Assembly: GCA_016893485.2 (NCBI GenBank)
Contig: JAFEKX020000001.1
Location: 7,581,501 to 7,645,500, forward strand
Length of the DNA: 64,000 bases
Direction: 5' to 3'
From: Streptomyces sp. P3
GTDB taxonomy: Bacteria; Actinomycetota; Actinomycetes; Streptomycetales; Streptomycetaceae
Shown: piece by piece, positions 1 to 64,000 of the stretch
Numbering within the stretch: the first letter of the stretch is position 1
Layout: each line of letters starts with the position of its first letter
Notes under the pieces: generated by a model
Told to the model about the DNA's origin: nothing
Databases searched by the model: none
The model's input: only the letters and a program-made list of their open reading frames with translations
Translations under genes and position numbers: made by a program

Positions 1-534
1 GTGGACGGCCGCCGCCGACTCCTGCACGGTCTGGTGCTGCGACTCGATCCGCAGGTCCGGCGACTCGGGCTCCTCGTACGGGTCGTCGACCCCGGTGAGC
101 CCGGTCAGTTCACCGGCGGCCTGCTTGGCGTAGAGACCCTTCACATCGCGTACGGAGCACACGTCGACCGGGGTCGCCACATGCACCTCGACGTAGGCGG
201 CACCGCTCTCCTGGTGCCGCTTGCGGACGGCCTCGCGGCTGTCGGTGTACGGCGCGATGACCGGGACGAGCGTCAACACACCGTTGCGGGCGAGCAGTTC
301 GGCCAGGAAGCCGATGCGCTGCACGTTGGTGTGCCGGTCCTCGCGGGAGAAGCCGAGGGCCGCCGAGATGAACTCGCGGATCTCGTCGCCGTCGAGCACC
401 TCGACGAGGCGGCCCTCCTCGCGCAGCCGGCCTGCCAGCTCGTACGCGATGGTGGTCTTGCCGGCGCTCGGCAGACCCGTGAGCCAGACGGTGGCTCCGG
501 TCGTCACGTGCAACTCCTTGTCGCTGATGGTCAT
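1..534 (-). CDS. cysC: Adenylylsulfate kinase (partial, 3' end outside window)
   Basis: This enzyme phosphorylates adenosine 5'-phosphosulfate to PAPS with ATP during sulfate assimilation. The visible part shows the Walker A loop GLPSAGKTT near residue 20, the DGDEIR segment and FSREDRHTN, all typical of APS kinases. The chosen ATG at 532-534 overlaps the cysH stop (ATGA), so translation is probably coupled. A GTG further in (position 510) is a possible alternative start. The frame is open to the window edge and no frameshift is seen. The order cysI, small protein, cysH, cysC matches the conserved Streptomyces sulfate operon, where cysD and cysN usually follow. Confidence 0.93.
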   Translation of the reverse strand, partial: MTISDKELHVTTGATVWLTGLPSAGKTTIAYELAGRLREEGRLVEVLDGDEIREFISAALGFSREDRHTNVQRIGFLAELLARNGVLTLVPVIAPYTDSREAVRKRHQESGAAYVEVHVATPVDVCSVRDVKGLYAKQAAGELTGLTGVDDPYEEPESPDLRIESQHQTVQESAAAVH

Positions 535-1239
535 TCGTGCAGCCCGCACTCGGTCTTGCCGCGGCCCGCCCAGCGGCCGGGCGCGCGTCCTCGCCCTCCA
601 GCACCCGGCGGGTGCAGGGCGCGCAGCCGACGGACGCGTAGCCGTCCATCAGCAACGGGTTGGTGAGAACGCCGTGTTCGGCGACGTAGGCGTCCACGTC
701 GTCCTGGGTCCAGCGGGCGATGGGGAGACCTTGACCTTCTGCCGCTTCTCGTCCCAGCCGACGACCGGGGTGTTCGCCCGGGTCGGGGACTCGTCACGGC
801 GCAGTCCGGTCGCCCAGGCCGCGTACTCGGTCAGGCCCTGCTCCAGCGGCTGGACCTTGCGCAGCTTGCAGCACAAGTCCGGGTCGCGGCCGTGCAGTTG
901 AGGGCCGTACTCGGCGTCCTGCTCGGCGACGGTCCGGCGCGGGGTGAGCGTGATGACGTTGACGTCCATCACGGCCTCGACCGCGTCACGGGTGCCGATG
1001 GTCTCGGGGAAGTGGTAGCCGGTGTCGAGGAACACCACGTCGACGCCGGGCATCGCGCGGGAGGCGAGATGGGCGACCACCGCGTCCTCCATCGAGGAGG
1101 TCACACAGAACTGCTTGCCGAAGGTCGCGACCGCCCACTGGAGGATCTCCAGCGCGGAGGCGTCCTCCAGGTCGCGGCCCGCCTGCTCGGCCAGGGCTTT
1201 CAAGTCGTCGGTGGGGCGCGCTTCCTGAGTCGTCGTCAT
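531..1239 (-). CDS. cysH: Phosphoadenylyl-sulfate (or adenylyl-sulfate) reductase, frameshifted in this assembly
   Basis: This thioredoxin-like-fold enzyme reduces PAPS or APS to sulfite. The sequence shows the PP-loop region CVTSSMEDAVVAHL near residue 45, the DTGYHFPET motif, and two cysteine pairs (CCKLRK and CAPC) plus the C-terminal ECGLHE. The paired cysteines suggest the iron-sulfur APS-reductase type rather than the E. coli PAPS type. Two single-base losses break the frame: near 720, where a run of five C is expected, and near 580. Correcting both gives one continuous protein of about 236 residues. The ATG at 1239 overlaps the stop of the zinc-ribbon protein, and the cysH stop overlaps the cysC start. 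Confidence 0.9.
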
Positions 1240-1414
1240 ATCTCGTCTCCCCTGCGTCGGTCTGCCGAAGGCCCCGGGCGAGGAGCCCGAGGAACTTCAG
1301 CTGAAAGGCCCGATTGCATGCCGCGCATTCCCATGCGCCATGGCCCTGCTCGCTGGGGCGCAGGTCCTCGTCGCCGCAGTAGGGGCAGTAGAAGGGGGCG
1401 GCCCGCTCGCTCAT
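1236..1414 (-). CDS. Zinc-ribbon microprotein between cysI and cysH
   Basis: This is a small protein of about 59 residues with CPYC and CAAC pairs, i.e. a four-cysteine zinc ribbon, followed by a hydrophobic and basic tail (RAFQLKFLGLLARGL). A similarly placed small protein is conserved in Streptomyces cys operons; its biochemical role is not known to me. The frame runs into cysH unless one G is restored near 1250. With that base the protein ends GGDEI and its TGA overlaps the cysH ATG, as in the other couplings of this operon. A role in handling the iron-sulfur or siroheme reductase, or in control of the operon, is only inference. Confidence 0.75.
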
Positions 1415-1445
1415 GACCCCTCCTTTCGCTGTCGTCCGCCGCCGC

Positions 1446-3142
1446 TCACGACAGTGCCTCCTCGGAGGCGCGGGTGGCCCAGGCGGCGAAGCGTTCGCCG
1501 TCCTCGCGCTCCTCCTGGAACCGGGTGAGGACCCGCTCGACGTAATCGGGCAGTTCCTCCGAAGTGACCTTCAGGCCACGGACCTTGCGGCCGAAGCCGG
1601 CCTCCAGACCGAGCGCGCCGCCGAGGTGCACCTGGAAGCCCTCGACCTGCTCACCCTGGTCGTTGAGGACCAACTGGCCCTTGAGACCGATGTCCGCGAC
1701 CTGGATACGGGCGCAGGCGTTCGGGCAGCCGTTGATGTTGATGGTGATCGGCTCGTCGAACTCCGGGATGCGGCGCTCGAGTTCGTCGATGAGCGTGATG
1801 CCGCGCTGCTTGGTCTCGACGATCGCGAGCTTGCAGTACTCGATGCCGGTGCAGGCCATCGTGCCGCGCCGGAAGGGGGAGGGCTTCGCGGTGAGGCCGA
1901 GCGCTTCGAGGCCCTCGACCAGCGACTCGATCTGCCCCTCCTCGACATCGAGCACGATCATCTTCTGCTCGACCGTCGTACGCAGCCGGCCGGAGCCGTG
2001 CGCCTGGGCCAGGTCGGCGATCTTCGTGAGCGTGGTGCCGTCGACACGGCCGACGCGCGGGGCGAAACCGACGTAGAACAGGCCGTCCTGCTGGCGGTGG
2101 ACGCCGACGTGGTCGCGCCAGCGGGCGACCGGCTGGTCCGGGGCCGGGCCGTCGACGAGCTTGCGCCCCAGATAGTCGTCCTCCAGGATCCGGCGGAATT
2201 TCTCGACGCCCCAGTCGGCGACCAGGAACTTCAGGCGGGCGCGGGTGCGCAGCCGCCGGTAGCCGTGGTCGCGGAAGATCGAGATGACGCCCTCGTAGAC
2301 GTCCGGGACCTCGTCCAACGGCACCCAGGCGCCGAGGCGTTGGCCGATCTTCGGGTTGGTGGAGAGGCCGCCGCCGACCCAGACGTCGAAGCCGGGGCCG
2401 TGCTCGGGGTGGTGCACGCCGACGAAGGCGATGTCGTTGATCTCGTGCGCCACGTCGAGGAGCGGCGAGCCGGAGATCGCGGACTTGAACTTGCGGGGCA
2501 GGTTCGAGAAGTCCTTGTTGCCGATGATCCGGCGGTGGATCTCGTCGATCGCCGGGGTGCCGTCGATGATCTCGTCCTCGGCGATACCGGCCACGGGCGA
2601 GCCGAGGATCACGCGGGGCGTGTCACCGCAGGCCTCGGTGGTGGAGAGACCGACCGCCTCCAGGCGGTTCCAGATCTCGGGCACGTCCTCGATGCGGATC
2701 CAGTGGTACTGCACGTTCTGCCGGTCGGTGAGGTCGGCCGTGCCGCGCGCGAACTCCTGCGAGATCTCGCCGATCACCCGGAGCTGCTCCGTGGTCAGCC
2801 GGCCGCCGTCGATGCGGACGCGCAGCATGAAGTACTTGTCGTCCAGCTCCTCCGGCTCCAGGATCGCGGTCTTGCCGCCGTCGATCCCGGGCTTGCGCTG
2901 GGTGTACAGCCCCCACCAGCGCATCCGGCCGCGCAGGTCGTTCGGGTCGATCGAGTCGAACCCGCGCTTGAGTAGATCGTCTCAATGCGTGTCCGCACAT
3001 TGAGACCGTCGTCGTCCTTCTTGAACTGCTCGTTGCCGTTGAGCGGGGTGAAGTGCCCGGCTGCCCACTGACCTTCACCGCGGTGACGGCTCACCTTGCG
3101 GCAGGGCGCTGCGGCTGCAGGGTTCTCAGGGGTGGCGGCCAT
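1446..3142 (-). CDS. cysI: Ferredoxin-dependent sulfite/nitrite reductase, siroheme type
   Basis: This protein reduces sulfite to sulfide with six electrons, using siroheme coupled to a 4Fe-4S cluster. The cluster cysteines are visible as CTGIEYC and GCPNAC in the last third, and the two duplicated ferrite-reductase-like halves are present. The true start is the ATG at 3142 (MAATPENP); a single missing base near 2973 separates the first 57 residues from the rest. Corrected length is about 566 residues, normal for the actinobacterial family. The gene leads the cys operon and lies downstream of a conserved leader peptide. Nitrite reductase is the alternative family assignment, but the cysH and cysC neighbours favour sulfite. 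Confidence 0.92.
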
Positions 3143-3271
3143 GGTTCTACGTCCTCCGGGACAGGCGGGTGATCGGCTCTGACCTGCGCGTACGGGCGCA
3201 TGCGGGCATACGTGCGCATCATTGCGCAAGGTGAGGCAGATACGGGGGAATCCGGCGGTGCTGCGGCTCGG

Positions 3272-3355
3272 CTAGCCCGCCGGACAGATGGCGCTGGACA
3301 TGCGGCCGAGGTCGACGTGCCGCCGACTCACCAAGGCAATTCCAGTTCCGGACAT
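3272..3355 (-). CDS. 27-residue putative leader peptide upstream of cysI
   Basis: An ATG-started reading frame encodes a 27-residue peptide ending in TAG. It contains LVSRRHVDLGR in the middle and SSAICPAG at the C-terminus. This matches the small putative leader peptide type found in Streptomyces upstream of sulfur-metabolism genes. It lies 130 nt ahead of cysI on the same strand. The single cysteine close to the end suggests translation-coupled sensing of cysteine supply, but that mechanism is inferred. It is too short for ordinary gene finders and is the only coding signal I see in the roughly 340-nt gap between 3143 and 3482. Confidence 0.8.
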   Translation of the reverse strand: MSGTGIALVSRRHVDLGRMSSAICPAG

Positions 3356-3482
3356 GACGGAAGCGTGTCACGGCGTTCTGGACACAGTCCAGCTTCGTCC
3401 GTCATGCGGACACCCTGGTCCCGCTATGTGAGACAAGGGTGTCATCGGTCACAAGCCGCGCACGGCGTCTTGTCGGCGCAGG

Positions 3483-4053
3483 TCAGACAGGGTAGGGCCC
3501 CGGCCAGGGGCCCGGCGTGGGCGCCTGCCGCACCTCCTCGACCTGGGTGTCGAAGAGCTTGAAGCCCCGCCGCTGGTAGTTGTCCATCGCGTGCACCCCG
3601 TCCAGGCTGCAGGTATGCAGCCAGACCCGCTTGGTCGGGGTCAGGCCGGGCCAGCGGTCGGCGAGGTCCCAGGCGCGGGCGGCGCCGTAGGAGAGGAGGT
3701 GGCCGCCGAGACGGCGGCCGCGGAAGGCGGGGACCAGACCGAAGTAGACGATCTCGACGACGCCGTCGTCCTGCGGCTCCAGTTCCACGTACCCACCGGG
3801 CGTGCCCCGGTCGTACACGACCCAGGTCTCCACACCCGGCCGGTCCAGGTGCTCCCGCCACTCGCGAACGTCCAGTGCAGCCGGTCGATCCAGAGGATGT
3901 CCCCGCCCACGGACGCGTACAGATAGCGGCTGAACTCGGGGAGGGCACCTCGGAGCGGACGATCCGCACGTCCCCGTCCGGCGCGATGGCCGGGAGGAGG
4001 TCGCTCGGGTCGGTCTGCTCCAGGGACCAGGTGGTCACCGGCATGTTCGTCAT
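3483..4053 (-). CDS. GNAT-family acetyltransferase, frameshifted in this assembly
   Basis: The protein is a Gcn5-related N-acetyltransferase of about 190 residues; the substrate is unknown. The acetyl-CoA binding segment appears as LVPAFRGRRLGGHLL, followed by the usual beta-strand (VWLHTCSLDG) and NYQRRGF helix. The N-terminus (MTNMPVTTWSLE) and middle (GGDILWIDRLHW) sit in two other frames, joined by single-base losses near 3938 and 3865. A gene of this kind commonly follows the cys operon in Streptomyces. It is transcribed in the same direction as cysI but upstream of it, so it is probably a separate unit. Confidence 0.82.
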
Positions 4054-4098
4054 GCCCGTCAGGGAATCATCCGGCCCGGGGATCTGTCGATCAGGTGA

Positions 4099-5357
4099 TC
4101 ATCCGAGCGAGCTGTCGATCGAGTTCAGCGGCAGGGCGAACAGCATCCGCCCGGAGACCGACCAGACCTCGCCGGTCTCCTGCCAGTAGGAGAGGGAGTC
4201 GGTCTGCGCGCTCCAGCACCGGTGCGTGTCGTCGGCCCCGCACTCGGTGGCCTTCGCGTCGCCGGTGTCCTGGCGCCACAGCGAACCGCGCGCGTCGTCC
4301 TTCCCGGGCGCGCCGCCCACGTACCAGGCGGACCCGTGCGCGAGCACGCCCCTGTACCACCGGCCTTCGTCGCGTACGCCTCCTCGGGCACCGCGCGCCC
4401 CGCGGAGTCGGTGGCGAGCAGGCCCGGCCGCGCCGGGTCCTGGCTGAAGGGGTAGCGCCACAGCCGCTTCGCGCCGCTCGCGACCAGACTGTCCGGGACG
4501 CTGCTGCGGTCCAGCGAGAGACCCGTCGGCCGTACGGCCGCCGTGCCGCCGCTGAGCCGGTACGACCCGACGGCGGGCAGCACATACCGGTACCCGGCGG
4601 CCGACCAGCCCTCGCGCACCCGGCCGACCGCGCCGGCCGTCACCGTGGTCCGCTGGATGCGGTTCATGTCGTACACGTACAGCGCGTCGCGGGTCCCGCC
4701 GGTGGTGGTGACCAGGAGCTTGTCCTGGTACCAGACCATGCCGGAGATCTTGGAGACGAGCGCGTGATAGTCACGCCCGCCGTCGGTCGGTACAGCCAGG
4801 AGGGCCCAGGTGTAGGTGAGGCGGGCGGGGTCGTCGGCGTTCACGAAGGCGACCCGGGCCAGGCCGCGGGTGTTCGCGGTCCAGCCGGAGAGGATCACCC
4901 GGTTCGAGCCCCACCAGCCGTCCTCGTCGGCGTCGCCCGAGGTGGTCACCGAGCGTGGCGTCCACGCGGGGTCGGCCGCGTCGCCGCTGTCCCAGCAGTA
5001 CGCGTGCGTGGCCGCCGGTTCGACGGGCAGCGCGGACTTCTCGTCGGTCGTGCAGTCGGCGGCGTCGCGCAGGGTGTGGTCGGCGCTCTTGAGGACGGCG
5101 TCGACACCGACCGGCCGGCCCATCGCCGAGGCGAGCCGGTCCAGGGACCGCTGTGGCTCCAGACGCTCCCTCAGCTGCAACGCGCCCAGGTCGGAGGCCG
5201 AGGTGAGGGGCTTGAGCGCCCCGGGATCGGAACCGACCGTGGCCTGCGAGGCGCTGATCATCGTCGCCGCCGCGGTGAGGCCGAGCGCGGCCCCGGTCAG
5301 CACGGCGCGCAGCGCCCTGCCCCGCTTACGCCGGCGGTGTCGCCCACGTGCACTCAT
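4099..5357 (-). CDS. Secreted protein of unknown function
   Basis: The protein starts with a basic stretch (RGRHRRRKRGR) and a hydrophobic signal segment (AVLTGAALGLTAAATMISA), so it is exported. The mature part of about 390 residues is rich in WGSNR, YVYDMNR and GRDYHALVSK-type strands that suggest a beta-propeller or other repeat-beta fold. I do not recognise a catalytic motif. One base is missing near 4360; the corrected C-terminus is WYRGVLAHGSAWYVGG and onwards. It resembles conserved Streptomyces secreted proteins found next to sulfate operons. The 200 nt upstream (5358-5557) hold nothing I recognise. Confidence 0.75.
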
Positions 5358-5557
5358 AGTGTCCTCCCGAGGCGAGCCAACTGCGGCTGGTGATCCGTGC
5401 GTTGACCAGGGAGCAGGTGGGGTGGCCCGTAGAGGGATGCTACGGCAGTCATGGCCCCCGCATGGGTAAGACCCTGCAAATATGCGGAAGATGCCGCAGG
5501 ACGCGTCTTTTGCGCCACCTGTCCCCGGGAGCGCCACGACCCGCGTCTCCTTCTCCG

Positions 5558-6846
5558 CTACGGGACTTGGGCCGACGTCCGCCCCCTGGTCACCCCGGGT
5601 GCCGTCGAGTGCGGCAGCAGCCTGCGCGGGTCGTCCGGCAGCAGCACCTCCACCTCGGCGTCCTCGCGGAAGCGGTACGGGCGGTGCTCAAGGACCGCGC
5701 CGAGATAGCGCCGTACCCGGGAGAGTTCGGCACGCACCGTCACGGTGCGGCCCGGGTCGCCGAACATGTCCTCGGCGAGGTTCGCGGCGCTGCGGCCGGC
5801 GCGGTGCAGGGCCAGGAGGTAGAGCAACTCGGCGTGCCGCGGGCTCAGTTCGTGGGTCCAGGAGCCCGCGCTGCCGGACACCGTCACCGACCAGCGGCGC
5901 GGCAGCGCCAGGTCGAGCACGATCCGGGCGGCGCCCCCGCCACCGGATCGTCGTCGGCGCGGATCAACCAGCCCCCGGCCAGCGGCTCCAGCGAGCACAG
6001 CCCGAGCGAGGGCACCCAACGGCGGCCCTCCGAGGGCGCCTTGGGCAGCGCGATCCGCTTCACGTACGGCATGCCGGTGACCGCGGCGGTCCAGCCGTCC
6101 CGGTCCACCACCAGGGCCTGTCCACCGATCCGGGGCAGGATCGGCGCCGCCACCGCGCGCAGCCGCTCCAGCGAGGTCATGTGCAGTTCGCGCAGCCGGG
6201 CCTCGGCGAGCTTGGCCACCGAGTCGACCCAGGCGAGGGTCGCCGGATGCATGGTCTCCAGCGGGCCGCTGACATCGACGACGCCGATCAGCCGGCCGTC
6301 CCTCGGGTCGGTGATCGGGGCGCCCGCGCAGGTGAACGCGGCCAGCGCGTGCGAGAGATGCTCACCGGCGAACACCTGCACCGGCCGCCGTACGACCGCC
6401 GGGGTGCCCACGCCGTTGGTGCCGACGACGTCCTCGCGCCAGTCCGTGCCGACCTCGATGCCCACCTCGTCGGCCTTGCGCAGCACGGCCGCGCTGCCCT
6501 CCCGCCACAATGCGCGGCCCTCGTCGTCGGCAACCAGCACGATGTGGTGGGCGGCGTCCGCGACCGACACCAGCCCCTCGCGCAGCACCGGCAGGACATG
6601 CCGCAACGGGCTTGCGCCGCGCCGCCGTTCCACCTCCTCCAGGGAGAGCAGCCCGGTGCGCAGATCGTGGTCGGGGCGGGTCCCGCCGCGTAACGCGCGC
6701 TCCCAGGACTCCTCGATCACCGGGCGCGGCGGGGTGCGGGCGCGCTGTCCGGAGAGCGGGGTGTGCCGGGCGTCGCTGAGCATCCGGGCCGTCCGAGCCG
6801 CGTCGACATTGGTGCGCCACGTCCGGCCGGCCGGCGGGTTCGCCAT
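5558..6846 (-). CDS. GAF-domain transcriptional regulator with C-terminal DNA-binding domain
   Basis: The N-terminal two thirds carry an AcoR-like GAF sensory region (VIEESWERAL, GTDWREDVVGTNGVGT, CAGAPITDPRDGRLIGVVDV), as in activators of aldehyde and alcohol catabolism. The C-terminal part (LSPRHAELLYLLALHRAGRS, then a winged-helix-like segment with VRAELSRVRRYLG) is the form seen in actinobacterial GAF regulators without an AAA+ domain, so it would act with ordinary sigma factors. One base is missing near 5937. It lies on the same strand as, and downstream of, the acyl-CoA dehydrogenase gene, separated by a strong hairpin, so it is probably transcribed from its own promoter around 6850-6960. 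Confidence 0.8.
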
Positions 6847-6940
6847 GGGTCCTTCTCTCCGGTCCCGTATCGACTGTTGTTCTCATAGTGCCGCTCCGCG
6901 GTGACGGAGGGAGACAGTCCGGACACAGAAGCGGCCAAGT

Positions 6941-6960
6941 TGCAACCCTCTGCAACCCTG
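6941..6960. promoter_or_regulatory. Tandem 10-bp direct repeat upstream of the GAF regulator
   Basis: Two adjacent copies of TGCAACCCT, with period 10, sit about 95 bp ahead of the GAF-regulator ATG. One helical turn between half-sites is typical of an operator. Autoregulation by the GAF protein is an inference. Confidence 0.35.
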
Positions 6961-6998
6961 GTGAACGGTCGTACGGTGTCTGAAACTTGTCCCACGCT

Positions 6999-7036
6999 GC
7001 GAGGGTGGTGCCGTGTCGGCGCAGCACCACCCTCGC
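6999..7036 (-). terminator. Hairpin terminator after the acyl-CoA dehydrogenase gene
   Basis: A perfect 12-bp inverted repeat (GCGAGGGTGGTG and its complement) with a 14-nt loop lies 18-55 nt beyond the stop of the acyl-CoA dehydrogenase gene. There is no T-tract, as is usual for high-GC actinobacteria. Confidence 0.6.
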
Positions 7037-7053
7037 GTTGTGCCGGTGTTGCC

Positions 7054-8686
7054 TCAGACCGTCGGCCGGGCCCGCTCGGCGATCGACGTGAGGTCCAGGC
7101 TCGGCGGCAGGGTGCCGAACGCGGTGCCCCAGTCGCCGCCCAGCCGGGACGCGCAGAAGGCGTCGGCGACCTCGGGCGGCGCGTACTGGACGAGCAACGC
7201 CCCCTGGAGCACGAGCGCCATCCGCTCGACCAGGCGCCGGGCGCGGCCCTCGATGCCGTCCAGGTCGGCGAACTCGGCGAGCAGGTTCTTCATCGCCCCG
7301 TCCAGCCGGTGATCGGCGCCGCGCACCCGGCCGACCTCGATCAGGAACGCGTTCAGCGCCTGCGGTTCACGCCGCAACGCCCTGAGCACGTCGAGGGCCT
7401 GGATGTTGCCCGCGCCCTCCCAGATCGAGTTGAGCGGTGACTCCCGTACCAGGCGCGGCAGTCCGGACTCCTCCACATAGCCGTTGCCGCCCAGGCACTC
7501 GGCCGCCTCGACCGTGACCGGTGAACAGCGCTTCGTCACCCAGTACTTGGCGGCCGGGACCGCCAACCGCAGAAACGCCGCCTCCTGTTCGCCGCCGTCG
7601 TCGTAGGCCGCCGCGAGCCGCAGTCCGAGGGCGGTGGCCGCCTCCGACTCCAGGGCCAGGTCGGCCAGGACGTTGCGCATCAGCGGCTTGTCCATGAGCG
7701 TGCCGCCGAACGCCTCGCGGTGGGCGGTGTGGTGGACCGCCTGCGCGACGGCCTGCCGCATCAGCCCGGCCGAGCCGAGCACACAGTCGAGCCGGGTCGC
7801 CGCGACCATCCCGATGATGGTGCGCACCCCGGCCCCCTCGTCGCCGACCCGGCGCGCCCAGGTGCCGTCGAACTCGACCTCGGCGGAGGCGTTCGACCGG
7901 TTGCCCAGCTTGTCCTTGAGGCGCTGGAGGAGGAACACGTTGCGGGTGCCGTCGGCCAGCACGCGGGGGACCAGGAAGCAGGTGAGGCCGCCCGGTGCCT
8001 GCGCGAGCACGAGGAAGCCGTCGGACATGGGCGCCGAGCAGAACCACTTGTGGCCGGTCAGTTCGTACGTCCCGTCCTCGGCGAGCGGGCGCGCCTCCGT
8101 GGCGTTGGCGCGGACGTCGCTGCCGCCCTGCTTCTCCGTCATGCCCATCCCGAAGACCGCACCGGCCTTGAGATGGGCGGGCCGCAGCTCACGGTCGTAG
8201 ACCGTCGAGGTCAGCCGTGGCTCCCACTCGGCGGCGAGCGCGGGGTCGGCGCGCAGGGCGGGCACGGCCGCGTGGGTCATCGACAGAGGGCAGCAGTTGC
8301 CCGCCTCGACCTGGGTCCACACCAGGAACCCGGCGGCCCGGCGGACATGGCCTGCCGGGCGGTTCCAGGCGGCGGTCAGGCCGGCGGACACGCCCTTGCC
8401 GAGCAGCCGGTGCCAGGCCGGATGGAACTCGACCTCGTCGGTCCGGTGGCCGTAGCGGTCGTGGGTGCGCAGGACCGGGGGTTCTCGTTGGCCTGCGCAC
8501 CCCACTCCTGGAGCTGGGCCGAACCGGCGGCGCGGCCCAGCGCGGAGAGGTCGTCCCGGACCTCGTCCAGCAGTCCGGGCGGTGTGTGCCGTTCGACCGC
8601 CTCCGTGAGGACGCGGTCGGCGGTGAAGACGTCGTAGCCGACCAGTGGGGAGTCTGGTTCGTCACGGTGTGGGTGGTGCGTGCCAT
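7054..8686 (-). CDS. AidB-type acyl-CoA dehydrogenase family protein
   Basis: The protein of about 545 residues belongs to the acyl-CoA dehydrogenase superfamily, in the AidB/adaptive-alkylation-response branch. It shows GMGMTEKQGGSDVRAN (FAD and substrate region), TGHKWFCSAPMSDGFLVLAQ, and the C-terminal ECLGGNGYVEESGLPRLVRE and SIWEGAGNIQALD typical of AidB. AidB in E. coli binds DNA and is thought to protect against alkylation; the true substrate is unknown. The start is the ATG at 8686. Single-base losses near 8652 and 8482 place the N-terminus in other frames. A 14-bp direct repeat lies just upstream, so it seems to have its own promoter rather than belonging to the sbnAB operon. Confidence 0.88.
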
Positions 8687-8719
8687 GGCTGGAACCTACC
8701 CGGGGGACGGCGGTGGTCT

Positions 8720-8756
8720 GGATCTCCACCCTGCGGAGCGCGGGATCTCCACCCTG
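8720..8756. promoter_or_regulatory. 14-bp perfect direct repeat upstream of the AidB-type gene
   Basis: GGATCTCCACCCTG occurs twice with a start-to-start distance of 23 bp, i.e. close to two helical turns, 34-70 nt before the AidB-type ATG. This is a strong operator candidate; the binding protein is unknown. Confidence 0.5.
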
Positions 8757-8776
8757 ACACGCCGTCGACCCCGACG

Positions 8777-9760
8777 TCAGGCCGAGGGGGACATGGCCGC
8801 CAGCATCGCGGTCTCGGGCGCCGCCGCCTCCTCTTCCTCCAGCCAGCCGGTGCGGTACACGGTGTCCAGATAGCGTTCGCCGAGGTCGGGTGCGATCGCC
8901 ACCGCCGTCGTGCCGTGCCGTCCGTTGCGCGCGAGCCACTGCTCGGCGCCCCTGACGACCGTGCCGGTGGACCCGCCGAACAGGAAGCCCCGCGCGGCCA
9001 GTCGGCGGCAGGTCTGCACGGTGTCCGGCTCCTCGACATGGATCACGTCGTCGATGTACGACGTGTCGAGGAACGGCGGTGCCACGCTGGTGCCGAGCCC
9101 CGGGATCATCCGCGGCCCGGCCTCCCCGCCGAACGTGACCGAACCGGCCGCGTCCACGGCGACGATCCGCACCCGGCGCCGCCACTCCCAGAACCAGCGC
9201 GCACAGCCCATCAGCGTCCCGGTCGTCCCGGCGCCGACGAACAGCACGTCGAGCTGCGGGAACCGGCCGGCGATGGCGGGTGCCGTGGTGCGGTAGTGCG
9301 CCCGCCAATTCCCCTGGTTCGTGTACTGGTTGAGCCAGACGTACCGCTCGTCGGACGCGCACAGCGCCCGCACGTACCCGATCCTGGCGCCCAGGAAGCC
9401 GCCGTGCGTGTCGGGCTGGTCGATGACGTGGACCCGGCTGCCGAGCGCCTCCATCAGCTGCACCGTCGGCACGTTGCAGCGTCTGTCGGTGACGCACAGG
9501 AACCCGTAACCGCGGCTCGCGGCGAGGACGCTGAGCGCCACGCCCAGATTCCCGGACGACGACTCGACGAGCACCGAGCCGGGCCGCAGGATCCCGGCCC
9601 GCTCGGCGGCGTCCACCATCTCGGTGGCGGCCTTGAGTTTGACCGAGCCGGCGAAGTTGAACCCCTCGCACTTCAGATAGAGCGGCAGTTCCAGCGCGGC
9701 CCGCAGGTCGACGTAGAGGTCGTCCTCGTTGAACTCCGCGGGATCGGAAATAACAGCCAT
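8777..9760 (-). CDS. sbnA: SbnA-like PLP enzyme, N-(2-amino-2-carboxyethyl)-L-glutamate synthase
   Basis: The protein of 327 residues is a cysteine-synthase-fold PLP enzyme. The PLP lysine is visible in NFAGSVKLKAA, the substrate loop in ESSSGNLG, and the phosphate-binding glycines in VGAGTTGTLMG. The motif pattern fits SbnA, which joins O-phospho-L-serine and L-glutamate to make N-(1-amino-1-carboxyl-2-ethyl)-glutamate, the first step to L-2,3-diaminopropionate in staphyloferrin B biosynthesis. The frame is intact. The gap to sbnB is 32 nt, so the two are almost certainly co-transcribed. The SbnB partner makes plain cysteine synthase unlikely. Confidence 0.88.
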   Translation of the reverse strand: MAVISDPAEFNEDDLYVDLRAALELPLYLKCEGFNFAGSVKLKAATEMVDAAERAGILRPGSVLVESSSGNLGVALSVLAASRGYGFLCVTDRRCNVPTVQLMEALGSRVHVIDQPDTHGGFLGARIGYVRALCASDERYVWLNQYTNQGNWRAHYRTTAPAIAGRFPQLDVLFVGAGTTGTLMGCARWFWEWRRRVRIVAVDAAGSVTFGGEAGPRMIPGLGTSVAPPFLDTSYIDDVIHVEEPDTVQTCRRLAARGFLFGGSTGTVVRGAEQWLARNGRHGTTAVAIAPDLGERYLDTVYRTGWLEEEEAAAPETAMLAAMSPSA

Positions 9761-9792
9761 GTTCTCCCCCTAGTGGTGCGCCACGATCGCCG

Positions 9793-10817
9793 TCAGCCGT
9801 ACCGGCGCAGCTCGTGGAAGAACCCGTCGACGACGTGGAGTTCACCCCGTCGCACCACTTCGTCGTGGACGAACCTGCCGACCGCGAGATCGAGCACCCC
9901 GAGCCCGAAGGGCGAGAACACCACGGTCCGGTCGGTCGGTACGGTCACCCGCCCGGTCAGTACGTCGTCCAGTGTGCCGTCGATGAACTCCCGCCCCCGG
10001 TGGCCTGTTCGGCCAGATGCGGAGACGTGTCGGCCTTCAGACAGTGCTCGACGTCGTCCACGAAGTTCGCGGACGCGAGCAGGATCGCCGGGTCGAGATC
10101 CCGCAACGACACGTGCAGCACCAGCGGATGGTGGTCGAACCAGGCCGGATCGTGCACGTGCGGGCTGCCCGCGATCGTCGCGAACACCAGCAGGTCGCCG
10201 GCGCGCACGAGACCTTCGAGCTTGTCGTGCACGGTGACCCGCCCGGGGACTTTGACCGCTCCAGATAGCCCCGGAACCCCTCCGCGCTCTCCGCGGACAG
10301 GTCGTACACGCCGGTCTCCTCGAACTCCCAGCCGGTGGCGCGGAGATGGGTGTGGATGTAGCGGGCGATCAGACCGGTCCCCACGAACCCGACCCGCGAA
10401 GGCCGTGTCCGTCCCTGGCTGAGCTTGTCGGCGGCGAGCGCCGCCGAACTCGCCGTACGGGTCGCGCTGATCACCGAACTCTCCAGGCAGGCATACGGAT
10501 AGCCGGTGTCCGGGTCGTTGAGGATCAGCACCGCCGAGGCCCTGGGCAGTCCCGACCCGGTGTTCCCGGGAAGCTGGAGATCCACTTCAGCCCGTCCACC
10601 CGCGACGGCCCCCGAGCGACGCGGGCAGGGCGATGATCCGGGACGACGGACGGTCCGGGAAGCGCAGGAAGTACGACGGCGGGTTCACCGAGTCGCCCGC
10701 GCCGTGCAGCCGGTACGTGGCCTCCACGAGGGCGCCGATCTCCGACTCCCGCCCGGCCAGGGCCTGTTGGACCTGCTCGCCGCTGATGACCGAGAAGGTG
10801 GGTGTCTCGATGCTCAT
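9793..10817 (-). CDS. sbnB: SbnB-like dehydrogenase (ornithine cyclodeaminase family), frameshifted in this assembly
   Basis: SbnB oxidises the SbnA product with NAD+ and releases L-2,3-diaminopropionate and 2-oxoglutarate. Visible features are NPPSYFLRFPD (substrate loop), the Rossmann segment VGFVGTGLIARYIH, and HVSLRDLDPAILLASANFVDD, all typical of the ornithine cyclodeaminase/SbnB family. The start ATG at 10817 overlaps the dioxygenase stop (ATGA). About four single-base losses (near 10600, 10575, 10250 and 9990) split the gene; the corrected protein is about 340 residues, normal for SbnB, and ends FFHELRRYG. Confidence 0.86.
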
Positions 10818-11816
10818 GCCGCCCTCCCGCCGGCCGACGGGGCGAGGTCGCCGGGCCGCACCGGATCGCCGAGCCCGGCGAGCACCTCGCGCGGCCCCTC
10901 GAACGGCTCCCTGCCGTGCGCGGTACGGATGTTGTCCACCAGCAGCAGATCCCCGAACGCCACGGCTCACGCCGCATATGACGGTCGTAGGTCTCGTTGA
11001 CGGCCGTCACGATGCCCGCGTCGATCGGATCGCCGTTCCCGAAGCGGGTGTTGAAGGGGAGCGCGTCGGCGCCGTAGACGTCGACGAGGTACTCGCGGAC
11101 CTCGGGTTCCATCGTCCACTCGTTCAGGAACGCGACCTGGTTGAACCAGCAGCGGCGGCCGGTGACCGGGTGGCGGAGCACGGCGGCGCGGCGCTGGCGG
11201 GTGCGGAGCGAGCCGTCGTGCTGCCAGGCGAACTCGATGCCCTGGGCCCGGCAGTAGCGCTCGACGACGGCCCGGTCGTCGGTGCCGAAGGCCTCGGCGA
11301 CCGAGGCCCCGATCTCCTCGTGGTACGTCCGCGTCAGCATCCAGCCCTCGCGCTCGAACCGCTCCACCAGCGGCGCGGGCAGTGACTGCAGGACGGCCTC
11401 GGCGTCGGCGACCGGGGTCGCGCCGCCCTCCGTCGGCGCCTCCAGACAGGCGAAGAGCAGCAGCCCCGGGAACTCCAGGGCGTAGCTCAACTCGTGGTGC
11501 TGGCACATCGGTTGGTCGGTCGGCCACTTCGTGGCGGAGTACACGCCCTCGGTGTACGTACGGCGGGGCGCGAACGGCTCCCGGTCGGCCATCAGGAGTT
11601 CGCGAGCCGCCGGAAGACGGCCTCGGCGTCCGCCGGGTCGGCGAGGCCGAGCCCGCGGACCAGGACACAGCCGTGCTCGGCGACGACGGCCCGCAGCGCG
11701 TCACGGTGTCCGGCGGCCCAGCCGACCGGGTCCCCGCCGGCGTCGGTGTGCAGCAGCGGCGGACTGTCCGGGCCCAGGGCGACGGAGTGGAGCAGCGTCG
11801 CGGAAGAGAGCGACAT
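10814..11816 (-). CDS. SyrP/TauD-like Fe(II)/2-oxoglutarate dioxygenase
   Basis: The protein of about 335 residues belongs to the TauD/TfdA superfamily. The metal motif is H-x-E (PMCQHHELSY) rather than H-x-D, with the distal histidine in RTAHGREPF and the 2-oxoglutarate arginine nearby. H-x-E is the form seen in SyrP-like enzymes that hydroxylate carrier-bound amino acids at the beta carbon. The start is the ATG at 11816, chosen for its GAAAGGA ribosome site; an ATG at 11849 is in frame but has no such site. Single-base losses near 11595 and 10965 split the gene. It lies between the adenylation gene and sbnB, so beta-hydroxylation of a tethered amino acid is the likely job. Confidence 0.8.
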
Positions 11817-11871
11817 CTCGGTGTTCCTTTCGGTGGTGCTGTCGATCATTCGGCCGGGGGTGCGGCTGGGC

Positions 11872-13957
11872 TCAGGAGGAGACCGGCGGGTCCAGCAGTC
11901 CGGCCAGGTCCGCGAGGACCGGGTGGCGGGTGACGTCCTTGAGGCTGATCGCCCGGTCGAGGGCGACCGCCAGCTTCACCGCGGCCAGCGAGGTGCCGCC
12001 GCGGTCGAAGAAGTGGTCCTGTCGGCCGATCCGGTCGGCCGGGATACCGAGGACCACCGCCCAGGCCGCCGCGAGCCGCCGCTCGGCGGGCGTGTCCGGC
12101 CCGTCCCCACGGCGTCCAGGTCACCGGCGAGCGCGGTGAGCGTCCTGCGGTCGGTCTTGCCGTTGGCGGTCAGCGGCAGCGACGCCCGCCAGTGCACGAC
12201 CGACGGCACCATGTACGCGGGCAGCGACTCCGCGAGCCGCTCCCGCACGGCGCCGGCCTCCACGGGCCGCGGGCCGGTGCAGAACGCCACCAGCTGCGTC
12301 CCGCGCACGACGACCACCGCGCCGTCCCGCACCCCGTCCACCCGCAGCAGCGCGTTCTCGATCTCGCCGATCTCGACGCGGAAACCGCGGATCTTCACCT
12401 GGCTGTCCCGGCGCCCCAGGAACTCCAGCTTCCCGTCAGGACGCCAGCGCCCGTGGTCCCCGCTGCGGTACAGCCGCTCACCGGGCCGGTACGGGTCCTC
12501 GGTGAACGCCGCCTTCGTCCGCTCGGGGTCGTTGACGTACCCCCGGCCCACGCACACACCGGAGAACACGATCTCGCCGGGCGCGCCCAGCGGCACGGGC
12601 ACCAGGTCCTCGTCGACGACGTACACCCGCACATTGGAGACGGGCCGGCCGAGCGGGACGCGGTCGCCGTCCGGTGCCCGGTCCATCACCTCGTGGTTGG
12701 TGTCGTCCGAAGTCTCCGTCAGGCCATAGGCGTTGACGAGCCGCACCCCGGGCCGCGCGGTGAACCAGCGGTCCACCAGCTCCTTCTTCACGGCCTCCCC
12801 GGTGACCGACACACAGCGCAGATCGGGAGTTCACGCGGCTGCCGCTCCAACTCGGCGAGCACGGCCTCCAGATACGACGGCACGACCTGCAGGACGTTCA
12901 CCCGCCCCGCCTCGACCGTGTCGGCGAACCGCGCCACGTCCAGGATCACGTCCTGCTCCACCAGCAGCGTCCGCCCGCCCACGAGCGGCGCGCAGACCAG
13001 CTGCCACAGCGAGATGTCGAAGCACTGCGGCGCGGTCTGCGCCACCACCTGCCCGGCGCCGATCCCCAGGTCGTCGAGCTTGGCGAACACATGGTTGAGG
13101 AAACCCGCGTGCTCGCACATCGCGCCCTTGGGCTCACCGGTGGAGCCCGACGTGAAGTAGATGTAGGCGAGTTGGCCCGGCGTGACCGTGATGCCGAGGT
13201 CACCGTCCGAGTGGCCCTCGGCGTACACCTCGTCGACGTAGAGCGTCCGGTCGGACGGGTCGCCGAGTGAGCCGTCGCTGCCGCGCTCGGTCAACACCAG
13301 GGCGCACCCGGCACGTTGGAGTACCCGCGCCACCCGCTCGGCCGGGAAGTGCGGCTCGACGGGCAGGTACACCCCGCCCGCCTTGAACACGGCGAGGACG
13401 GCGGCCATCCAGTCGAGGTTCCGCTCCAGCACCACGGCGACGACGCCCTCGCGGGTCAGTCCCCGGGAGAGCAGGCCCCGACTCAGCTGGTTCGCGCGGG
13501 AGTTGAGCTCCCGGTACGTCCACTGCCGGCCGCCCTGCACCGCGGCGACCGCGTCCGGGCACACCTCCACCATGTCCTCGAACAACTCGTGCACCCGCCG
13601 GTCCGGCAGTTCGCGCCGTGGACCCGCCAACTCGTCCAGCTGGAAGCGGAGTTCGGCGTCCGACAGCAGCACCGGCCGGCCCGGCTCGGCGAGCACGGCC
13701 AGGTGGTAGCCCGCGATGCGGGCGGCGGCCTCGGCGTCGAGGACATCGGTGCGGTACCGCAGCCGCAGCGTGCGGCCGGTGACGCTCACCTGCAACGCCG
13801 GGTCGTTCTCGGCGGGTTCACCCGACAGCGCGCCGAGGACCTTGGCGTGGGCGGCTTTCAGTGCGGCGGGCTCGGCCGACACCCCGTCGGGCAGGGGCAC
13901 TTCGTGCTCCGCCACACCGGGCACCGGAGCGAGCGTCCACCGCGGAATGGTCTCCAT
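11872..13957 (-). CDS. Stand-alone NRPS adenylation-carrier (A-PCP) protein
   Basis: The protein activates an amino acid as its adenylate and loads it on its own carrier domain. Residues 1-130 resemble the tail of a condensation domain. The adenylation core motifs are YFTSGSTGEPKG (A3), NAYGLTET (A5), YRSGDHGRW (A7), VKIRGFRVEIGEIE (A8) and LTANGKTDRR (A10). The carrier domain near the C-terminus has FFDRGGTSLAAVKL with the phosphopantetheine serine. By eye against GrsA the specificity residues read D-I-W-Q-S-T-A-D-D-K; the two aspartates suit a basic side chain. Two bases are missing, near 12826 and 12118. The start ATG at 13957 follows GGGGGAAAG. There is no full condensation or thioesterase domain. 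Confidence 0.88.
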
Positions 13958-13999
13958 CGTTCTCTTTCCCCCTGGTTCCTTCCCCTGCGGCACGAGCCG

Positions 14000-16453
14000 T
14001 CAGGGAGTCATGTGCTGTCCGGCGCGCCGTGGCGCCACCGCCGGATTCCCGCCCCACCGGGACCGCGCGGGCATCTCCTCGCCCTTCATCAGGAAGGAGT
14101 CGGCGGCCAGTTCGGCCCCGTCACCCATCGAGACGCCGTAGTGGACGAGCGCCCCCACCCCGAGGGTGCAGCCGGCCCCGATGGTGATCATTTCGGACTT
14201 GAAGGTGCCGTCCTCCTGCGAGTGCGACTGCACCTTGGTGTGCGCCGAGAGCGTGCAGTCGTCGCCGATCGCGGTCAGCGTGCGCTCGGTGATGTAGGCG
14301 CCGTCGTCGAAGACCCGGCGTCCCATCCGGACTCCCAGCAGCCGCCAGACCAGGTTCTTGAACGGCGTGCCGTTGAACACCTGGATGTAGGTGTCCGGCA
14401 CCTTCCACAGCCGCTCGTGCCACCAGAAGTACGGGTCGTAGATCGAGCACAACTTCGGCTCCAGCGGCCGGAATCCGCCGACCAGCCGCTCCACCAGCAC
14501 GTAGTACCCGGCGGTGAAGCCGAGCCCGAGCATCAGGGACGCGCCGATCAGCAGGCCGCCGCCGACGCCCTCACCGCCGTACAGGTCGACGGCGGCGAAG
14601 CCGAGCACGGTGAGGACGAACCAGTGCAGCCAGCGCACGAACAGGTACAGGCCCATCGAGCGCAGGTTGGATCGGTTCTTCGCGGCCAGCCGGCGCTTCA
14701 GCTCGTCGCCCTCGCGGAGATGGTCGAAGCGGCTGTCGCGCTCCACCGAGCGCGGGATCTCGAAGCACGGCGAGCCCAACAGGCCGACGCCCTCACGGAG
14801 TTCGCCGTCGATCGGCACCATCACCTTGGTGGCGAGCAGGCAGTTGTCGCCGGTGCGACCGCCCGCGGGGTAGGCGATGTTGTTGCCCAGGAAGTTGCGC
14901 GGCCCGATCGTGGCGCGCGAGAGGCGGAACGACGTGCTGGAGAAGTCCGCGTTGACGATCGACAGCCCGTCCGCGACCATCGTGCCGCTTCCGACCGTGG
15001 CCAGATACGGCGTCTCGTGCTGCACCTCCGTACCGAAGTTGGAGCCGGTCTGCTCCACCACGCCGAGGTCGTAGCCGATCGCCTTCAGGTAGCCGACGAC
15101 GTAGGAGCTGTCCCCGCACAGCCACTTGAAGAACTTCAGGTTGGTCATCCGCGCCACCGCGCGCTGCACCGAGTAGTGGAAGCCGTACAGCGGATACACC
15201 CGGTCCGGCCGCAGCAGCGGACGCAGCAGCCTCGGCACCAGGGACACGGCGGCGAAGCCGAGCACGATGAAGGCGACGAACGCGACGAGCGACAGGGCGA
15301 GCGCCTCGCCGTAGAAGCGGGCGGAGTTGAGGTCTCGGGTGTCCGGATCCAGCAGGTGGTCGAGGGCCGGGACGACGGTCAGCACCAGGTAGGTGCCGCC
15401 GACCGCGAGCGGGAGGTAGACCAGCAGCATCTGCAGGATCGCGCCCAGGCCGTAGCCGAAGCGGCGCCAGGTCGAGCACTTCGCGTGCGGGACGCGGACG
15501 TAGTCGACGTCCGTGGGCTGCGCGGGGGAGCCGTGCACGCGCTGCCCCGCCGGGACGTGCGCGTCGTCGTACAGGGCGGAGGAGTGGCCGAGTTGGGACC
15601 CGTCGCCCATGACCGTGCCGATGTCGAGCACGGTCTTCTCGCCGAGGTAGACCTCGCTGCCGAGGGTGATCCGGCCGGTGCGGATGCGGCCGGCGCGTGC
15701 CTGGTAGCAGAGGAAGAAGGTGTCCTTGCGGATGACCGTGCCGTCCCCGATGGTCAGCAGGTCGGTGCAGACCGGGACGGAGTGGGACAGGATCGTGACG
15801 CCCTTGCCGATGCGGGCGCCGAGGGCGCGCAGGTAGAGGACGTAGACCGGGTTGCCGGCGAACAGGATCATCGGGTTGGCGTGCAGCAGGGCCTTGACCG
15901 TCCAGAACCGGACGTAGGCGAAGCCCCAGACCGGGAACTCGGTCTCCTTCCAGCGGCCCACGAGAATCCACTTGGCCACCACCGGCACCGTGCACACACC
16001 GACGAACACCGCGCCGCCGAATATCGCGGAGCGCAGATAGACCTGCACCACGCCGTTACCCGAGGAAACCCATTCGTAGCCCTGCCCCGTGACGATCCCG
16101 GCGAGCACGCAATACAGCGCGAAAACCAGGAACTGAAGCACCCCGCACAGCAGATAGCGGCCCGTGCTCCCGGCCGGCGGCGGCTCCGCCTGAACCGGTG
16201 CGACGGGCTCGGGTGTGTCGGCGAGTGCGGCCGCCAGGCTGCGGATCGTGGGATATCCGTAGACGTCGCGCATCGACACCGACGGCAGATCCTCGCGCTT
16301 TCTGACCCGGGCGCAGAAGTGAGCCATGACCAACGAGTTGGCGCCCAGGTCGTCGAAGAAGTGGCTGTCGAGGGGTATCGCTTCCTTGCGTACGACACCG
16401 GCCAGGACCTCCGCGAGGACGGTCTCGGTCACGGTGCCGGGTTTTCCCACCAC
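14000..16453 (-). CDS. Carrier domain fused to membrane-bound left-handed beta-helix synthetase (Pls C-terminal-like)
   Basis: This 817-residue protein begins with a carrier domain (FFDDLGANSLVMAHF, phosphopantetheine serine about residue 40). About six hydrophobic segments then alternate with three soluble domains of hexapeptide repeats (e.g. IGKGVTILSHSVPVCTDLLT; TVGSGTMVADGLSIVNAD; IGDDCTLSAHTKVQSH). Six membrane segments around three tandem acetyltransferase-like domains is the layout of the C-terminal half of epsilon-poly-L-lysine synthetase Pls and the Pls/PosA family. In Pls the adenylation domain is on the same chain; here it is a separate gene 42 nt downstream. The frame is intact. 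The start is GTG at 16453 behind GGGAG. It leads the operon. Polymerising or amide-forming activity is inferred from the family. Confidence 0.85.
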   Translation of the reverse strand: MVGKPGTVTETVLAEVLAGVVRKEAIPLDSHFFDDLGANSLVMAHFCARVRKREDLPSVSMRDVYGYPTIRSLAAALADTPEPVAPVQAEPPPAGSTGRYLLCGVLQFLVFALYCVLAGIVTGQGYEWVSSGNGVVQVYLRSAIFGGAVFVGVCTVPVVAKWILVGRWKETEFPVWGFAYVRFWTVKALLHANPMILFAGNPVYVLYLRALGARIGKGVTILSHSVPVCTDLLTIGDGTVIRKDTFFLCYQARAGRIRTGRITLGSEVYLGEKTVLDIGTVMGDGSQLGHSSALYDDAHVPAGQRVHGSPAQPTDVDYVRVPHAKCSTWRRFGYGLGAILQMLLVYLPLAVGGTYLVLTVVPALDHLLDPDTRDLNSARFYGEALALSLVAFVAFIVLGFAAVSLVPRLLRPLLRPDRVYPLYGFHYSVQRAVARMTNLKFFKWLCGDSSYVVGYLKAIGYDLGVVEQTGSNFGTEVQHETPYLATVGSGTMVADGLSIVNADFSSTSFRLSRATIGPRNFLGNNIAYPAGGRTGDNCLLATKVMVPIDGELREGVGLLGSPCFEIPRSVERDSRFDHLREGDELKRRLAAKNRSNLRSMGLYLFVRWLHWFVLTVLGFAAVDLYGGEGVGGGLLIGASLMLGLGFTAGYYVLVERLVGGFRPLEPKLCSIYDPYFWWHERLWKVPDTYIQVFNGTPFKNLVWRLLGVRMGRRVFDDGAYITERTLTAIGDDCTLSAHTKVQSHSQEDGTFKSEMITIGAGCTLGVGALVHYGVSMGDGAELAADSFLMKGEEMPARSRWGGNPAVAPRRAGQHMTP

Positions 16454-16578
16454 GTGGCTCCCTGATACTGATCGTCGCCTTCGAATTGCCAGAGGCGAAT
16501 ACGGCGGAGTCGCGCCCGAAGTTCACGGCGGGGAATGTCGAAAGGCACGCGAAACGGGTGGGATGAATGGGAATTCAT
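16429..16578 (-). CDS. Possible 49-residue upstream ORF overlapping the synthetase start
   Basis: An ATG-started frame in the 5' leader ends with TGA inside the first codons of the synthetase gene, overlapping it by 25 nt. The C-terminal half (LWQFEGDDQYQGATWWENP) looks protein-like, but third-position GC is only about 60 percent and no clear ribosome site is seen. It could be a coupling leader peptide or chance. I do not recognise a family. Confidence 0.25.
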   Translation of the reverse strand: MNSHSSHPFRVPFDIPRRELRARLRRIRLWQFEGDDQYQGATWWENPAP

Positions 16579-16702
16579 GAGAATGGAGTTCCGCATTGTG
16601 TACAGAGTTGCCATGTGTTCGAGACCCCGGTCATGGGTCTATGTGATTCCCCGAGTCGTGTGCGCTGACGTCGTCCCAACGCGCGCAACGAATGCAGTCC
16701 GG

Positions 16703-16732
16703 ATTATTTCTGGACATTCTGGAACGGGTCAA
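16703..16732 (-). promoter_or_regulatory. Sigma-70-type promoter of the diaminopropionate-synthetase operon
   Basis: On the minus strand TTGACC (16727-16732) and AATAAT (16703-16708) are separated by 18 bp, a near-consensus housekeeping promoter and unusual for this GC content. The spacer holds a direct repeat of TTCTGGA (two copies with a 9-bp period, plus-strand reading), a possible operator. Transcription would start about 240 nt before the GTG at 16453. Apart from this and the small ORF, the 524-nt gap 16454-16977 shows nothing I recognise. Confidence 0.55.
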
Positions 16733-16977
16733 GGCTGTTTCGGTCAATGGCGCTTTTTCGTCTTCGCCCGCCGAACTGCGGGTCAACAGGAATTGACGGC
16801 CGAAGTCCCCACCGGGACACTCTCCGGAACAAGCGTGAAAGTATCGAATGCGGCTTCGAATGCCCGGGGGCCTTTTTCAGCCAGCGCGAGCATGACACGA
16901 CGGCCCCCGAAGACGTCCCGCCCGGCCGACGCCCCCAGGGGATGAGTGCATCCCGGCGCGACGGATACCTTTAGGGC

Positions 16978-18146
16978 GTGCAGTCAGCAAGTGAAACCCC
17001 GAGCGGCCCACCAGCCGGTTCCACCGGGCGCGTGCCCTCTACCGGAACGTCTCCAAGCGCAGGACCGCCTGGCTGCTGGTCAAGGACACCGTCAACTCCT
17101 GCATGGAGTACCGCATCCTGGGCCTCGCGGCCGAGGCCGCGTTCTTCACGCTGCTGTCCGTCCCGCCGCTCCTGCTGAGCCTCATCGGTCTGCTCGGCTA
17201 CGTCGACAGCTGGACCGGCGCCGACAGCATCGCCGGCCTGGAGAACAACATCCTCGAGGCGTCCCGCACGGTCCTGTCCGACAAGGGCGTGCACGAGATC
17301 GCCCAGCCGATCCTGCACGACGTGATGAAGGGCGGCCGCCCCGACGTCATCTCCATCGGCTTCCTGTTGCCCTGTGGTCGGGCTCCCGCGCGGTCAACGT
17401 CTTCATCGACACGATCACCGTCATGTACGGCCTCGACGGCGTGCGCGGCATCGTCAAGACCCGGATCGTGTCCTTCGCCCTGTTCGTCGCGGCCCTGCTC
17501 ATCGGCTCGGTCGCGCTGCCGCTCATGGTCGCCGGGCCGGACGCCGTGGTGAACGTGGTGCCGTGGTCCGAGACGGTCGTACAGGTCCTGTACTGGCCGG
17601 TCGTCATCGTCCTGTCCGTCGTCTTCCTGACGACGCTGTACCACGTGTCCGTCCCCGTCCGCTCCCCGTGGATCGAGGACGTCCCCGGCGCGTTGGTCGC
17701 CCTCGCGATGTGGGTCCTCGGCAGCTATCTACTGCGCATCTACCTCACCAGCACGGTCGAGGGCCCCACGATCTACGGCTCCCTCGCCGCGCCCGTCGCC
17801 GTCCTCCTGTGGATCGGCGTCTCCGCGTTCGCCGTGCTCGTCGGCGCCGCCGTCAACGCGGCCATCGACCGCGTCTGGCCCGCCGCCGCCACCGCCGCGG
17901 CCCGCGCCGCCAACGAACGCCGCCAGGAGGAGCAGGTCGCCGAGTACGTCGCCCGCATGGCCGCGGTCCGCGCCCGGGACGGCGAGGACGACGACGACCC
18001 CGACGACTCCTACATGCCCTCCGAGTTCCCCGAACGCTGGTCCCGCTTCCTCCCCGGAGGACGTCACGTCCCGCCTCCGCACCCACGCAAAGAACACCCA
18101 CACCCACAAGGGCACCGGCGACTCTTCGCAGTCACCGGACAAGTGA
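16978..18146 (+). CDS. YihY/BrkB-family inner-membrane protein
   Basis: The protein of about 390 residues has six predicted membrane segments (e.g. EAAFFTLLSVPPLLLSLIGLLG; LFVAALLIGSVALPLMVAG; VVIVLSVVFLTTLYHVSVP; ALVALAMWVLGSYLLRIYL). This matches the YihY/BrkB family, whose function is not settled; it was once mislabelled RNase BN. The C-terminal cytoplasmic tail is long and acidic (RDGEDDDDPDDSY). The start is GTG at 16978 with a TACCTT box 7 nt upstream, suggesting a leaderless message. Three base losses near 16993, 17362 and 18054 are corrected; the true C-terminus is GDSSQSPDK. Confidence 0.85.
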
Positions 18147-18150
18147 GCGC

Positions 18151-18190
18151 CCCTGCACGGGGCGTGGGCAACTGCGCGACCAGCCACGAC
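18151..18190. repeat. Copy of a dispersed Streptomyces-type intergenic repeat
   Basis: CCCTGCACGGGGCGTGGGCA followed by ACTGCGCGACCAGCCACGAC resembles the element found twice at 57100-57240 (CCCTCAGGGGCGCGGGGAACT then GCGCGCCCAGCCACAACGC). It begins just after the stop of the YihY-family gene and can fold as a short hairpin. Related copies are scattered in many Streptomyces genomes. Confidence 0.5.
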
Positions 18191-18256
18191 GAACCGGCAG
18201 CCGACGAACCACCCTTCCAACGGGTAACGCCGCGGCCAGGACAACGAACCCGCGCC

Positions 18257-19094
18257 CTAAGACCCGGCCTTCCACACCCCCGCCGCAGCCGCCTCCCGCA
18301 CGAACTCGGAAAAATCCCGAGGCTCACGCCCCAGCACCTCCCGCACCCCTCGGAGAGATACGAGTTCCGTCCGTCCAACAGCGACTCGAACAACTCCACC
18401 AGGAACTCGACTTCCTCCGCCGGCACCCCGAACCCCGCGAGAACGTCCCCGTACTGACGAGCCGACACCGCCCGATACGTAAGCGCGCGCTCCGTCACCG
18501 CCGCGATCTCCCCAACCGCCTCCCCGAACGTCAACAACCGCGGCCCGGACACGGTGACCGCCCGCCCGACATACCGCTCCCCACCCGTAACCACCGCCAC
18601 CACCACATCCGCGATGTCCCGCACGTCGACGAACGGCTCCGCACCGAACCCCGGGAAACACCAGCTCCCCACTCTCCCGGAGCCCCTCCACCAACGGCCC
18701 CTCGCTGAAGTTCTGCGCGAACCACGACGCCCGCACGACCGTCCAGTCCGCCCCGGACCCCCGCAACGCCTCCTCCGTGGGCCGAGCCCGCTCCTCCCCC
18801 GGGACGACAGCAGCACCAGCCGCCGCACCCCAGCCCGACCGCCTCCTGCGCGAGCAACCCCACCGCACGCCCCGCGTCCGGCGCCCCCACGTCCGACGGG
18901 TACACGAGATACGCCGCATCGGCACCCCGCAGGGTGTCCGCCCACGTGGACCGCTCCGCCCAGTCGAACCCCCGCGCCCGAGACGCCTCCCGCACGGTCA
19001 GCCCCGCCTCCCGCGCCGCCTCCGCCACCCGCCGCCCGGTACGCCCCGTGGCACCGGTGACCACAATCGTCATGTTCCGCGCATTCTGTGTCAT
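18257..19094 (-). CDS. NmrA-like NAD(P)-binding epimerase/dehydratase-family protein, frameshifted in this assembly
   Basis: The protein of about 280 residues is an atypical short-chain dehydrogenase. The Rossmann glycine motif is IVVTGATGRTGRRVA at the N-terminus, with later strands RLVLLSSRG, WTVVRASWFAQNF and EPFVDVRDIADVVVAVV. This pattern matches NmrA-like NAD(P)-binding proteins, many of which act as redox sensors or quinone reductases; the substrate is unknown. The gene is broken by about five single-base losses between 18320 and 18860. It is divergent from the AraC regulator at 19176, with an 81-bp shared promoter region, so that regulator may control it. Confidence 0.8.
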
Positions 19095-19175
19095 GCCTTC
19101 CAGTCAACGCCCGCGCACCGGCATCGACCATCGCTGAACGGCTCATTCCCATAAGCGCCCGTCTACGCTGGCCAC

Positions 19176-20109
19176 ATGGACGCCCTGGCAGGCCTTCTGG
19201 AGGGTCCACGCGCGCGTGGCGCCTTCATGATCCGCGCGTGCTTCGACCCGCCGTGGGCGGTACGCATCGAGGACCGCGCCCCGCTCACGGTCATGCTCAT
19301 GGTCCGCGGCGACGCCTGGATCACCCCGGACACGGGGAGCGCGTGAGGCTGCGACCCGGAGACCTCGCCATCGCCCGCGGCCCCGCCCCGTACACCTGCG
19401 GCGACACCCCCGACACCGCCCCGCAGGCCGTGATCCTTCCCGGCGGCGAGTGCCAGTACCCCGACGGCACCCCGCTCAACGGCTCCATGGACCTCGGCGT
19501 CCGCACCTGGGGCGACCGGCTCGACGGCTCCACGGTCATGTTCATCGGTACGTACCTCATGCGCGGCGAGATCAACGGCCGCCTCCTGGACGCCCTCCCG
19601 CCACTGCTGACCCTCCCGTCCGAGGTCTGGCAGTGCCCGCTCACCCGCTCCTCATGGAGGAGACCGTCCGCGACGAACCCGCCCAGGAGGTCGTCCTGGA
19701 CCGCCTCCTGGACCTGCTGGTCATCGCCGCGCTGCGGGCCTGGTTCTCCCGCCCGGAGGCGGAGGCCCCGGCCTGGTACCGCGCGCAGGCCGACCCGGTC
19801 GTGGGCAGGGTCCTGCGCCTCCTCCAGGACGACCCCGCCCACCCCTGGACGGTCGCCTCGCTGGCCGCGAAGGCGGGCGTCTCCCGCGCGGCCCTCGCCC
19901 GCCGCTTCACCGACCTCGTCGGCGAACCCCCGATGTCCTACCTCACCGCCTGGCGCCTCGCTCTGGCCGCCGACCGCCTCCGCGACACCCAGGACACCAT
20001 CGGCGCGATCGCGAGACAGGTCGGCTACGGCAGCGCCTTCGCCCTGTCCACCGCCTTCAAACGGGTCTACGGCGTGAGCCCGCAGGAGCACCGGACGCGA
20101 GCGGGATAG
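19176..20109 (+). CDS. AraC-family regulator with N-terminal cupin domain
   Basis: The N-terminal half (MDALAGLLEGPRARGAFMIR, VRLRPGDLAIARGPAPY) is the cupin ligand-binding domain of AraC proteins that often sit beside NmrA-like or SDR genes. The C-terminal half has the double helix-turn-helix (VASLAAKAGVSRAALARRFT; IGAIARQVGYGSAFALSTAF). Two base losses near 19338 and 19662 are corrected. The corrected protein has about 311 residues. It is divergent from the NmrA-like gene, which is its most likely target. Confidence 0.87.
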
Positions 20110-20145
20110 CGGCTCCGGTGGCCGCCCGGCGACCGGCGTAGCGTT

Positions 20146-20840
20146 GTGAGCGTGTACGTGGAGAGGGCGTCGCGGCTGCCGGGTGCGGTGGTCTGGAGCC
20201 GAACCGTAGAGAACCCCACCGCGGGGCCGGTCCTGCCCGACGGCTGCATGGACCTCCTCTGGAACGAGAGCCGCCTGCTGGTCGCCGGTCCGGACACCCG
20301 CGCACACGCCCCCGGCGGCGAACCCACCCGCTGGGCGGGTATCCGCTTCGCCCCCGGCACCGCCCCCACCTACCTCGGCGTCCCCGCACACGAACTCCGC
20401 GACCGCCGCGTCGACCTCACCGACCTCTGGCCCATCGCGACGGTACGCCGCCTGCGCACCCGCATCGCCAAGTCCCCCGATCCGGCAGCCGAGATGGAGC
20501 AACTGGCACTGGAACGCGCGGCACAGACCCCCACCCCCGACCCCCTCCTACGACACCTCGTCGCGGCCCTCGACACCGGCCGCCCCGTCGCCGCCACCGC
20601 CGACGAACTTGGCCTCGGCGCACGCCAGTTGCACCGCCGCTCCTGACCGCCTTCGGCTACGGCCCCAAGACGCTCGCCCGGGTGCTACGCCTCCAGCGCG
20701 CCCTCACCCTGGCCCGCGCCGGGGTCCCGTTCGCGGAGACGGCGGCCCGGTCCGGTTACGCGGACCAGGCCCATCTCGCCCGGGACGTCAAGGAGTTGGC
20801 GGGGATGCCGCTAAGCGCACTACTCGGCAGAACCGCCTAG
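20146..20840 (+). CDS. AraC-family regulator with DUF6597-type N-terminal domain
   Basis: The protein of about 231 residues starts with GTG at 20146 ([17 protein letters not shown]). The N-terminal segment [20 protein letters not shown] is typical of the DUF6597 sensor domain. The C-terminal helix-turn-helix ([20 protein letters not shown]) lies in another frame, joined by one missing C near 20642. It is 36 nt downstream of the other AraC gene. Its 3' end overlaps that of the convergent VOC gene by 21 bp; regulators of this type often sit beside VOC or glyoxalase proteins. Confidence 0.83.
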
Positions 20841-21230
20841 CGGGGCGAAGAGGTCCACGCCGTTGCCGTCGGGGTCGTGCAGGACGGCGTACCGCTGCCC
20901 CCAGAAGGCGTCCCACGGCTTCAGCTCACCGTGATGGCCGGCACCGACCAACTCCTCGTAGACCCGGTCGACTTCGGCGGGGTCGTCGCAGAGCAGTGCG
21001 AGCGCGGCACGGCTGCCGCTGCCGCCGCTGGGCGCCCGCCACCCCGGGTGGAACGAGCGGACCGTGTCCTCGGTGTCCAGCAACAGCCGTAGCCCACCGG
21101 GCAGTTGGGCCTCGGTATGCGGCTGGCTCTCGGCGCCCTCGGGGAACCCGAATCCGAGCCGACGGTAGAAGGCGACAGAGGCGGCCATGTCGGAGACGAC
21201 CAGGCCAATCGCGTCGAATCGTGGAGTCAT
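20820..21230 (-). CDS. VOC-family (glyoxalase-like) protein
   Basis: The protein of 136 residues has the paired beta-alpha-beta-beta-beta modules of the vicinal-oxygen-chelate fold ([20 protein letters not shown] at the start, [15 protein letters not shown] at the end). The substrate is unknown; relatives include glyoxalases and bleomycin-type resistance proteins. The frame is intact. The ATG at 21230 was chosen because the homologous strand begins there. It converges on the AraC regulator with a 21-bp tail overlap. Confidence 0.82.
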
Positions 21231-21329
21231 GGGGTCACGGTAGGCGGGGCCGGGTGGGACGGTCTTGAAGGAATCGGACACGGAGGTCGTGTCGGGCGCG
21301 GAGGTCTCGTCGGGGCGGCGGCCGGCTGC

Positions 21330-21964
21330 TCAGCCGAAGGAAACCGGCCCGCGCGGGGTGTCCAGCGTGAAGGAGAGACGCACCGGCCCGGTCGCCACCG
21401 CCAGCTCCACCCCACGGCCGACAGCAACGAGTGGATCTCGTCCGGCGTCGGCGCCGTGGCGGACAGCTCCAGCAGCGGTGCGACGGGCAGCTCCGGCGCG
21501 GTCGTCGGATGAGGCGAGGAGGCCCAGTCGATGAGGAACGGCACCAGGCCGGACGGATGCGCGGTGTCCCCGTCGGTGAGCCGCCACTCCAGCAGCGTCC
21601 CGTCGGGCCGCCGCCGGCTCATCGCCCGCACGGGCCCGGGGTCGTACCCCCGCGCCCTGGCCGCCGCGACCGCCGCGTCCAGATCGGGCGGGGAGACCGC
21701 CCACGTCACCGTCCGGGCGACGTCCAGCCCGTCGACACCGAAGGGCCGTGGCCCTGACGGCTCGGGCTGATCGAGGTCCGGCCCGAGGATCTCCAGATAG
21801 CGCGAACCACCCAGCGAGACCAGGCAGTTGCGGGTGCCGAGCCCGACATGGGTTCCGCCCGCGACCGGCACGATCCCCGTACGCCCGGTGAACTCGGCGA
21901 CCGTGGCCGCCAGATCGGGGGTCGCGAGGACGAGGTGATCGAGAAGTACGGGAATGGCATTCAT
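21330..21964 (-). CDS. VOC-family protein with glyoxalase-like domain
   Basis: The protein of about 211 residues starts MNAIPVLLDHLVLATPDLAA and continues VPVAGGTHVGLGTRNCLVSL and YLEILGPDLDQPEP, which is the glyoxalase-like domain found in many actinobacterial proteins of unknown substrate. One base is missing near 21420; the true C-terminus is LDTPRGPVSFG. It lies 99 nt upstream of the smaller VOC gene on the same strand, so the two may be one unit. Confidence 0.8.
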
Positions 21965-22123
21965 CCCCACCGAGGCTACGCGGCGAACCCGCACCACAGC
22001 AGGGGAAAGCCCCTCAATTCCGTTGCGCACAACGGGATGTCCGGCGCCGTACCGACGGAGACGCCTGCGCTGTCGCCCCGCCACCGGAGGGACCGAACCC
22101 CGGCGTGAAATAGGCTGGCCCGC

Positions 22124-22775
22124 ATGGCTGCCGCGCCCCACCTCCTCGTCTGCACCCGCACGACCGCCTACCGCCACGACTCCATCCCGGCCGCCGTGGC
22201 CGCCGTCCGCACGCTCGGCCCCTTCGAGGTCACCGCGACGGAGGACCCGGCCGCCTTCGAGCGCCCGCTGACCGACTACGCGGCTGTCGTGTTCCTCTCC
22301 ACCAGCGGCGAGATCCTGACACCGACGGGCCGCGAACACCTCGCCGCCTACGTCGAGTCGGGCGGCGGCTTCGTCGGAGTCCACGCGGCGGCCTGCACGG
22401 AGTACGACTGGCCGTACTACGGCGACCTGCTGGGCGCCCGCTTCGCCCAGCACCCCGCCTACCAGCCCGGCAAGGCCGTCGTCGAGGACGACACCCACCC
22501 GGCCACCCAACACCTGCCCGCCGTCTGGCAGTTCACCGACGAGTGGTACGACTTCCGCACCAACCCCGGAGTTCGGTCCACGTCCTCATCACGTCCGACG
22601 AATCCTCGTACCAGGGAGGCCGGATGGGCCCCGACCACCCCTGGCGTGGTGCCACCGGAAGGGCGAAGGGCGCGTCTTCTACACGTCCCTGGGCCACGCC
22701 TCGGAGGCCTACGAGGACCCGGCCTTCCGCGCACACCTCCTCGGCGGGATCAACTGGGCGGCGGGGCAGGGCTAG
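22124..22775 (+). CDS. ThuA-like domain protein
   Basis: The protein of about 218 residues has the ThuA/glutamine-amidotransferase-like fold: LLVCTRTTAYRHDSIPAAVA at the start, VFLSTSGEILT, GGGFVGVHAAACTEYDWPYY and the C-terminal VFYTSLGHASEAYEDPAF. ThuA-like proteins are linked to disaccharide (trehalose or sucrose) use, though the reaction is poorly defined. The frame is broken by about three single-base losses between 22570 and 22660. It is the last plus-strand gene before the LacI and dehydrogenase block and may be part of the same sugar-related set. Confidence 0.8.
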
Positions 22776-23049
22776 AGACGTCGCCGTCGTACGGCCGCAC
22801 CCGCGGGCCACCGACCGGCGCCCCCGCACCCATGGTCACGAGCTGCCGCGGCGTACCGGCCGCCCGGCGCGCCCGTGCTCGCCCGTTCCACCAACCGCGT
22901 CGACAGCCCCGTCCGCGTCCCTTCCGGCCGGTCCCCGTCCATCGGCCGGACCGGTAACCGCGGCGCCGTCGCCGCCATCTCCGAGAGCGGCTGCCAGATC
23001 GTGGTCAGCGGTTCGGAGCAAGGGGTGTGCAGCGACTTGTTTCGACGGG
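22776..23049. other. Non-coding or unrecognised stretch
   Basis: Between the ThuA-like gene and the hairpin after the LacI gene no reading frame of recognisable family is visible on either strand. A plus-strand frame around 22875-23070 is open but looks like composition-driven sequence. Confidence 0.4.
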
Positions 23050-23074
23050 CCTGGCCAGACCCCATCTGGCCAGG
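23050..23074 (-). terminator. Perfect 10-bp hairpin after the LacI gene
   Basis: CCTGGCCAGA and TCTGGCCAGG form a perfect 10-bp stem with a 5-nt loop, 20 nt past the LacI stop on the minus strand. It is a likely terminator and may also serve the convergent ThuA-like gene. Confidence 0.6.
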
Positions 23075-23093
23075 GGATTTCAAGGGAAACCGG

Positions 23094-24237
23094 TTACGTA
23101 ACGCGGGATCTTCCGTCCCGGTCCTTCCGGTCCTCCCGGCCCCGGTCCTTGTCGCGTCGCGCGGGCGGCCGGACCGAGTTCCGTACGACGACATGCGTGC
23201 CCAGCACCAGATGGTCGCCGTCGCCGCCCCTGCGCCGGCCCGTGCCGCCGCCCTCGCGCCGGTCCGCCACCGCGCGCAGCGCGACCCGGCCCATCTCCTC
23301 GTACGGGACGTGCACGGTGGTGAGCTGAGGCGTCAGCTGGGAGGCCAGCGGGATGTCGTCGTAGCCGACGATCGACACGTCCTCCGGGACCCGCAGGCCC
23401 GCCGCGCGCAGTGCCTGCATCGCGCCCGCCGCGACCACGTCGGTGCCCGCGAGCACCGCGGTGAAGTCGACGCCCTCCTTCAGGGTGTCCTCCACCGCCT
23501 CGTACCCGTGCTCGTAGTCGTACGGACCGTGTCGCACCATCCCCGGGTCGAACGGCACGCCGTACGCCTCGAAGGCACGTTGCGCGCCCTTCAACCGGCC
23601 CTGGGCCGTGGTGAGTTCGGCGGGTCCGGGAGTACCAGGACCCGGCGGTGGCCGGCCGAGAGGAGGTGGCTGGCCATGGCGTAGGCGCCGCCCTCGTTGT
23701 CGTAGTCGACCGTCGTCGCCGGGACGTCGCCCTCCAGCGGCGGGCGGCCGACGAGCACGAGGTGTGAGCCCGCCGCGTCGAGGGAGCGGGCGAAGCGGGC
23801 CATGCGCAGTTGGTACTCGTCGACGTCGTACGCTCCGCCCAGCAACACCACGGCGGCGACGCCCTGTTGACGCATCAGGTTCACCAACGCGAGCTCGCGC
23901 TCCGGGTCGTCGCCCGTCGTGCCGACCAGGGAGAGCCAGCCGCGCAGGGTGGCCGCGCCCTCGACTCCCTTGGCCACGTGGGCGAACGCGGCGCCGGTGA
24001 TGTTGTTGATGAGGATCGCCACCGTGGGCGTACCCCGCCGGCCAGGGAGCGGGCGTGCGCGTTGGTGACGTAGTCCAGGTCGCCGACGACCTTCATCACC
24101 CGGCGGCGCAGCTCCTCCGACACCGGGTAGTTGCCGGACAGCACGCGCGAGACGCTCGCCACGGAGACCCCGGCGCGCTCCGCCACGTCCCGGATCGTGG
24201 CCCGGCCGAGGTCGCCCGACGCCCTGCGCTGACTCAC
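23094..24237 (-). CDS. LacI-family transcriptional repressor
   Basis: The protein of about 381 residues has the LacI helix-turn-helix and hinge at the start (ATIRDVAERAGVSVASVSRV), then the periplasmic-binding-protein-like effector core (TVAILINNITGAAFAHVAKG, QGVAAVVLLGGAYD, SIVGYDDIPLASQLTPQLTT). Single-base losses near 24025 and 23600 are corrected. The sensed ligand is probably a sugar. The dehydrogenase gene upstream on the same strand and the divergent esterase carry matching palindromes in their promoters, so they are likely targets. Confidence 0.88.
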
Positions 24238-24302
24238 CGTAGCGACTCCTTCACCGTGACCGCGTGTCCACCGGGCGCCCAGGGGCCTGCCCCGCGCCGG
24301 TC

Positions 24303-24317
24303 GGGAAACCGTATCCC
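24303..24317. promoter_or_regulatory. LacI-type operator ahead of the LacI gene
   Basis: GGGAAACCGTATCCC is palindromic at 6 of 7 base pairs around its centre and lies 66 bp before the LacI ATG, in the gap after the dehydrogenase stop. Autoregulation is inferred. Confidence 0.5.
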
Positions 24318-24356
24318 AAGGTCGTACCCGGTGTGCCGGCCTGTGGACGGCGCGGA

Positions 24357-25367
24357 TCAGGCGACACGGGCCAGGTCCGCGTGCCGTACCTCGTGGGCCG
24401 GTGGCAGGCCCGCGGCCAGGCGTTCCAGCTCGTCGACCACGATGGCGCCGAGGCGCGCCAGTTCGTTGCCGAGGAGCCCGCGATGTGCGGGGTGAGGAAG
24501 ACGTTGGGGAGTTTGTAGAGGGGAGAGGTGGGAGGCAGCGGCTCGGGTTCCGTCACGTCGAGGATCGCGGTCAGCCGGCCCGACAACAGCTCGTCGGTGA
24601 GGGCCGCGTGGTCGATCAGGGCACCCCGTGAGGTGTTGATCAGCACGCCGCCGTCCCGGATGAGCGCGAGCCGCCCGCGGTCCAGCATGCGCTGTGTCTC
24701 GGGGATGTCGGGGGCGTGCAGGCTGACGATGTCGCTCCGGCTCAACAGGTCGTCCAGCGGCAGGAGTTCGGCCCCCAGCGCGGCGGCCTCGGTGACGCTG
24801 ACGTAGGGTCGTGCAGCAGGATCTCGAAGTCGTGGGACCGCAGCAGTTCCATGAGTCGGCGGCCCACGCGGGAGGCGCCGATGACGCCGATCCGGCGGCC
24901 GAGGTTGCCGACCGGGGCGGTCTCGGCGGGGGTCGGGTAGGTGTGCGTGTGCCGGAAGCGCTCCCGCTGGGCGAAGGTGTTCTTCCCGGCCAGCAGGATC
25001 ATCGCGAGGGTGTACTCGGCGACCGGGAGCGCGTTGCCGGTGACCGCGCTGGAGACGGTTACTCCGCGTTCCCACAGTGCCTCGCCGACCAGTGAACGGA
25101 CCGAGCCCGCCGCGTGCAGCACGGTGTGCAGCCGGGGTGCCGCCGCCAGCGCGTCGGCGTCGAGGTGCGGGCAGCCCCACCCGGTGATCAGGACCTCGGC
25201 GCCCGCCAGGGCCTCGGCGGCCTCGGGGGCGCCGAAGTCCCGTACGACCAGGCCGGGTTCGATCTCGGCGGTCCGGCGGAGGCGGTCCAGCAGGGGCGGG
25301 GGAAGAGCAGGGGCAGGTGCACCGGGTCCATGGCGAACACGGCCCTGGGCGGCTGGGCGCTGGGCAT
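24357..25367 (-). CDS. D-2-hydroxyacid dehydrogenase family protein
   Basis: The protein of about 338 residues is an NAD-dependent D-isomer 2-hydroxyacid dehydrogenase. The Rossmann segment is NLGRRIGVIGASRVGRRLME, with RGALIDHAAL (active-site arginine region), DVTEPEPLPPTSPLYKLPNV and the catalytic histidine in FLTPHIAGSSG. The specificity is unknown. The start ATG at 25367 (MPSAQPPRAVF) and base losses near 25296, 24805 and 24440 are corrected. Tandem LacI-type palindromes 20-45 bp upstream and a LacI gene immediately downstream suggest control by that repressor. Confidence 0.85.
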
Positions 25368-25386
25368 GACCCTCCCAGTACGGAGT

Positions 25387-25412
25387 GGGAAACGCTTTCT
25401 GAAAACGTCTTC
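25387..25412. promoter_or_regulatory. Tandem LacI-type operators in the dehydrogenase-esterase gap
   Basis: GGGAAACGCTTTC and GAAAACGTCTTC lie back to back about 20 bp before the dehydrogenase ATG, each with GAA and TTC half-sites around a CG centre. Placement between divergent genes fits a shared repressor site. Confidence 0.5.
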
Positions 25413-25578
25413 TACCGTAGATCTGCCGTGGAGCGGGGGTCAATCGGTGAGAAGGGACCCCGAGCGCGGAAATCCTTCGGTCGGCTCCGGGACCGAGGGC
25501 AGGCGGTTCCGCGCGGCGTGACCCGTCCAGCGGAGTTCGTCCGCCGGAATAGCCGGGCGCGGTGTGATGCTCTGATGA

Positions 25579-27197
<1,619 letters not shown>

Positions 27198-27220
27198 GGG
27201 CGGGCGTTCGGATCGGGGAA

Positions 27221-27233
27221 GGAAACCGGTTGC
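27221..27233. promoter_or_regulatory. LacI-type operator-like palindrome after the esterase
   Basis: GGAAACCGGTTGC carries the perfect core AACCGGTT, as does the sequence overlapping the stop of the LacI gene (23084-23100). It lies 24 bp past the esterase stop and 150 bp before the truncated LacI gene. Confidence 0.4.
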
Positions 27234-27330
27234 TGAGCGTCGGCTGTCGCCCATCTTCCCGCTGACGTAGGCGAATTGGCCGACGCACGCCCGTCCGCCC
27301 CGTCTCCGCCCGCTACTACCCTCCACGCGG

Positions 27331-27343
27331 GGAACCGGTTGCG
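27331..27343. promoter_or_regulatory. Second LacI-type palindrome ahead of the truncated LacI gene
   Basis: GGAACCGGTTGCG has the same AACCGGTT core and sits about 40 bp before the ATG of the core-deleted LacI gene, where an autoregulatory operator would be expected. Confidence 0.4.
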
Positions 27344-27381
27344 GGAGTGTTTCCACCGGCCGGGGAGGGGCGAGACGGTGG

Positions 27382-27723
27382 ATGACCAGGAAGAGCGAGG
27401 ACGCGAGCGGGAGCACCATCCGGGACGTGGCGGCCCGCGCCGGGGTGTCCGCGTCCACGGTGTCGCGGGTGCTCGGCGGCGACTACCCGCTGAGTACGGC
27501 GACCCGCACTCACGTGCTGCGGGCGGTCCGCGACCTGGACTACGTCGCCGACGCACGCGCGCACCCCCGACACCCCCGAGTACCGCGAGCGCACCCGCAC
27601 CCCGGACTCCCCGGACGAGCACCTGCTGCTGGGCACGCATGTGGTCGTACGGAACTCGATCGCGGCCCGCTCCCAGGCGGGGTCGCTCAGGCGACCCGTC
27701 CAGCGTCCGCGCGATCGACGTGA
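27382..27723 (+). pseudogene. LacI-family gene lacking the effector-binding core
   Basis: The first 60 residues are a complete LacI DNA-binding domain and hinge ([20 protein letters not shown], then [10 protein letters not shown]). The next codons, in another frame, jump straight to a typical LacI C-terminus ([27 protein letters not shown]), matching the end of the neighbouring LacI protein ([15 protein letters not shown]). About 250 residues of effector core are missing. The reading then overlaps the 3' end of the convergent methyltransferase. Either a real internal deletion or an assembly collapse explains it; as drawn, no inducer could be sensed. Confidence 0.7.
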
Positions 27724-28614
27724 TCGCCCCAGGACCCACCCGGCAGCACCCGCCGATCAGCCGCGCGCCGGAGTCCCGCCAGCCCTCGACCTGTTCGGCG
27801 GTGAAGGTCGAACGGCCCGTCCACGCGCGGGCCTCCGCGTCCCAGGTCTCGCCGCTGTTGGGGTAGACCACGACCGGCTTGCCGGTGACGCGGGCCGCCG
27901 TCTCGACCGCGCCCTCGACGTCCTCGGGGCGCAGCAGTTGACGCCGACCGCGACGATCTCGTCCGCCTCGGCGGCCAGCGCGAACGCCTCCTCCAGCGGC
28001 TGCCCGGCACGGGTGCGGTCACCCGCGATCGAGTACGACAGCCAGGCCGGCACCCCGAGTCCGCGCGCCGCCCGCAGCAGTGCCTCGGCCTCGGTGGTGT
28101 CCGGGATCGTCTCCAGGGCCAGCGCGTCCGGGCCGACGGCGGCCAGCACCTCCATGCGGGGCCGGTGGAACGCCTCCAACTCGGCCACGCTCAGCCCGTA
28201 CCGCCCCCGGTATTCGGAGCCGTCCGCGAGCATCGCGCCGTAGGGCCCGACCGAGGCCGCCACGTACAGGCGCCGTCTGATGCCCCGCCGCCCCGCCTCC
28301 ACCGCCGCGTCGAGCGCCAACTCCACGCTCAGGGCGATGAGTTCGGCCGCCCTGTCGCGCTCGATGCCCCGCTTGGCGAAGCCCTCGAAGCTGGCCTGGT
28401 AGCTGGACGTGATCGCCACGTTGGCGCCCGCCTCGAAGTACGCGAGGTGCGCCTCGGTGATCGCCTCGGGCCGGTCCGCGAGCAGCCGCGCCGACCACAG
28501 TTCGTCGCTCAGATCGTGCCCGGCCGCCCCGAGCTGGTTGGACAGCCCGCCGTCGAGGACGAGCGTCCCGGCGGCGAGGGCGTCGGTGAACGGGGCAGAG
28601 GTATGGCTGGTCAT
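27687..28614 (-). CDS. mmuM: Homocysteine S-methyltransferase
   Basis: The protein transfers a methyl group from S-methylmethionine (or SAM) to homocysteine, giving methionine. It shows [20 protein letters not shown] at the start, [25 protein letters not shown] and [16 protein letters not shown]; the paired cysteines and the earlier NC form the zinc site of this family. Corrected length is about 310 residues, with base losses near 27935, 27880 and 27682. The stop at 27687-27689 assumes one missing G. The function does not fit the neighbouring carbohydrate genes closely. Confidence 0.87.
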
Positions 28615-28731
28615 GTCACGACGCTAGTCGATACGGCCGGGCAGCCGGGGCCGCGTCCAGTCCGCGAACGGAATGCCCGGAATGCGGGACGCGGCTCGGG
28701 GCCCCGGCAGGCGACCGGGCCGTTGTCGGTC

Positions 28732-30855
28732 CTACGCGGCGTGCCGTCCGGCCCCGCGCTTACCGCCGTCCCGGGTACGCCTGGTCGCCGGGACCAGGAG
28801 GCCGCCGAGGAGGCCGAGGCCGAGGGCGTAGGGCCACCAGCCGAAGCCTTTGCTGCGGGCGGTGTCCGTGGTGCGTGCCTCGGCCGCTGTCGTCCCGGAC
28901 GAGGACTCGGGGTGGGCGCTGGGGAGGGGCTGCTCTGGGGGCGCTGGTCAGGACGACGTCGTTGCCGTCGCCGCCGCGGTAGCTGATGCGGTACGTCGTG
29001 TCGGCGAGCTCCAGACTCGTGCCCTCGCGAAGTCCCTTGAAGGTGCCCGTCGTTGGGGCGTGGCCCGTGTGGTCGAGGATCGTGACGGTCCGCGCGGGAC
29101 GCGTCCCGGCGGCCGAGAGGTCCAGGTCGCCCGCCAGGCCGACCTTGCCCGCCACCTTCAACGGCACGGCGCCCAGGACGAGTTCGCCCCGCGCGCTCTG
29201 CGTGTAGTCCCCGGTCACGGTGAGGCCGGTCGTCACCAAGCTGTCGTTCGTGATCGCACCCTTCACCGTGCCCACCCCGGTCAGCTCCGTCGACACACGC
29301 AAGCCGGCCGCCCCCACGTCCAGCCGCGCGCCCGCCGAGGTGAGCCGGATCGCCCTGCTGCGGGCGAGCGTCGCGCCCGACCGCAGCGCCAGCGTGCCCT
29401 TCGAGACCGTCGTCGTTCCCGTGTACGTCACCGCAGGACCCGTCAGTGTCGTGGTCGCGGTGCCGGACTGGACGAGGGACCCCGTGCCGCCGACGTGCGA
29501 CAGCTGGACGCCGAGTGCCGTATTGCGTACGACGAGGGTCCCGTCGTCGACGATCCGCCGCTGCTCCGTCCCGGTCAGCAGCCCGCCGTCGCCGCCCGCC
29601 GTGCCGGACCCGAGCCGCAGCACCGCCCCCTGCTCCACGGTCGTCGAACCGTCGTAGAACTGCGGCGCGGCGAAGGTCACGTCGTTCCCGCGCGTCCCCG
29701 CGATGACGATGTCCCCGGCACCGGGCGCGGCCAGCGTGTCGTGGTACCTGCCGCCGCCGATCGGTGCGCCCAGGGTGACCGGGCCGTCGTAGTCGAAGGT
29801 CAGCCGGGAGCGGACGCCGCTCGCCTCGTGGAGGTTGATGTAGACGGTGTCCTTGGTGCCCGGCATGAAGATCCGGTGGGTGGTGCCGTCGCCCCACTGG
29901 ACGTCCGCGCCCTCGATGTTGGTGCCGCGCTTGTTCAACTGGTGTGCTGTCGCCCGCCAGTTGAGGTCGGGGTTGCTGAGCGAGGGGTTGGTGTCGCCGC
30001 CCTGGTCGCTGTAGCTGTACTGGCCGGTGAGGACGACCTTGCTGCCGGGGCGCGAGTGGACGTTGACGTCGCTGCCGTACTCCCGCTGGTAGAAGTTCTG
30101 GCGCAGGGTGATCGTCTGGTGGAGCGGGGTGTCGATGATCCAGGAGCCCTGGTTGAGGATCGCGCGGGCGTTCGGGAGGGCCACCGGGTACTCGGGGCGG
30201 CCGGCCGCCGTGCCGGTGCCGTTGTCAATCACCCCTGAGAAAGGGTGAGTTCCGGCCAGGTCGAGCGTGCCCCACATGGCACGCGGCTGGGTGACCAGGC
30301 CCGAGCCGCTGATCGTGCCGATGTTGAAGGTGCGGGTCAGGAGAGGCGCAGGGTGCCGTCGACCCGGACGTTCAGCTCGTTGAGCTGGTAGCCGGGCGTG
30401 CCGTAGGGGAAGTGGCCGATCAGACCGGTGCCACCGCCCGTGCCGTACTGGAGAGTTGTGCCGCGGTCGACGGTGATCGCGGGCGGGTCCGGGTTGCTGA
30501 CGGTCGTGTACGGGTGGTTGCCGCCCTGAGTGGTCACCTTCTGCCGCTGCCGGGCCGCCGGGAGCGTGAAGTCGCTGTCCTTGGCGAGGACCAGCGTCCC
30601 GCCGCCGCGCACGGTCAGCGTGCCCCGGCCGCGGAACACCCCGTCGTACGTCGTCGTCCCGGACGGCACGGTGACCACCGTGTCGCCGGTGAGCGTCACA
30701 TCGCGGCCCGCGAGGACGTCGGCGGTCGCGTCACGGGCACCGGCTGGAGCGTCCCGGAGGGGAACGGAGCCAGAAGAAGGAGGCGCACCGACGAGGAGGG
30801 CGACGGTCGCGAGGGCACCTGCGGCGGCTGAGGTCTTGCGGGTTTGGCTGCGCAC
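28732..30855 (-). CDS. Large exported protein with autotransporter-type beta-strand repeats and C-terminal membrane anchor
   Basis: The protein of about 709 residues has a signal peptide (RKTSAAAGALATVALLVGAP) and a long beta-rich body. Repeats such as GTLVVRNTALGVQLSHVGGTG and VTYTGTTTVSKGTLALRSGA are the autotransporter-associated beta-strand repeat type. The C-terminus has a Pro/Ser linker, then GWWPYALGLGLLGGLLVPA and a basic tail RRTRDGGKRGAGRH, a membrane anchor without an LPXTG motif. The substrate or partner is unknown; right-handed beta-helix polysaccharide binding is plausible given the neighbours. Base losses near 30340 and between 28880 and 28950 are corrected. The start is GTG at 30855. 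Confidence 0.72.
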
Positions 30856-31015
30856 GTCTCTGGAGACGCGCGTCGGCGGCGGCGATAACAGAAATCTCGC
30901 GACCGTCTTTGTCCCGCACGACCCGTTGACCTTCCCGTAACACACCCTTACCTTTTCGGCGTTCGTCATGACAGATGCCGTACGAGATATCGAACTCCCT
31001 TTGGAGAGGCGTCAG

Positions 31016-32428
31016 ATGAGACGTGTGTACGCAATCCTCGTCGCCCTGTGCTGTGCGCTCGCCGCGGCGCTGGTGACCGCGGGACCGGCGCAGGCCGCGG
31101 CCCAGACCATCACCAACGGCACGCAGTTCACGGACACTTCGGGTAACCCCGTGCACGCGCACGGCGGCGGGGTGATCAAGGTCGGCAGCTACTACTACTG
31201 GTTCGGCGAGGACCGCAACGCCGACAACACCTTCAAGTACGTGGACGCGTACCGCTCCACGGACCTGAAGAACTGGGAGTTCCGCAACCACGTCCTGACC
31301 CAGTCCAGCGCCTCCGAGCTGGGCACCGCGTACATCGAGCGGCCGAAGGTCGTCTACAACGCGTCCACCGGCAAGTTCGTGATGTGGATGCACAAGGAGA
31401 ACGGCGTCGACTACAGCGAGGCCAGGGCCGCCGTCGCCGTCTCCTCGACGGTGGACGGCAGTTACACCTACCAGGGCAGCTTCCAGCCGCTCGGCGACAA
31501 CATGTCCTGGGACATCACGACGTTCGTCGACACCGACGGCACCGCCTACATGGTCTCCGCCGCCAACGAGAACTACGACCTGCACATTTACCGGCTCACC
31601 GCCGACTACACCGCCATCGACAGCCTGGTCGCCAACCCGTGGGTCGGCGGCCACCGCGAGGCACCGGCCCTCTTCAAGCGCAACGGCGTCTACTTCATGC
31701 TGACTTCGGCCGCGACCGGCTGGAGCGCCAACCAGCAGCAGTACGCCACCGCCACCAGCATCAGCGGCCCGTGGACGGCGTTCACCAACGTCGGCGACTC
31801 GACCGCGTACAACTCGCAGACCGCCTACGTCCTTCCGGTCCAGGGGACTTCGGGCACCTCGTACCTCTACATGGGCGACCGCTGGGGCAACTCCTTCGGC
31901 GGCACCGTCGACGACTCCCGTTATGTATGGCTGCCGTTGACGTTCCCGACCACGACCTCGATGTCCATGGCGTCCTGGTACCCGGAGGTGTCGATCGACA
32001 CGGCCGCCGGCACGATCACCGGTACGAGCGCGACGTACAACACGCTCATCGCCCGCAACAGCGCCAAGTGCGCGGACGTGGCGAACCAGTCGTTGTGGCA
32101 GGGCGTCGCGATCAGCCAGTACACCTGCAACGGCGGCACCAACCAGAAGTGGTGGTTCAAGGACCTCGGCACCGGCTACTACGAACTCATGGGCCGGGGC
32201 AGCTCGTTGTGCCTCCAGGAGAACGCCACGAACGTGACCCAGGAGAACTGCACCGGCGCCACCGCCCAGCAGTGGAGCCTCACCACGTCCGGCAGCTACG
32301 TCCTGGTGAAGGCCAGGACGAGCGGCGAGTGCCTGGACGTGTCGGGCGCGTCCACCGCCAACTCCGCCGCGATCATCACGTACACATGCAGCGGAGCGAC
32401 CAACCAGCAGTGGACGCGCGGTAGTTGA
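31016..32428 (+). CDS. Secreted GH43-family galactanase-like enzyme with ricin-type (CBM13) domain
   Basis: The protein of 470 residues has a signal peptide (VALCCALAAALVTAGPAQA) and a five-bladed GH43 domain with NPVHAHGGGVIKVGSYYYWF, SWDITTFVDTDGTAYMV and the likely acid in GGHREAPALFKRNGVYFM. The N-terminal FTDTSGNPVHAHGGG pattern fits exo-beta-1,3-galactanases. From about residue 345 it carries a ricin B-like beta-trefoil (CADVANQSLWQGVAISQYTC, CLDVSGASTANSAAIITYTC). The frame is intact. The start ATG at 31016 follows GGAGAGG. It is divergent from the surface protein, so both may answer to the same signal. Confidence 0.85.
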   Translation: MRRVYAILVALCCALAAALVTAGPAQAAAQTITNGTQFTDTSGNPVHAHGGGVIKVGSYYYWFGEDRNADNTFKYVDAYRSTDLKNWEFRNHVLTQSSASELGTAYIERPKVVYNASTGKFVMWMHKENGVDYSEARAAVAVSSTVDGSYTYQGSFQPLGDNMSWDITTFVDTDGTAYMVSAANENYDLHIYRLTADYTAIDSLVANPWVGGHREAPALFKRNGVYFMLTSAATGWSANQQQYATATSISGPWTAFTNVGDSTAYNSQTAYVLPVQGTSGTSYLYMGDRWGNSFGGTVDDSRYVWLPLTFPTTTSMSMASWYPEVSIDTAAGTITGTSATYNTLIARNSAKCADVANQSLWQGVAISQYTCNGGTNQKWWFKDLGTGYYELMGRGSSLCLQENATNVTQENCTGATAQQWSLTTSGSYVLVKARTSGECLDVSGASTANSAAIITYTCSGATNQQWTRGS

Positions 32429-32429
32429 G

Positions 32430-32690
32430 CGCGGATCGTACTCGAGGAAGCGGGCGTTCTTCCACGATGCCGTAGGTCTCCGCGGAGCTGGTGTTGGGTG
32501 CCGACGGGAAGCCGTTGAGACCGCCCGCGGCGTCGCCCGAGTAGGCGATGACGACGTCCTCGGCATTGCCCGTGGCGCCCTTGACGGTCAACCCCGTCTT
32601 CCCGGACGCACGTTGACGATCTCGGTGTGCGTGCCCTTCGCGACGGAGATCGTGCCTCCGGCAGCGGCGGTGCGTGCTCGGCTCGGTCAT
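32430..32690 (-). pseudogene. Pectinesterase remnant
   Basis: On the minus strand AAAGGTISVAKGTHTEIVNV and KTGLTVKGATGNAEDVVIAY match the N-terminal beta-helix start of bacterial pectinesterases, and WKNARFLEYDPRS matches their C-terminal end, but the roughly 230 residues between are absent. It sits between a galactanase and a rhamnogalacturonan lyase, so a once-functional pectin enzyme makes sense. A real deletion and an assembly collapse cannot be told apart here. Confidence 0.6.
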
Positions 32691-32728
32691 GCCGACAAGT
32701 CGCCGCGCCCCGCCGGGAGGTGCCGTCT

Positions 32729-34407
32729 TCAGGCGAGCAGGTCGATCGCGTCGACGGACGTGCCCGCGCTGAGGAACGACGTCGTGCCCGATCCGCTCGC
32801 CACGTAGATCTTCAGCGTGTTGTAGGCGCCGGCGTCCGTCAGCCAGGCCGACGCCGGAACGCTGTACGTGAACGTGTAGTTGTTGCCCCGGTACGAGCCC
32901 ACGGTCAGCGACCGGGTGCTCGGCTGGGTCGGCGGCGAGGGGACGGCCGAGGTCCAGGTGTCGTTGACGACGACCTGCGGCCGGCCGTTCGCGTACGCCG
33001 TCGTCACCCCGATGCGCAGGGGTGCGCGGCACTCGACTGGGCGGCCGTCAGCTTGAAGTACACGGTGATGCCGCTGTTGACGTCCTTCCACAGATAGCAG
33101 GGGAACGCCGAGGTCTCCGTCCCGCTGCCGACGACGACGTTCCCGGTCCAAGGCGCGGCCCGTACGTCCGAGGGGTGCGCGTACGTCATCAGGTCCGCGT
33201 TCTTGAACCCGCTCGGCGAACCGTCCCAGTCGCCGATCCGCCAGATCGCGCTCGCGTTGGACGGGTCGTTCGAGGCCGGGATCGCGATGCTGTTCAGCGT
33301 CGTCGTCCCGCCCGCGGTGACCGCCACCGAGCTGGTGTGGACGGCGAGTTCACCCTTGAACACGGTCAGCGTGTACGTCCCCGGCAGCACCCCGCGATCG
33401 AGAAGTAGCCGTCCGAGGCCCGTGCCGAACCCCCAGTACTGCGCGGCCGAGTTGGCGAGCCCGACCGTGTACGCGTACGCCGTGTCGCGCCCGGTGATGC
33501 CCACACCCGCGACCCGGCCCCGCGAACTCGCCGCCGTGTAGCCGGAGATGCCGAGCCCATCGGCCCACGAGCTGGTGAGGTTGGCGTGGTAGAGCGACGA
33601 GGAGGGCGCGCCACCGTCGGTGAGGGCGATGACGTACGGGCCCTGGAGGCCGAAGCGCTGCGCCTCGGTCTGGTTCTCGCCGTAGTGCAGGATCTCGTAC
33701 AACCCGCCGCCGTCCGCGCTCTGGTGGCGCAGCAGCGAGCGGTAGAACGGGCCGCCGGACGCCTTCTCGTGGTTGCTGCGGACGACCCACAGGCCGACGC
33801 TGCCGGTGGTCCAGCCGACGTAGTCGTAGTCGATGACCCGGTTCTTCGCGTAGTGCTTGGAGCGGGTCTGGCCGTCGGACTTCTCGAAGACGTCCGCCGA
33901 CTCGATGGTCGTCGGCGCGTAAGTGTAGGAATCCGGCTGGTCGTTGAGGAACAGGCCGGCCTTCACCCGCACGATGTAGCGGGTCGCGCTGACCGAGGTG
34001 TCGGCCTTGTTGGTCCACAGGTAGACGTTGTTCTCGCCGCTGCGGGCCGCGTAGTAGTGCTTCAGCGTGCCGTGCGTGACGGAGATCAGGATCGTCGTGC
34101 CGGACTGCGCGATCGTCACCGTGGACGCGCCGAGGCCGGACTCGACATGCGAGTTCATGCCGCCGTAGCCCTGGTACTCGGTGCCCTTGTAGAGCAGCGA
34201 GGTCAGATCGCCGTTCGTCTTGCTGACCTTGAAGACCAGGCTCGCGCCGGTGTCGACGACGTAGTTCGAGCCGTCGTCGGTGTAGCCGAAGCTCGCGGCC
34301 GACGCGCTTTCGGCGAGCGGCCCGGCGAGCGCCGCCGAACCGGCCGTGGCCGCCGTGCCGAGGACGAAGGTGCGGCGGCGAACCGGTCTGTTCACGGAGC
34401 CGGACAT
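32729..34407 (-). CDS. Secreted PL4 rhamnogalacturonan lyase
   Basis: The protein of about 560 residues begins with a twin-arginine signal (RPVRRRTFVLGTAATAGSAA). It has the polysaccharide lyase family 4 layout: a beta-sandwich catalytic domain (FKVSKTNGDLTSLLYKGTEY, DYDYVGWTTGSVGLWVVRSN), an Fn3-like middle domain (PGTYTLTVFKGELAVHTSSV) and a carbohydrate-binding C-terminal domain (YTFTYSVPASAWLTDAG). PL4 enzymes cleave the rhamnogalacturonan I backbone by beta-elimination. One base is missing near 33018. The start ATG at 34407 follows GAAGGAGG. It is divergent from the CE12 esterase, sharing LacI-type palindromes. Confidence 0.86.
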
Positions 34408-34467
34408 GGGGGTGCCTCCTTCGGGAGGTGGGGGTGCGGGTGCTTTGGAGCGTGGCAGTTGAATCGA

Positions 34468-34477
34468 TTTCGCGAAA
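34468..34477. promoter_or_regulatory. TTTCGCGAAA palindrome in the PL4-CE12 gap
   Basis: A perfect 10-bp palindrome lies 61 bp before the lyase ATG, between two divergent pectin genes. It has the CG-centred form of LacI-family operators. Confidence 0.45.
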
Positions 34478-34526
34478 GGGCTTTCACGCCCTTGGAGTTG
34501 GTGAGGATGTGAAAACTTGCCGGGCT

Positions 34527-34543
34527 CTGGAAAGCGCTTGTCC
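34527..34543. promoter_or_regulatory. LacI/cre-like operator in the PL4-CE12 gap
   Basis: CTGGAAAGCGCTTGTCC has a perfect AAGCGCTT core with GGA and TCC flanks and lies 52 bp before the esterase ATG. Confidence 0.5.
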
Positions 34544-34594
34544 GGAGCGGTACGGTCCTCCGCCAGGCCTTGTCGTCGGACGGAGGAGCCACGC

Positions 34595-35635
34595 ATGAGA
34601 CGTTTCACCATCGCCCTGCTGGCCGCACTGACCCTGAGCACCGCCCTGTCGGCCGCGCCCGCCCAGGCACACGACCGCACACCCCCGCTCGGCCTCGCCA
34701 ACTGCACCGCCACCGCGTGCCACTTCGACGTCCCGCCCGGCACCTACGACGTCACGGTCCGCCTCGGCGGCACGGCGGCGGCAAGTACGGCCATCAGCGG
34801 CGAGACCCGGCGCTCCCTGCTCCCCGAGACCGCCACCGCCGCCGACCACACCGTGACCCGCGCCTTCACGGTCGACGTCCGCACCCCGAAGGCGAACCCA
34901 CCGGCCCCGACGGCACCCCGGCCTCGACCTCACCCTCGGCGGCACCGCCCCCGCGCTCGCCGATATCCGCGTCACACCCGCGCTCCACGCCCGCCGGATC
35001 ATCCTCATCGGCGACTCCACGGTATGCGACCAGCCGGGCGACCCGTACTCGGGCTGGGGTCAACAACTGCCACAGTTCCTCCGGAAGGGCGTCTCGGTCG
35101 CCAACTACGCGGATTCCGGGAGAGTACGGTCACCTATCTGGAGAATCCCCTGCTGTGGGCGACGGTTGAGCCGCTGATCCGCCCCGGCGACCTCGTCCTC
35201 GTCCAACTCGCCCACAACGACAAGACCACCGATGAGGCGACCTACCGCGCGAACTTGGAAACGCTCGTAAGGGGTATCCGTGACAGGGGAGGCCGTCCGG
35301 TTCTCGTGACACCGATCGTCCGCCGCTGGTTCAATGCCGACGGCACACTGGACAACGACACCGCGCTGCTGGTGAACGGGCTAGGCGTCGACCTTCCGGG
35401 CGTCATCCGCTCGGTCGCCGCCGCCGAGAGGGTAACGCTCGTGGACCTTACGGCGCAGACCAAGGCGCTGGCGGAATCGCTGGGAGTGGAAGGCTCGAAG
35501 GCGATCTACCTCTACAACGAGAAGAAGGACAACACGCACACCTCCGCGCACGGCGCCACCGTGTACGCGGGCCTGGTCCGCGACGCGCTCGTCGCCCGGC
35601 ATCTGCTGCCGGAGGACCGGGTACGAGTGGGGTGA
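34595..35635 (+). CDS. Secreted rhamnogalacturonan acetylesterase (CE12, SGNH hydrolase)
   Basis: The protein of about 350 residues has a signal peptide (FTIALLAALTLSTALSAAPA), an N-terminal beta domain (CHFDVPPGTYDVTVRLGG), and an SGNH catalytic domain with the block I serine in IILIGDSTVCDQ, block III LVQLAHNDKTT and the Asp-His pair in KKDNTHTSAHGATVYA. These match CE12 rhamnogalacturonan acetylesterases, which remove acetyl groups from the RG-I backbone and so prepare it for the PL4 lyase encoded next to it. About three base losses between 34900 and 35130 are corrected. The ATG at 34595 follows GGAGGAG. Confidence 0.86.
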   Translation: MRRFTIALLAALTLSTALSAAPAQAHDRTPPLGLANCTATACHFDVPPGTYDVTVRLGGTAAASTAISGETRRSLLPETATAADHTVTRAFTVDVRTPKANPPAPTAPRPRPHPRRHRPRARRYPRHTRAPRPPDHPHRRLHGMRPAGRPVLGLGSTTATVPPEGRLGRQLRGFRESTVTYLENPLLWATVEPLIRPGDLVLVQLAHNDKTTDEATYRANLETLVRGIRDRGGRPVLVTPIVRRWFNADGTLDNDTALLVNGLGVDLPGVIRSVAAAERVTLVDLTAQTKALAESLGVEGSKAIYLYNEKKDNTHTSAHGATVYAGLVRDALVARHLLPEDRVRVG

Positions 35636-35648
35636 GACCCGAAAGACC

Positions 35649-35684
35649 CCTGGGGCGTTCCGACCGGAACCGGGGCGCCCCAGG
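35649..35684 (+). terminator. Hairpin between the CE12 and DUF2264 genes
   Basis: CCTGGGGCG and CGCCCCAGG form a 9-bp perfect stem with an 18-nt loop that itself holds TTCC/GGAA. It starts 14 nt after the esterase stop, a likely terminator or attenuator before the DUF2264 gene. Confidence 0.55.
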
Positions 35685-35712
35685 TTCCACCCTCCAGCGT
35701 GAGAGCGAGCCG

Positions 35713-37415
35713 ATGCACCTGCCCTCCGACGACCGCGCGTCGAGCCCCGCACCGGCTTCACCCGCGCCCACTGGGAGACGACGGCCGACGCCCTCCTCGC
35801 CGCCGTGGAGCCGTACGCGACCGAGGACCGCGCGCTCTACCACCTCCCGGCACCCACACCAGCCACTCCGGCAGGCTCTCCGACGGCCTGGAGGGCTACG
35901 CCCGCACCCTCCTGCTGGCCGCCCTCCGCCGCGACGAGACGGCACTGGAGCGCTACGCCGACGGCCTCGCCGCAGGCGTAGCGGGCGTCTGGCCGAGCAT
36001 CGAGGACCGCAGCCAGCCGCTGGTCGAGGCGGCCTCGGTCGCCCTCGCCCTGCGCCTGACCCGCCCCCTCCTCTGGGACCGCCTCGACGACCCCGTACGA
36101 CAGCGCGCGGCGGACTGGCTCGCCGACGCCCTCACCGCCGAACCCTGGCCCTGCAACTGGGAGTTGTTCCCCGTCACGGTCGGCGGCTTCCTCCAGGACG
36201 TCGGCCACGAGGTCGACGCCTCCCGCAAGGCGATCGACCGGGGCCTGTCGCGCATCGAGGACTGGTACGTCGGCGACGGCTGGTACACCGACGGCGACGG
36301 CCGCAAGTTCGACTACTACAACGGCTGGGCGATGCACCTCTACCCGGTCCTGCACGCCTGGCTCGCCGACGACCCCCGCCTCCTCGACCTCTACGGCGGA
36401 CGCCTGGAACGCCATCTCGCCGACTACGCCCGCCTGTTCGGCGCCGACGGCGCCCCGATGCTCCAGGGCCGCTCCCTCACCTACCGCTTCGCGACCGCGG
36501 CCCCGCTGTGGCTCGGCGCGCTGACGGGCCGTACGCCGCTCCCGGCAGGGGAGACCCGGCGGCTGGCGTCGGGCGCCCTGAAGTACTTCCTGGAGCGCGA
36601 CGCGGTCGACGCCGACGGCCTGCTCACCCTCGGCTGGCACGGCCCCAACGAGGCGTTCCTGCAGAGCTATTCGGGTCCCGCCTCCCCCGTACTGGGCGAG
36701 CAAGGCCTTCCTCGGCCTGCTCCTCCCGCCGGACCACGAGGTCTGGACGGCGACGGAGGAACCGGGCCCGGCGGAACGGGAGGACGCGATCACGCCGGTC
36801 GCGCCCGCCAACTGGCTGCTTCAGTCGACCAGTTCGGACGGCCTCGTCCGCCTCCACAACCACGGCAGCGAGGACGTCCGCTACGACCCGTACTACACGC
36901 GCCTCGCCTACTCCACGGTGACGGAGCCCTCGTCGTCGTACGACAACAGCGTGATCGTCGGCGGCGATCCGAGCCGTACGGAGATCGTGCCGCTGGGGGT
37001 GGGGAGGGCTGGGTAGCCTCCCGGCACACGGCGGCCGACGGGGCTCACGTGGTCAGCCTGGTGGTGGCCGAGGGGGCGGTGGAGGTGCGGGCCCATCTGG
37101 TGGTGGGCGCGGCGCGGGGACGACCGTGCGGGTCACGGGGTGGCGGGCGGGGAGTCGGCTGTGGCCGAACTCGCCTCCCTGCACGGGTTGTTGGAGGGCG
37201 AAGGTGTGATCGGTGACGGTCCCACCCTGTTCGTCGCGCTGGTCCGGCTCACGGCGGAGCCGGACCCCCGTCCCCTCGCGGACCTGGTGGCCGTGGAGAT
37301 CGACGGGGATCACGGCCTCTCCGTTCAGTGGACCGACGGCAGGCGGGTGGGCTTCCGCTTCACGGAGCCGGCCGGGCGCCCCGGAGGCTCGTCGTGGTCG
37401 GTGACGCCCCGTTGA
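35713..37415 (+). CDS. DUF2264 domain protein, heavily frameshifted in this assembly
   Basis: The protein of about 570 residues matches DUF2264, an (alpha/alpha)6-barrel-like family tied to uronic acid and pectin use. Visible segments are GTHTSHSGRLSDGLEGYART, NWELFPVTVGGFLQDVGHEV, DWYVGDGWYTDGDGRKFDYY, WHGPNEAFLQSYSGPASP and WVASRHTAADGAHVVSLVV. The start is taken as ATG at 35713 (MHLPSDDR). Around seven base losses are needed, at both ends of the gene. It follows the CE12 esterase. The exact reaction is not known. The 192 nt downstream (37416-37607) hold nothing I recognise. Confidence 0.78.
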
Positions 37416-37607
37416 ACGGGGTCGCGTAGGTCGGCGTGACCGGGGCGCAGGCCCAGATCAGGGTGCCGTTCTTGAGGACGCCCTGGCACCGCCGATCCGG
37501 GCGGTCGCCGACCTGTCCGCGCCCTCAGCCCTGCCGTTCCAGTCGATCCGCCGCCGCTGCCGTGGTCCGTCGCCGCGGTCGCGTACCAGGCACCGCCGAG
37601 GTCTCCG

Positions 37608-38179
37608 TCAGCCCTCGCCCGGCCACCGTGTCAGCGCCACGTGCAGCGCGTCGACCGCCCGCTCCCACGACACCCGCACATCACGGGACGCGCCGAAGCC
37701 GCCGGTGGACTCCAGGGCGCAGTAGCCGTGGAACGTACTCCTCAACAGCCGTACGGCGTCGGTGAGATCGGGTTCCTCCAGGCCGTAGGCGCGCAGCATG
37801 CCGTAGGTGATCTCGGCGGTGCGGCGCAGGGCGGGGAGTCGGCGACCAGGGCCTGGTCGATGCGGATCTGGGTGGCCGCGTACCGGCCCGGGTGCTCCAG
37901 GGCGTAGGAGCGGTAGGCGTCGGCGAAGGCGCCGAGGGCGGCCCGGCCGGCGCGGCCGGCGACCGCTACCGCGATGCGGTCGATCAGTTCGCCGCCCGCG
38001 AGGAACGCGACGCGGGTGCGCAGGTCCTGGAGGTTGCGGACATGCGAGTACAGGCTCGCGTCCTTCACACCGAACCGGCGGGCCAGCGCGGACAGGCTGA
38101 CGTTCTCGAAGCCGACCTCGTCGGCGAGGTCGGCGGCGGCCGACACGACCCGGTCGGCGGTGAGTCCCGCGCGTGCCAC
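37608..38179 (-). CDS. TetR-family repressor
   Basis: The protein of about 190 residues has the TetR helix-turn-helix near the start (GFENVSLSALARRFGVKDAS, LYSHVRNLQDLR), then the TetR_C_33-type ligand domain (ERAVDALHVALTRWPGEG at the end). One base is missing near 37838. It is divergent from the YhgE-like membrane protein, with a 123-bp gap, and is very likely its repressor. Confidence 0.87.
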
Positions 38180-38302
38180 GGCCCACCACCTCTTCTCTGA
38201 CCTGCGACGACGTGACCCCTAGGACAATAGCCAATAACAAGACGGGCACCCGGCGCGTTTCACCGCCGTCCCCACCGGATTCCGACTCCAGACTTGACCA
38301 CC

Positions 38303-39577
38303 ATGGACGACGACTCCGGCACCCCGCACCCACCGGCCTCCCCGCCACCGCACTGCTCGGCCGCCCCAAGCTGTGGCTGATCCCCACCGTGCTCACCGGC
38401 CTGCTCGCATTCCTGCTGTCCCTCCTCTACATGGGCGGCATCGTCAACCCCAACCGCGAGCTGAACGCGCTGCCCATCGCCCTCGTAAACGGCGACACGG
38501 GCAAGCCCCTCACCGGGCAGCAGCAGAACGTCGGCACCCAGATCGCCCACTCCATCGCGACCAACTCCGCCAGCCGCGCGGCCGGTTGGCGTCAACTCAC
38601 CAGAGCCCGGGCGCAGGACGAACTCGACGCCGGAAAGGTCTACGGCGCCCTGGTCATCCCCGCCGACTTCACGAACTCCGTCGCCGCGCTCACCACCGCG
38701 AACGCCACCACCCGCCCCACGATCACCGTGCTGACCAACCCCGGCAAGGGCAGTCTCGGCTCCTCGCTCGCCAGCCGGATCAGCACCACCGCGGCCCAGC
38801 AGGCCTCCCTGGCCATCGGCAAGCAGCTCACGGCGGCGGCACCGAAGGCCGACGGCACGCAGAAACTGCTCCTCGCCGACCCCGTCGCCGTCACCACCCA
38901 GGTCGGCCATCCCATCGGCGACAACAGCGGCATCGGCCTGACCGCCTTCTACTACACCCTGCTGCTGGTCCTGGCCGGATTCATGGGCGGCAACGTCATC
39001 AGCAACGGCGTCGACACCGGCCTCGGTTACGCCGACAACGAGATCGGCCCTGGCACACCCGCCGCCCCACCGTCCCGATCAACCGCACCCAGACGCTGGT
39101 CCTGAAGATGGCCATGACCGCCGGGATCACCCTCCTCAGCGTCTCCCTGATCATGCTCGCCAGCGTCAGCATCCTCGGCATGGACGCGACCCACATCCCG
39201 CTCCTGTGGATCTACTCCTACTGCGCCGCCCTCGCCGTCGGCCTCGGCGTCCAGGCCATCAACGCCGCGTTCGGCGGGATCGGCCAGCTCATCTCGATGT
39301 TCGTGTTCATCGTCCTGGGCCTCCCGTCCTCCGGCGCGACCGTCCCCCTCCAGGCCGTCCCCGGCTTCTACCGCTCCTCTCCCACTTCGAGCCGATGCGC
39401 CAACTCAGCGACGGCGTCAGGGCGATCCTCTACTTCGACGCCCGCGGCGACGCGGGCCTCGACCGCGCGTGGACCATGATCGGGGTCGGCGCGGCAATCG
39501 GCCTGCTCTTCGGCTTCGCGATGGTCCAGTACTACGACAGGAAGGGCCACAAGCGCCTGACGCCGCAGCCTGCCTGA
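38303..39577 (+). CDS. YhgE/Pip-like (DUF3533) ABC-2-type membrane protein
   Basis: The protein of about 425 residues has an N-terminal membrane segment (LWLIPTVLTGLLAFLLSLLY), a large extracytoplasmic domain (LPIALVNGDTGKPLTGQQQN, YGALVIPADFTNSVAAL), and five C-terminal membrane segments (e.g. FYYTLLLVLAGFMGGNVIS; ITLLSVSLIMLASVSILG; LISMFVFIVLGLPSSG). This is the DUF3533/YhgE-Pip layout, related to ABC-2 permeases and often found with a TetR repressor as an efflux-like pair. Base losses near 38330, 39055 and 39378 are corrected. The substrate is unknown. Confidence 0.8.
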
Positions 39578-39594
39578 GTAGTCGACTGGTCCGG

Positions 39595-39681
39595 CCCCGC
39601 CACCGTCTCTCCTCGAACGAGGCCGGTCCCGAGCGGCTCGCGCGCGCTCGCTCAGGACCGGGGTCTCCACCGGTGGCGGGG
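39595..39681. terminator. Nested bidirectional hairpin between convergent genes
   Basis: CCCCGCCACCG (39595-39605) pairs with CGGTGGCGGGG (39671-39681), and inside it CCGGTCC (39623-39629) pairs with GGACCGG (39655-39661). It lies between the ends of the YhgE-like gene and the PASTA gene and can terminate both. Confidence 0.55.
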
Positions 39682-39685
39682 GCGG

Positions 39686-40176
39686 TCAGCCCGCGCAGAG
39701 GGTCACGTTGACGGTGTCGCCCTTGACCACGATCTTCGGGCTGTGGGGGTGAGTTCGATGACCGAGCCCGGCTTGCAGCCGGGCCCGGTCCCCTTGACGA
39801 CGGTGCCGAGCCTCAGCTGCGCCTTGAGGAACTGCTGCTTGGCGGAGTCCAGGTCCCAGCCCGTGAGGTCGACCGGGATGGGGTCCTTCGTGAGGTTGCC
39901 CAGGAGGAAGGTGGCTTTGGCGTGGTCGACTTCCGAGGCGGCGGCCGGCTTCGTCTGTGAAGTGGTGATGGACGCCAGCGCCGTGCCGCCGCCCGCCAGG
40001 ATGAGGGCGGTGGCGACACCGGCGACAAGGGTGGCGCGCCTGCGCCGGTTGCGGCGGACCATGCCGGTCGTGTCGAAGTCCGGTGAGTCGGTGGAGTGCG
40101 CGAAGTCGTTCATGGCGTTGATCAGTTCCTCTTCGAAAGGTGTGCAGCCGGAGGACCGCGGGTCGTACGAACTCAT
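39686..40176 (-). CDS. Membrane-anchored PASTA-domain protein, partner of a SigE-family sigma factor
   Basis: The protein of about 163 residues has a short cytoplasmic part (ELINAMNDFAHSTDSPDF), a basic stop (RRNRRRRATLV), one membrane segment (AGVATALILAGGGTALA) and an outside domain PVDLTGWDLDSAKQQF...KPGSVIELTP, which matches a PASTA domain. The true C-terminus (KIVVKGDTVNVTLCAG) needs one base near 39746. The ATG overlaps the sigma-factor stop, so the two are translated together. Position and topology suggest an anti-sigma or sensor role; PASTA domains in other proteins bind peptidoglycan or beta-lactams. Confidence 0.75.
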
Positions 40177-40738
40177 CGGGTTCCCTCCGTGAGCCGCTGT
40201 GGTGAAGGGGCGGAGAGTGCGGGAACTGGCTTCTCAACCGGTCGATGCCGCGCACCAGTTGGGAGCGGACGGTGCTCTGCGAGATCTTCAGGTCGGCCGC
40301 TATCTCGGCGTCCGACAGGTCGTGGAAATAGCGCAGCACGACCACCGTCCGCATCCGCATGGGCAGTTGCTGAAGCGCGCGGACCAACTGGTCCCGGCTG
40401 TCGATCCGTCCGTACTCGTCACCCGGCGCGGCCGGGTCACCCTCGACCGGATGCTGGGCCGTCCGGCGGAACCGCCGCCAACGGTCGTTGGCGAGGTTGA
40501 CCATGATCCGCCGCACATACGCGTCCGGGGCGTCCTTGGCGCTGATGGTGCGCCACTTGCGGCAGGTCCGTTCCAGGGTCTCCTGGACCAGGTCCTCCGC
40601 CGCGTCGCGGCTGCCCGTCAGGACGAGTGCGCCCCGGAACAGCGCGGCCGACCGGGCGGCGACGAATCCATGGAAGTCCTCCATCGACTCGGCGTCGCCG
40701 CGCGCCGTGCCCGCTGCCCACTTGGCTGCCAGATCCAC
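40173..40738 (-). CDS. SigE-family RNA polymerase sigma factor
   Basis: The protein of about 188 residues shows region 2 (FHGFVAARSAALFRGALVLT, AEDLVQETLERTCRKW) and region 4 (LPMRMRTVVVLRYFHDLSDA, EIAADLKISQSTVRSQLVRG) of the SigE family (SigE70-like, group ECF) in actinobacteria. The start is GTG at 40738 behind AGGAG; one base near 40215 is missing and the corrected end (SPQRLTEGTR) overlaps the PASTA gene (ATGA). It likely directs transcription of its own operon in response to a cell-envelope signal. Confidence 0.85.
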
Positions 40739-40834
40739 ACGCTCCTCCCTTCCTGTCACCCCTCCTCGACGGGGAAACAGGCGGATCTGCTGCACGCCAC
40801 TTCCGAGACCTGGGTCACAACTCCCGTGGTCTGC

Positions 40835-41641
40835 TCACCCGTTCACCCCCGTGTAGTGCGCCAGGCTCCACCGCCACAGCAGTCGTGATCCGAGATACGC
40901 CAGCACGCCCACCAGCGGTGAGACCGCCGCCAGCCAGTACGGGACGCCGGTGTCGTGGCCGTGGCCGGTCAGGACGGCGGCCGGGAGATAGGCGACGAAG
41001 GCGAGCGGGAGGGCGTAGGTGAGGAAGCCGCCGACCGCGCGGGGGAGGACGTTGAGGGGGTAGCTGCCGAAGGTGCCGAGGAGGTCCTCCAGCCAGCGGC
41101 TCCAGTAGTCCGCCGAGGGGAAGCGGAGCGAGGCGCCGGCCACGGCGGTGAAGAGGGCCGCCTCCAGGAGCATGCCGCCGACGACCGCGGCGATCAGATA
41201 CGCGATACGGCCCGGCGTCCAGTCCAGGTGGCTGCGGCTGAGCGCGCCGATCATCAGGCCGGTCGCGACGGTGAGGTCGCCGATCGCGTTGGTGGGGAAG
41301 TACTCCAGCTGTGCCTGGCGGTGGACCGGCATCGGGCGCACCAGGTAGATGTCGATACGGCCCTCTTGGATGTACCGGCCGATGCCGTGCATCCGGCCCA
41401 GGACCAGCACCATCAGCCCGTGTGCCATCATCCGCGTCGCCGGGATCAGCAGCACGTCCGAGCTGTCCCAGCCGCCCATCCCGGCGAACCGGGTGAGGAG
41501 CACCGTGGCGAACACGATCACCGACACCTGCCAGATCGCGCCGATCGCGATCATCAGCAGGAACTCGGTGCGATATTCCAGCTGGGCGCGGAAGTTGAGG
41601 CGCGTGATGCGCCAGACGATGCGGACGGCGTTCACGGACAT
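40835..41641 (-). CDS. ABC-2-type exporter permease
   Basis: The protein of 268 residues has six membrane segments (e.g. FLLMIAIGAIWQVSVIVFAT; LLIPATRMMAHGLMVLVLG; LIAAVVGGMLLEAALFTAV; YLPAAVLTGHGH region) and the DIYLVRPMPVHRQAQLEY segment typical of the ABC2_membrane_6 (DUF990) family, as in viologen-type exporters. The frame is intact. Its ATG overlaps the stop of the preceding permease. With the second permease and the ATPase it should form one exporter; the substrate is unknown. Confidence 0.84.
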   Translation of the reverse strand: MSVNAVRIVWRITRLNFRAQLEYRTEFLLMIAIGAIWQVSVIVFATVLLTRFAGMGGWDSSDVLLIPATRMMAHGLMVLVLGRMHGIGRYIQEGRIDIYLVRPMPVHRQAQLEYFPTNAIGDLTVATGLMIGALSRSHLDWTPGRIAYLIAAVVGGMLLEAALFTAVAGASLRFPSADYWSRWLEDLLGTFGSYPLNVLPRAVGGFLTYALPLAFVAYLPAAVLTGHGHDTGVPYWLAAVSPLVGVLAYLGSRLLWRWSLAHYTGVNG

Positions 41642-42445
41642 CAACCTCCTTGGGCCACGACCCGGCGGCCGGCGCGCCGCCACAGGAACCGGGTGAACAG
41701 GGACAGGGCCACCACCCAGGCTGCCTGCAGGGCGAGTTGGGCCGCCGCGTCGGACAGCGGGACCCTTCCGACGTAGATCGACAGCGGCACGCTCAACGTC
41801 GCCTGGAAGGGCAGGAACTGGCTCATCGTGATGAACCAGCCCGGGAAGAACCACAGCGGCGCGTACACCCCGGACAGCAGGTTCTGCGCGAAGATCAGGA
41901 TGAGCATCGCGGCGCCGTTGCGGAGCGTCCAGAAGCACAACTGGTCGATGACGAGCATGACGTAGTACAGGACGAGCTGGCCCAGCAGCATGCTCAGCGC
42001 GAACACCCCCGCCACGGCAGCCGACTTGGGCGGCTCGACGACACCGACGGCGAGACAGACGACGTAGCCCGTCAGCGCCCAGGCCAGCCCGTACAACTGC
42101 TCGCCGAACGCCCGCAGCGCGTAGTAGCGCTGGGGCGGCAGCGGGCGCAGATACCAGTAGATGATCGTGCCGAAGTGCATGTGCTGCAGGACCGTGTCCC
42201 GCCCCGCGTACTGGTCCAACTCCCGCAGCCGGGAGGCGAGTACGGCCAAAACGGCGTACGTCACCGCCTGGTCGCGGGTGAGTCCCGCGGTGGGGCCGGT
42301 ATGGGCGTACAGGCCGCGCCACAGCGACGCCACCAGCGCCACCTGCACGGTGAGGCGGAGCAGGGCGGCCGTGATGCGGGGGCGGGGCGAGCAGTTCGCC
42401 GAGCGGGGTGACACGGGCGGCGCGCCAGGCGTGCGGGGCGGCCAT
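41641..42445 (-). CDS. ABC-2-type exporter permease, second subunit
   Basis: The protein of about 268 residues also belongs to the DUF990 exporter family: TAALLRLTVQVALVASLWRG, YAVLAVLASRLRELDQYAGR, LQHMHFGTIIYWYLRPLPPQ, FALSMLLGQLVLYYVMLVID and a C-terminal membrane hairpin. The true N-terminus MAAPHAWRAARVTPL is joined by one missing base near 42385. It lies 1 nt after the ATPase gene and overlaps the next permease. Confidence 0.83.
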
Positions 42446-42446
42446 G

Positions 42447-43456
42447 TCAGGCCTCCTCGGCCGGCGGCCCGGCCTGGACGTAGGCGGCCCGCATCACGTC
42501 CTCCAACTCGGCCTCGTCCATGGCGACTTCGGTCACCTCGTACCGCTCGATGACCTGCTTCAGCGCCTGATGGACCGTCGGCCCCTCGGTCCCGTCCGGG
42601 CCGAACACCACCTGTGGTCCGTCCCGCCGTACGACCGCGATGCCCGGCAGCGGTACGACCTCGGCGTGCGCGTCGGCCAGCGTCGCGCGGATCTGCCAGG
42701 TCGAGCCGAACCTGCGGCGGATCTCGCCGAGGGTGCCGTCCAGGACCAGGCGGCCGTGGTTGATGAGGACGACCCGCTCGGCGAGCCGGGCGACCTCCGT
42801 CATGTCGTGCGTGGTCAGCAGGACCGTACGGCCGCGCTCCTCGACCTGGTGCCGCAGGAACTCCCGCACCTGTTCCTTCACGACCACGTCCATGCCGATG
42901 GTCGGTTCGTCGAGGAAGACGACCGGCGGGTCGTGCAGCAGGGCGGCGGCCAGGTCGCAGCGCACCCGCTGGCCGAGGGAGAGATGGCGGACCCGGGTGT
43001 CCCAGAAGGCGGACAGTTCGAGGATGTCGTCGAACTCCCGCAACCGAGCCGCGTGTTGGGCCTTCGGCACCTCGTAGATGTCCCGCAGGATCGCGAACGA
43101 CTCACGCACCGGCAGGTCCCACCACAGCTGGGTGCGCTGCCCGAACACCGCCCCGATGTTACGGGCGTTGCGCTCCCGCTCCTCGTACGGCACCACGCCC
43201 GCGACCCGGGCCTCGCCCGAGGTGGGCCGGAGGATGCCGGTGAGGATCTTGATGGTGGTGGACTTGCCGGCGCCGTTCGGGCCGAGCAGGGCCAGGAGTT
43301 CACCCGGCGCGACGTCGAACGTCACATCGGAGACGGCGTACTTGGGCACGCGCTCCGGGTTGACGAGGGAGCGCAGACCGCCGACGAGCCCCGGCCGCCG
43401 CACAGTGGTGTGGAACGTACGGGACAGCCCCGCACCTCGATGCTGCTCGCGCTCAC
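42447..43456 (-). CDS. ABC exporter ATP-binding protein
   Basis: The protein of about 336 residues has Walker A LLGPNGAGKST, the Q-loop region GAVFGQRTQLWWDLP, the signature LSLGQRVRCDLAAALLHDPP, Walker B VVFLDEPTIGMD and the switch histidine in LLTTHDMTEVARL. LSLGQ replaces the usual LSGGQ, as is common in this NodI/viologen-exporter branch. The start is GTG at 43456 (SASSIEVRGLSRTFH) behind GAAGG; one base near 43427 is missing. It powers the two permeases encoded directly downstream. Confidence 0.88.
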
Positions 43457-43490
43457 TGGATCAGCCTTCGGGTGAGCCGGAACAGTGCGT

Positions 43491-44660
43491 TCATGACGTG
43501 GACCTCCTCGTGAGTCGGATCAGCCGGAGCGTCGCCAGCAGCGACGCGCCCGACAACACGGTCAACAGCAAGGGCACCGCGTGGATACCGGAGGCCTCGA
43601 TCCCGAGACCGAGCAGCGGCGGAGCCGCCACTCCGCCGACGTTCGAGGCCGCGATCACCCACGCCCCCGCCCGCCTGGCCTGGGGCAGCGCCGAGTTGAG
43701 CCAGGCGAGGCCGGTCGGGAAGACAGGCGCGATGAACAAGCCGACACCGGCGTACGCCACCGGTGCCACTCCGTTGATCAGCGTCAGCAGCAGGCACACC
43801 GTCATCCCCGCCGCGCACACCGCGAGGATCCGCTCAGGGGGCGTGGCGCAGCGTGATCGGTACGACGAGGAAGCGGCCCGCCGTCATCATCAGCCAGTAG
43901 ACGGAGGTCGCCGACGCGGCCACGGTCGCGGTGTAGCCGACCGTCTCCAGATGCGTCGGCTCCCAGCCGCCGACGCCCGCCTCGACGGCCACGTTGAGGA
44001 TGTAGAGGACGAGGAAGCCGACGAGGACCCGCGAGACACCCAGCGACCGTGACCTCTCCGCAGCTGGTGGAGCGTCAGCTACACGTGTACGTACGCCACT
44101 TGAGCCCGCGAGCACCAGCACCGCCGCCAGCGCCGCGCACCCGCCGAACGCGTACGGGTAGGCGTCCGGGCCGAGCCAGGCGATGAGCGCGGGGCCCAGC
44201 ACCGCGCCGATGCCGAAGTGGGCGTTGAGCACGTTCAGCATGGCGGTGGAACGGTCGCCGAAGCCGACGGCGAAGAGCTGGTTGAGGCCGTAGTCGACCC
44301 CGCCGAAGCCGAGACCGGTGAGGAAAGCGGCGGCCAGGGCGAGGGGCCAGTCCGGCGCGAGCGCGAAGCCCGCGCCGCCCGCCGCCATCAGGGCGTAACC
44401 CCACGCCAGGAGTGCCCTGTTGCTGATCCGGGAGTGGATCACGTTGAAGGCGAGGACACCGGCGACCCCGCCCGTGAAGTGCAGGCTCAGACCGAGACCG
44501 GCACCGGCGGGGGAGAGGCCGAACTCGTGGCGCAGGCCAGGGACCGCGGGGCCGTAGAGGGCCTGGAGCATGCCGATGAGGATGAAGCCGACGCAGGACG
44601 CGACCGCGGCCGACCGGGCGAAGAGCCGGTCGGCCGCAGGCGGGTTCGTGACTGTGTCGG

Positions 44661-44664
<4 letters not shown>
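43491..44664 (-). CDS. MFS transporter downstream of the beta-galactosidase
   Basis: The protein of about 390 residues has twelve predicted membrane segments, for example GFILIGMLQALYGPAVPG, LHFTGGVAGVLAFNVIHSR, MAAGGAGFALAPDWPLALAA, VLVGFLVLYILNVAVEAG and VCLLLTLINGVAPVAYAG. It resembles FucP-like or sugar MFS carriers. The TTG start at 44664 overlaps the GH2 stop (TTGA), so it is translationally coupled to the beta-galactosidase. The frame breaks near 43838. Sugar uptake or export of galactose-containing products is the likely role. Confidence 0.8.
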
Positions 44665-47524
<2,860 letters not shown>

Positions 47525-47551
47525 CGGTCTCCTGATCGTGAGAGGCGGGTG

Positions 47552-48416
47552 TCAGCCCTTGATGCCGGTCTGCGCGATCCCCTGGACCAACCAGCGCTGG
47601 AGGAAGAGGAACACGAGGACGAGGGGCAGGATGGAAACTGCGGTGGCCATGAAGATGAGATGGAAGTTGACGGTCTGGTTCGTCATGAACGACGACAGGG
47701 CGATCTGCACGGTCCACGAGTCCGGGTCCTGGCCGATGACCAGCGGCCAGAGGAACGCGTTCCAGCCGCTGATGAACGTGATCGTGGCGATCGCCGCGAA
47801 GAAGTTCAGCGAGTTGGGCACGACGATCCGCCAGTACGCGCCCCAGTATCCGAGCCCGTCCACGCGCGCCGCCTCCTCCAACTCCTTGGGGAACCCCAGG
47901 AAGTACTGCCGGAAGAGGAAGCACGTGAAACCACTGAAGAGGCCCGGGATGATGAGACCCCGGTAGGTGTCGACCCAGCCGAGCGACGAGACGAGCACGA
48001 AACTCGGCACGAACGTCACGGCGGTGGGGACCATCAGGGTCGCCAGGACGGCGTAGAAGACCTTGTTGGAGTGCTTGTAGGGGATGCGGGCCAGGCCGTA
48101 GCCGGCCAGCGAACAGACCAGCAGGGTGCCTGCGGTCATCAGGACGGCGACGACCGTCGAGTTCCACAGGGCGCGGCCGAACTGGACGGTCGGGTCGTCG
48201 AACAGCTCCGAGATGTTGCCCCACTGGAAGGGGGAGCAGCTTCCAGTTCTCGCCGGTGATCTCCGGGTCCGTGGAGAGGGCGTTGCGGAGGATCAGATAG
48301 AAGGGGATGAGGAAGAGCAGGGCGGCGATCCCGACGGCGAGGTAGAGGCCCGTGTTGCCGAGGACGCCTCCGCGCTTCTTGCGGTTCTTGCCCAACCGCG
48401 GTGCGGTGGTGGTCAC
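47552..48416 (-). CDS. Carbohydrate ABC transporter permease, MalG type
   Basis: The protein of about 288 residues has six membrane segments and the EAA loop ELEEAARVDGLGYWGAYWRI that docks to the ATPase. The N-terminus (RGGVLGNTGLYLAVGIAALL) is typical for the MalG group. Base losses near 48235 and 48145 are corrected. The start overlaps the stop of the preceding permease. No ATPase gene lies in the cluster; in Streptomyces a shared MsiK-type ATPase usually serves such importers. Confidence 0.88.
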
Positions 48417-49380
48417 TTGGACTCCTCACCTCTTCCGAATCCCATGATCCTGCCCTGGGCGAGGGTGACGACGCAGATCAGCAGGGAGAGGATGACCGCG
48501 CCCGCGCTGCCGGCGCCGTAGTCCTGGCTGGTGCCGAGGGCCGTCTTGTACAGCTCCATGAGCGGGGTCTGCGCCCAGGTCGCCTTCGTTCCGATGATGT
48601 TGAAGAACTCGTCGAACGCCTGGTACGCGGCGACGAGCAGCAGCAGGATCACCGCCGTCGAGGTGGCGCGGAGTTGCGGCAGCGTGATGTGCCGGAAGGT
48701 CTGCCAGCCGCGCTTGGCGCCGTCGATGGCGGCGGCCTCGTACAGCTCGGCCGGGATGTTCTGGAGCGCCGCCAGGAACAGGATCATGTAGAAGCCGGCC
48801 TGGATCCACAGGCGCAGGGTCACGATGACCAGCCAGTACCAGGGCGGGCTGGGGTTCGCCAGATAGGCGATGTTGTCGACGCCGAACCAGCCGAGGGCGG
48901 TGTTCATCAGACCGAAGCGGACGCCGCTGAAGATGGACATCTTCCAGATCAGCGCGGCGGCGACGTACGAGACGGCGGTCGGCAGGAAGAACACCGAGCG
49001 GAAGAACGCCCGCATGAACCGGAGTTGGTTCACCAGCAGCGCGAGACCCAGGGACAGCGCCCAGGTGGTCGGCACGATGAACGCGGCGAACACCGTGAAC
49101 GTCAGCAGCGATTGGGGAAGTTGCTGTTGGTGAGGATCTGCTTGTAGTTGTCGAGGCCGATGAAGTGGCTCGGCGTGACGGTGTAGCGGGCGTCGAAGAA
49201 GCTGAGCCAGACACTCCAGCCGATGGGGACGAAGACGAAGATCACCAGGCCGATGAGGAAGGGGCCGGTGAACAGCCAGAAGTTCAGGGTGGCGTTGGAC
49301 CGCAGGCCCCGCCGCGGCCGGGCCTGGGAGGCCTTGGCCGGGGCGGGCTTGGCGACCCCGCGTGTGGTGGCGGTCGACAT
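48413..49380 (-). CDS. Carbohydrate ABC transporter permease, MalF type
   Basis: The protein of about 323 residues begins with a cytoplasmic Ala/Pro/Lys-rich stretch, then LNFWLFTGPFLIGLVIFVF and five further membrane segments. The EAA loop is ELYEAAAIDGAKRGWQTFRH. One base is missing near 49114; the corrected junction is NSNFPQSLLTFTVFAAF. It lies 20 nt after the solute-binding protein gene. Confidence 0.88.
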
Positions 49381-49400
49381 CTCGGGTTCCGTCCGCCGGC

Positions 49401-50665
49401 CTATCCGAACAGCTTCTTGAGCTCGACGTCGACCTTTTTGTCGCAGGCGTCGAGCGCGGCCTCCGGATCGCCGTTCTTGCGGACCGAGTTGGCGATCACG
49501 TCACCGAACGCGGTGATCATCGTCTGGTCGAAGCCGATGTTGTCGAAGTGGCCGTAGTCGGTGAAGAGCTTGACGCCCTCGGCGGGGAGGCCGGACTTGA
49601 GCTTGGTGGCCTCGTTGGCGATCGAGGTGCGCGGCGGGATGTGGAAGCCGTAGGACAGCGCCCAGTCCTCCTGGTACTTCTTCTGGTCGATCCACAGCCA
49701 TTTCACGTACTCCTTGGCCGCCTCGACGTTCTCGCCCTTGGCGTTGACGAACATCGACCAACCGCCGTTGTACACCGACTGCTTGCCGCTGCTGCCGATG
49801 CTGGGGAAGGGGAAGATCCCCAGGTCGTCGCCGAGCGCCTTCTGCATCACCGGCATGGACCACATGCCGCCCCACTGGATGGCGCACAGGCCCTGGTCGA
49901 GCGAGGACGGGTCCCAGAAGTCGGTCGGGGCGTCCAGCAGGACGTGCCCGCTGGTGAACAACTGGCGGAGCTGCTTGAGGCCTTGGACCACGCCGTCCGT
50001 GTGGTAGGCGATCTTGTTGTTCGTGTCGAGGGTGTCGGCGCCGGCCGACCAGATCACGTTGTTCTGGACCGCGGTGAAGTCGTTGCCGAGGTAGGCGCCC
50101 TTGACCTTGCCCGTGGTGAGCTTGGCGGCGGCCTCCAGCAACTCGTCGAGTGTGGTGGGGACTTCGACCTTGGCCTTCTCCAGCATCGACTTGCGGTAGT
50201 AGAAGAACTGCGGGTCGTCGATCATCCGGATGCCGTAGATCTTGCCGTCCACGGTGTGCGACTTGATGTCGGCCGGGTTGAAGTCGTCCTTGACCGGATC
50301 GATGATGTCGCTCAGGTCGGCCACCTGACCGCTCTTGACCAGCTGCAGCTGCGGGTGGAACTCGAAGACGTCGGGCGCCTGCTTGGTCAGCAGGGACGAG
50401 AAGAGCTTGGCCTCGAAGTTGTTGCCGGTGATCCAGTTCGTGGTCACGTCGGCCTTGAGTACGCCTTCGCGTAGCGCTTGATCGCCTGCTCGGTCCCGGC
50501 CTCGCCGTAGGCGTGGAAGTACTGGACGAGCTGCTTGCCCGAACCGGAGCCCCCGCCCCGCCCGTTGTTGCCGCCGCAAGCGGCCAGCGTCCCCGCGGCC
50601 GCCATCCCCGCGGCCGCCCGGAATATCGATCGGCGGGACCAGTTGCTGTTGCTCATTGCCGACAT
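49401..50665 (-). CDS. Sugar-binding lipoprotein of the ABC importer
   Basis: The protein of about 422 residues is an extracellular solute-binding protein of the oligosaccharide (SBP_1) family. It has a twin-arginine-like start (WSRRSIFRAAAGMAAAG) and the lipobox TLAACGG. Later segments such as VKGAYLGNDFTAVQNNVIW, QGLCAIQWGGMWSMPVMQ and GGWSMFVNAKGENVEAAKEY are typical. One base is missing near 50458. It heads the importer operon, 78 nt downstream of a clear promoter. The likely ligands are galacto-oligosaccharides, judged from the GH2, GH30 and GH43 neighbours. Confidence 0.88.
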
Positions 50666-50742
50666 GGTGACGTCCTTGTCTCTCGCGCGGCTGCGGCTCC
50701 ACGGCTCCGCGGCACGTGGCCCGAATCGAGGTGCGGTGCGGG

Positions 50743-50787
50743 ACGTTAACCTTCGCCTAAGGCTTCGGCAAGGGGTTGGACGAAGTC
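50743..50787 (-). promoter_or_regulatory. Importer-operon promoter overlapped by a motif shared with the ROK promoter
   Basis: On the minus strand TTGCCG (50766-50771) and TAACGT (50743-50748) are 17 bp apart, a good promoter for the binding-protein gene. The -35 box is inside GACTTCGTCCA-ACCCCTTGCCGAA (50764-50787), which recurs with two differences per half upstream of the ROK gene at 54087-54122. Repressor binding there would block RNA polymerase. Confidence 0.5.
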
Positions 50788-50879
50788 TGTTCGAAGCGTT
50801 GCGTAGCGTTCGGGATACCGGACGTGACGAAGGCGCGGATCGCCGCGGAGACGACCCGCACCCCGCTTTCAGATGGTCA

Positions 50880-52748
50880 TTACACCTTTGACCAGGCCTC
50901 GTTGGCCCCGCCGTTGCAGCTGTAGAGGATCACCTTGCTGCCGTCGGCGGTCGCCTGCCCGCTCACGTCGAGGCATTTCCCGGACGCCTCGCTGAGGATC
51001 TGGCCGTTGGCGTTCAGCAGCCAGCGTTGGCCCGGGGCACCGGTGAAGCCGGCGGTGGTCGTCAGGCCCGAACTCCCCGCCGTCAGATAGCCGTTGAGGG
51101 TTCGCAGGCCGCCCTTCGCGTCGTACGACCACGTCTGCTCGGCCCCGCCGGTGCAGGTGGCGAGCACGGCTCCCGAGGCGTCGGCGGTCAGGCACTTGCC
51201 GGACTGGCCGCCCTGGAGGGCACCGGTGACTGGCGTCGAACTCCCGTGTCCCTTACCGCCGTTGGCGCCCTTCCCGCTCTTCTGGTCGAAGACGTACGTC
51301 GTGATCGAGCGGGGCGCGAGCGACGCGGACACCGTCGATCCGCTCACGTCCGGCGCCGCGACCTTCGCCCAGTTCTCCGTGGCCGACGTCCGCACGGCCT
51401 GTGTGGCGCGCAGCGGCGTCCTGCTGTTGAAGTGCAGGTTCAGCGAAGTGCCCGTCGTGTTCTGGTTGTTGACCACGACGACCCACTGGCCGTCCCGGTC
51501 GTACGAGCTGACCTCGACACCGCTCGGCGCGCCCGTCACGTTGTGCGCGACCGAGCCCGGGGTGACGAACTTGCTGTACTGGCCGAGCGCGTAGTACCGC
51601 TTGGTGAAGTACAGGGTCTGGTTGCCGTTCGTCGCGTAGTCGGGGTCGTAGTAGATCAGCCCGTCGTTCCAGCCGGTGTCGTTGCGCGCGGTCGGGTCCG
51701 TGCCGTAGCCGCTGGCGAGGGCCACCCACCACTGGAACGCCGAGTCGTGCGAGGTCGCGAAGTCCTTGTAGATGATGCGGGACATGAGGAGGGCGTTGTC
51801 GATGGTCGGGTCGTACTCCTGGTTCCAGCCCGTGGTGCCCTTGCCGAAGCAGCAGATCTCGGTGGCCCAGGAGTCCTTGCCGACCGTCTTCGCCGTCTCG
51901 TAGACGTTGCCCAACTGGCCGTCGTTCGGATTGTTGTACGTGTGGTGCGCGAGCTTCGAGACGTACTGCGCGGTGTCCGGCTGCGAGATCCACTGCGGGA
52001 CCTCGGCGGAGAAGCTGACCGTGCTGCTCGACTCGTCGGCGATGATGCTCGTCCTCTGGTGCCGGGCTCTCTGCTCGGCCCCCAACGCCCGCACGATGTC
52101 GTCGCGTTGGTCGACGGTGACCTGCATGCCCTCCTGGCCGCAGTCGCCGAAATCGTTGTTCGGCTCGTTGAAGGGGCTGATGTAGTCGAACTTCGCGCCC
52201 TGCTTCGCGAAGTGGGCGGTGACGTCGGCGACGTACTTCGCGTAGTCGCCCTCGTTCTCCGGCTTCAGCCGGCCGCCGCAGCTCTGCCCGTTGGTCGTCC
52301 ACTGTGCGGGCGCGCTGTTGACGAAGCCGATCAGGTCCCGCACGCCGTACTTCGCGGCGTACTTGAGGAACGTCTGCCCGCCCTTGTCCCTGCTCCAGTC
52401 GTACGAGCCGTCGGAGTTCAGGAAGTCCTGGGCGGCGCGGGCCGGGGTGGTGACCGCGGTGCCGCCTCCGCCGATGTTGTAGCGGTAAGAGCTGAGGTTC
52501 AACCCCTTGGCGGAGAAGAGGAGTTGGGCTACCCGGGCCTGGACGGCGGGGGTGAAGTGCTGGAGGTCGTTGACCCACCAGGCGCCGGACGCGCCGATGT
52601 CGTCGATGGTCTGGGCCGTGTGCGGGGAGACCTCGGCCGGTGCGGCGCCGTCGGCGGTCGCGGGCGGGGCGGAGAGCAGGGCGCCGGTGACAGCGAGCGC
52701 GGCTGCCGTGGTCGCGAGGACCGTTCTCCTGGGGTGGGGGTGAGTCAT
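50880..52748 (-). CDS. Secreted GH30 beta-1,6-galactanase-like enzyme with ricin-type (CBM13) domain
   Basis: The protein of 622 residues has a signal peptide (TVLATTAAALAVTGALLSAP), a GH30 TIM-barrel plus side beta-domain with the acid/base in FNEPNNDFGD and the nucleophile in WATEICCFGKG, and a C-terminal ricin-type trefoil (CLTADASGAVLATC, CLDVSGQATADGSKVILYSC). The sequence pattern fits subfamily 5 endo-beta-1,6-galactanases, which cut the side chains of type II arabinogalactan. The frame is intact. The start ATG at 52748 follows GGAAGGG. It lies 18 nt after the ROK gene and is probably co-transcribed with it. Confidence 0.86.
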   Translation of the reverse strand: MTHPHPRRTVLATTAAALAVTGALLSAPPATADGAAPAEVSPHTAQTIDDIGASGAWWVNDLQHFTPAVQARVAQLLFSAKGLNLSSYRYNIGGGGTAVTTPARAAQDFLNSDGSYDWSRDKGGQTFLKYAAKYGVRDLIGFVNSAPAQWTTNGQSCGGRLKPENEGDYAKYVADVTAHFAKQGAKFDYISPFNEPNNDFGDCGQEGMQVTVDQRDDIVRALGAEQRARHQRTSIIADESSSTVSFSAEVPQWISQPDTAQYVSKLAHHTYNNPNDGQLGNVYETAKTVGKDSWATEICCFGKGTTGWNQEYDPTIDNALLMSRIIYKDFATSHDSAFQWWVALASGYGTDPTARNDTGWNDGLIYYDPDYATNGNQTLYFTKRYYALGQYSKFVTPGSVAHNVTGAPSGVEVSSYDRDGQWVVVVNNQNTTGTSLNLHFNSRTPLRATQAVRTSATENWAKVAAPDVSGSTVSASLAPRSITTYVFDQKSGKGANGGKGHGSSTPVTGALQGGQSGKCLTADASGAVLATCTGGAEQTWSYDAKGGLRTLNGYLTAGSSGLTTTAGFTGAPGQRWLLNANGQILSEASGKCLDVSGQATADGSKVILYSCNGGANEAWSKV

Positions 52749-52765
52749 GTGCATCCCTTCCGTCG

Positions 52766-54016
52766 TCATGAAGGTGGTGCGGTACGGCTCCTTGTGATCT
52801 TCTTGCCGGCCCTCTGCCCCACCGACTGAAGTGCCCCTTCCAGCGCGAACGTCGCCGCGCCCAGGCACGCCGGGTCGGTGAGGATGGGGAGAGGACGATC
52901 TGGGTGGCGGCGAACGGCCGTCTGAGCGCGTGCCGTTGGACGGCCTCGCGCACCTCGTGCAGCAGTGGTTCGCCGAGGGTACGGGCGACCCAGCTGCTGA
53001 GCACGACGACTTCGGGGTTGAGGATGTTGACCAGGTTGGCGATGCCCGCGCCGACGTAACGGGCCGTCTCCCGTACGACCTTGAGCGCCACGGGGTCGTT
53101 CGCGGTCACGCCGCCGGCCAGCGCGTCGATGGTGGCCGTCTGGTCGTCGGGGTGCAGCAGCGGGCTGCGCGGGCTCAACTCCCGTAGGTTCAGCATGATT
53201 CCGGGCGCCCCGACGTACGCCTCCACGCAACCGTGGTTGCCGCAGCGGCACAGCCGGCCGTCCAGGACGAGTGTCGTATGGCCCCACTCGCCCGCGCTGT
53301 TGCTCACGCCCCGGTACAGCGCCCCGCCGAGCGCGAGGCCCGCGCCGACGCCGGTCCCGAGGTTGACCACCACCGCGTCCCCGCGTCCCCGCGCCGCCCC
53401 GAACCACATCTCGGCGACCGCGCAGGCGCGCAGCGGATTGTCCAGGTACAGGGGGTAGGCGATGACCTCGGACAGCAGGTCGAGCAACGGCACGTCGTGC
53501 CAGTCCCAGTTGGGCGCGTACTCCGAGACACCGGTGTCGCGGTCCACCTGCCCCGGCACGCTCACCCCGACGCCCAGCACCCGTGCGCCCTCGACCCCGG
53601 CCTGCGCGACCACCGAGCCGACAGCGGCGGCCACATGGCTCACCACCTGCTCCGGCAGGCTCTCGCCCGGGCGCATGTCCTCGTCGGCGCGGGCCAGGAC
53701 GTTCAGCGCCAGGTCGAACAGTTCGACATGGACGTACGTCTCCGCGATGTCGACGCCGATCAGCGCGCCCCCGACGCGTTGACCGCCACGAGCCCCCGGG
53801 GCGGCCCCCGGCCGAGTCCTCGAAACCGACCTCGGTGATCATGCGGAGGTCGAGCAGCTCCCCGACGAGCGTGGCCACCGTGGCCAGGCTCAGCCCGGTG
53901 GCGGACGCCAACTCCTGCCGGGACGTGGGAGATTCGGCGATGATCTGGCGCAGCACCTCGTAACGGTTCGCGGTTCTGATGTCACGTGATGTGCGCTTCA
54001 CCGGAGTGACCGCCAT
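52766..54016 (-). CDS. ROK-family transcriptional repressor
   Basis: The protein of about 418 residues has an N-terminal MarR-like helix-turn-helix (SRQELASATGLSLATVATLV) and a ROK sugar-kinase-like domain with VVVNLGTGVGAGLALGGALY and the zinc motif CRCGNHGCVEAYVGA. As in XylR and NagC, it likely releases DNA when it binds a sugar. About four base losses (around 53815, 53695 and 52890) are corrected. Its promoter carries a motif shared with the sugar-importer promoter, which makes the importer-GH2 operon and the downstream GH30 gene its best candidate targets. Confidence 0.87.
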   Translation of the reverse strand: MAVTPVKRTSRDIRTANRYEVLRQIIAESPTSRQELASATGLSLATVATLVGELLDLRMITEVGFEDSAGGRPGGSWRSTRRGRADRRRHRGDVRPCRTVRPGAERPGPRRRGHAPGREPAGAGGEPCGRRCRLGGRAGRGRGRTGAGRRGERAGAGGPRHRCLGVRAQLGLARRAVARPAVRGHRLPPVPGQSAARLRGRRDVVRGGAGTRGRGGGQPRDRRRRGPRARRGAVPGREQQRGRVGPYDTRPGRPAVPLRQPRLRGGVRRGARNHAEPTGVEPAQPAAAPRRPDGHHRRAGRRRDRERPRGAQGRTGDGPLRRRGHRQPGQHPQPRSRRAQQLGRPYPRRTTAARGARGRPTARAQTAVRRHPDRPLPILTDPACLGAATFALEGALQSVGQRAGKKITRSRTAPPS

Positions 54017-54086
54017 CCCTCCCCCTCGCATCAAGCCGAGGCACGACGGCACCGGCGCGCGGCAAGGCTATGGCGAGGGGGCGATG

Positions 54087-54122
54087 TTCGACAAGGGGTT
54101 AGGAAAGGGGCTGTACAAAGTC
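54087..54122. promoter_or_regulatory. Copy of the shared bipartite motif upstream of ROK
   Basis: Read on the minus strand, GACTTTGTACAGCCCCTT and TAACCCCTTGTCGAA match the motif at the importer promoter, with a 12-bp insertion between the halves. It lies 71-106 bp before the ROK ATG, a position fit for autoregulation. Confidence 0.45.
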
Positions 54123-54177
54123 GGCCCCTGCTCGGTCACCGCTCGGCCACGCGGGCGGTCACCGCCCGGTCACCCGC

Positions 54178-56310
<2,133 letters not shown>

Positions 56311-56338
56311 GCTGACAATACTGACGAAAAATGTCAGC
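56311..56338. promoter_or_regulatory. TetR operator at the start codon
   Basis: GCTGACA and TGTCAGC form a perfect 7-bp inverted repeat separated by 14 bp, with an internal CTGAC repeat. It abuts the TetR ATG and lies 100 bp from the divergent PNPOx gene, so it could control both. Confidence 0.55.
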
Positions 56339-56437
56339 GGCGTCAATGCTTCGGATTTAGTCGCGCAAATGACACGCGAGTGCGGTATCCGTTGGAGGTA
56401 TGGCCATTGATCTACGACATCGGTAGTCTCCGACGGT

Positions 56438-57094
56438 ATGACCGACCGTCTCCCGCAGACCGACCGCACCCGCCACCGCCGCCTCGCCGACCAGGGCAGC
56501 CTCGACCGCGCCGACCTGGACGCGATCCTCGACGCCGGGTTCGTCTGTCACCTGGGGGTGGTGATCGAGGGGCGGCCGGTCGTCGTCCCCACGGTGTACG
56601 GGAGGCACGGGCGGGAGCTGTACTTCCACGGGTCCGTAGCGAGTCGCAGTCTCGCGGGCGGCACCCCGTGTGCGTCACCGTCACGCATGTCGACGGGCTG
56701 GTGCTGGCCCGGTCGGTCTTCGAGCACGGGGTCAACTACCGCAGCGCGATGATCCACGGCGTACCCCGCAAGGTCACCGACCCGGACGAAAAACTGGCCG
56801 GCCTGCGCCGCCTGACCGAACACGCGACACCGGGACAGTGGTCGTACGCCAGACCGCCGACCCGCAAGGAACTCGCGGCCACCGTCCTGCTCGCCCTCCC
56901 CCTCGACGAGGCGTCCGTCAAGATCCGCACCGGCGGCCCCGATGACGGAGACGGCCCCGACGCGGAACTGGGACTCTGGGCGGGAACACTCCCGCTGACC
57001 TCGGTCTGGGGCGCCCCGTACCGGACCCCGTGCTCCCCCTGGCACCCCGGTACCCGACCACATCGCCCACCGAGAGGCATCAGACCAGAGCTGA
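56438..57094 (+). CDS. Pyridoxamine 5'-phosphate oxidase-family (FMN-binding split-barrel) protein
   Basis: The protein of about 220 residues matches the PNPOx-like FMN-binding family: LDAILDAGFVCHLGVVIEGR, VVVPTVYGRHGRELYFHGSV, CVTVTHVDGLVLARSVFEHG and a C-terminal VKIRTGGPDDGDGPDAELG and LWAGTLPLTSVWGAP. The substrate is unknown; relatives bind FMN, heme or F420. Base losses near 56662, 57018 and 57050 are corrected, giving the end HREASDQS. It is divergent from the TetR gene, so the TetR operator may also touch its promoter. Confidence 0.82.
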
Positions 57095-57099
57095 CCCGG

Positions 57100-57340
57100 C
57101 ACTGCCGCCCCAACCCCGCCCACCCTCACCCCCTCAGGGGCGCGGGGAACTCCACGGCGTCAGGGATGCATTGCCGACTGAACCCCGCCCACCCCCACAC
57201 CCTCAGGGGCGCGGGGAACTGCGCGCCCAGCCACAACGCACCCGCACCCGGCAGACAACCCAAGCCCCCACCCACAACGCACCCGCACCCGCACCCCGCA
57301 GACAACCCAAACCGCACCACACCGCCCCCCGCTCCGACCC
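57100..57340. repeat. Two tandem copies of a Streptomyces-type repeat plus a second repeat
   Basis: A unit of about 52 bp (AACCCCGCCCACCC... then CCCTCAGGGGCGCGGGGAACT) occurs twice, ending at 57151 and 57220. The second copy runs on into GCGCGCCCAGCCACAACGC, which resembles the element at 18151-18190. It is followed by two copies of a unit with CACAACGCACCCGCACCC and GCAGACAACCCAA. The stretch fills the gap between the PNPOx-like and radical SAM genes. Confidence 0.6.
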
Positions 57341-57397
57341 CCAACCGCCGGGGGCATACCGTGAGGAGTCGTACGCCTAGCCAGGAGGAGATACGGG

Positions 57398-58717
57398 ATG
57401 GGCAGCCGCACCGCGCTGGTCGAGGATCTGATGGAGCGCTTTCCGCATGTGCCGCGGGAGGCCGTCTTCAAGGAGGACCTGCTCCGCGGGGGTGTCGCCT
57501 TCGACCCGTCCGCGCTCAGCGACAACGAGGGCGGTGAGGTCAAGCCGAAGTCGTACTTCATCTTCTCCTTCGACCACGGCACCCTGCCCGAGCTGGGCGA
57601 GGCCGCGCTGCGCCGCCCCCGGAGGAGATCATCCTTACGGGAGGCCCGTACGACCTGCGACGGACCGTCGTCTCCGTGCGGGTGAACCCGACCTCGCCGT
57701 ACCGCGTGGCCGCCGACGACGACGGAATTCTCGGGCTGTACCTCGACGGGAAGCGGATCGCGGACGTCGGGGTGCCGCCGATGCCGGAGTACTACCGGCA
57801 CAAGCTCGCCAACGGCAAGTCCGTCATGGAGGTCGCCCCCACCATCCAGTGGGGCTACCTGATCTACCTCACCGTCTTCCGCGTCTGCCAGTACTTCGGC
57901 GCCAAGGAGGAGTGCCAGTACTGCGACATCAACCACAACTGGCGCCAGCACAAGGCGGCGGGCCGGCCGTACACCGGGGTCAAGGACGTCGAGGAGGTAC
58001 TCGAGGCCCTGGAGATCATCGACCGGTACGACACCGCGAAGGTGTCCACCGCCTACACCCTCACCGGCGGCGCGATCACCAAGACGGTCGCCGGGCGCGA
58101 CGAGGCCGACTTCTACGGCCACTACGCCAAGGCCATCGAGGAGCGCTTCCCGGGTCGTTGGATCGGCAAGGTCGTGGCCCAGGCGCTGCCGAAGGACGAC
58201 GTGCAGCGCTTCAAGGACTACGGCGTGCAGATCTACCACCCCAACTACGAGGTGTGGGACGAGTACCTGTTCAAGCTGCACTGCCCGGGCAAGGAGCGCT
58301 ACGTCGGCCGCGCCGAGTGGCACAAGCGGATCCTCGACTCCGCGGAGATCTTCGGCGCACGCAACGTGATCCCCAACTTCGTGGCCGGCGTGGAGATGGC
58401 GGAGCCGTTCGGCTTCAAGACCGTCGACGAGGCGATCGCGTCGACGACCGAGGGGCTGCGCTTCTTCATGTCGCAGGGCATCACGCCCCGCTTCACCACC
58501 TGGTGCCCCGAGCCCACCACCCCGCTGGGCAAGGCCAACCCGCAGGGCGCGCCGCTGGAGTACCACATCCGGCTGCTGGAGGCCTACCGCGCCACGATGG
58601 AGGACTTCGGGCTCAAGTCCCCCGCCCGGATACGGCGAACCGGGCCCCGGCCGCGCCGTCTTCTCCGTCAGTTCCTTCATGGACAGTCTCCCCGCCGAGG
58701 AGCCCGCGCCTTTGTAA
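57398..58717 (+). CDS. Radical SAM protein with C-X8-C-X2-C cysteine spacing
   Basis: The protein of about 440 residues has a radical SAM barrel. The cluster cysteines appear in CQYFGAKEECQYCDINHNW, where spacing is C-X8-C-X2-C rather than the usual C-X3-C-X2-C. Other segments are YTGVKDVEEVLEALEIIDRY, RNVIPNFVAGVEMAEPFGFK and TPRFTTWCPEPTTPLGKANP. The N-terminus (MGSRTALVEDLMERFPHVPR) and C-terminus (VFSVSSFMDSLPAEEPAPL) are in other frames; base losses near 57617 and 58619 are corrected. The reaction is unknown to me. Confidence 0.82.
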
Positions 58718-58931
58718 GGTAACGGTGTGGCCAACTCCTGCGACGGGTGAGCCGGGAGAGTCCCGGACACGTACAACTGCACAGAGGCGACTGACAGTCA
58801 CCGCAATTGAATACGCGGCTTGTCAGTTGTGTGGGATGCGTGAAAGGCTCTGGCCCTGTCACGAGGCAGTCCCCCTCCAACTCGCTTACCGTCAAAGCTG
58901 GTTGGCCGTCATTCGTGGATGCAGGAGACCC

Positions 58932-60446
58932 ATGCCCGACCTGCCGACTCCTCAGGACGCCGCTGAGGCAGCGCTGTTCACCGAGTGCTGGGACGCCGTG
59001 CTGTCCTACGCCGACCTGTGCACGTCCGGAGCCGAATCGGCCACCGAACTGGCCGGGGAGGCGTTCGCGCTCGGCATCCAGGAGGCCCGGTCCGCCGGGT
59101 CCGGCCTGATGCGCGGACCGGCCCGTCGGGTGCTGCCGGTGATACCGCTGCTGCTGACCGCCGTACGCACCACGGCGGCGGCGTGGGAGCTGGCCGGGCG
59201 GGGGCACCGGCTCGACCCGGACCTGCGGCTGTGGCTCAACTCCGAGAAGGCCGCCCGCTATCACGGCATGCCGTTGCAGCGACCGATCGCCCTGCGCGGC
59301 CTGCGGGACCTGCAAGAAGCGGACGCGGCGCTGCTGTGGCTGGCCGAGGTGGAGGCCCTGCCGCTGCCCGTCGTGGCCCGCCGCCTCGGCCTCGACCCGA
59401 CGGCCGTCTCCACCGAACTCGCCCAGGTGCGGGCTCTGTTCAGGGATCGCTGCCACCGCAGCCACCTCGACACCCCGATGGACGCGGAGTGCCGCAGCTA
59501 CGCCCGGCTGCTGGACGCGGTGACCCGGTCACCGGCCGCCGACACTCCTGAGGACCTCTCCCGGCACCTCGCGACCTGCGTGCAGTGCGCGGAGGCCGCC
59601 GCCTGTCTGCGGCTCGCGGGCGGTGGGCTGCCCGCGGCCCTCGCGAGCGGCGTCATCGGCTGGGGCGGGCTCGCCTATCTGGAGCGCCGCCGCCGGGCCG
59701 CCGAGGTACGGCTGGGCGCGGGGCGTCCCGTGGCCGAACTGGAGGCGGGGGAACCGAAGGAGGGCGCGAGCAAGGCGCGCCTCGTGCGCAACGGACTGCT
59801 CGCCGCGGCCGTGCTGTTGTCCCTGGTGGCGCTCGGTGTGTCGATGATGCCGATGGGCGGCTCCGGCCACGACAACGCGGCCCGTGACGACGCCGACCGT
59901 CAGCCGGTGGCCGACCCCGGCCCCACCCTGTCGTCCGCCGGCGCCCACTCCTCGGGCACGTCCTCGACGTCTCCCCGGCCCACGGCGAGGAGTACGGCGA
60001 CCGACGCGGGGGACAAGAACCCGGACACGGAACCCCAGGGCACCGCCTCGGCGACGGCGGGCAACTCGCAGGCGCCCACGAGGAGTTCGGGCTCCGGCGC
60101 GGGTTCGGGATCGGGTTCGGGCACGACCGCGCCGGCCGGCTGTGACGTCACCTACGACCTCGTCAACCAGTGGTCCGACGGCTTCCAGGCCACCGTCACC
60201 GTCACCACCACCAAGGCCCTCGACACCTGGCGCCTCTCCTGGTCCTACCGCGACGGCCAGCAGGTCACCCAGATGTGGGACGCGAGCGTCGCCCAGGACG
60301 GCTCCCGGGTCACCGCCACCGCCGCCGACTACAACAAGAACGTCGCCGCGGACGGCAGCTTCACCTTCGGCTTCCTCGGCACATGGAACAACAGCAAGAA
60401 CTCGGCGCCGTACGGCTTCACCCTCAACGGCGCGTCCTGCAAGTAG
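58932..60446 (+). CDS. Membrane protein with sigma-like cytoplasmic part and outside cellulose-binding (CBM2) domain
   Basis: The protein of 504 residues is in one frame. The first 250 residues are cytoplasmic and helical with a sigma-70 region-like part (LPLPVVARRLGLDPTAVSTE) and a zinc-finger-like HLATCVQCAEAAACLRL. One membrane segment (GLLAAAVLLSLVALGVSMMP) is followed by a Ser/Thr/Pro/Gly linker and a CBM2 domain (CDVTYDLVNQWSDGFQATVT, WRLSWSYRDGQQVTQMWDAS, GFTLNGASCK). The start ATG at 58932 follows AGGAG. It could sense or anchor to cellulose and signal inward; no anti-sigma partner is adjacent. Confidence 0.8.
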   Translation: MPDLPTPQDAAEAALFTECWDAVLSYADLCTSGAESATELAGEAFALGIQEARSAGSGLMRGPARRVLPVIPLLLTAVRTTAAAWELAGRGHRLDPDLRLWLNSEKAARYHGMPLQRPIALRGLRDLQEADAALLWLAEVEALPLPVVARRLGLDPTAVSTELAQVRALFRDRCHRSHLDTPMDAECRSYARLLDAVTRSPAADTPEDLSRHLATCVQCAEAAACLRLAGGGLPAALASGVIGWGGLAYLERRRRAAEVRLGAGRPVAELEAGEPKEGASKARLVRNGLLAAAVLLSLVALGVSMMPMGGSGHDNAARDDADRQPVADPGPTLSSAGAHSSGTSSTSPRPTARSTATDAGDKNPDTEPQGTASATAGNSQAPTRSSGSGAGSGSGSGTTAPAGCDVTYDLVNQWSDGFQATVTVTTTKALDTWRLSWSYRDGQQVTQMWDASVAQDGSRVTATAADYNKNVAADGSFTFGFLGTWNNSKNSAPYGFTLNGASCK

Positions 60447-60548
60447 CCCGGCCCCCTTCAGGTGCCGACGCGGTACGGGCCGAGGGCAGGCGTGCCGTAA
60501 TTCGCTGGCACCGCGGCCTGTGTGTCTTCTAGGGTTGGTGCTGTTGGA

Positions 60549-60569
60549 GCGGCAACCGTGCGTTGCCGC
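60549..60569 (+). promoter_or_regulatory. 8-bp hairpin in the leader ahead of rsgA
   Basis: GCGGCAAC and GTTGCCGC form a perfect 8-bp stem with a 5-nt loop, 100 nt past the CBM2-protein stop. It may end that transcript or shape the leader of the small ORF. Confidence 0.4.
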
Positions 60570-60604
60570 AGGTGACTTGGCTTGTGTTGTGGGAGGTGTG
60601 ACCG

Positions 60605-60676
60605 ATGGCTGTCGTTGAGATGGGCGCTGCCCGCATCCGGAAGTTCATCAAGTCCACACCCGTGGCCGCCGGCTGA
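60605..60676 (+). CDS. Possible 23-residue small protein ahead of rsgA
   Basis: An ATG behind GGGAGG opens a frame of 23 codons (AVVEMGAARIRKFIKSTPVA) ending in TGA 63 nt before the rsgA start. The peptide is basic and could form an amphipathic helix. No family is recognised. Confidence 0.4.
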   Translation: MAVVEMGAARIRKFIKSTPVAAG

Positions 60677-60739
60677 CCTCTCTCTTCTTCCCGCGTCTGT
60701 GTGCGCGGTGCCGGGGCCACCCTTGTGAAGGGTCACCCC

Positions 60740-61857
60740 TTGTCTTTCTCTTCTCTCCCGGGTTCGTTCTCGCCGTCTTCCTCTGTGCATCCGCTGCAGC
60801 CGTACGGCTGGGATGCGGAGTGGGAGGCCGAGTTCGCCCGTTCGCCGAGCAGGGGCTCCTGCCCGGCCGTGTCGCGCGTGTCGACCGTGGTCTGTGTGAT
60901 GTCGTCACCCCGGCCGGCACCGTCCGTGCCGACACCGAGTTCGTCGTCCCCGTGACCCGATGAAGGTCGTGTGCACGGGCGACTGGGTCGCCGTGGACCC
61001 CGAAGGCGGCACCCCGCGCTACGTACGGACGTATCTGCCCCGCCGTACCGCCTTCGTGCGCTCCACCTCCTCCAAGCGGTCCGAGGGGCAGATCCTCGCG
61101 GCCAACGTCGACCACGCGATCATCGCGGTGCCGCTGACCGGGGAACTCGACCTCGGCCGTATCGAACGGTTCCTCGCGCTCGCCTGGGAGTCCGGGGCCC
61201 AGCCCTGGTCGTGCTGACCAAGGCCGACCTCGTGCCGGACGCGGTGACGCTGTCGTATCTCGTCCAGGACGTGGAGACGGCCGCGCCCGGTGTGCCGGTG
61301 CTGGCCGTGAGCGCCGCCACCGGGGACGGCATCGACGTGCTGGCCGCGGTCGCCGCCGGGGGCACGTCCGTGCTGCTCGGGCAGTCCGGCGCGGGCAAGT
61401 CGACGCTCGCGAACGCGTTGCTGGGCGAGGACGTGATGGATGTCCAGGCGACGCGTGACGTCGACGGCAAGGGCCGTCATACGACCACCACGCGCAACCT
61501 GCTCGCCCTACCCGGCGGCGGGGTCCTGATCGACACCCCGGGCTGCGCGGGGTCGGTCTGTGGGACGCGCAGACCGGCGTCGGCCAGGTGTTCGCCGAGA
61601 TCGAGGAACTGGCGTCCCGGTGCCGCTTCCACGACTGCGCCCACACCGCCGAACCGGGCTGCGCCGTCCTCGCCGCCCTCGACTCCGGCACCCTCCCCGA
61701 ACGCCGCCTCGACAGCTACCGCAAGCTCATGCGCGAGAACCAGTGGATCGTCGCCAAGACCGACGCCCGCATGCGGGCCGAACTCCGCCGCGACTGGAAA
61801 CGAAAGGGAGCGGAGGGCAAGGCGGCGATGGAGGCGAAGCGGGGACGCTGGGCGTAG
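60740..61857 (+). CDS. rsgA: Ribosome small-subunit-dependent GTPase
   Basis: RsgA (YjeQ) is a circularly permuted GTPase that assists 30S subunit maturation. The G4 motif (LVVLTKADLV) precedes G1 (LGQSGAGKSTLANALLG) and G3 (IDTPGC), as expected. The OB-fold lies at the N-terminus (MKVVCTGDWVAVDPEGGTP) and the zinc knuckle CRFHDCAHTAEPGC near the C-terminus. The start is TTG at 60740 behind GAAGGG; base losses near 60850, 61197 and 61553 are corrected. Length is about 373 residues. Confidence 0.9.
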
Positions 61858-62080
61858 GGGTGGCCGGCCCGGGCGGTCCGGGGAGGGCTCGTGGCGCGGC
61901 CTGCGGGGGTCTCGGGCGCGTGTTCCGGGTGCGGGGTGCGCCCGCTCGCGGCGGTCGGGGGCGGGCCTTGGGTGTCCGGTCCCGGCTACTGGTCGGCGGG
62001 CTGACGCCCTGGGTGCTCTGGGTGCCTTGGGTGCCTTGGGTATCTGGTCCGGCTCCGCCTGGTCAGCCGCGCGCGAGCCC

Positions 62081-62420
62081 TCGGCACCCGCCTCTCCGGC
62101 CCGGCGCCCGCCTCTCCGGCCCGGCACCCGCCTCTCCGGCCCGGCGCCCGCCTCTCCGGCCCGGCACCCGTCACTCCGGTCCGGCGCCTCCCTCCCTGGT
62201 CCGGCGCCCGCCTATCCGGCCCAGCGCCCGCCTCTCCGGTCCGGTGCCCGCCTTCCCGGCCCAGCGCCTGTCACTCCGGTCCGGCGCCTCCCTCCCTGGT
62301 CCGGCGCCCGCCTCCCTGGTCCGGCGCCCGCCTCTCCGGTCCGGCGCCCGCCTATCCGGTCCGGCCCAGCGCTCGCCTTCCCGGCCCAGCGCCCCTCCCC
62401 GGTCAGGCGCCCGCCTCCCC
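62081..62420. repeat. 20-bp minisatellite between rsgA and the glycosylase gene
   Basis: From 62081 to 62360 the sequence is a run of 14 units of 20 bp with consensus CCGGCGCCCGCCTCTCCGGC; the last 60 bp are degenerate. Positions 62170-62212 and 62270-62312 are identical, showing a 100-bp (five-unit) higher-order duplication. The period is not a multiple of three and open frames across it are chance. It is the main feature of the 628-nt gap 61858-62485. Confidence 0.85.
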
Positions 62421-62485
62421 GCCCCCAACACCGCGTCCGATTTCCGCCAGACCCGCCCCGGGGATGGCGGAGACTGGACACTGTG

Positions 62486-63948
62486 ATGGACGAGGAGAGC
62501 AGGTACGAAGCCGTGCGGAGCCGGGATGCCCGGTTCGACGGGGAGTTCTTTTTCGCGGTGGTCACGACCGGGATCTACTGCCGGCCCAGCTGCCCGGCGG
62601 TGACGCCGAAGCGGCGGAACGTGCGGTTCTTCGCGACCGCCGCCGCCGCGCAGGGCTCGGGGTTCCGGGCCTGTCGGCGGTGTCGGCCGGACGCCGTGCC
62701 GGGGTCGGCCGAGTGGAACGCGCGCGCCGATGTCGTGGGCCGGGCCGTGCGGCTGATCGGCGACGGCGTCGTGGACCGCGAGGGCGTCGCCGGGCTCGCC
62801 GTACGGCTGGGATACAGCGCACGGCAGGTCCAGCGGCAGCTCACCGCCGAACTCGGCGCCGGGCCCGTCGCCCTCGCCCGGGCCCAGCGCGCGCACACCG
62901 CACGCGTGCTCGTGCAGACCACCGACCTGCCGATCACCGACGTTGCCTTCGCGGCCGGGTTCGCCAGCGTGCGCCAGTTCAACGACACCATCCGCGCCGT
63001 GTACGCGTCGACCCCGAGTGAGTTGCGGACCGCCAAGGCGCCGCACGTGGCGAGAGCGACAGCGGCCGGCCCCTCCGCCGGCATCCCGCTGCGACTCGCC
63101 TACCGCGGTCCCTACCAGTCCGCCGCCGTCTTCGACCTGCTCGCCCGCGAGGCCGTCCCCGGTGTGGAGGAGATCATCGGCAGCCCCGGCCGCCGTACCT
63201 ACCGCCGCACCCTCCGCCTCCCTTACGGCACCGGAATCGTCGCCGTCGACGAACGCCCCGGCGTCCTCAAGGCCGCGTCCCTCGCCCACCCCGGCGGCTG
63301 GCTCGACGCCCGGCTGCACCTCACCGACCACCGGGATCTGACCACCGCGGTCCAGCGGCTACGACGGCTCTTCGACCTCGACGCCGACCCGTACGCCGTC
63401 GACGAACGGCTCGGCGAGGACCCCCGGCTCGCCCCGCTCGTCGCCGCCCGCCCCGGCCTGCGCTCACCGGGCACCGCCGACCCGGAGGAACTCGCCGTAC
63501 GGGCCCTGGTCGGGCCGGCGGAGGCCGAGCGGCTGGTGCGGCGGTACGGCAAGACGCTGGACGCCCCGTCCGGCGGCCTCACCCATCTCTTCCCGAGCCG
63601 TCCGCCCTGGCGGAGGTCGCACCCGGCGAACCCCTGTCCGCCCTCGCCACCGCCCTGGCCGACGGCACCGTACGGCTCGACGCGGGTGTCGACCGGGACG
63701 ACGCCCAGGCCGCCCTGCTCGCGCTGCCCGGCATGGACGCCGCCACCGTCGCCGTCATCCGCACCCGTGCCCTCGGCGACCCCGACGTGGCACCGCCCGG
63801 CACCGACACCCCGGACGCCTGGCGGCCCTGGCGTTCCTACGCCGTCCAGCACCTACAGCACGCACAGCACGCACAGCATGAACAGCACGTAGAACACCTA
63901 CAACACGTACAACACCTGCGCACGGCAGGGGAGTTGGAGCACCGATGA
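62486..63948 (+). CDS. alkA: Ada-like AlkA-type DNA-3-methyladenine glycosylase with His-rich tail
   Basis: The protein of about 488 residues joins three parts: an Ada-type zinc domain (GIYCRPSCPAVTPKRRNVRF, GFRACRRCRPDA), an AraC-type helix-turn-helix (GVAGLAVRLGYSARQVQRQL, DVAFAAGFASVRQF) and an AlkA N-domain plus HhH-GPD glycosylase (YRGPYQSAAVFDLLAREAVP, LPGMDAATVAVIRTRALGDP). One base near 63595 is missing. After DPDVAPPGTD it passes straight to AWRPWRSYAVQHL, so about 20-30 residues normally holding the catalytic-aspartate loop and next helix seem absent. The tail is an unusual run of QH triplets. It overlaps ogt (ATGA). Confidence 0.83.
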
Positions 63949-64000
63949 CCGGCCCCACGACCGATCCGACCACCGTCCGCTGGACGAGTTTCGGCAGCCC
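63945..64000 (+). CDS. ogt: Methylated-DNA-protein cysteine methyltransferase (partial, 3' end outside window)
   Basis: The ATG overlaps the glycosylase stop and opens MTGPTTDPTTVRWTSFGSP, the usual start of actinobacterial Ogt proteins, which remove O6-methyl groups from guanine. The gene runs off the window. The pairing with an AlkA-type glycosylase supports the call; the catalytic PCHR motif lies outside. Confidence 0.6.
   Translation, partial: MTGPTTDPTTVRWTSFGS

Follow-up and report, generated by a model that had tools for sequence, protein, structure and literature searches.

Epsilon-poly-lysine is a food preservative, and systems of the poly-lysine and poly-diaminopropionate kind are the closest to the locus described here. 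Pls and PosA, in the available passages of PMC10522769, end like its Pls-type protein in a membrane domain of the TIGR02353 family that has three beta-helices; they differ in that the A domain is N-terminal in the same chain and in that lysine or ornithine is used. The available passages of PMC4668381 describe PDAPs, the PDAP synthetase of Streptomyces albulus PD-1, as a Pls-type enzyme that polymerises L-2,3-diaminopropionate (Dap). Shared with the pathway proposed below are the Dap monomer, a terminal domain of the Pls type that takes the place of C and TE domains, and homologues of cysteine synthase and ornithine cyclodeaminase for Dap. The PDAP synthetase differs in being a single chain (4338 bp) that includes A and PCP, with the Dap genes at a distance; no dioxygenase is mentioned in those passages, unlike the five-gene set. 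A precedent for one Dap-specific A domain that charges a second, A-less carrier in trans, as proposed here, is CmnA-A1/CmnI of capreomycin (PMC12400406, available passages); CmnI differs in having a condensation domain, and the product, capreomycin, is no homopolymer but an antibiotic of the nonribosomal peptide type.

In the window (the whole 64-kb stretch of DNA analysed), five genes lie on the - strand in the gene order Pls-type, A-PCP, dioxygenase, sbnB, sbnA. Identities are to the intact relative L001, Streptomyces sp. NRRL F-525.

14000..16453, - strand, PCP-Pls_C protein: 817 aa, intact; TIGR02353, PF00550 and hexapeptide repeats; single frame, 95% identical
11872..13993, - strand, A-PCP protein: three frames; pieces 13960-12824, 12827-12087 and 12108-11875, at 92-100%
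10814..11816, - strand, TauD/TfdA-type dioxygenase with HxE and distal H: three frames; PF02668; pieces at 88-96%
9793..10817, - strand, sbnB (L-2,3-diaminopropionate biosynthesis): five pieces in different frames, 95-99% to L001 SbnB, one short piece 74%
8777..9760, - strand, sbnA (L-2,3-diaminopropionate biosynthesis): intact; TIGR03945, 378.8 bits
8687..16976, no strand, inferred extent of the unit, from the AidB-type acyl-CoA dehydrogenase gene to the BrkB-type gene: from occupied versus empty sites, outer edges approximate

In profile searches the PCP-Pls_C protein reached 791.8 bits against TIGR02353 (cut-off 423.1) over 695/695 profile positions, and SbnA of the window lay above the TIGR03945 cut-off of 349.95. 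The broken sbnB of the window was not scored whole; intact SbnB of L001 reached 402.7 bits, above the TIGR03944 cut-off (326.9). A dioxygenase piece of the window matched TauD (PF02668; 139.8 bits for the intact L001 protein), and the A pieces gave an AMP-binding match (the intact A-PCP protein of L001 has 696 aa). The PCP-Pls_C protein combines a carrier with the TIGR02353 membrane/hexapeptide-repeat polymerisation domain and has only a PCP in cis, the A domain being encoded by the adjoining gene. The earlier note had described these five genes in this order, with SbnA and SbnB as Dap genes, a split Pls-type synthetase beside them and an H-x-E dioxygenase likened to SyrP, and its description is borne out on each count: the order and strand recur in relatives, TIGR03945 and TIGR03944 are passed by window SbnA and L001 SbnB, the split and the TIGR02353 score are as given above, and the HxE and distal H ligands are conserved among relatives, SyrP itself lying outside the comparison.

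The frameshifts in the A-PCP, dioxygenase and sbnB genes were absent from that note. They are probably sequencing errors, because the flanking AidB-type and BrkB-type genes are likewise broken (three frames each) and close relatives are intact; the Pls and SbnA genes of the window are whole. The pieces of the broken genes are 92-100% identical to L001 with two exceptions, the first piece of the dioxygenase at 88% and an SbnB piece of 23 residues at 74%. The genome has a listed completeness of 74.7%.

All five genes were found in the same order and on the same strand in 74 of 80 retained relatives, which excludes a chance grouping; five of the remaining six run into a contig edge and one (L080) is without sbnB. 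The set is common, not rare, and about one in three of the Streptomyces genomes sampled has it: among 295 genomes, a sample drawn from the genus of the window, taken as Streptomyces on the names of the relatives, at least 98 have Pls-type and dioxygenase genes no more than 9 kb apart. Three candidates per genome were scored for the Pls-type gene and seven for the dioxygenase, so that both tallies are minimum values; in one genome (G273), L146 revealed a fourth Pls gene beyond the three scored candidates. Pairing was counted on best matches only, with 135 Pls places against 142 dioxygenase places and eight weaker dioxygenase rows (44-49% identity) left out. Among the matches listed, a dioxygenase lies within 9 kb at at least 112 of the 135 Pls places; the 23 with none nearby are five single-chain enzymes, three contig-edge fragments and 15 others, two of which were inspected. 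Twenty weaker Pls places were also inspected: 13 hold all five genes (in four of these sbnA lies on the opposite side and strand), L119 holds three of the five, L125 the Pls gene alone, and five are single-chain enzymes.

The edges of the unit were set by empty sites. In all nine Pls-free genomes fetched, the AidB-type and BrkB-type genes adjoin (about 17-761 bp apart), and at 26 occupied sites 7.9-10.7 kb separates them. Since the flanking genes are neighbours in these nine genomes, the unit here is about 8 kb and comprises five genes. The tuberactinomycin desaturase is a flavin dehydrogenase-like enzyme acting on Dap, and alanosine AlaD/AlnG is putatively another. The latter is described in the available passages of PMC11705231; on account of such enzymes the AidB-type acyl-CoA dehydrogenase gene was weighed as a member. 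It was rejected, because it occurs in 291 of the 295 genomes and adjoins the BrkB-type gene in the nine Pls-free ones; the GAF-protein gene, next downstream with it, was rejected as well.

The A pocket reads D-I-W-Q-S-T-A-D-D-K without exception in all 80 A domains linked to Pls; for the window, where the gene is frameshifted, the code was read from orthologues. The same code or DIWQATCDDK occurs in Pls-free and alternative-supply loci (L142, L147, L149-L165), and the five single-chain relatives (52-53% in Pls_C) have DFECLSVVTK. No published Dap A-domain code was found for comparison in a literature search with one Dab code. The carrier serine of both PCPs is present in 79/79 rows with a residue there. 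As the earlier note had stated, a classical condensation domain is lacking: HHxxxD[GA] stands upstream of the A core in none of 94 A-protein ORFs, and a truncated C-domain match below the cut-off remains in four of five scanned A proteins. Its statement that there is no thioesterase applies to the nearest relatives of the window and fails more widely, since 50 of the 94 A ORFs carry a C-terminal TE; as many relatives have one, the absence is lineage-specific. Hydrolytic release or editing would account for such a TE equally well.

Wherever a row has a residue at the position, the metal ligands of the dioxygenase (HxE, distal H) are conserved (76-78 rows); its predicted structure is of low confidence, with a mean pLDDT of 47.8. 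A and dioxygenase are fused in one ORF in L130, L152, L162 and L163, and a single 2327-aa ORF of L116 holds Pls, A and dioxygenase. Outside the cluster the dioxygenase accompanies a Dap-type A-PCP gene rather than a Pls gene, with two exceptions: in L140 (Pseudonocardia) it lies with a Pls-type gene, and no sbnAB or separate A gene is annotated in the 19-kb stretch; in L141, a plasmid locus, the A domains beside a 55% relative are different ones, the best A match being 38% and its code DVWHVSYVDK. The dioxygenase is thus not strictly tied to Dap. The A tree gives the cleaner split of the settings, with 2 changes of the Pls label versus 4 on the dioxygenase tree (53 rows, 18 of the 80 loci hand-picked, no single-chain enzymes in the A tree). 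In L142, L153, L158, L160 and L162, which sit at two places in the A tree, the A-PCP/dioxygenase pair occurs with a partly different, putative Dap supply: a PLP enzyme resembling SbnA, together with an ATP-grasp part and an argininosuccinate-lyase-like protein replacing SbnB, and in four of these five a protein with a kinase annotation or match. A Pls-free cassette was found beside other NRPS genes, and its own output may therefore be a carrier-bound building block. Among the proteins of S. scabies overproduced with potato is an SbnB homologue whose gene lies near an sbnA homologue and an NRPS gene (PMC11479980, available passages).

Gene content, unit edges, active sites, the invariant A pocket, the fusions and the A-PCP/dioxygenase pairing across settings are the sequence-level support for the reading that we prefer, to which we give an even chance: the cluster is a compact one whose product is an oligo- or polyamide built from (oxidised) Dap. 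SbnA and SbnB would make L-Dap, and the single A domain would adenylate it and load its own PCP in cis and that of the Pls-type membrane protein in trans; Dap is very probably the substrate. The dioxygenase would oxidise Dap held on the A-PCP carrier, which we hold to be reasonably likely; action on the aminoacyl-S-PCP is suggested by the fusions and the A-PCP pairing only. The Pls_C membrane domain would couple the units through an amine of Dap, a chain-forming role that seems likely, and would probably release or export the chain, replacing C and TE domains. Chain length is a guess, as are the position and type of the oxidation. Against this reading stand the TE of many A ORFs, the other code of the single-chain relatives, the settings of L140 and L141, the Pls places with no dioxygenase nearby, Pls_C genes that lie on plasmids without partners, and the less clean split in the dioxygenase tree. 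Beta-hydroxy-Dap is a carbinolamine, unstable unless N-acylated, so the beta-hydroxylated Dap of the earlier note is doubtful; C-alpha hydroxylation, desaturation, or oxidation after acylation of the beta-amine is chemically more likely than free beta-hydroxy-Dap.

A plain or comb-like poly-Dap without oxidation, such as branched poly[beta-(Dap-Dap)], would use the two carriers for backbone and side unit and leave the dioxygenase accessory or confined to the end unit. A comb-like Dap polymer from a Streptomyces strain exists (cited in the available passages of PMC9606270 and PMC10522769) and a repeat of dipeptides would go well with two separate carriers, but we consider this product rather unlikely: a dioxygenase recurring near Pls genes at the frequency given above, and in several loci part of the same chain as the A protein, fits a step of the main path. 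Somewhat less probable still is a small product: Pls_C would make one or a few amide bonds, and a TE or the membrane domain would release either a dimer of Dap or an oxidised Dap amino acid. The many TE-bearing A ORFs and the Pls-free cassette beside NRPS genes speak for it; the nearest relatives of the window are without TE, and the described enzymes with the same terminal domain (Pls, PDAPs, PosA) polymerise (PMC4668381, PMC10522769, available passages).

A siderophore or other metallophore is very improbable. Dap is a siderophore precursor, and metal-related genes lie near some Pls-type genes elsewhere, yet no iron-box site within 3 mismatches of an actinobacterial consensus was found in the 64-kb window, and the unit, being the five named genes only, holds no receptor or exporter; the absence of a siderophore exporter had been noted before and agrees with the edges set by the empty sites. 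As to the plasmids, PCP-Pls_C genes occur on two of them without partner genes in the stretch shown; one of these two is the CdTB01 plasmid, where the gene is surrounded by cation-efflux and CopC genes. Separately, pTC1 carries a Pls-type gene of full length in the vicinity of mntH.

Returning to the oxidised Dap amide, we tentatively suggest that Dap supply, Dap A-PCP and dioxygenase form a portable cassette for a carrier-bound oxidised Dap block that is plugged into several assembly lines and, in about a third of Streptomyces, may supply a Pls-type membrane polymerase loaded in trans; the products would be an unrecognised and very common class of oxidised Dap oligoamides. If so, about a third of the sampled Streptomyces would make an overlooked cationic, probably oxidised Dap chain; a Pls-type enzyme would be charged in trans, of which there is no case among the literature passages compared; the joining and release of units by the Pls membrane domain would become testable with separate proteins; and there would be an oxygenase for Dap with non-obvious chemistry. 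SyrP-type aminoacyl-carrier hydroxylases and DdaC/DdaD of dapdiamide, the latter also with Dap genes, presumably likewise pair an A-PCP partner with a TauD-type oxygenase, and are not known to include Pls_C. Sulfazecin SulM/SulO (PMC11298585, available passages) shares carrier-bound Dap and a nonheme iron oxygenase in the pathway, and differs in that SulO acts after beta-lactam release and in being a multimodular NRPS. No description of the five-gene set was found among the literature matches listed, and it is not shown in the available passages of PMC9606270, PMC8506220, PMC10522769, PMC12400406, PMC11298585, PMC11705231, PMC11479980, PMC12298158, PMC11162802 and PMC4668381. Within this comparison, outside which lie the genes for the comb-like Dap polymer, we judge the five-gene set to be a new version of the poly-lysine and poly-Dap kind of system.

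The set comprises five genes, read on the minus strand in the order given here (window positions):

14000-16453, minus strand: PCP-Pls_C protein, intact (first; Pls_C, terminal membrane domain of the TIGR02353 type, as in epsilon-poly-lysine synthetase, Pls)
about 13993-11872, minus strand: A-PCP protein, in three frames (second)
about 11816-10814, minus strand: TauD-type dioxygenase, in three frames (third)
about 10817-9793, minus strand: SbnB, in five pieces (fourth)
9760-8777, minus strand: SbnA, intact (last)

These coordinates agree with the short gaps or overlaps between genes noted earlier. Pieces of the broken genes are 92-100% identical to the intact genes of Streptomyces sp. NRRL F-525 (L001), apart from two: the first piece of the dioxygenase (88%) and an SbnB piece of 23 residues (74%). 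Since the flanking AidB-type (acyl-CoA dehydrogenase) and BrkB-type genes are frameshifted like the cluster genes, and the genome has a completeness score of 74.7%, we infer that the frame breaks are sequencing errors of the assembly. BrkB-type, AidB-type and GAF genes are each spread over two or three frames (16977-18143 and 5561-8686), and with flanking genes thus split the gene models of the window should be treated with care. A second Pls-type gene of the same genome (G000:C1:2304821-2308539), with A-domain matches just upstream, is apparently also frameshifted.

From 176 relatives obtained in one genome-contig scan, 80 were kept. All five genes are present in the same order and on one strand in 74 of these, including loci of Kutzneria (L051) and Prauserella (L078); five of the other six run off their contigs, and L080 is without sbnB. 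In the genus of the window, at least 108 of 295 genomes have a Pls_C relative with an E value of 1e-100 or lower, at 135 or more places (a lower bound, as locus L146 has a Pls gene missed by this count). Among the matches listed, a dioxygenase gene lies within 9 kb of Pls at no fewer than 112 of the 135 places, in at least 98 genomes, 12 of which have more than one such pair; the 23 places without a listed dioxygenase are five single-chain enzymes, three contig-edge fragments and 15 others. The dioxygenase relative was found at E 1e-90 in 73 of 197 genomes of an order-level draw, all in one of six genera, and at E 1e-100 in 7 of 396 genomes of a phylum-level draw, six of them (the window's own genome counted) belonging to the same genus as the window.

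Both flanks were located in 26 relatives; there the BrkB-type and AidB-type genes are 7.9-10.7 kb apart with the cluster between them (about 8.3 kb in the window). In nine of nine Pls-free genomes, selected for a strong match to the AidB-type gene and none to Pls (L174, a duplicate stretch of one of them, left out), the distance between the two genes is about 17-761 bp. The AidB-type gene was rejected as a cluster member because it occurs in 291 of 295 genomes. Between the flanks L001 has the five genes and no further called gene; some longer occupied sites hold an extra gene, e.g. an acyltransferase-like gene in L007, and L059 has a thioesterase-bearing version at the same site. Where a Pls gene is called (79 loci), the BrkB-type gene is visible in 30 and absent from the examined stretch in 49, a few of which have a contig end there.

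The A pocket reads DIWQSTADDK in 80/80 relatives, at positions that we take to follow gramicidin S synthetase numbering. The serine of both carriers is kept in 79/79 rows with a residue (80 relatives), and the H, E and distal H of the dioxygenase wherever a residue is present (78 rows); against solved structures the dioxygenase gives weak matches, the best being At3g21360 and 9yut. The absence of a classical condensation domain, claimed in the earlier note, was borne out for the active-site motif: HHxxxD[GA] occurs upstream of the A core in 0 of 94 A proteins. Four of five A proteins scanned (all but L001) have a truncated C match, below the cut-off, starting at 181-192 of 456. Its claim that a thioesterase is lacking holds for the nearest relatives of the window and fails for the set overall, 50 of 94 A ORFs having one at the C-terminus (a few others are cut by contig ends). 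With its truncated C match and this thioesterase, the A gene looks, from sequence, like the eroded final module of a conventional NRPS.

Among the matches listed, 30 places have the dioxygenase with no Pls gene nearby; twenty of these loci were fetched. A same-type A-PCP gene adjoins the dioxygenase or lies one gene off in 19, the exception being L148. Twelve loci (L149-L152, L154, L156, L157, L159, L161, L163-L165) carry both sbn genes, with no Pls in the stretch, and L155 has only a piece of sbnB; NRPS modules, an A-ketoreductase-PCP protein, regulators and transporters are among the neighbours in seven of these loci that were scanned. In four others (L153, L158, L160, L162), and likewise on the Kitasatospora plasmid L142, the place of sbnB and sbnA is taken by an SbnA-like PLP enzyme together with an ATP-grasp part and an argininosuccinate-lyase-like protein; four of these five loci also have a kinase-like protein (named from the L142 annotation alone, no NCBIfam match). 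Judged by family names, this alternative set would make L-2,3-diaminopropionate (Dap). The pocket in the Pls-free and alternative-supply loci is DIWQSTADDK, save DIWQATCDDK in L142 and L162. In the A tree, alternative-supply loci stand in two places and Pls-linked loci need two changes; the dioxygenase tree needs four for the Pls label, because L149-L151, L147 and L148 fall among the Pls-linked ones. The best evidence we have for Dap as the substrate, and for the oxygenase acting together with the A-PCP carrier, is that one type of A/dioxygenase pair occurs with two supply sets that differ in part.

A and dioxygenase form one ORF in L130, L152, L162 and L163, and Pls, A and dioxygenase in L116; some of these fusions are possibly sequencing artefacts. 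In two genomes, G012 (L119 and L148) and G230 (L125 and L147, the latter being the relocated portion of a second Pls set), the five-gene set is split over two distant chromosomal loci with its parts retained; G230 also bears another Pls-dioxygenase pair. L142 (Kitasatospora sp. NBC_00039 plasmid, 1-16177) and L162 each have an NRPS cluster with a Dap-type A-PCP, dioxygenase and alternative supply set, plus an asnB-like gene and a racemase in L142; the products may hold an oxidised Dap unit.

Other relatives count against this reading. Five single-chain Pls relatives examined (52-53% in Pls_C) have the A code DFECLSVVTK, unlike that of the cluster, and on a Streptomyces plasmid (L141) a 55% dioxygenase relative stands beside other A domains (best code DVWHVSYVDK). 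On a Pseudonocardia alni plasmid (L140, 4460-9981) a Pls-type protein with three tandem carriers is next to a dioxygenase relative; the C-terminal part of the A domain is apparently missing, and the 19-kb stretch has no annotated Dap genes. Cytochrome-biogenesis and thioredoxin-type genes are close by. PCP-Pls_C occurs without A, dioxygenase or sbn genes in the examined stretches of plasmids of Streptomyces sp. CdTB01 (L143) and S. mirabilis P16B-1 (L144), in CdTB01 surrounded by genes for CopC and for cation diffusion facilitators; a role of Pls_C products in metal stress is possible.

In the proposed mechanism SbnA and SbnB would supply Dap, the single A domain would charge two carriers (its own PCP and that of the Pls_C protein), and the oxygenase would work on carrier-bound Dap. 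Oxidation of free Dap at the beta-carbon would give a carbinolamine prone to lose ammonia or water; the 'beta-hydroxylated Dap' envisaged in the earlier note is therefore not the first choice, and the hydroxyl may instead sit on C-alpha, or the oxygenase may introduce a double bond or act only after acylation. Pls_C would link the units, as outlined for PDAPs, the poly-Dap synthetase of Streptomyces albulus PD-1 (PMC4668381), and for Pls (PMC10522769).

The component parts are known families; in the literature surveyed, mostly at title and abstract level, we found no description of a split layout combined with an oxygenase. A Streptomyces is known to make a comb-like Dap polymer (as cited in PMC9606270), and the genes for it could be these five. 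The cluster is classed as a variant of the Pls/poly-Dap kind. In capreomycin, according to the outline in PMC12400406, CmnA-A1 likewise charges a second carrier with Dap, the same service of two carriers by one A domain as proposed here; in sulfazecin, whose oxygenated Dap unit is the one example we could document (PMC11298585), oxygen is added by SulO after release, whereas here the oxygenase would act on the carrier-bound unit.
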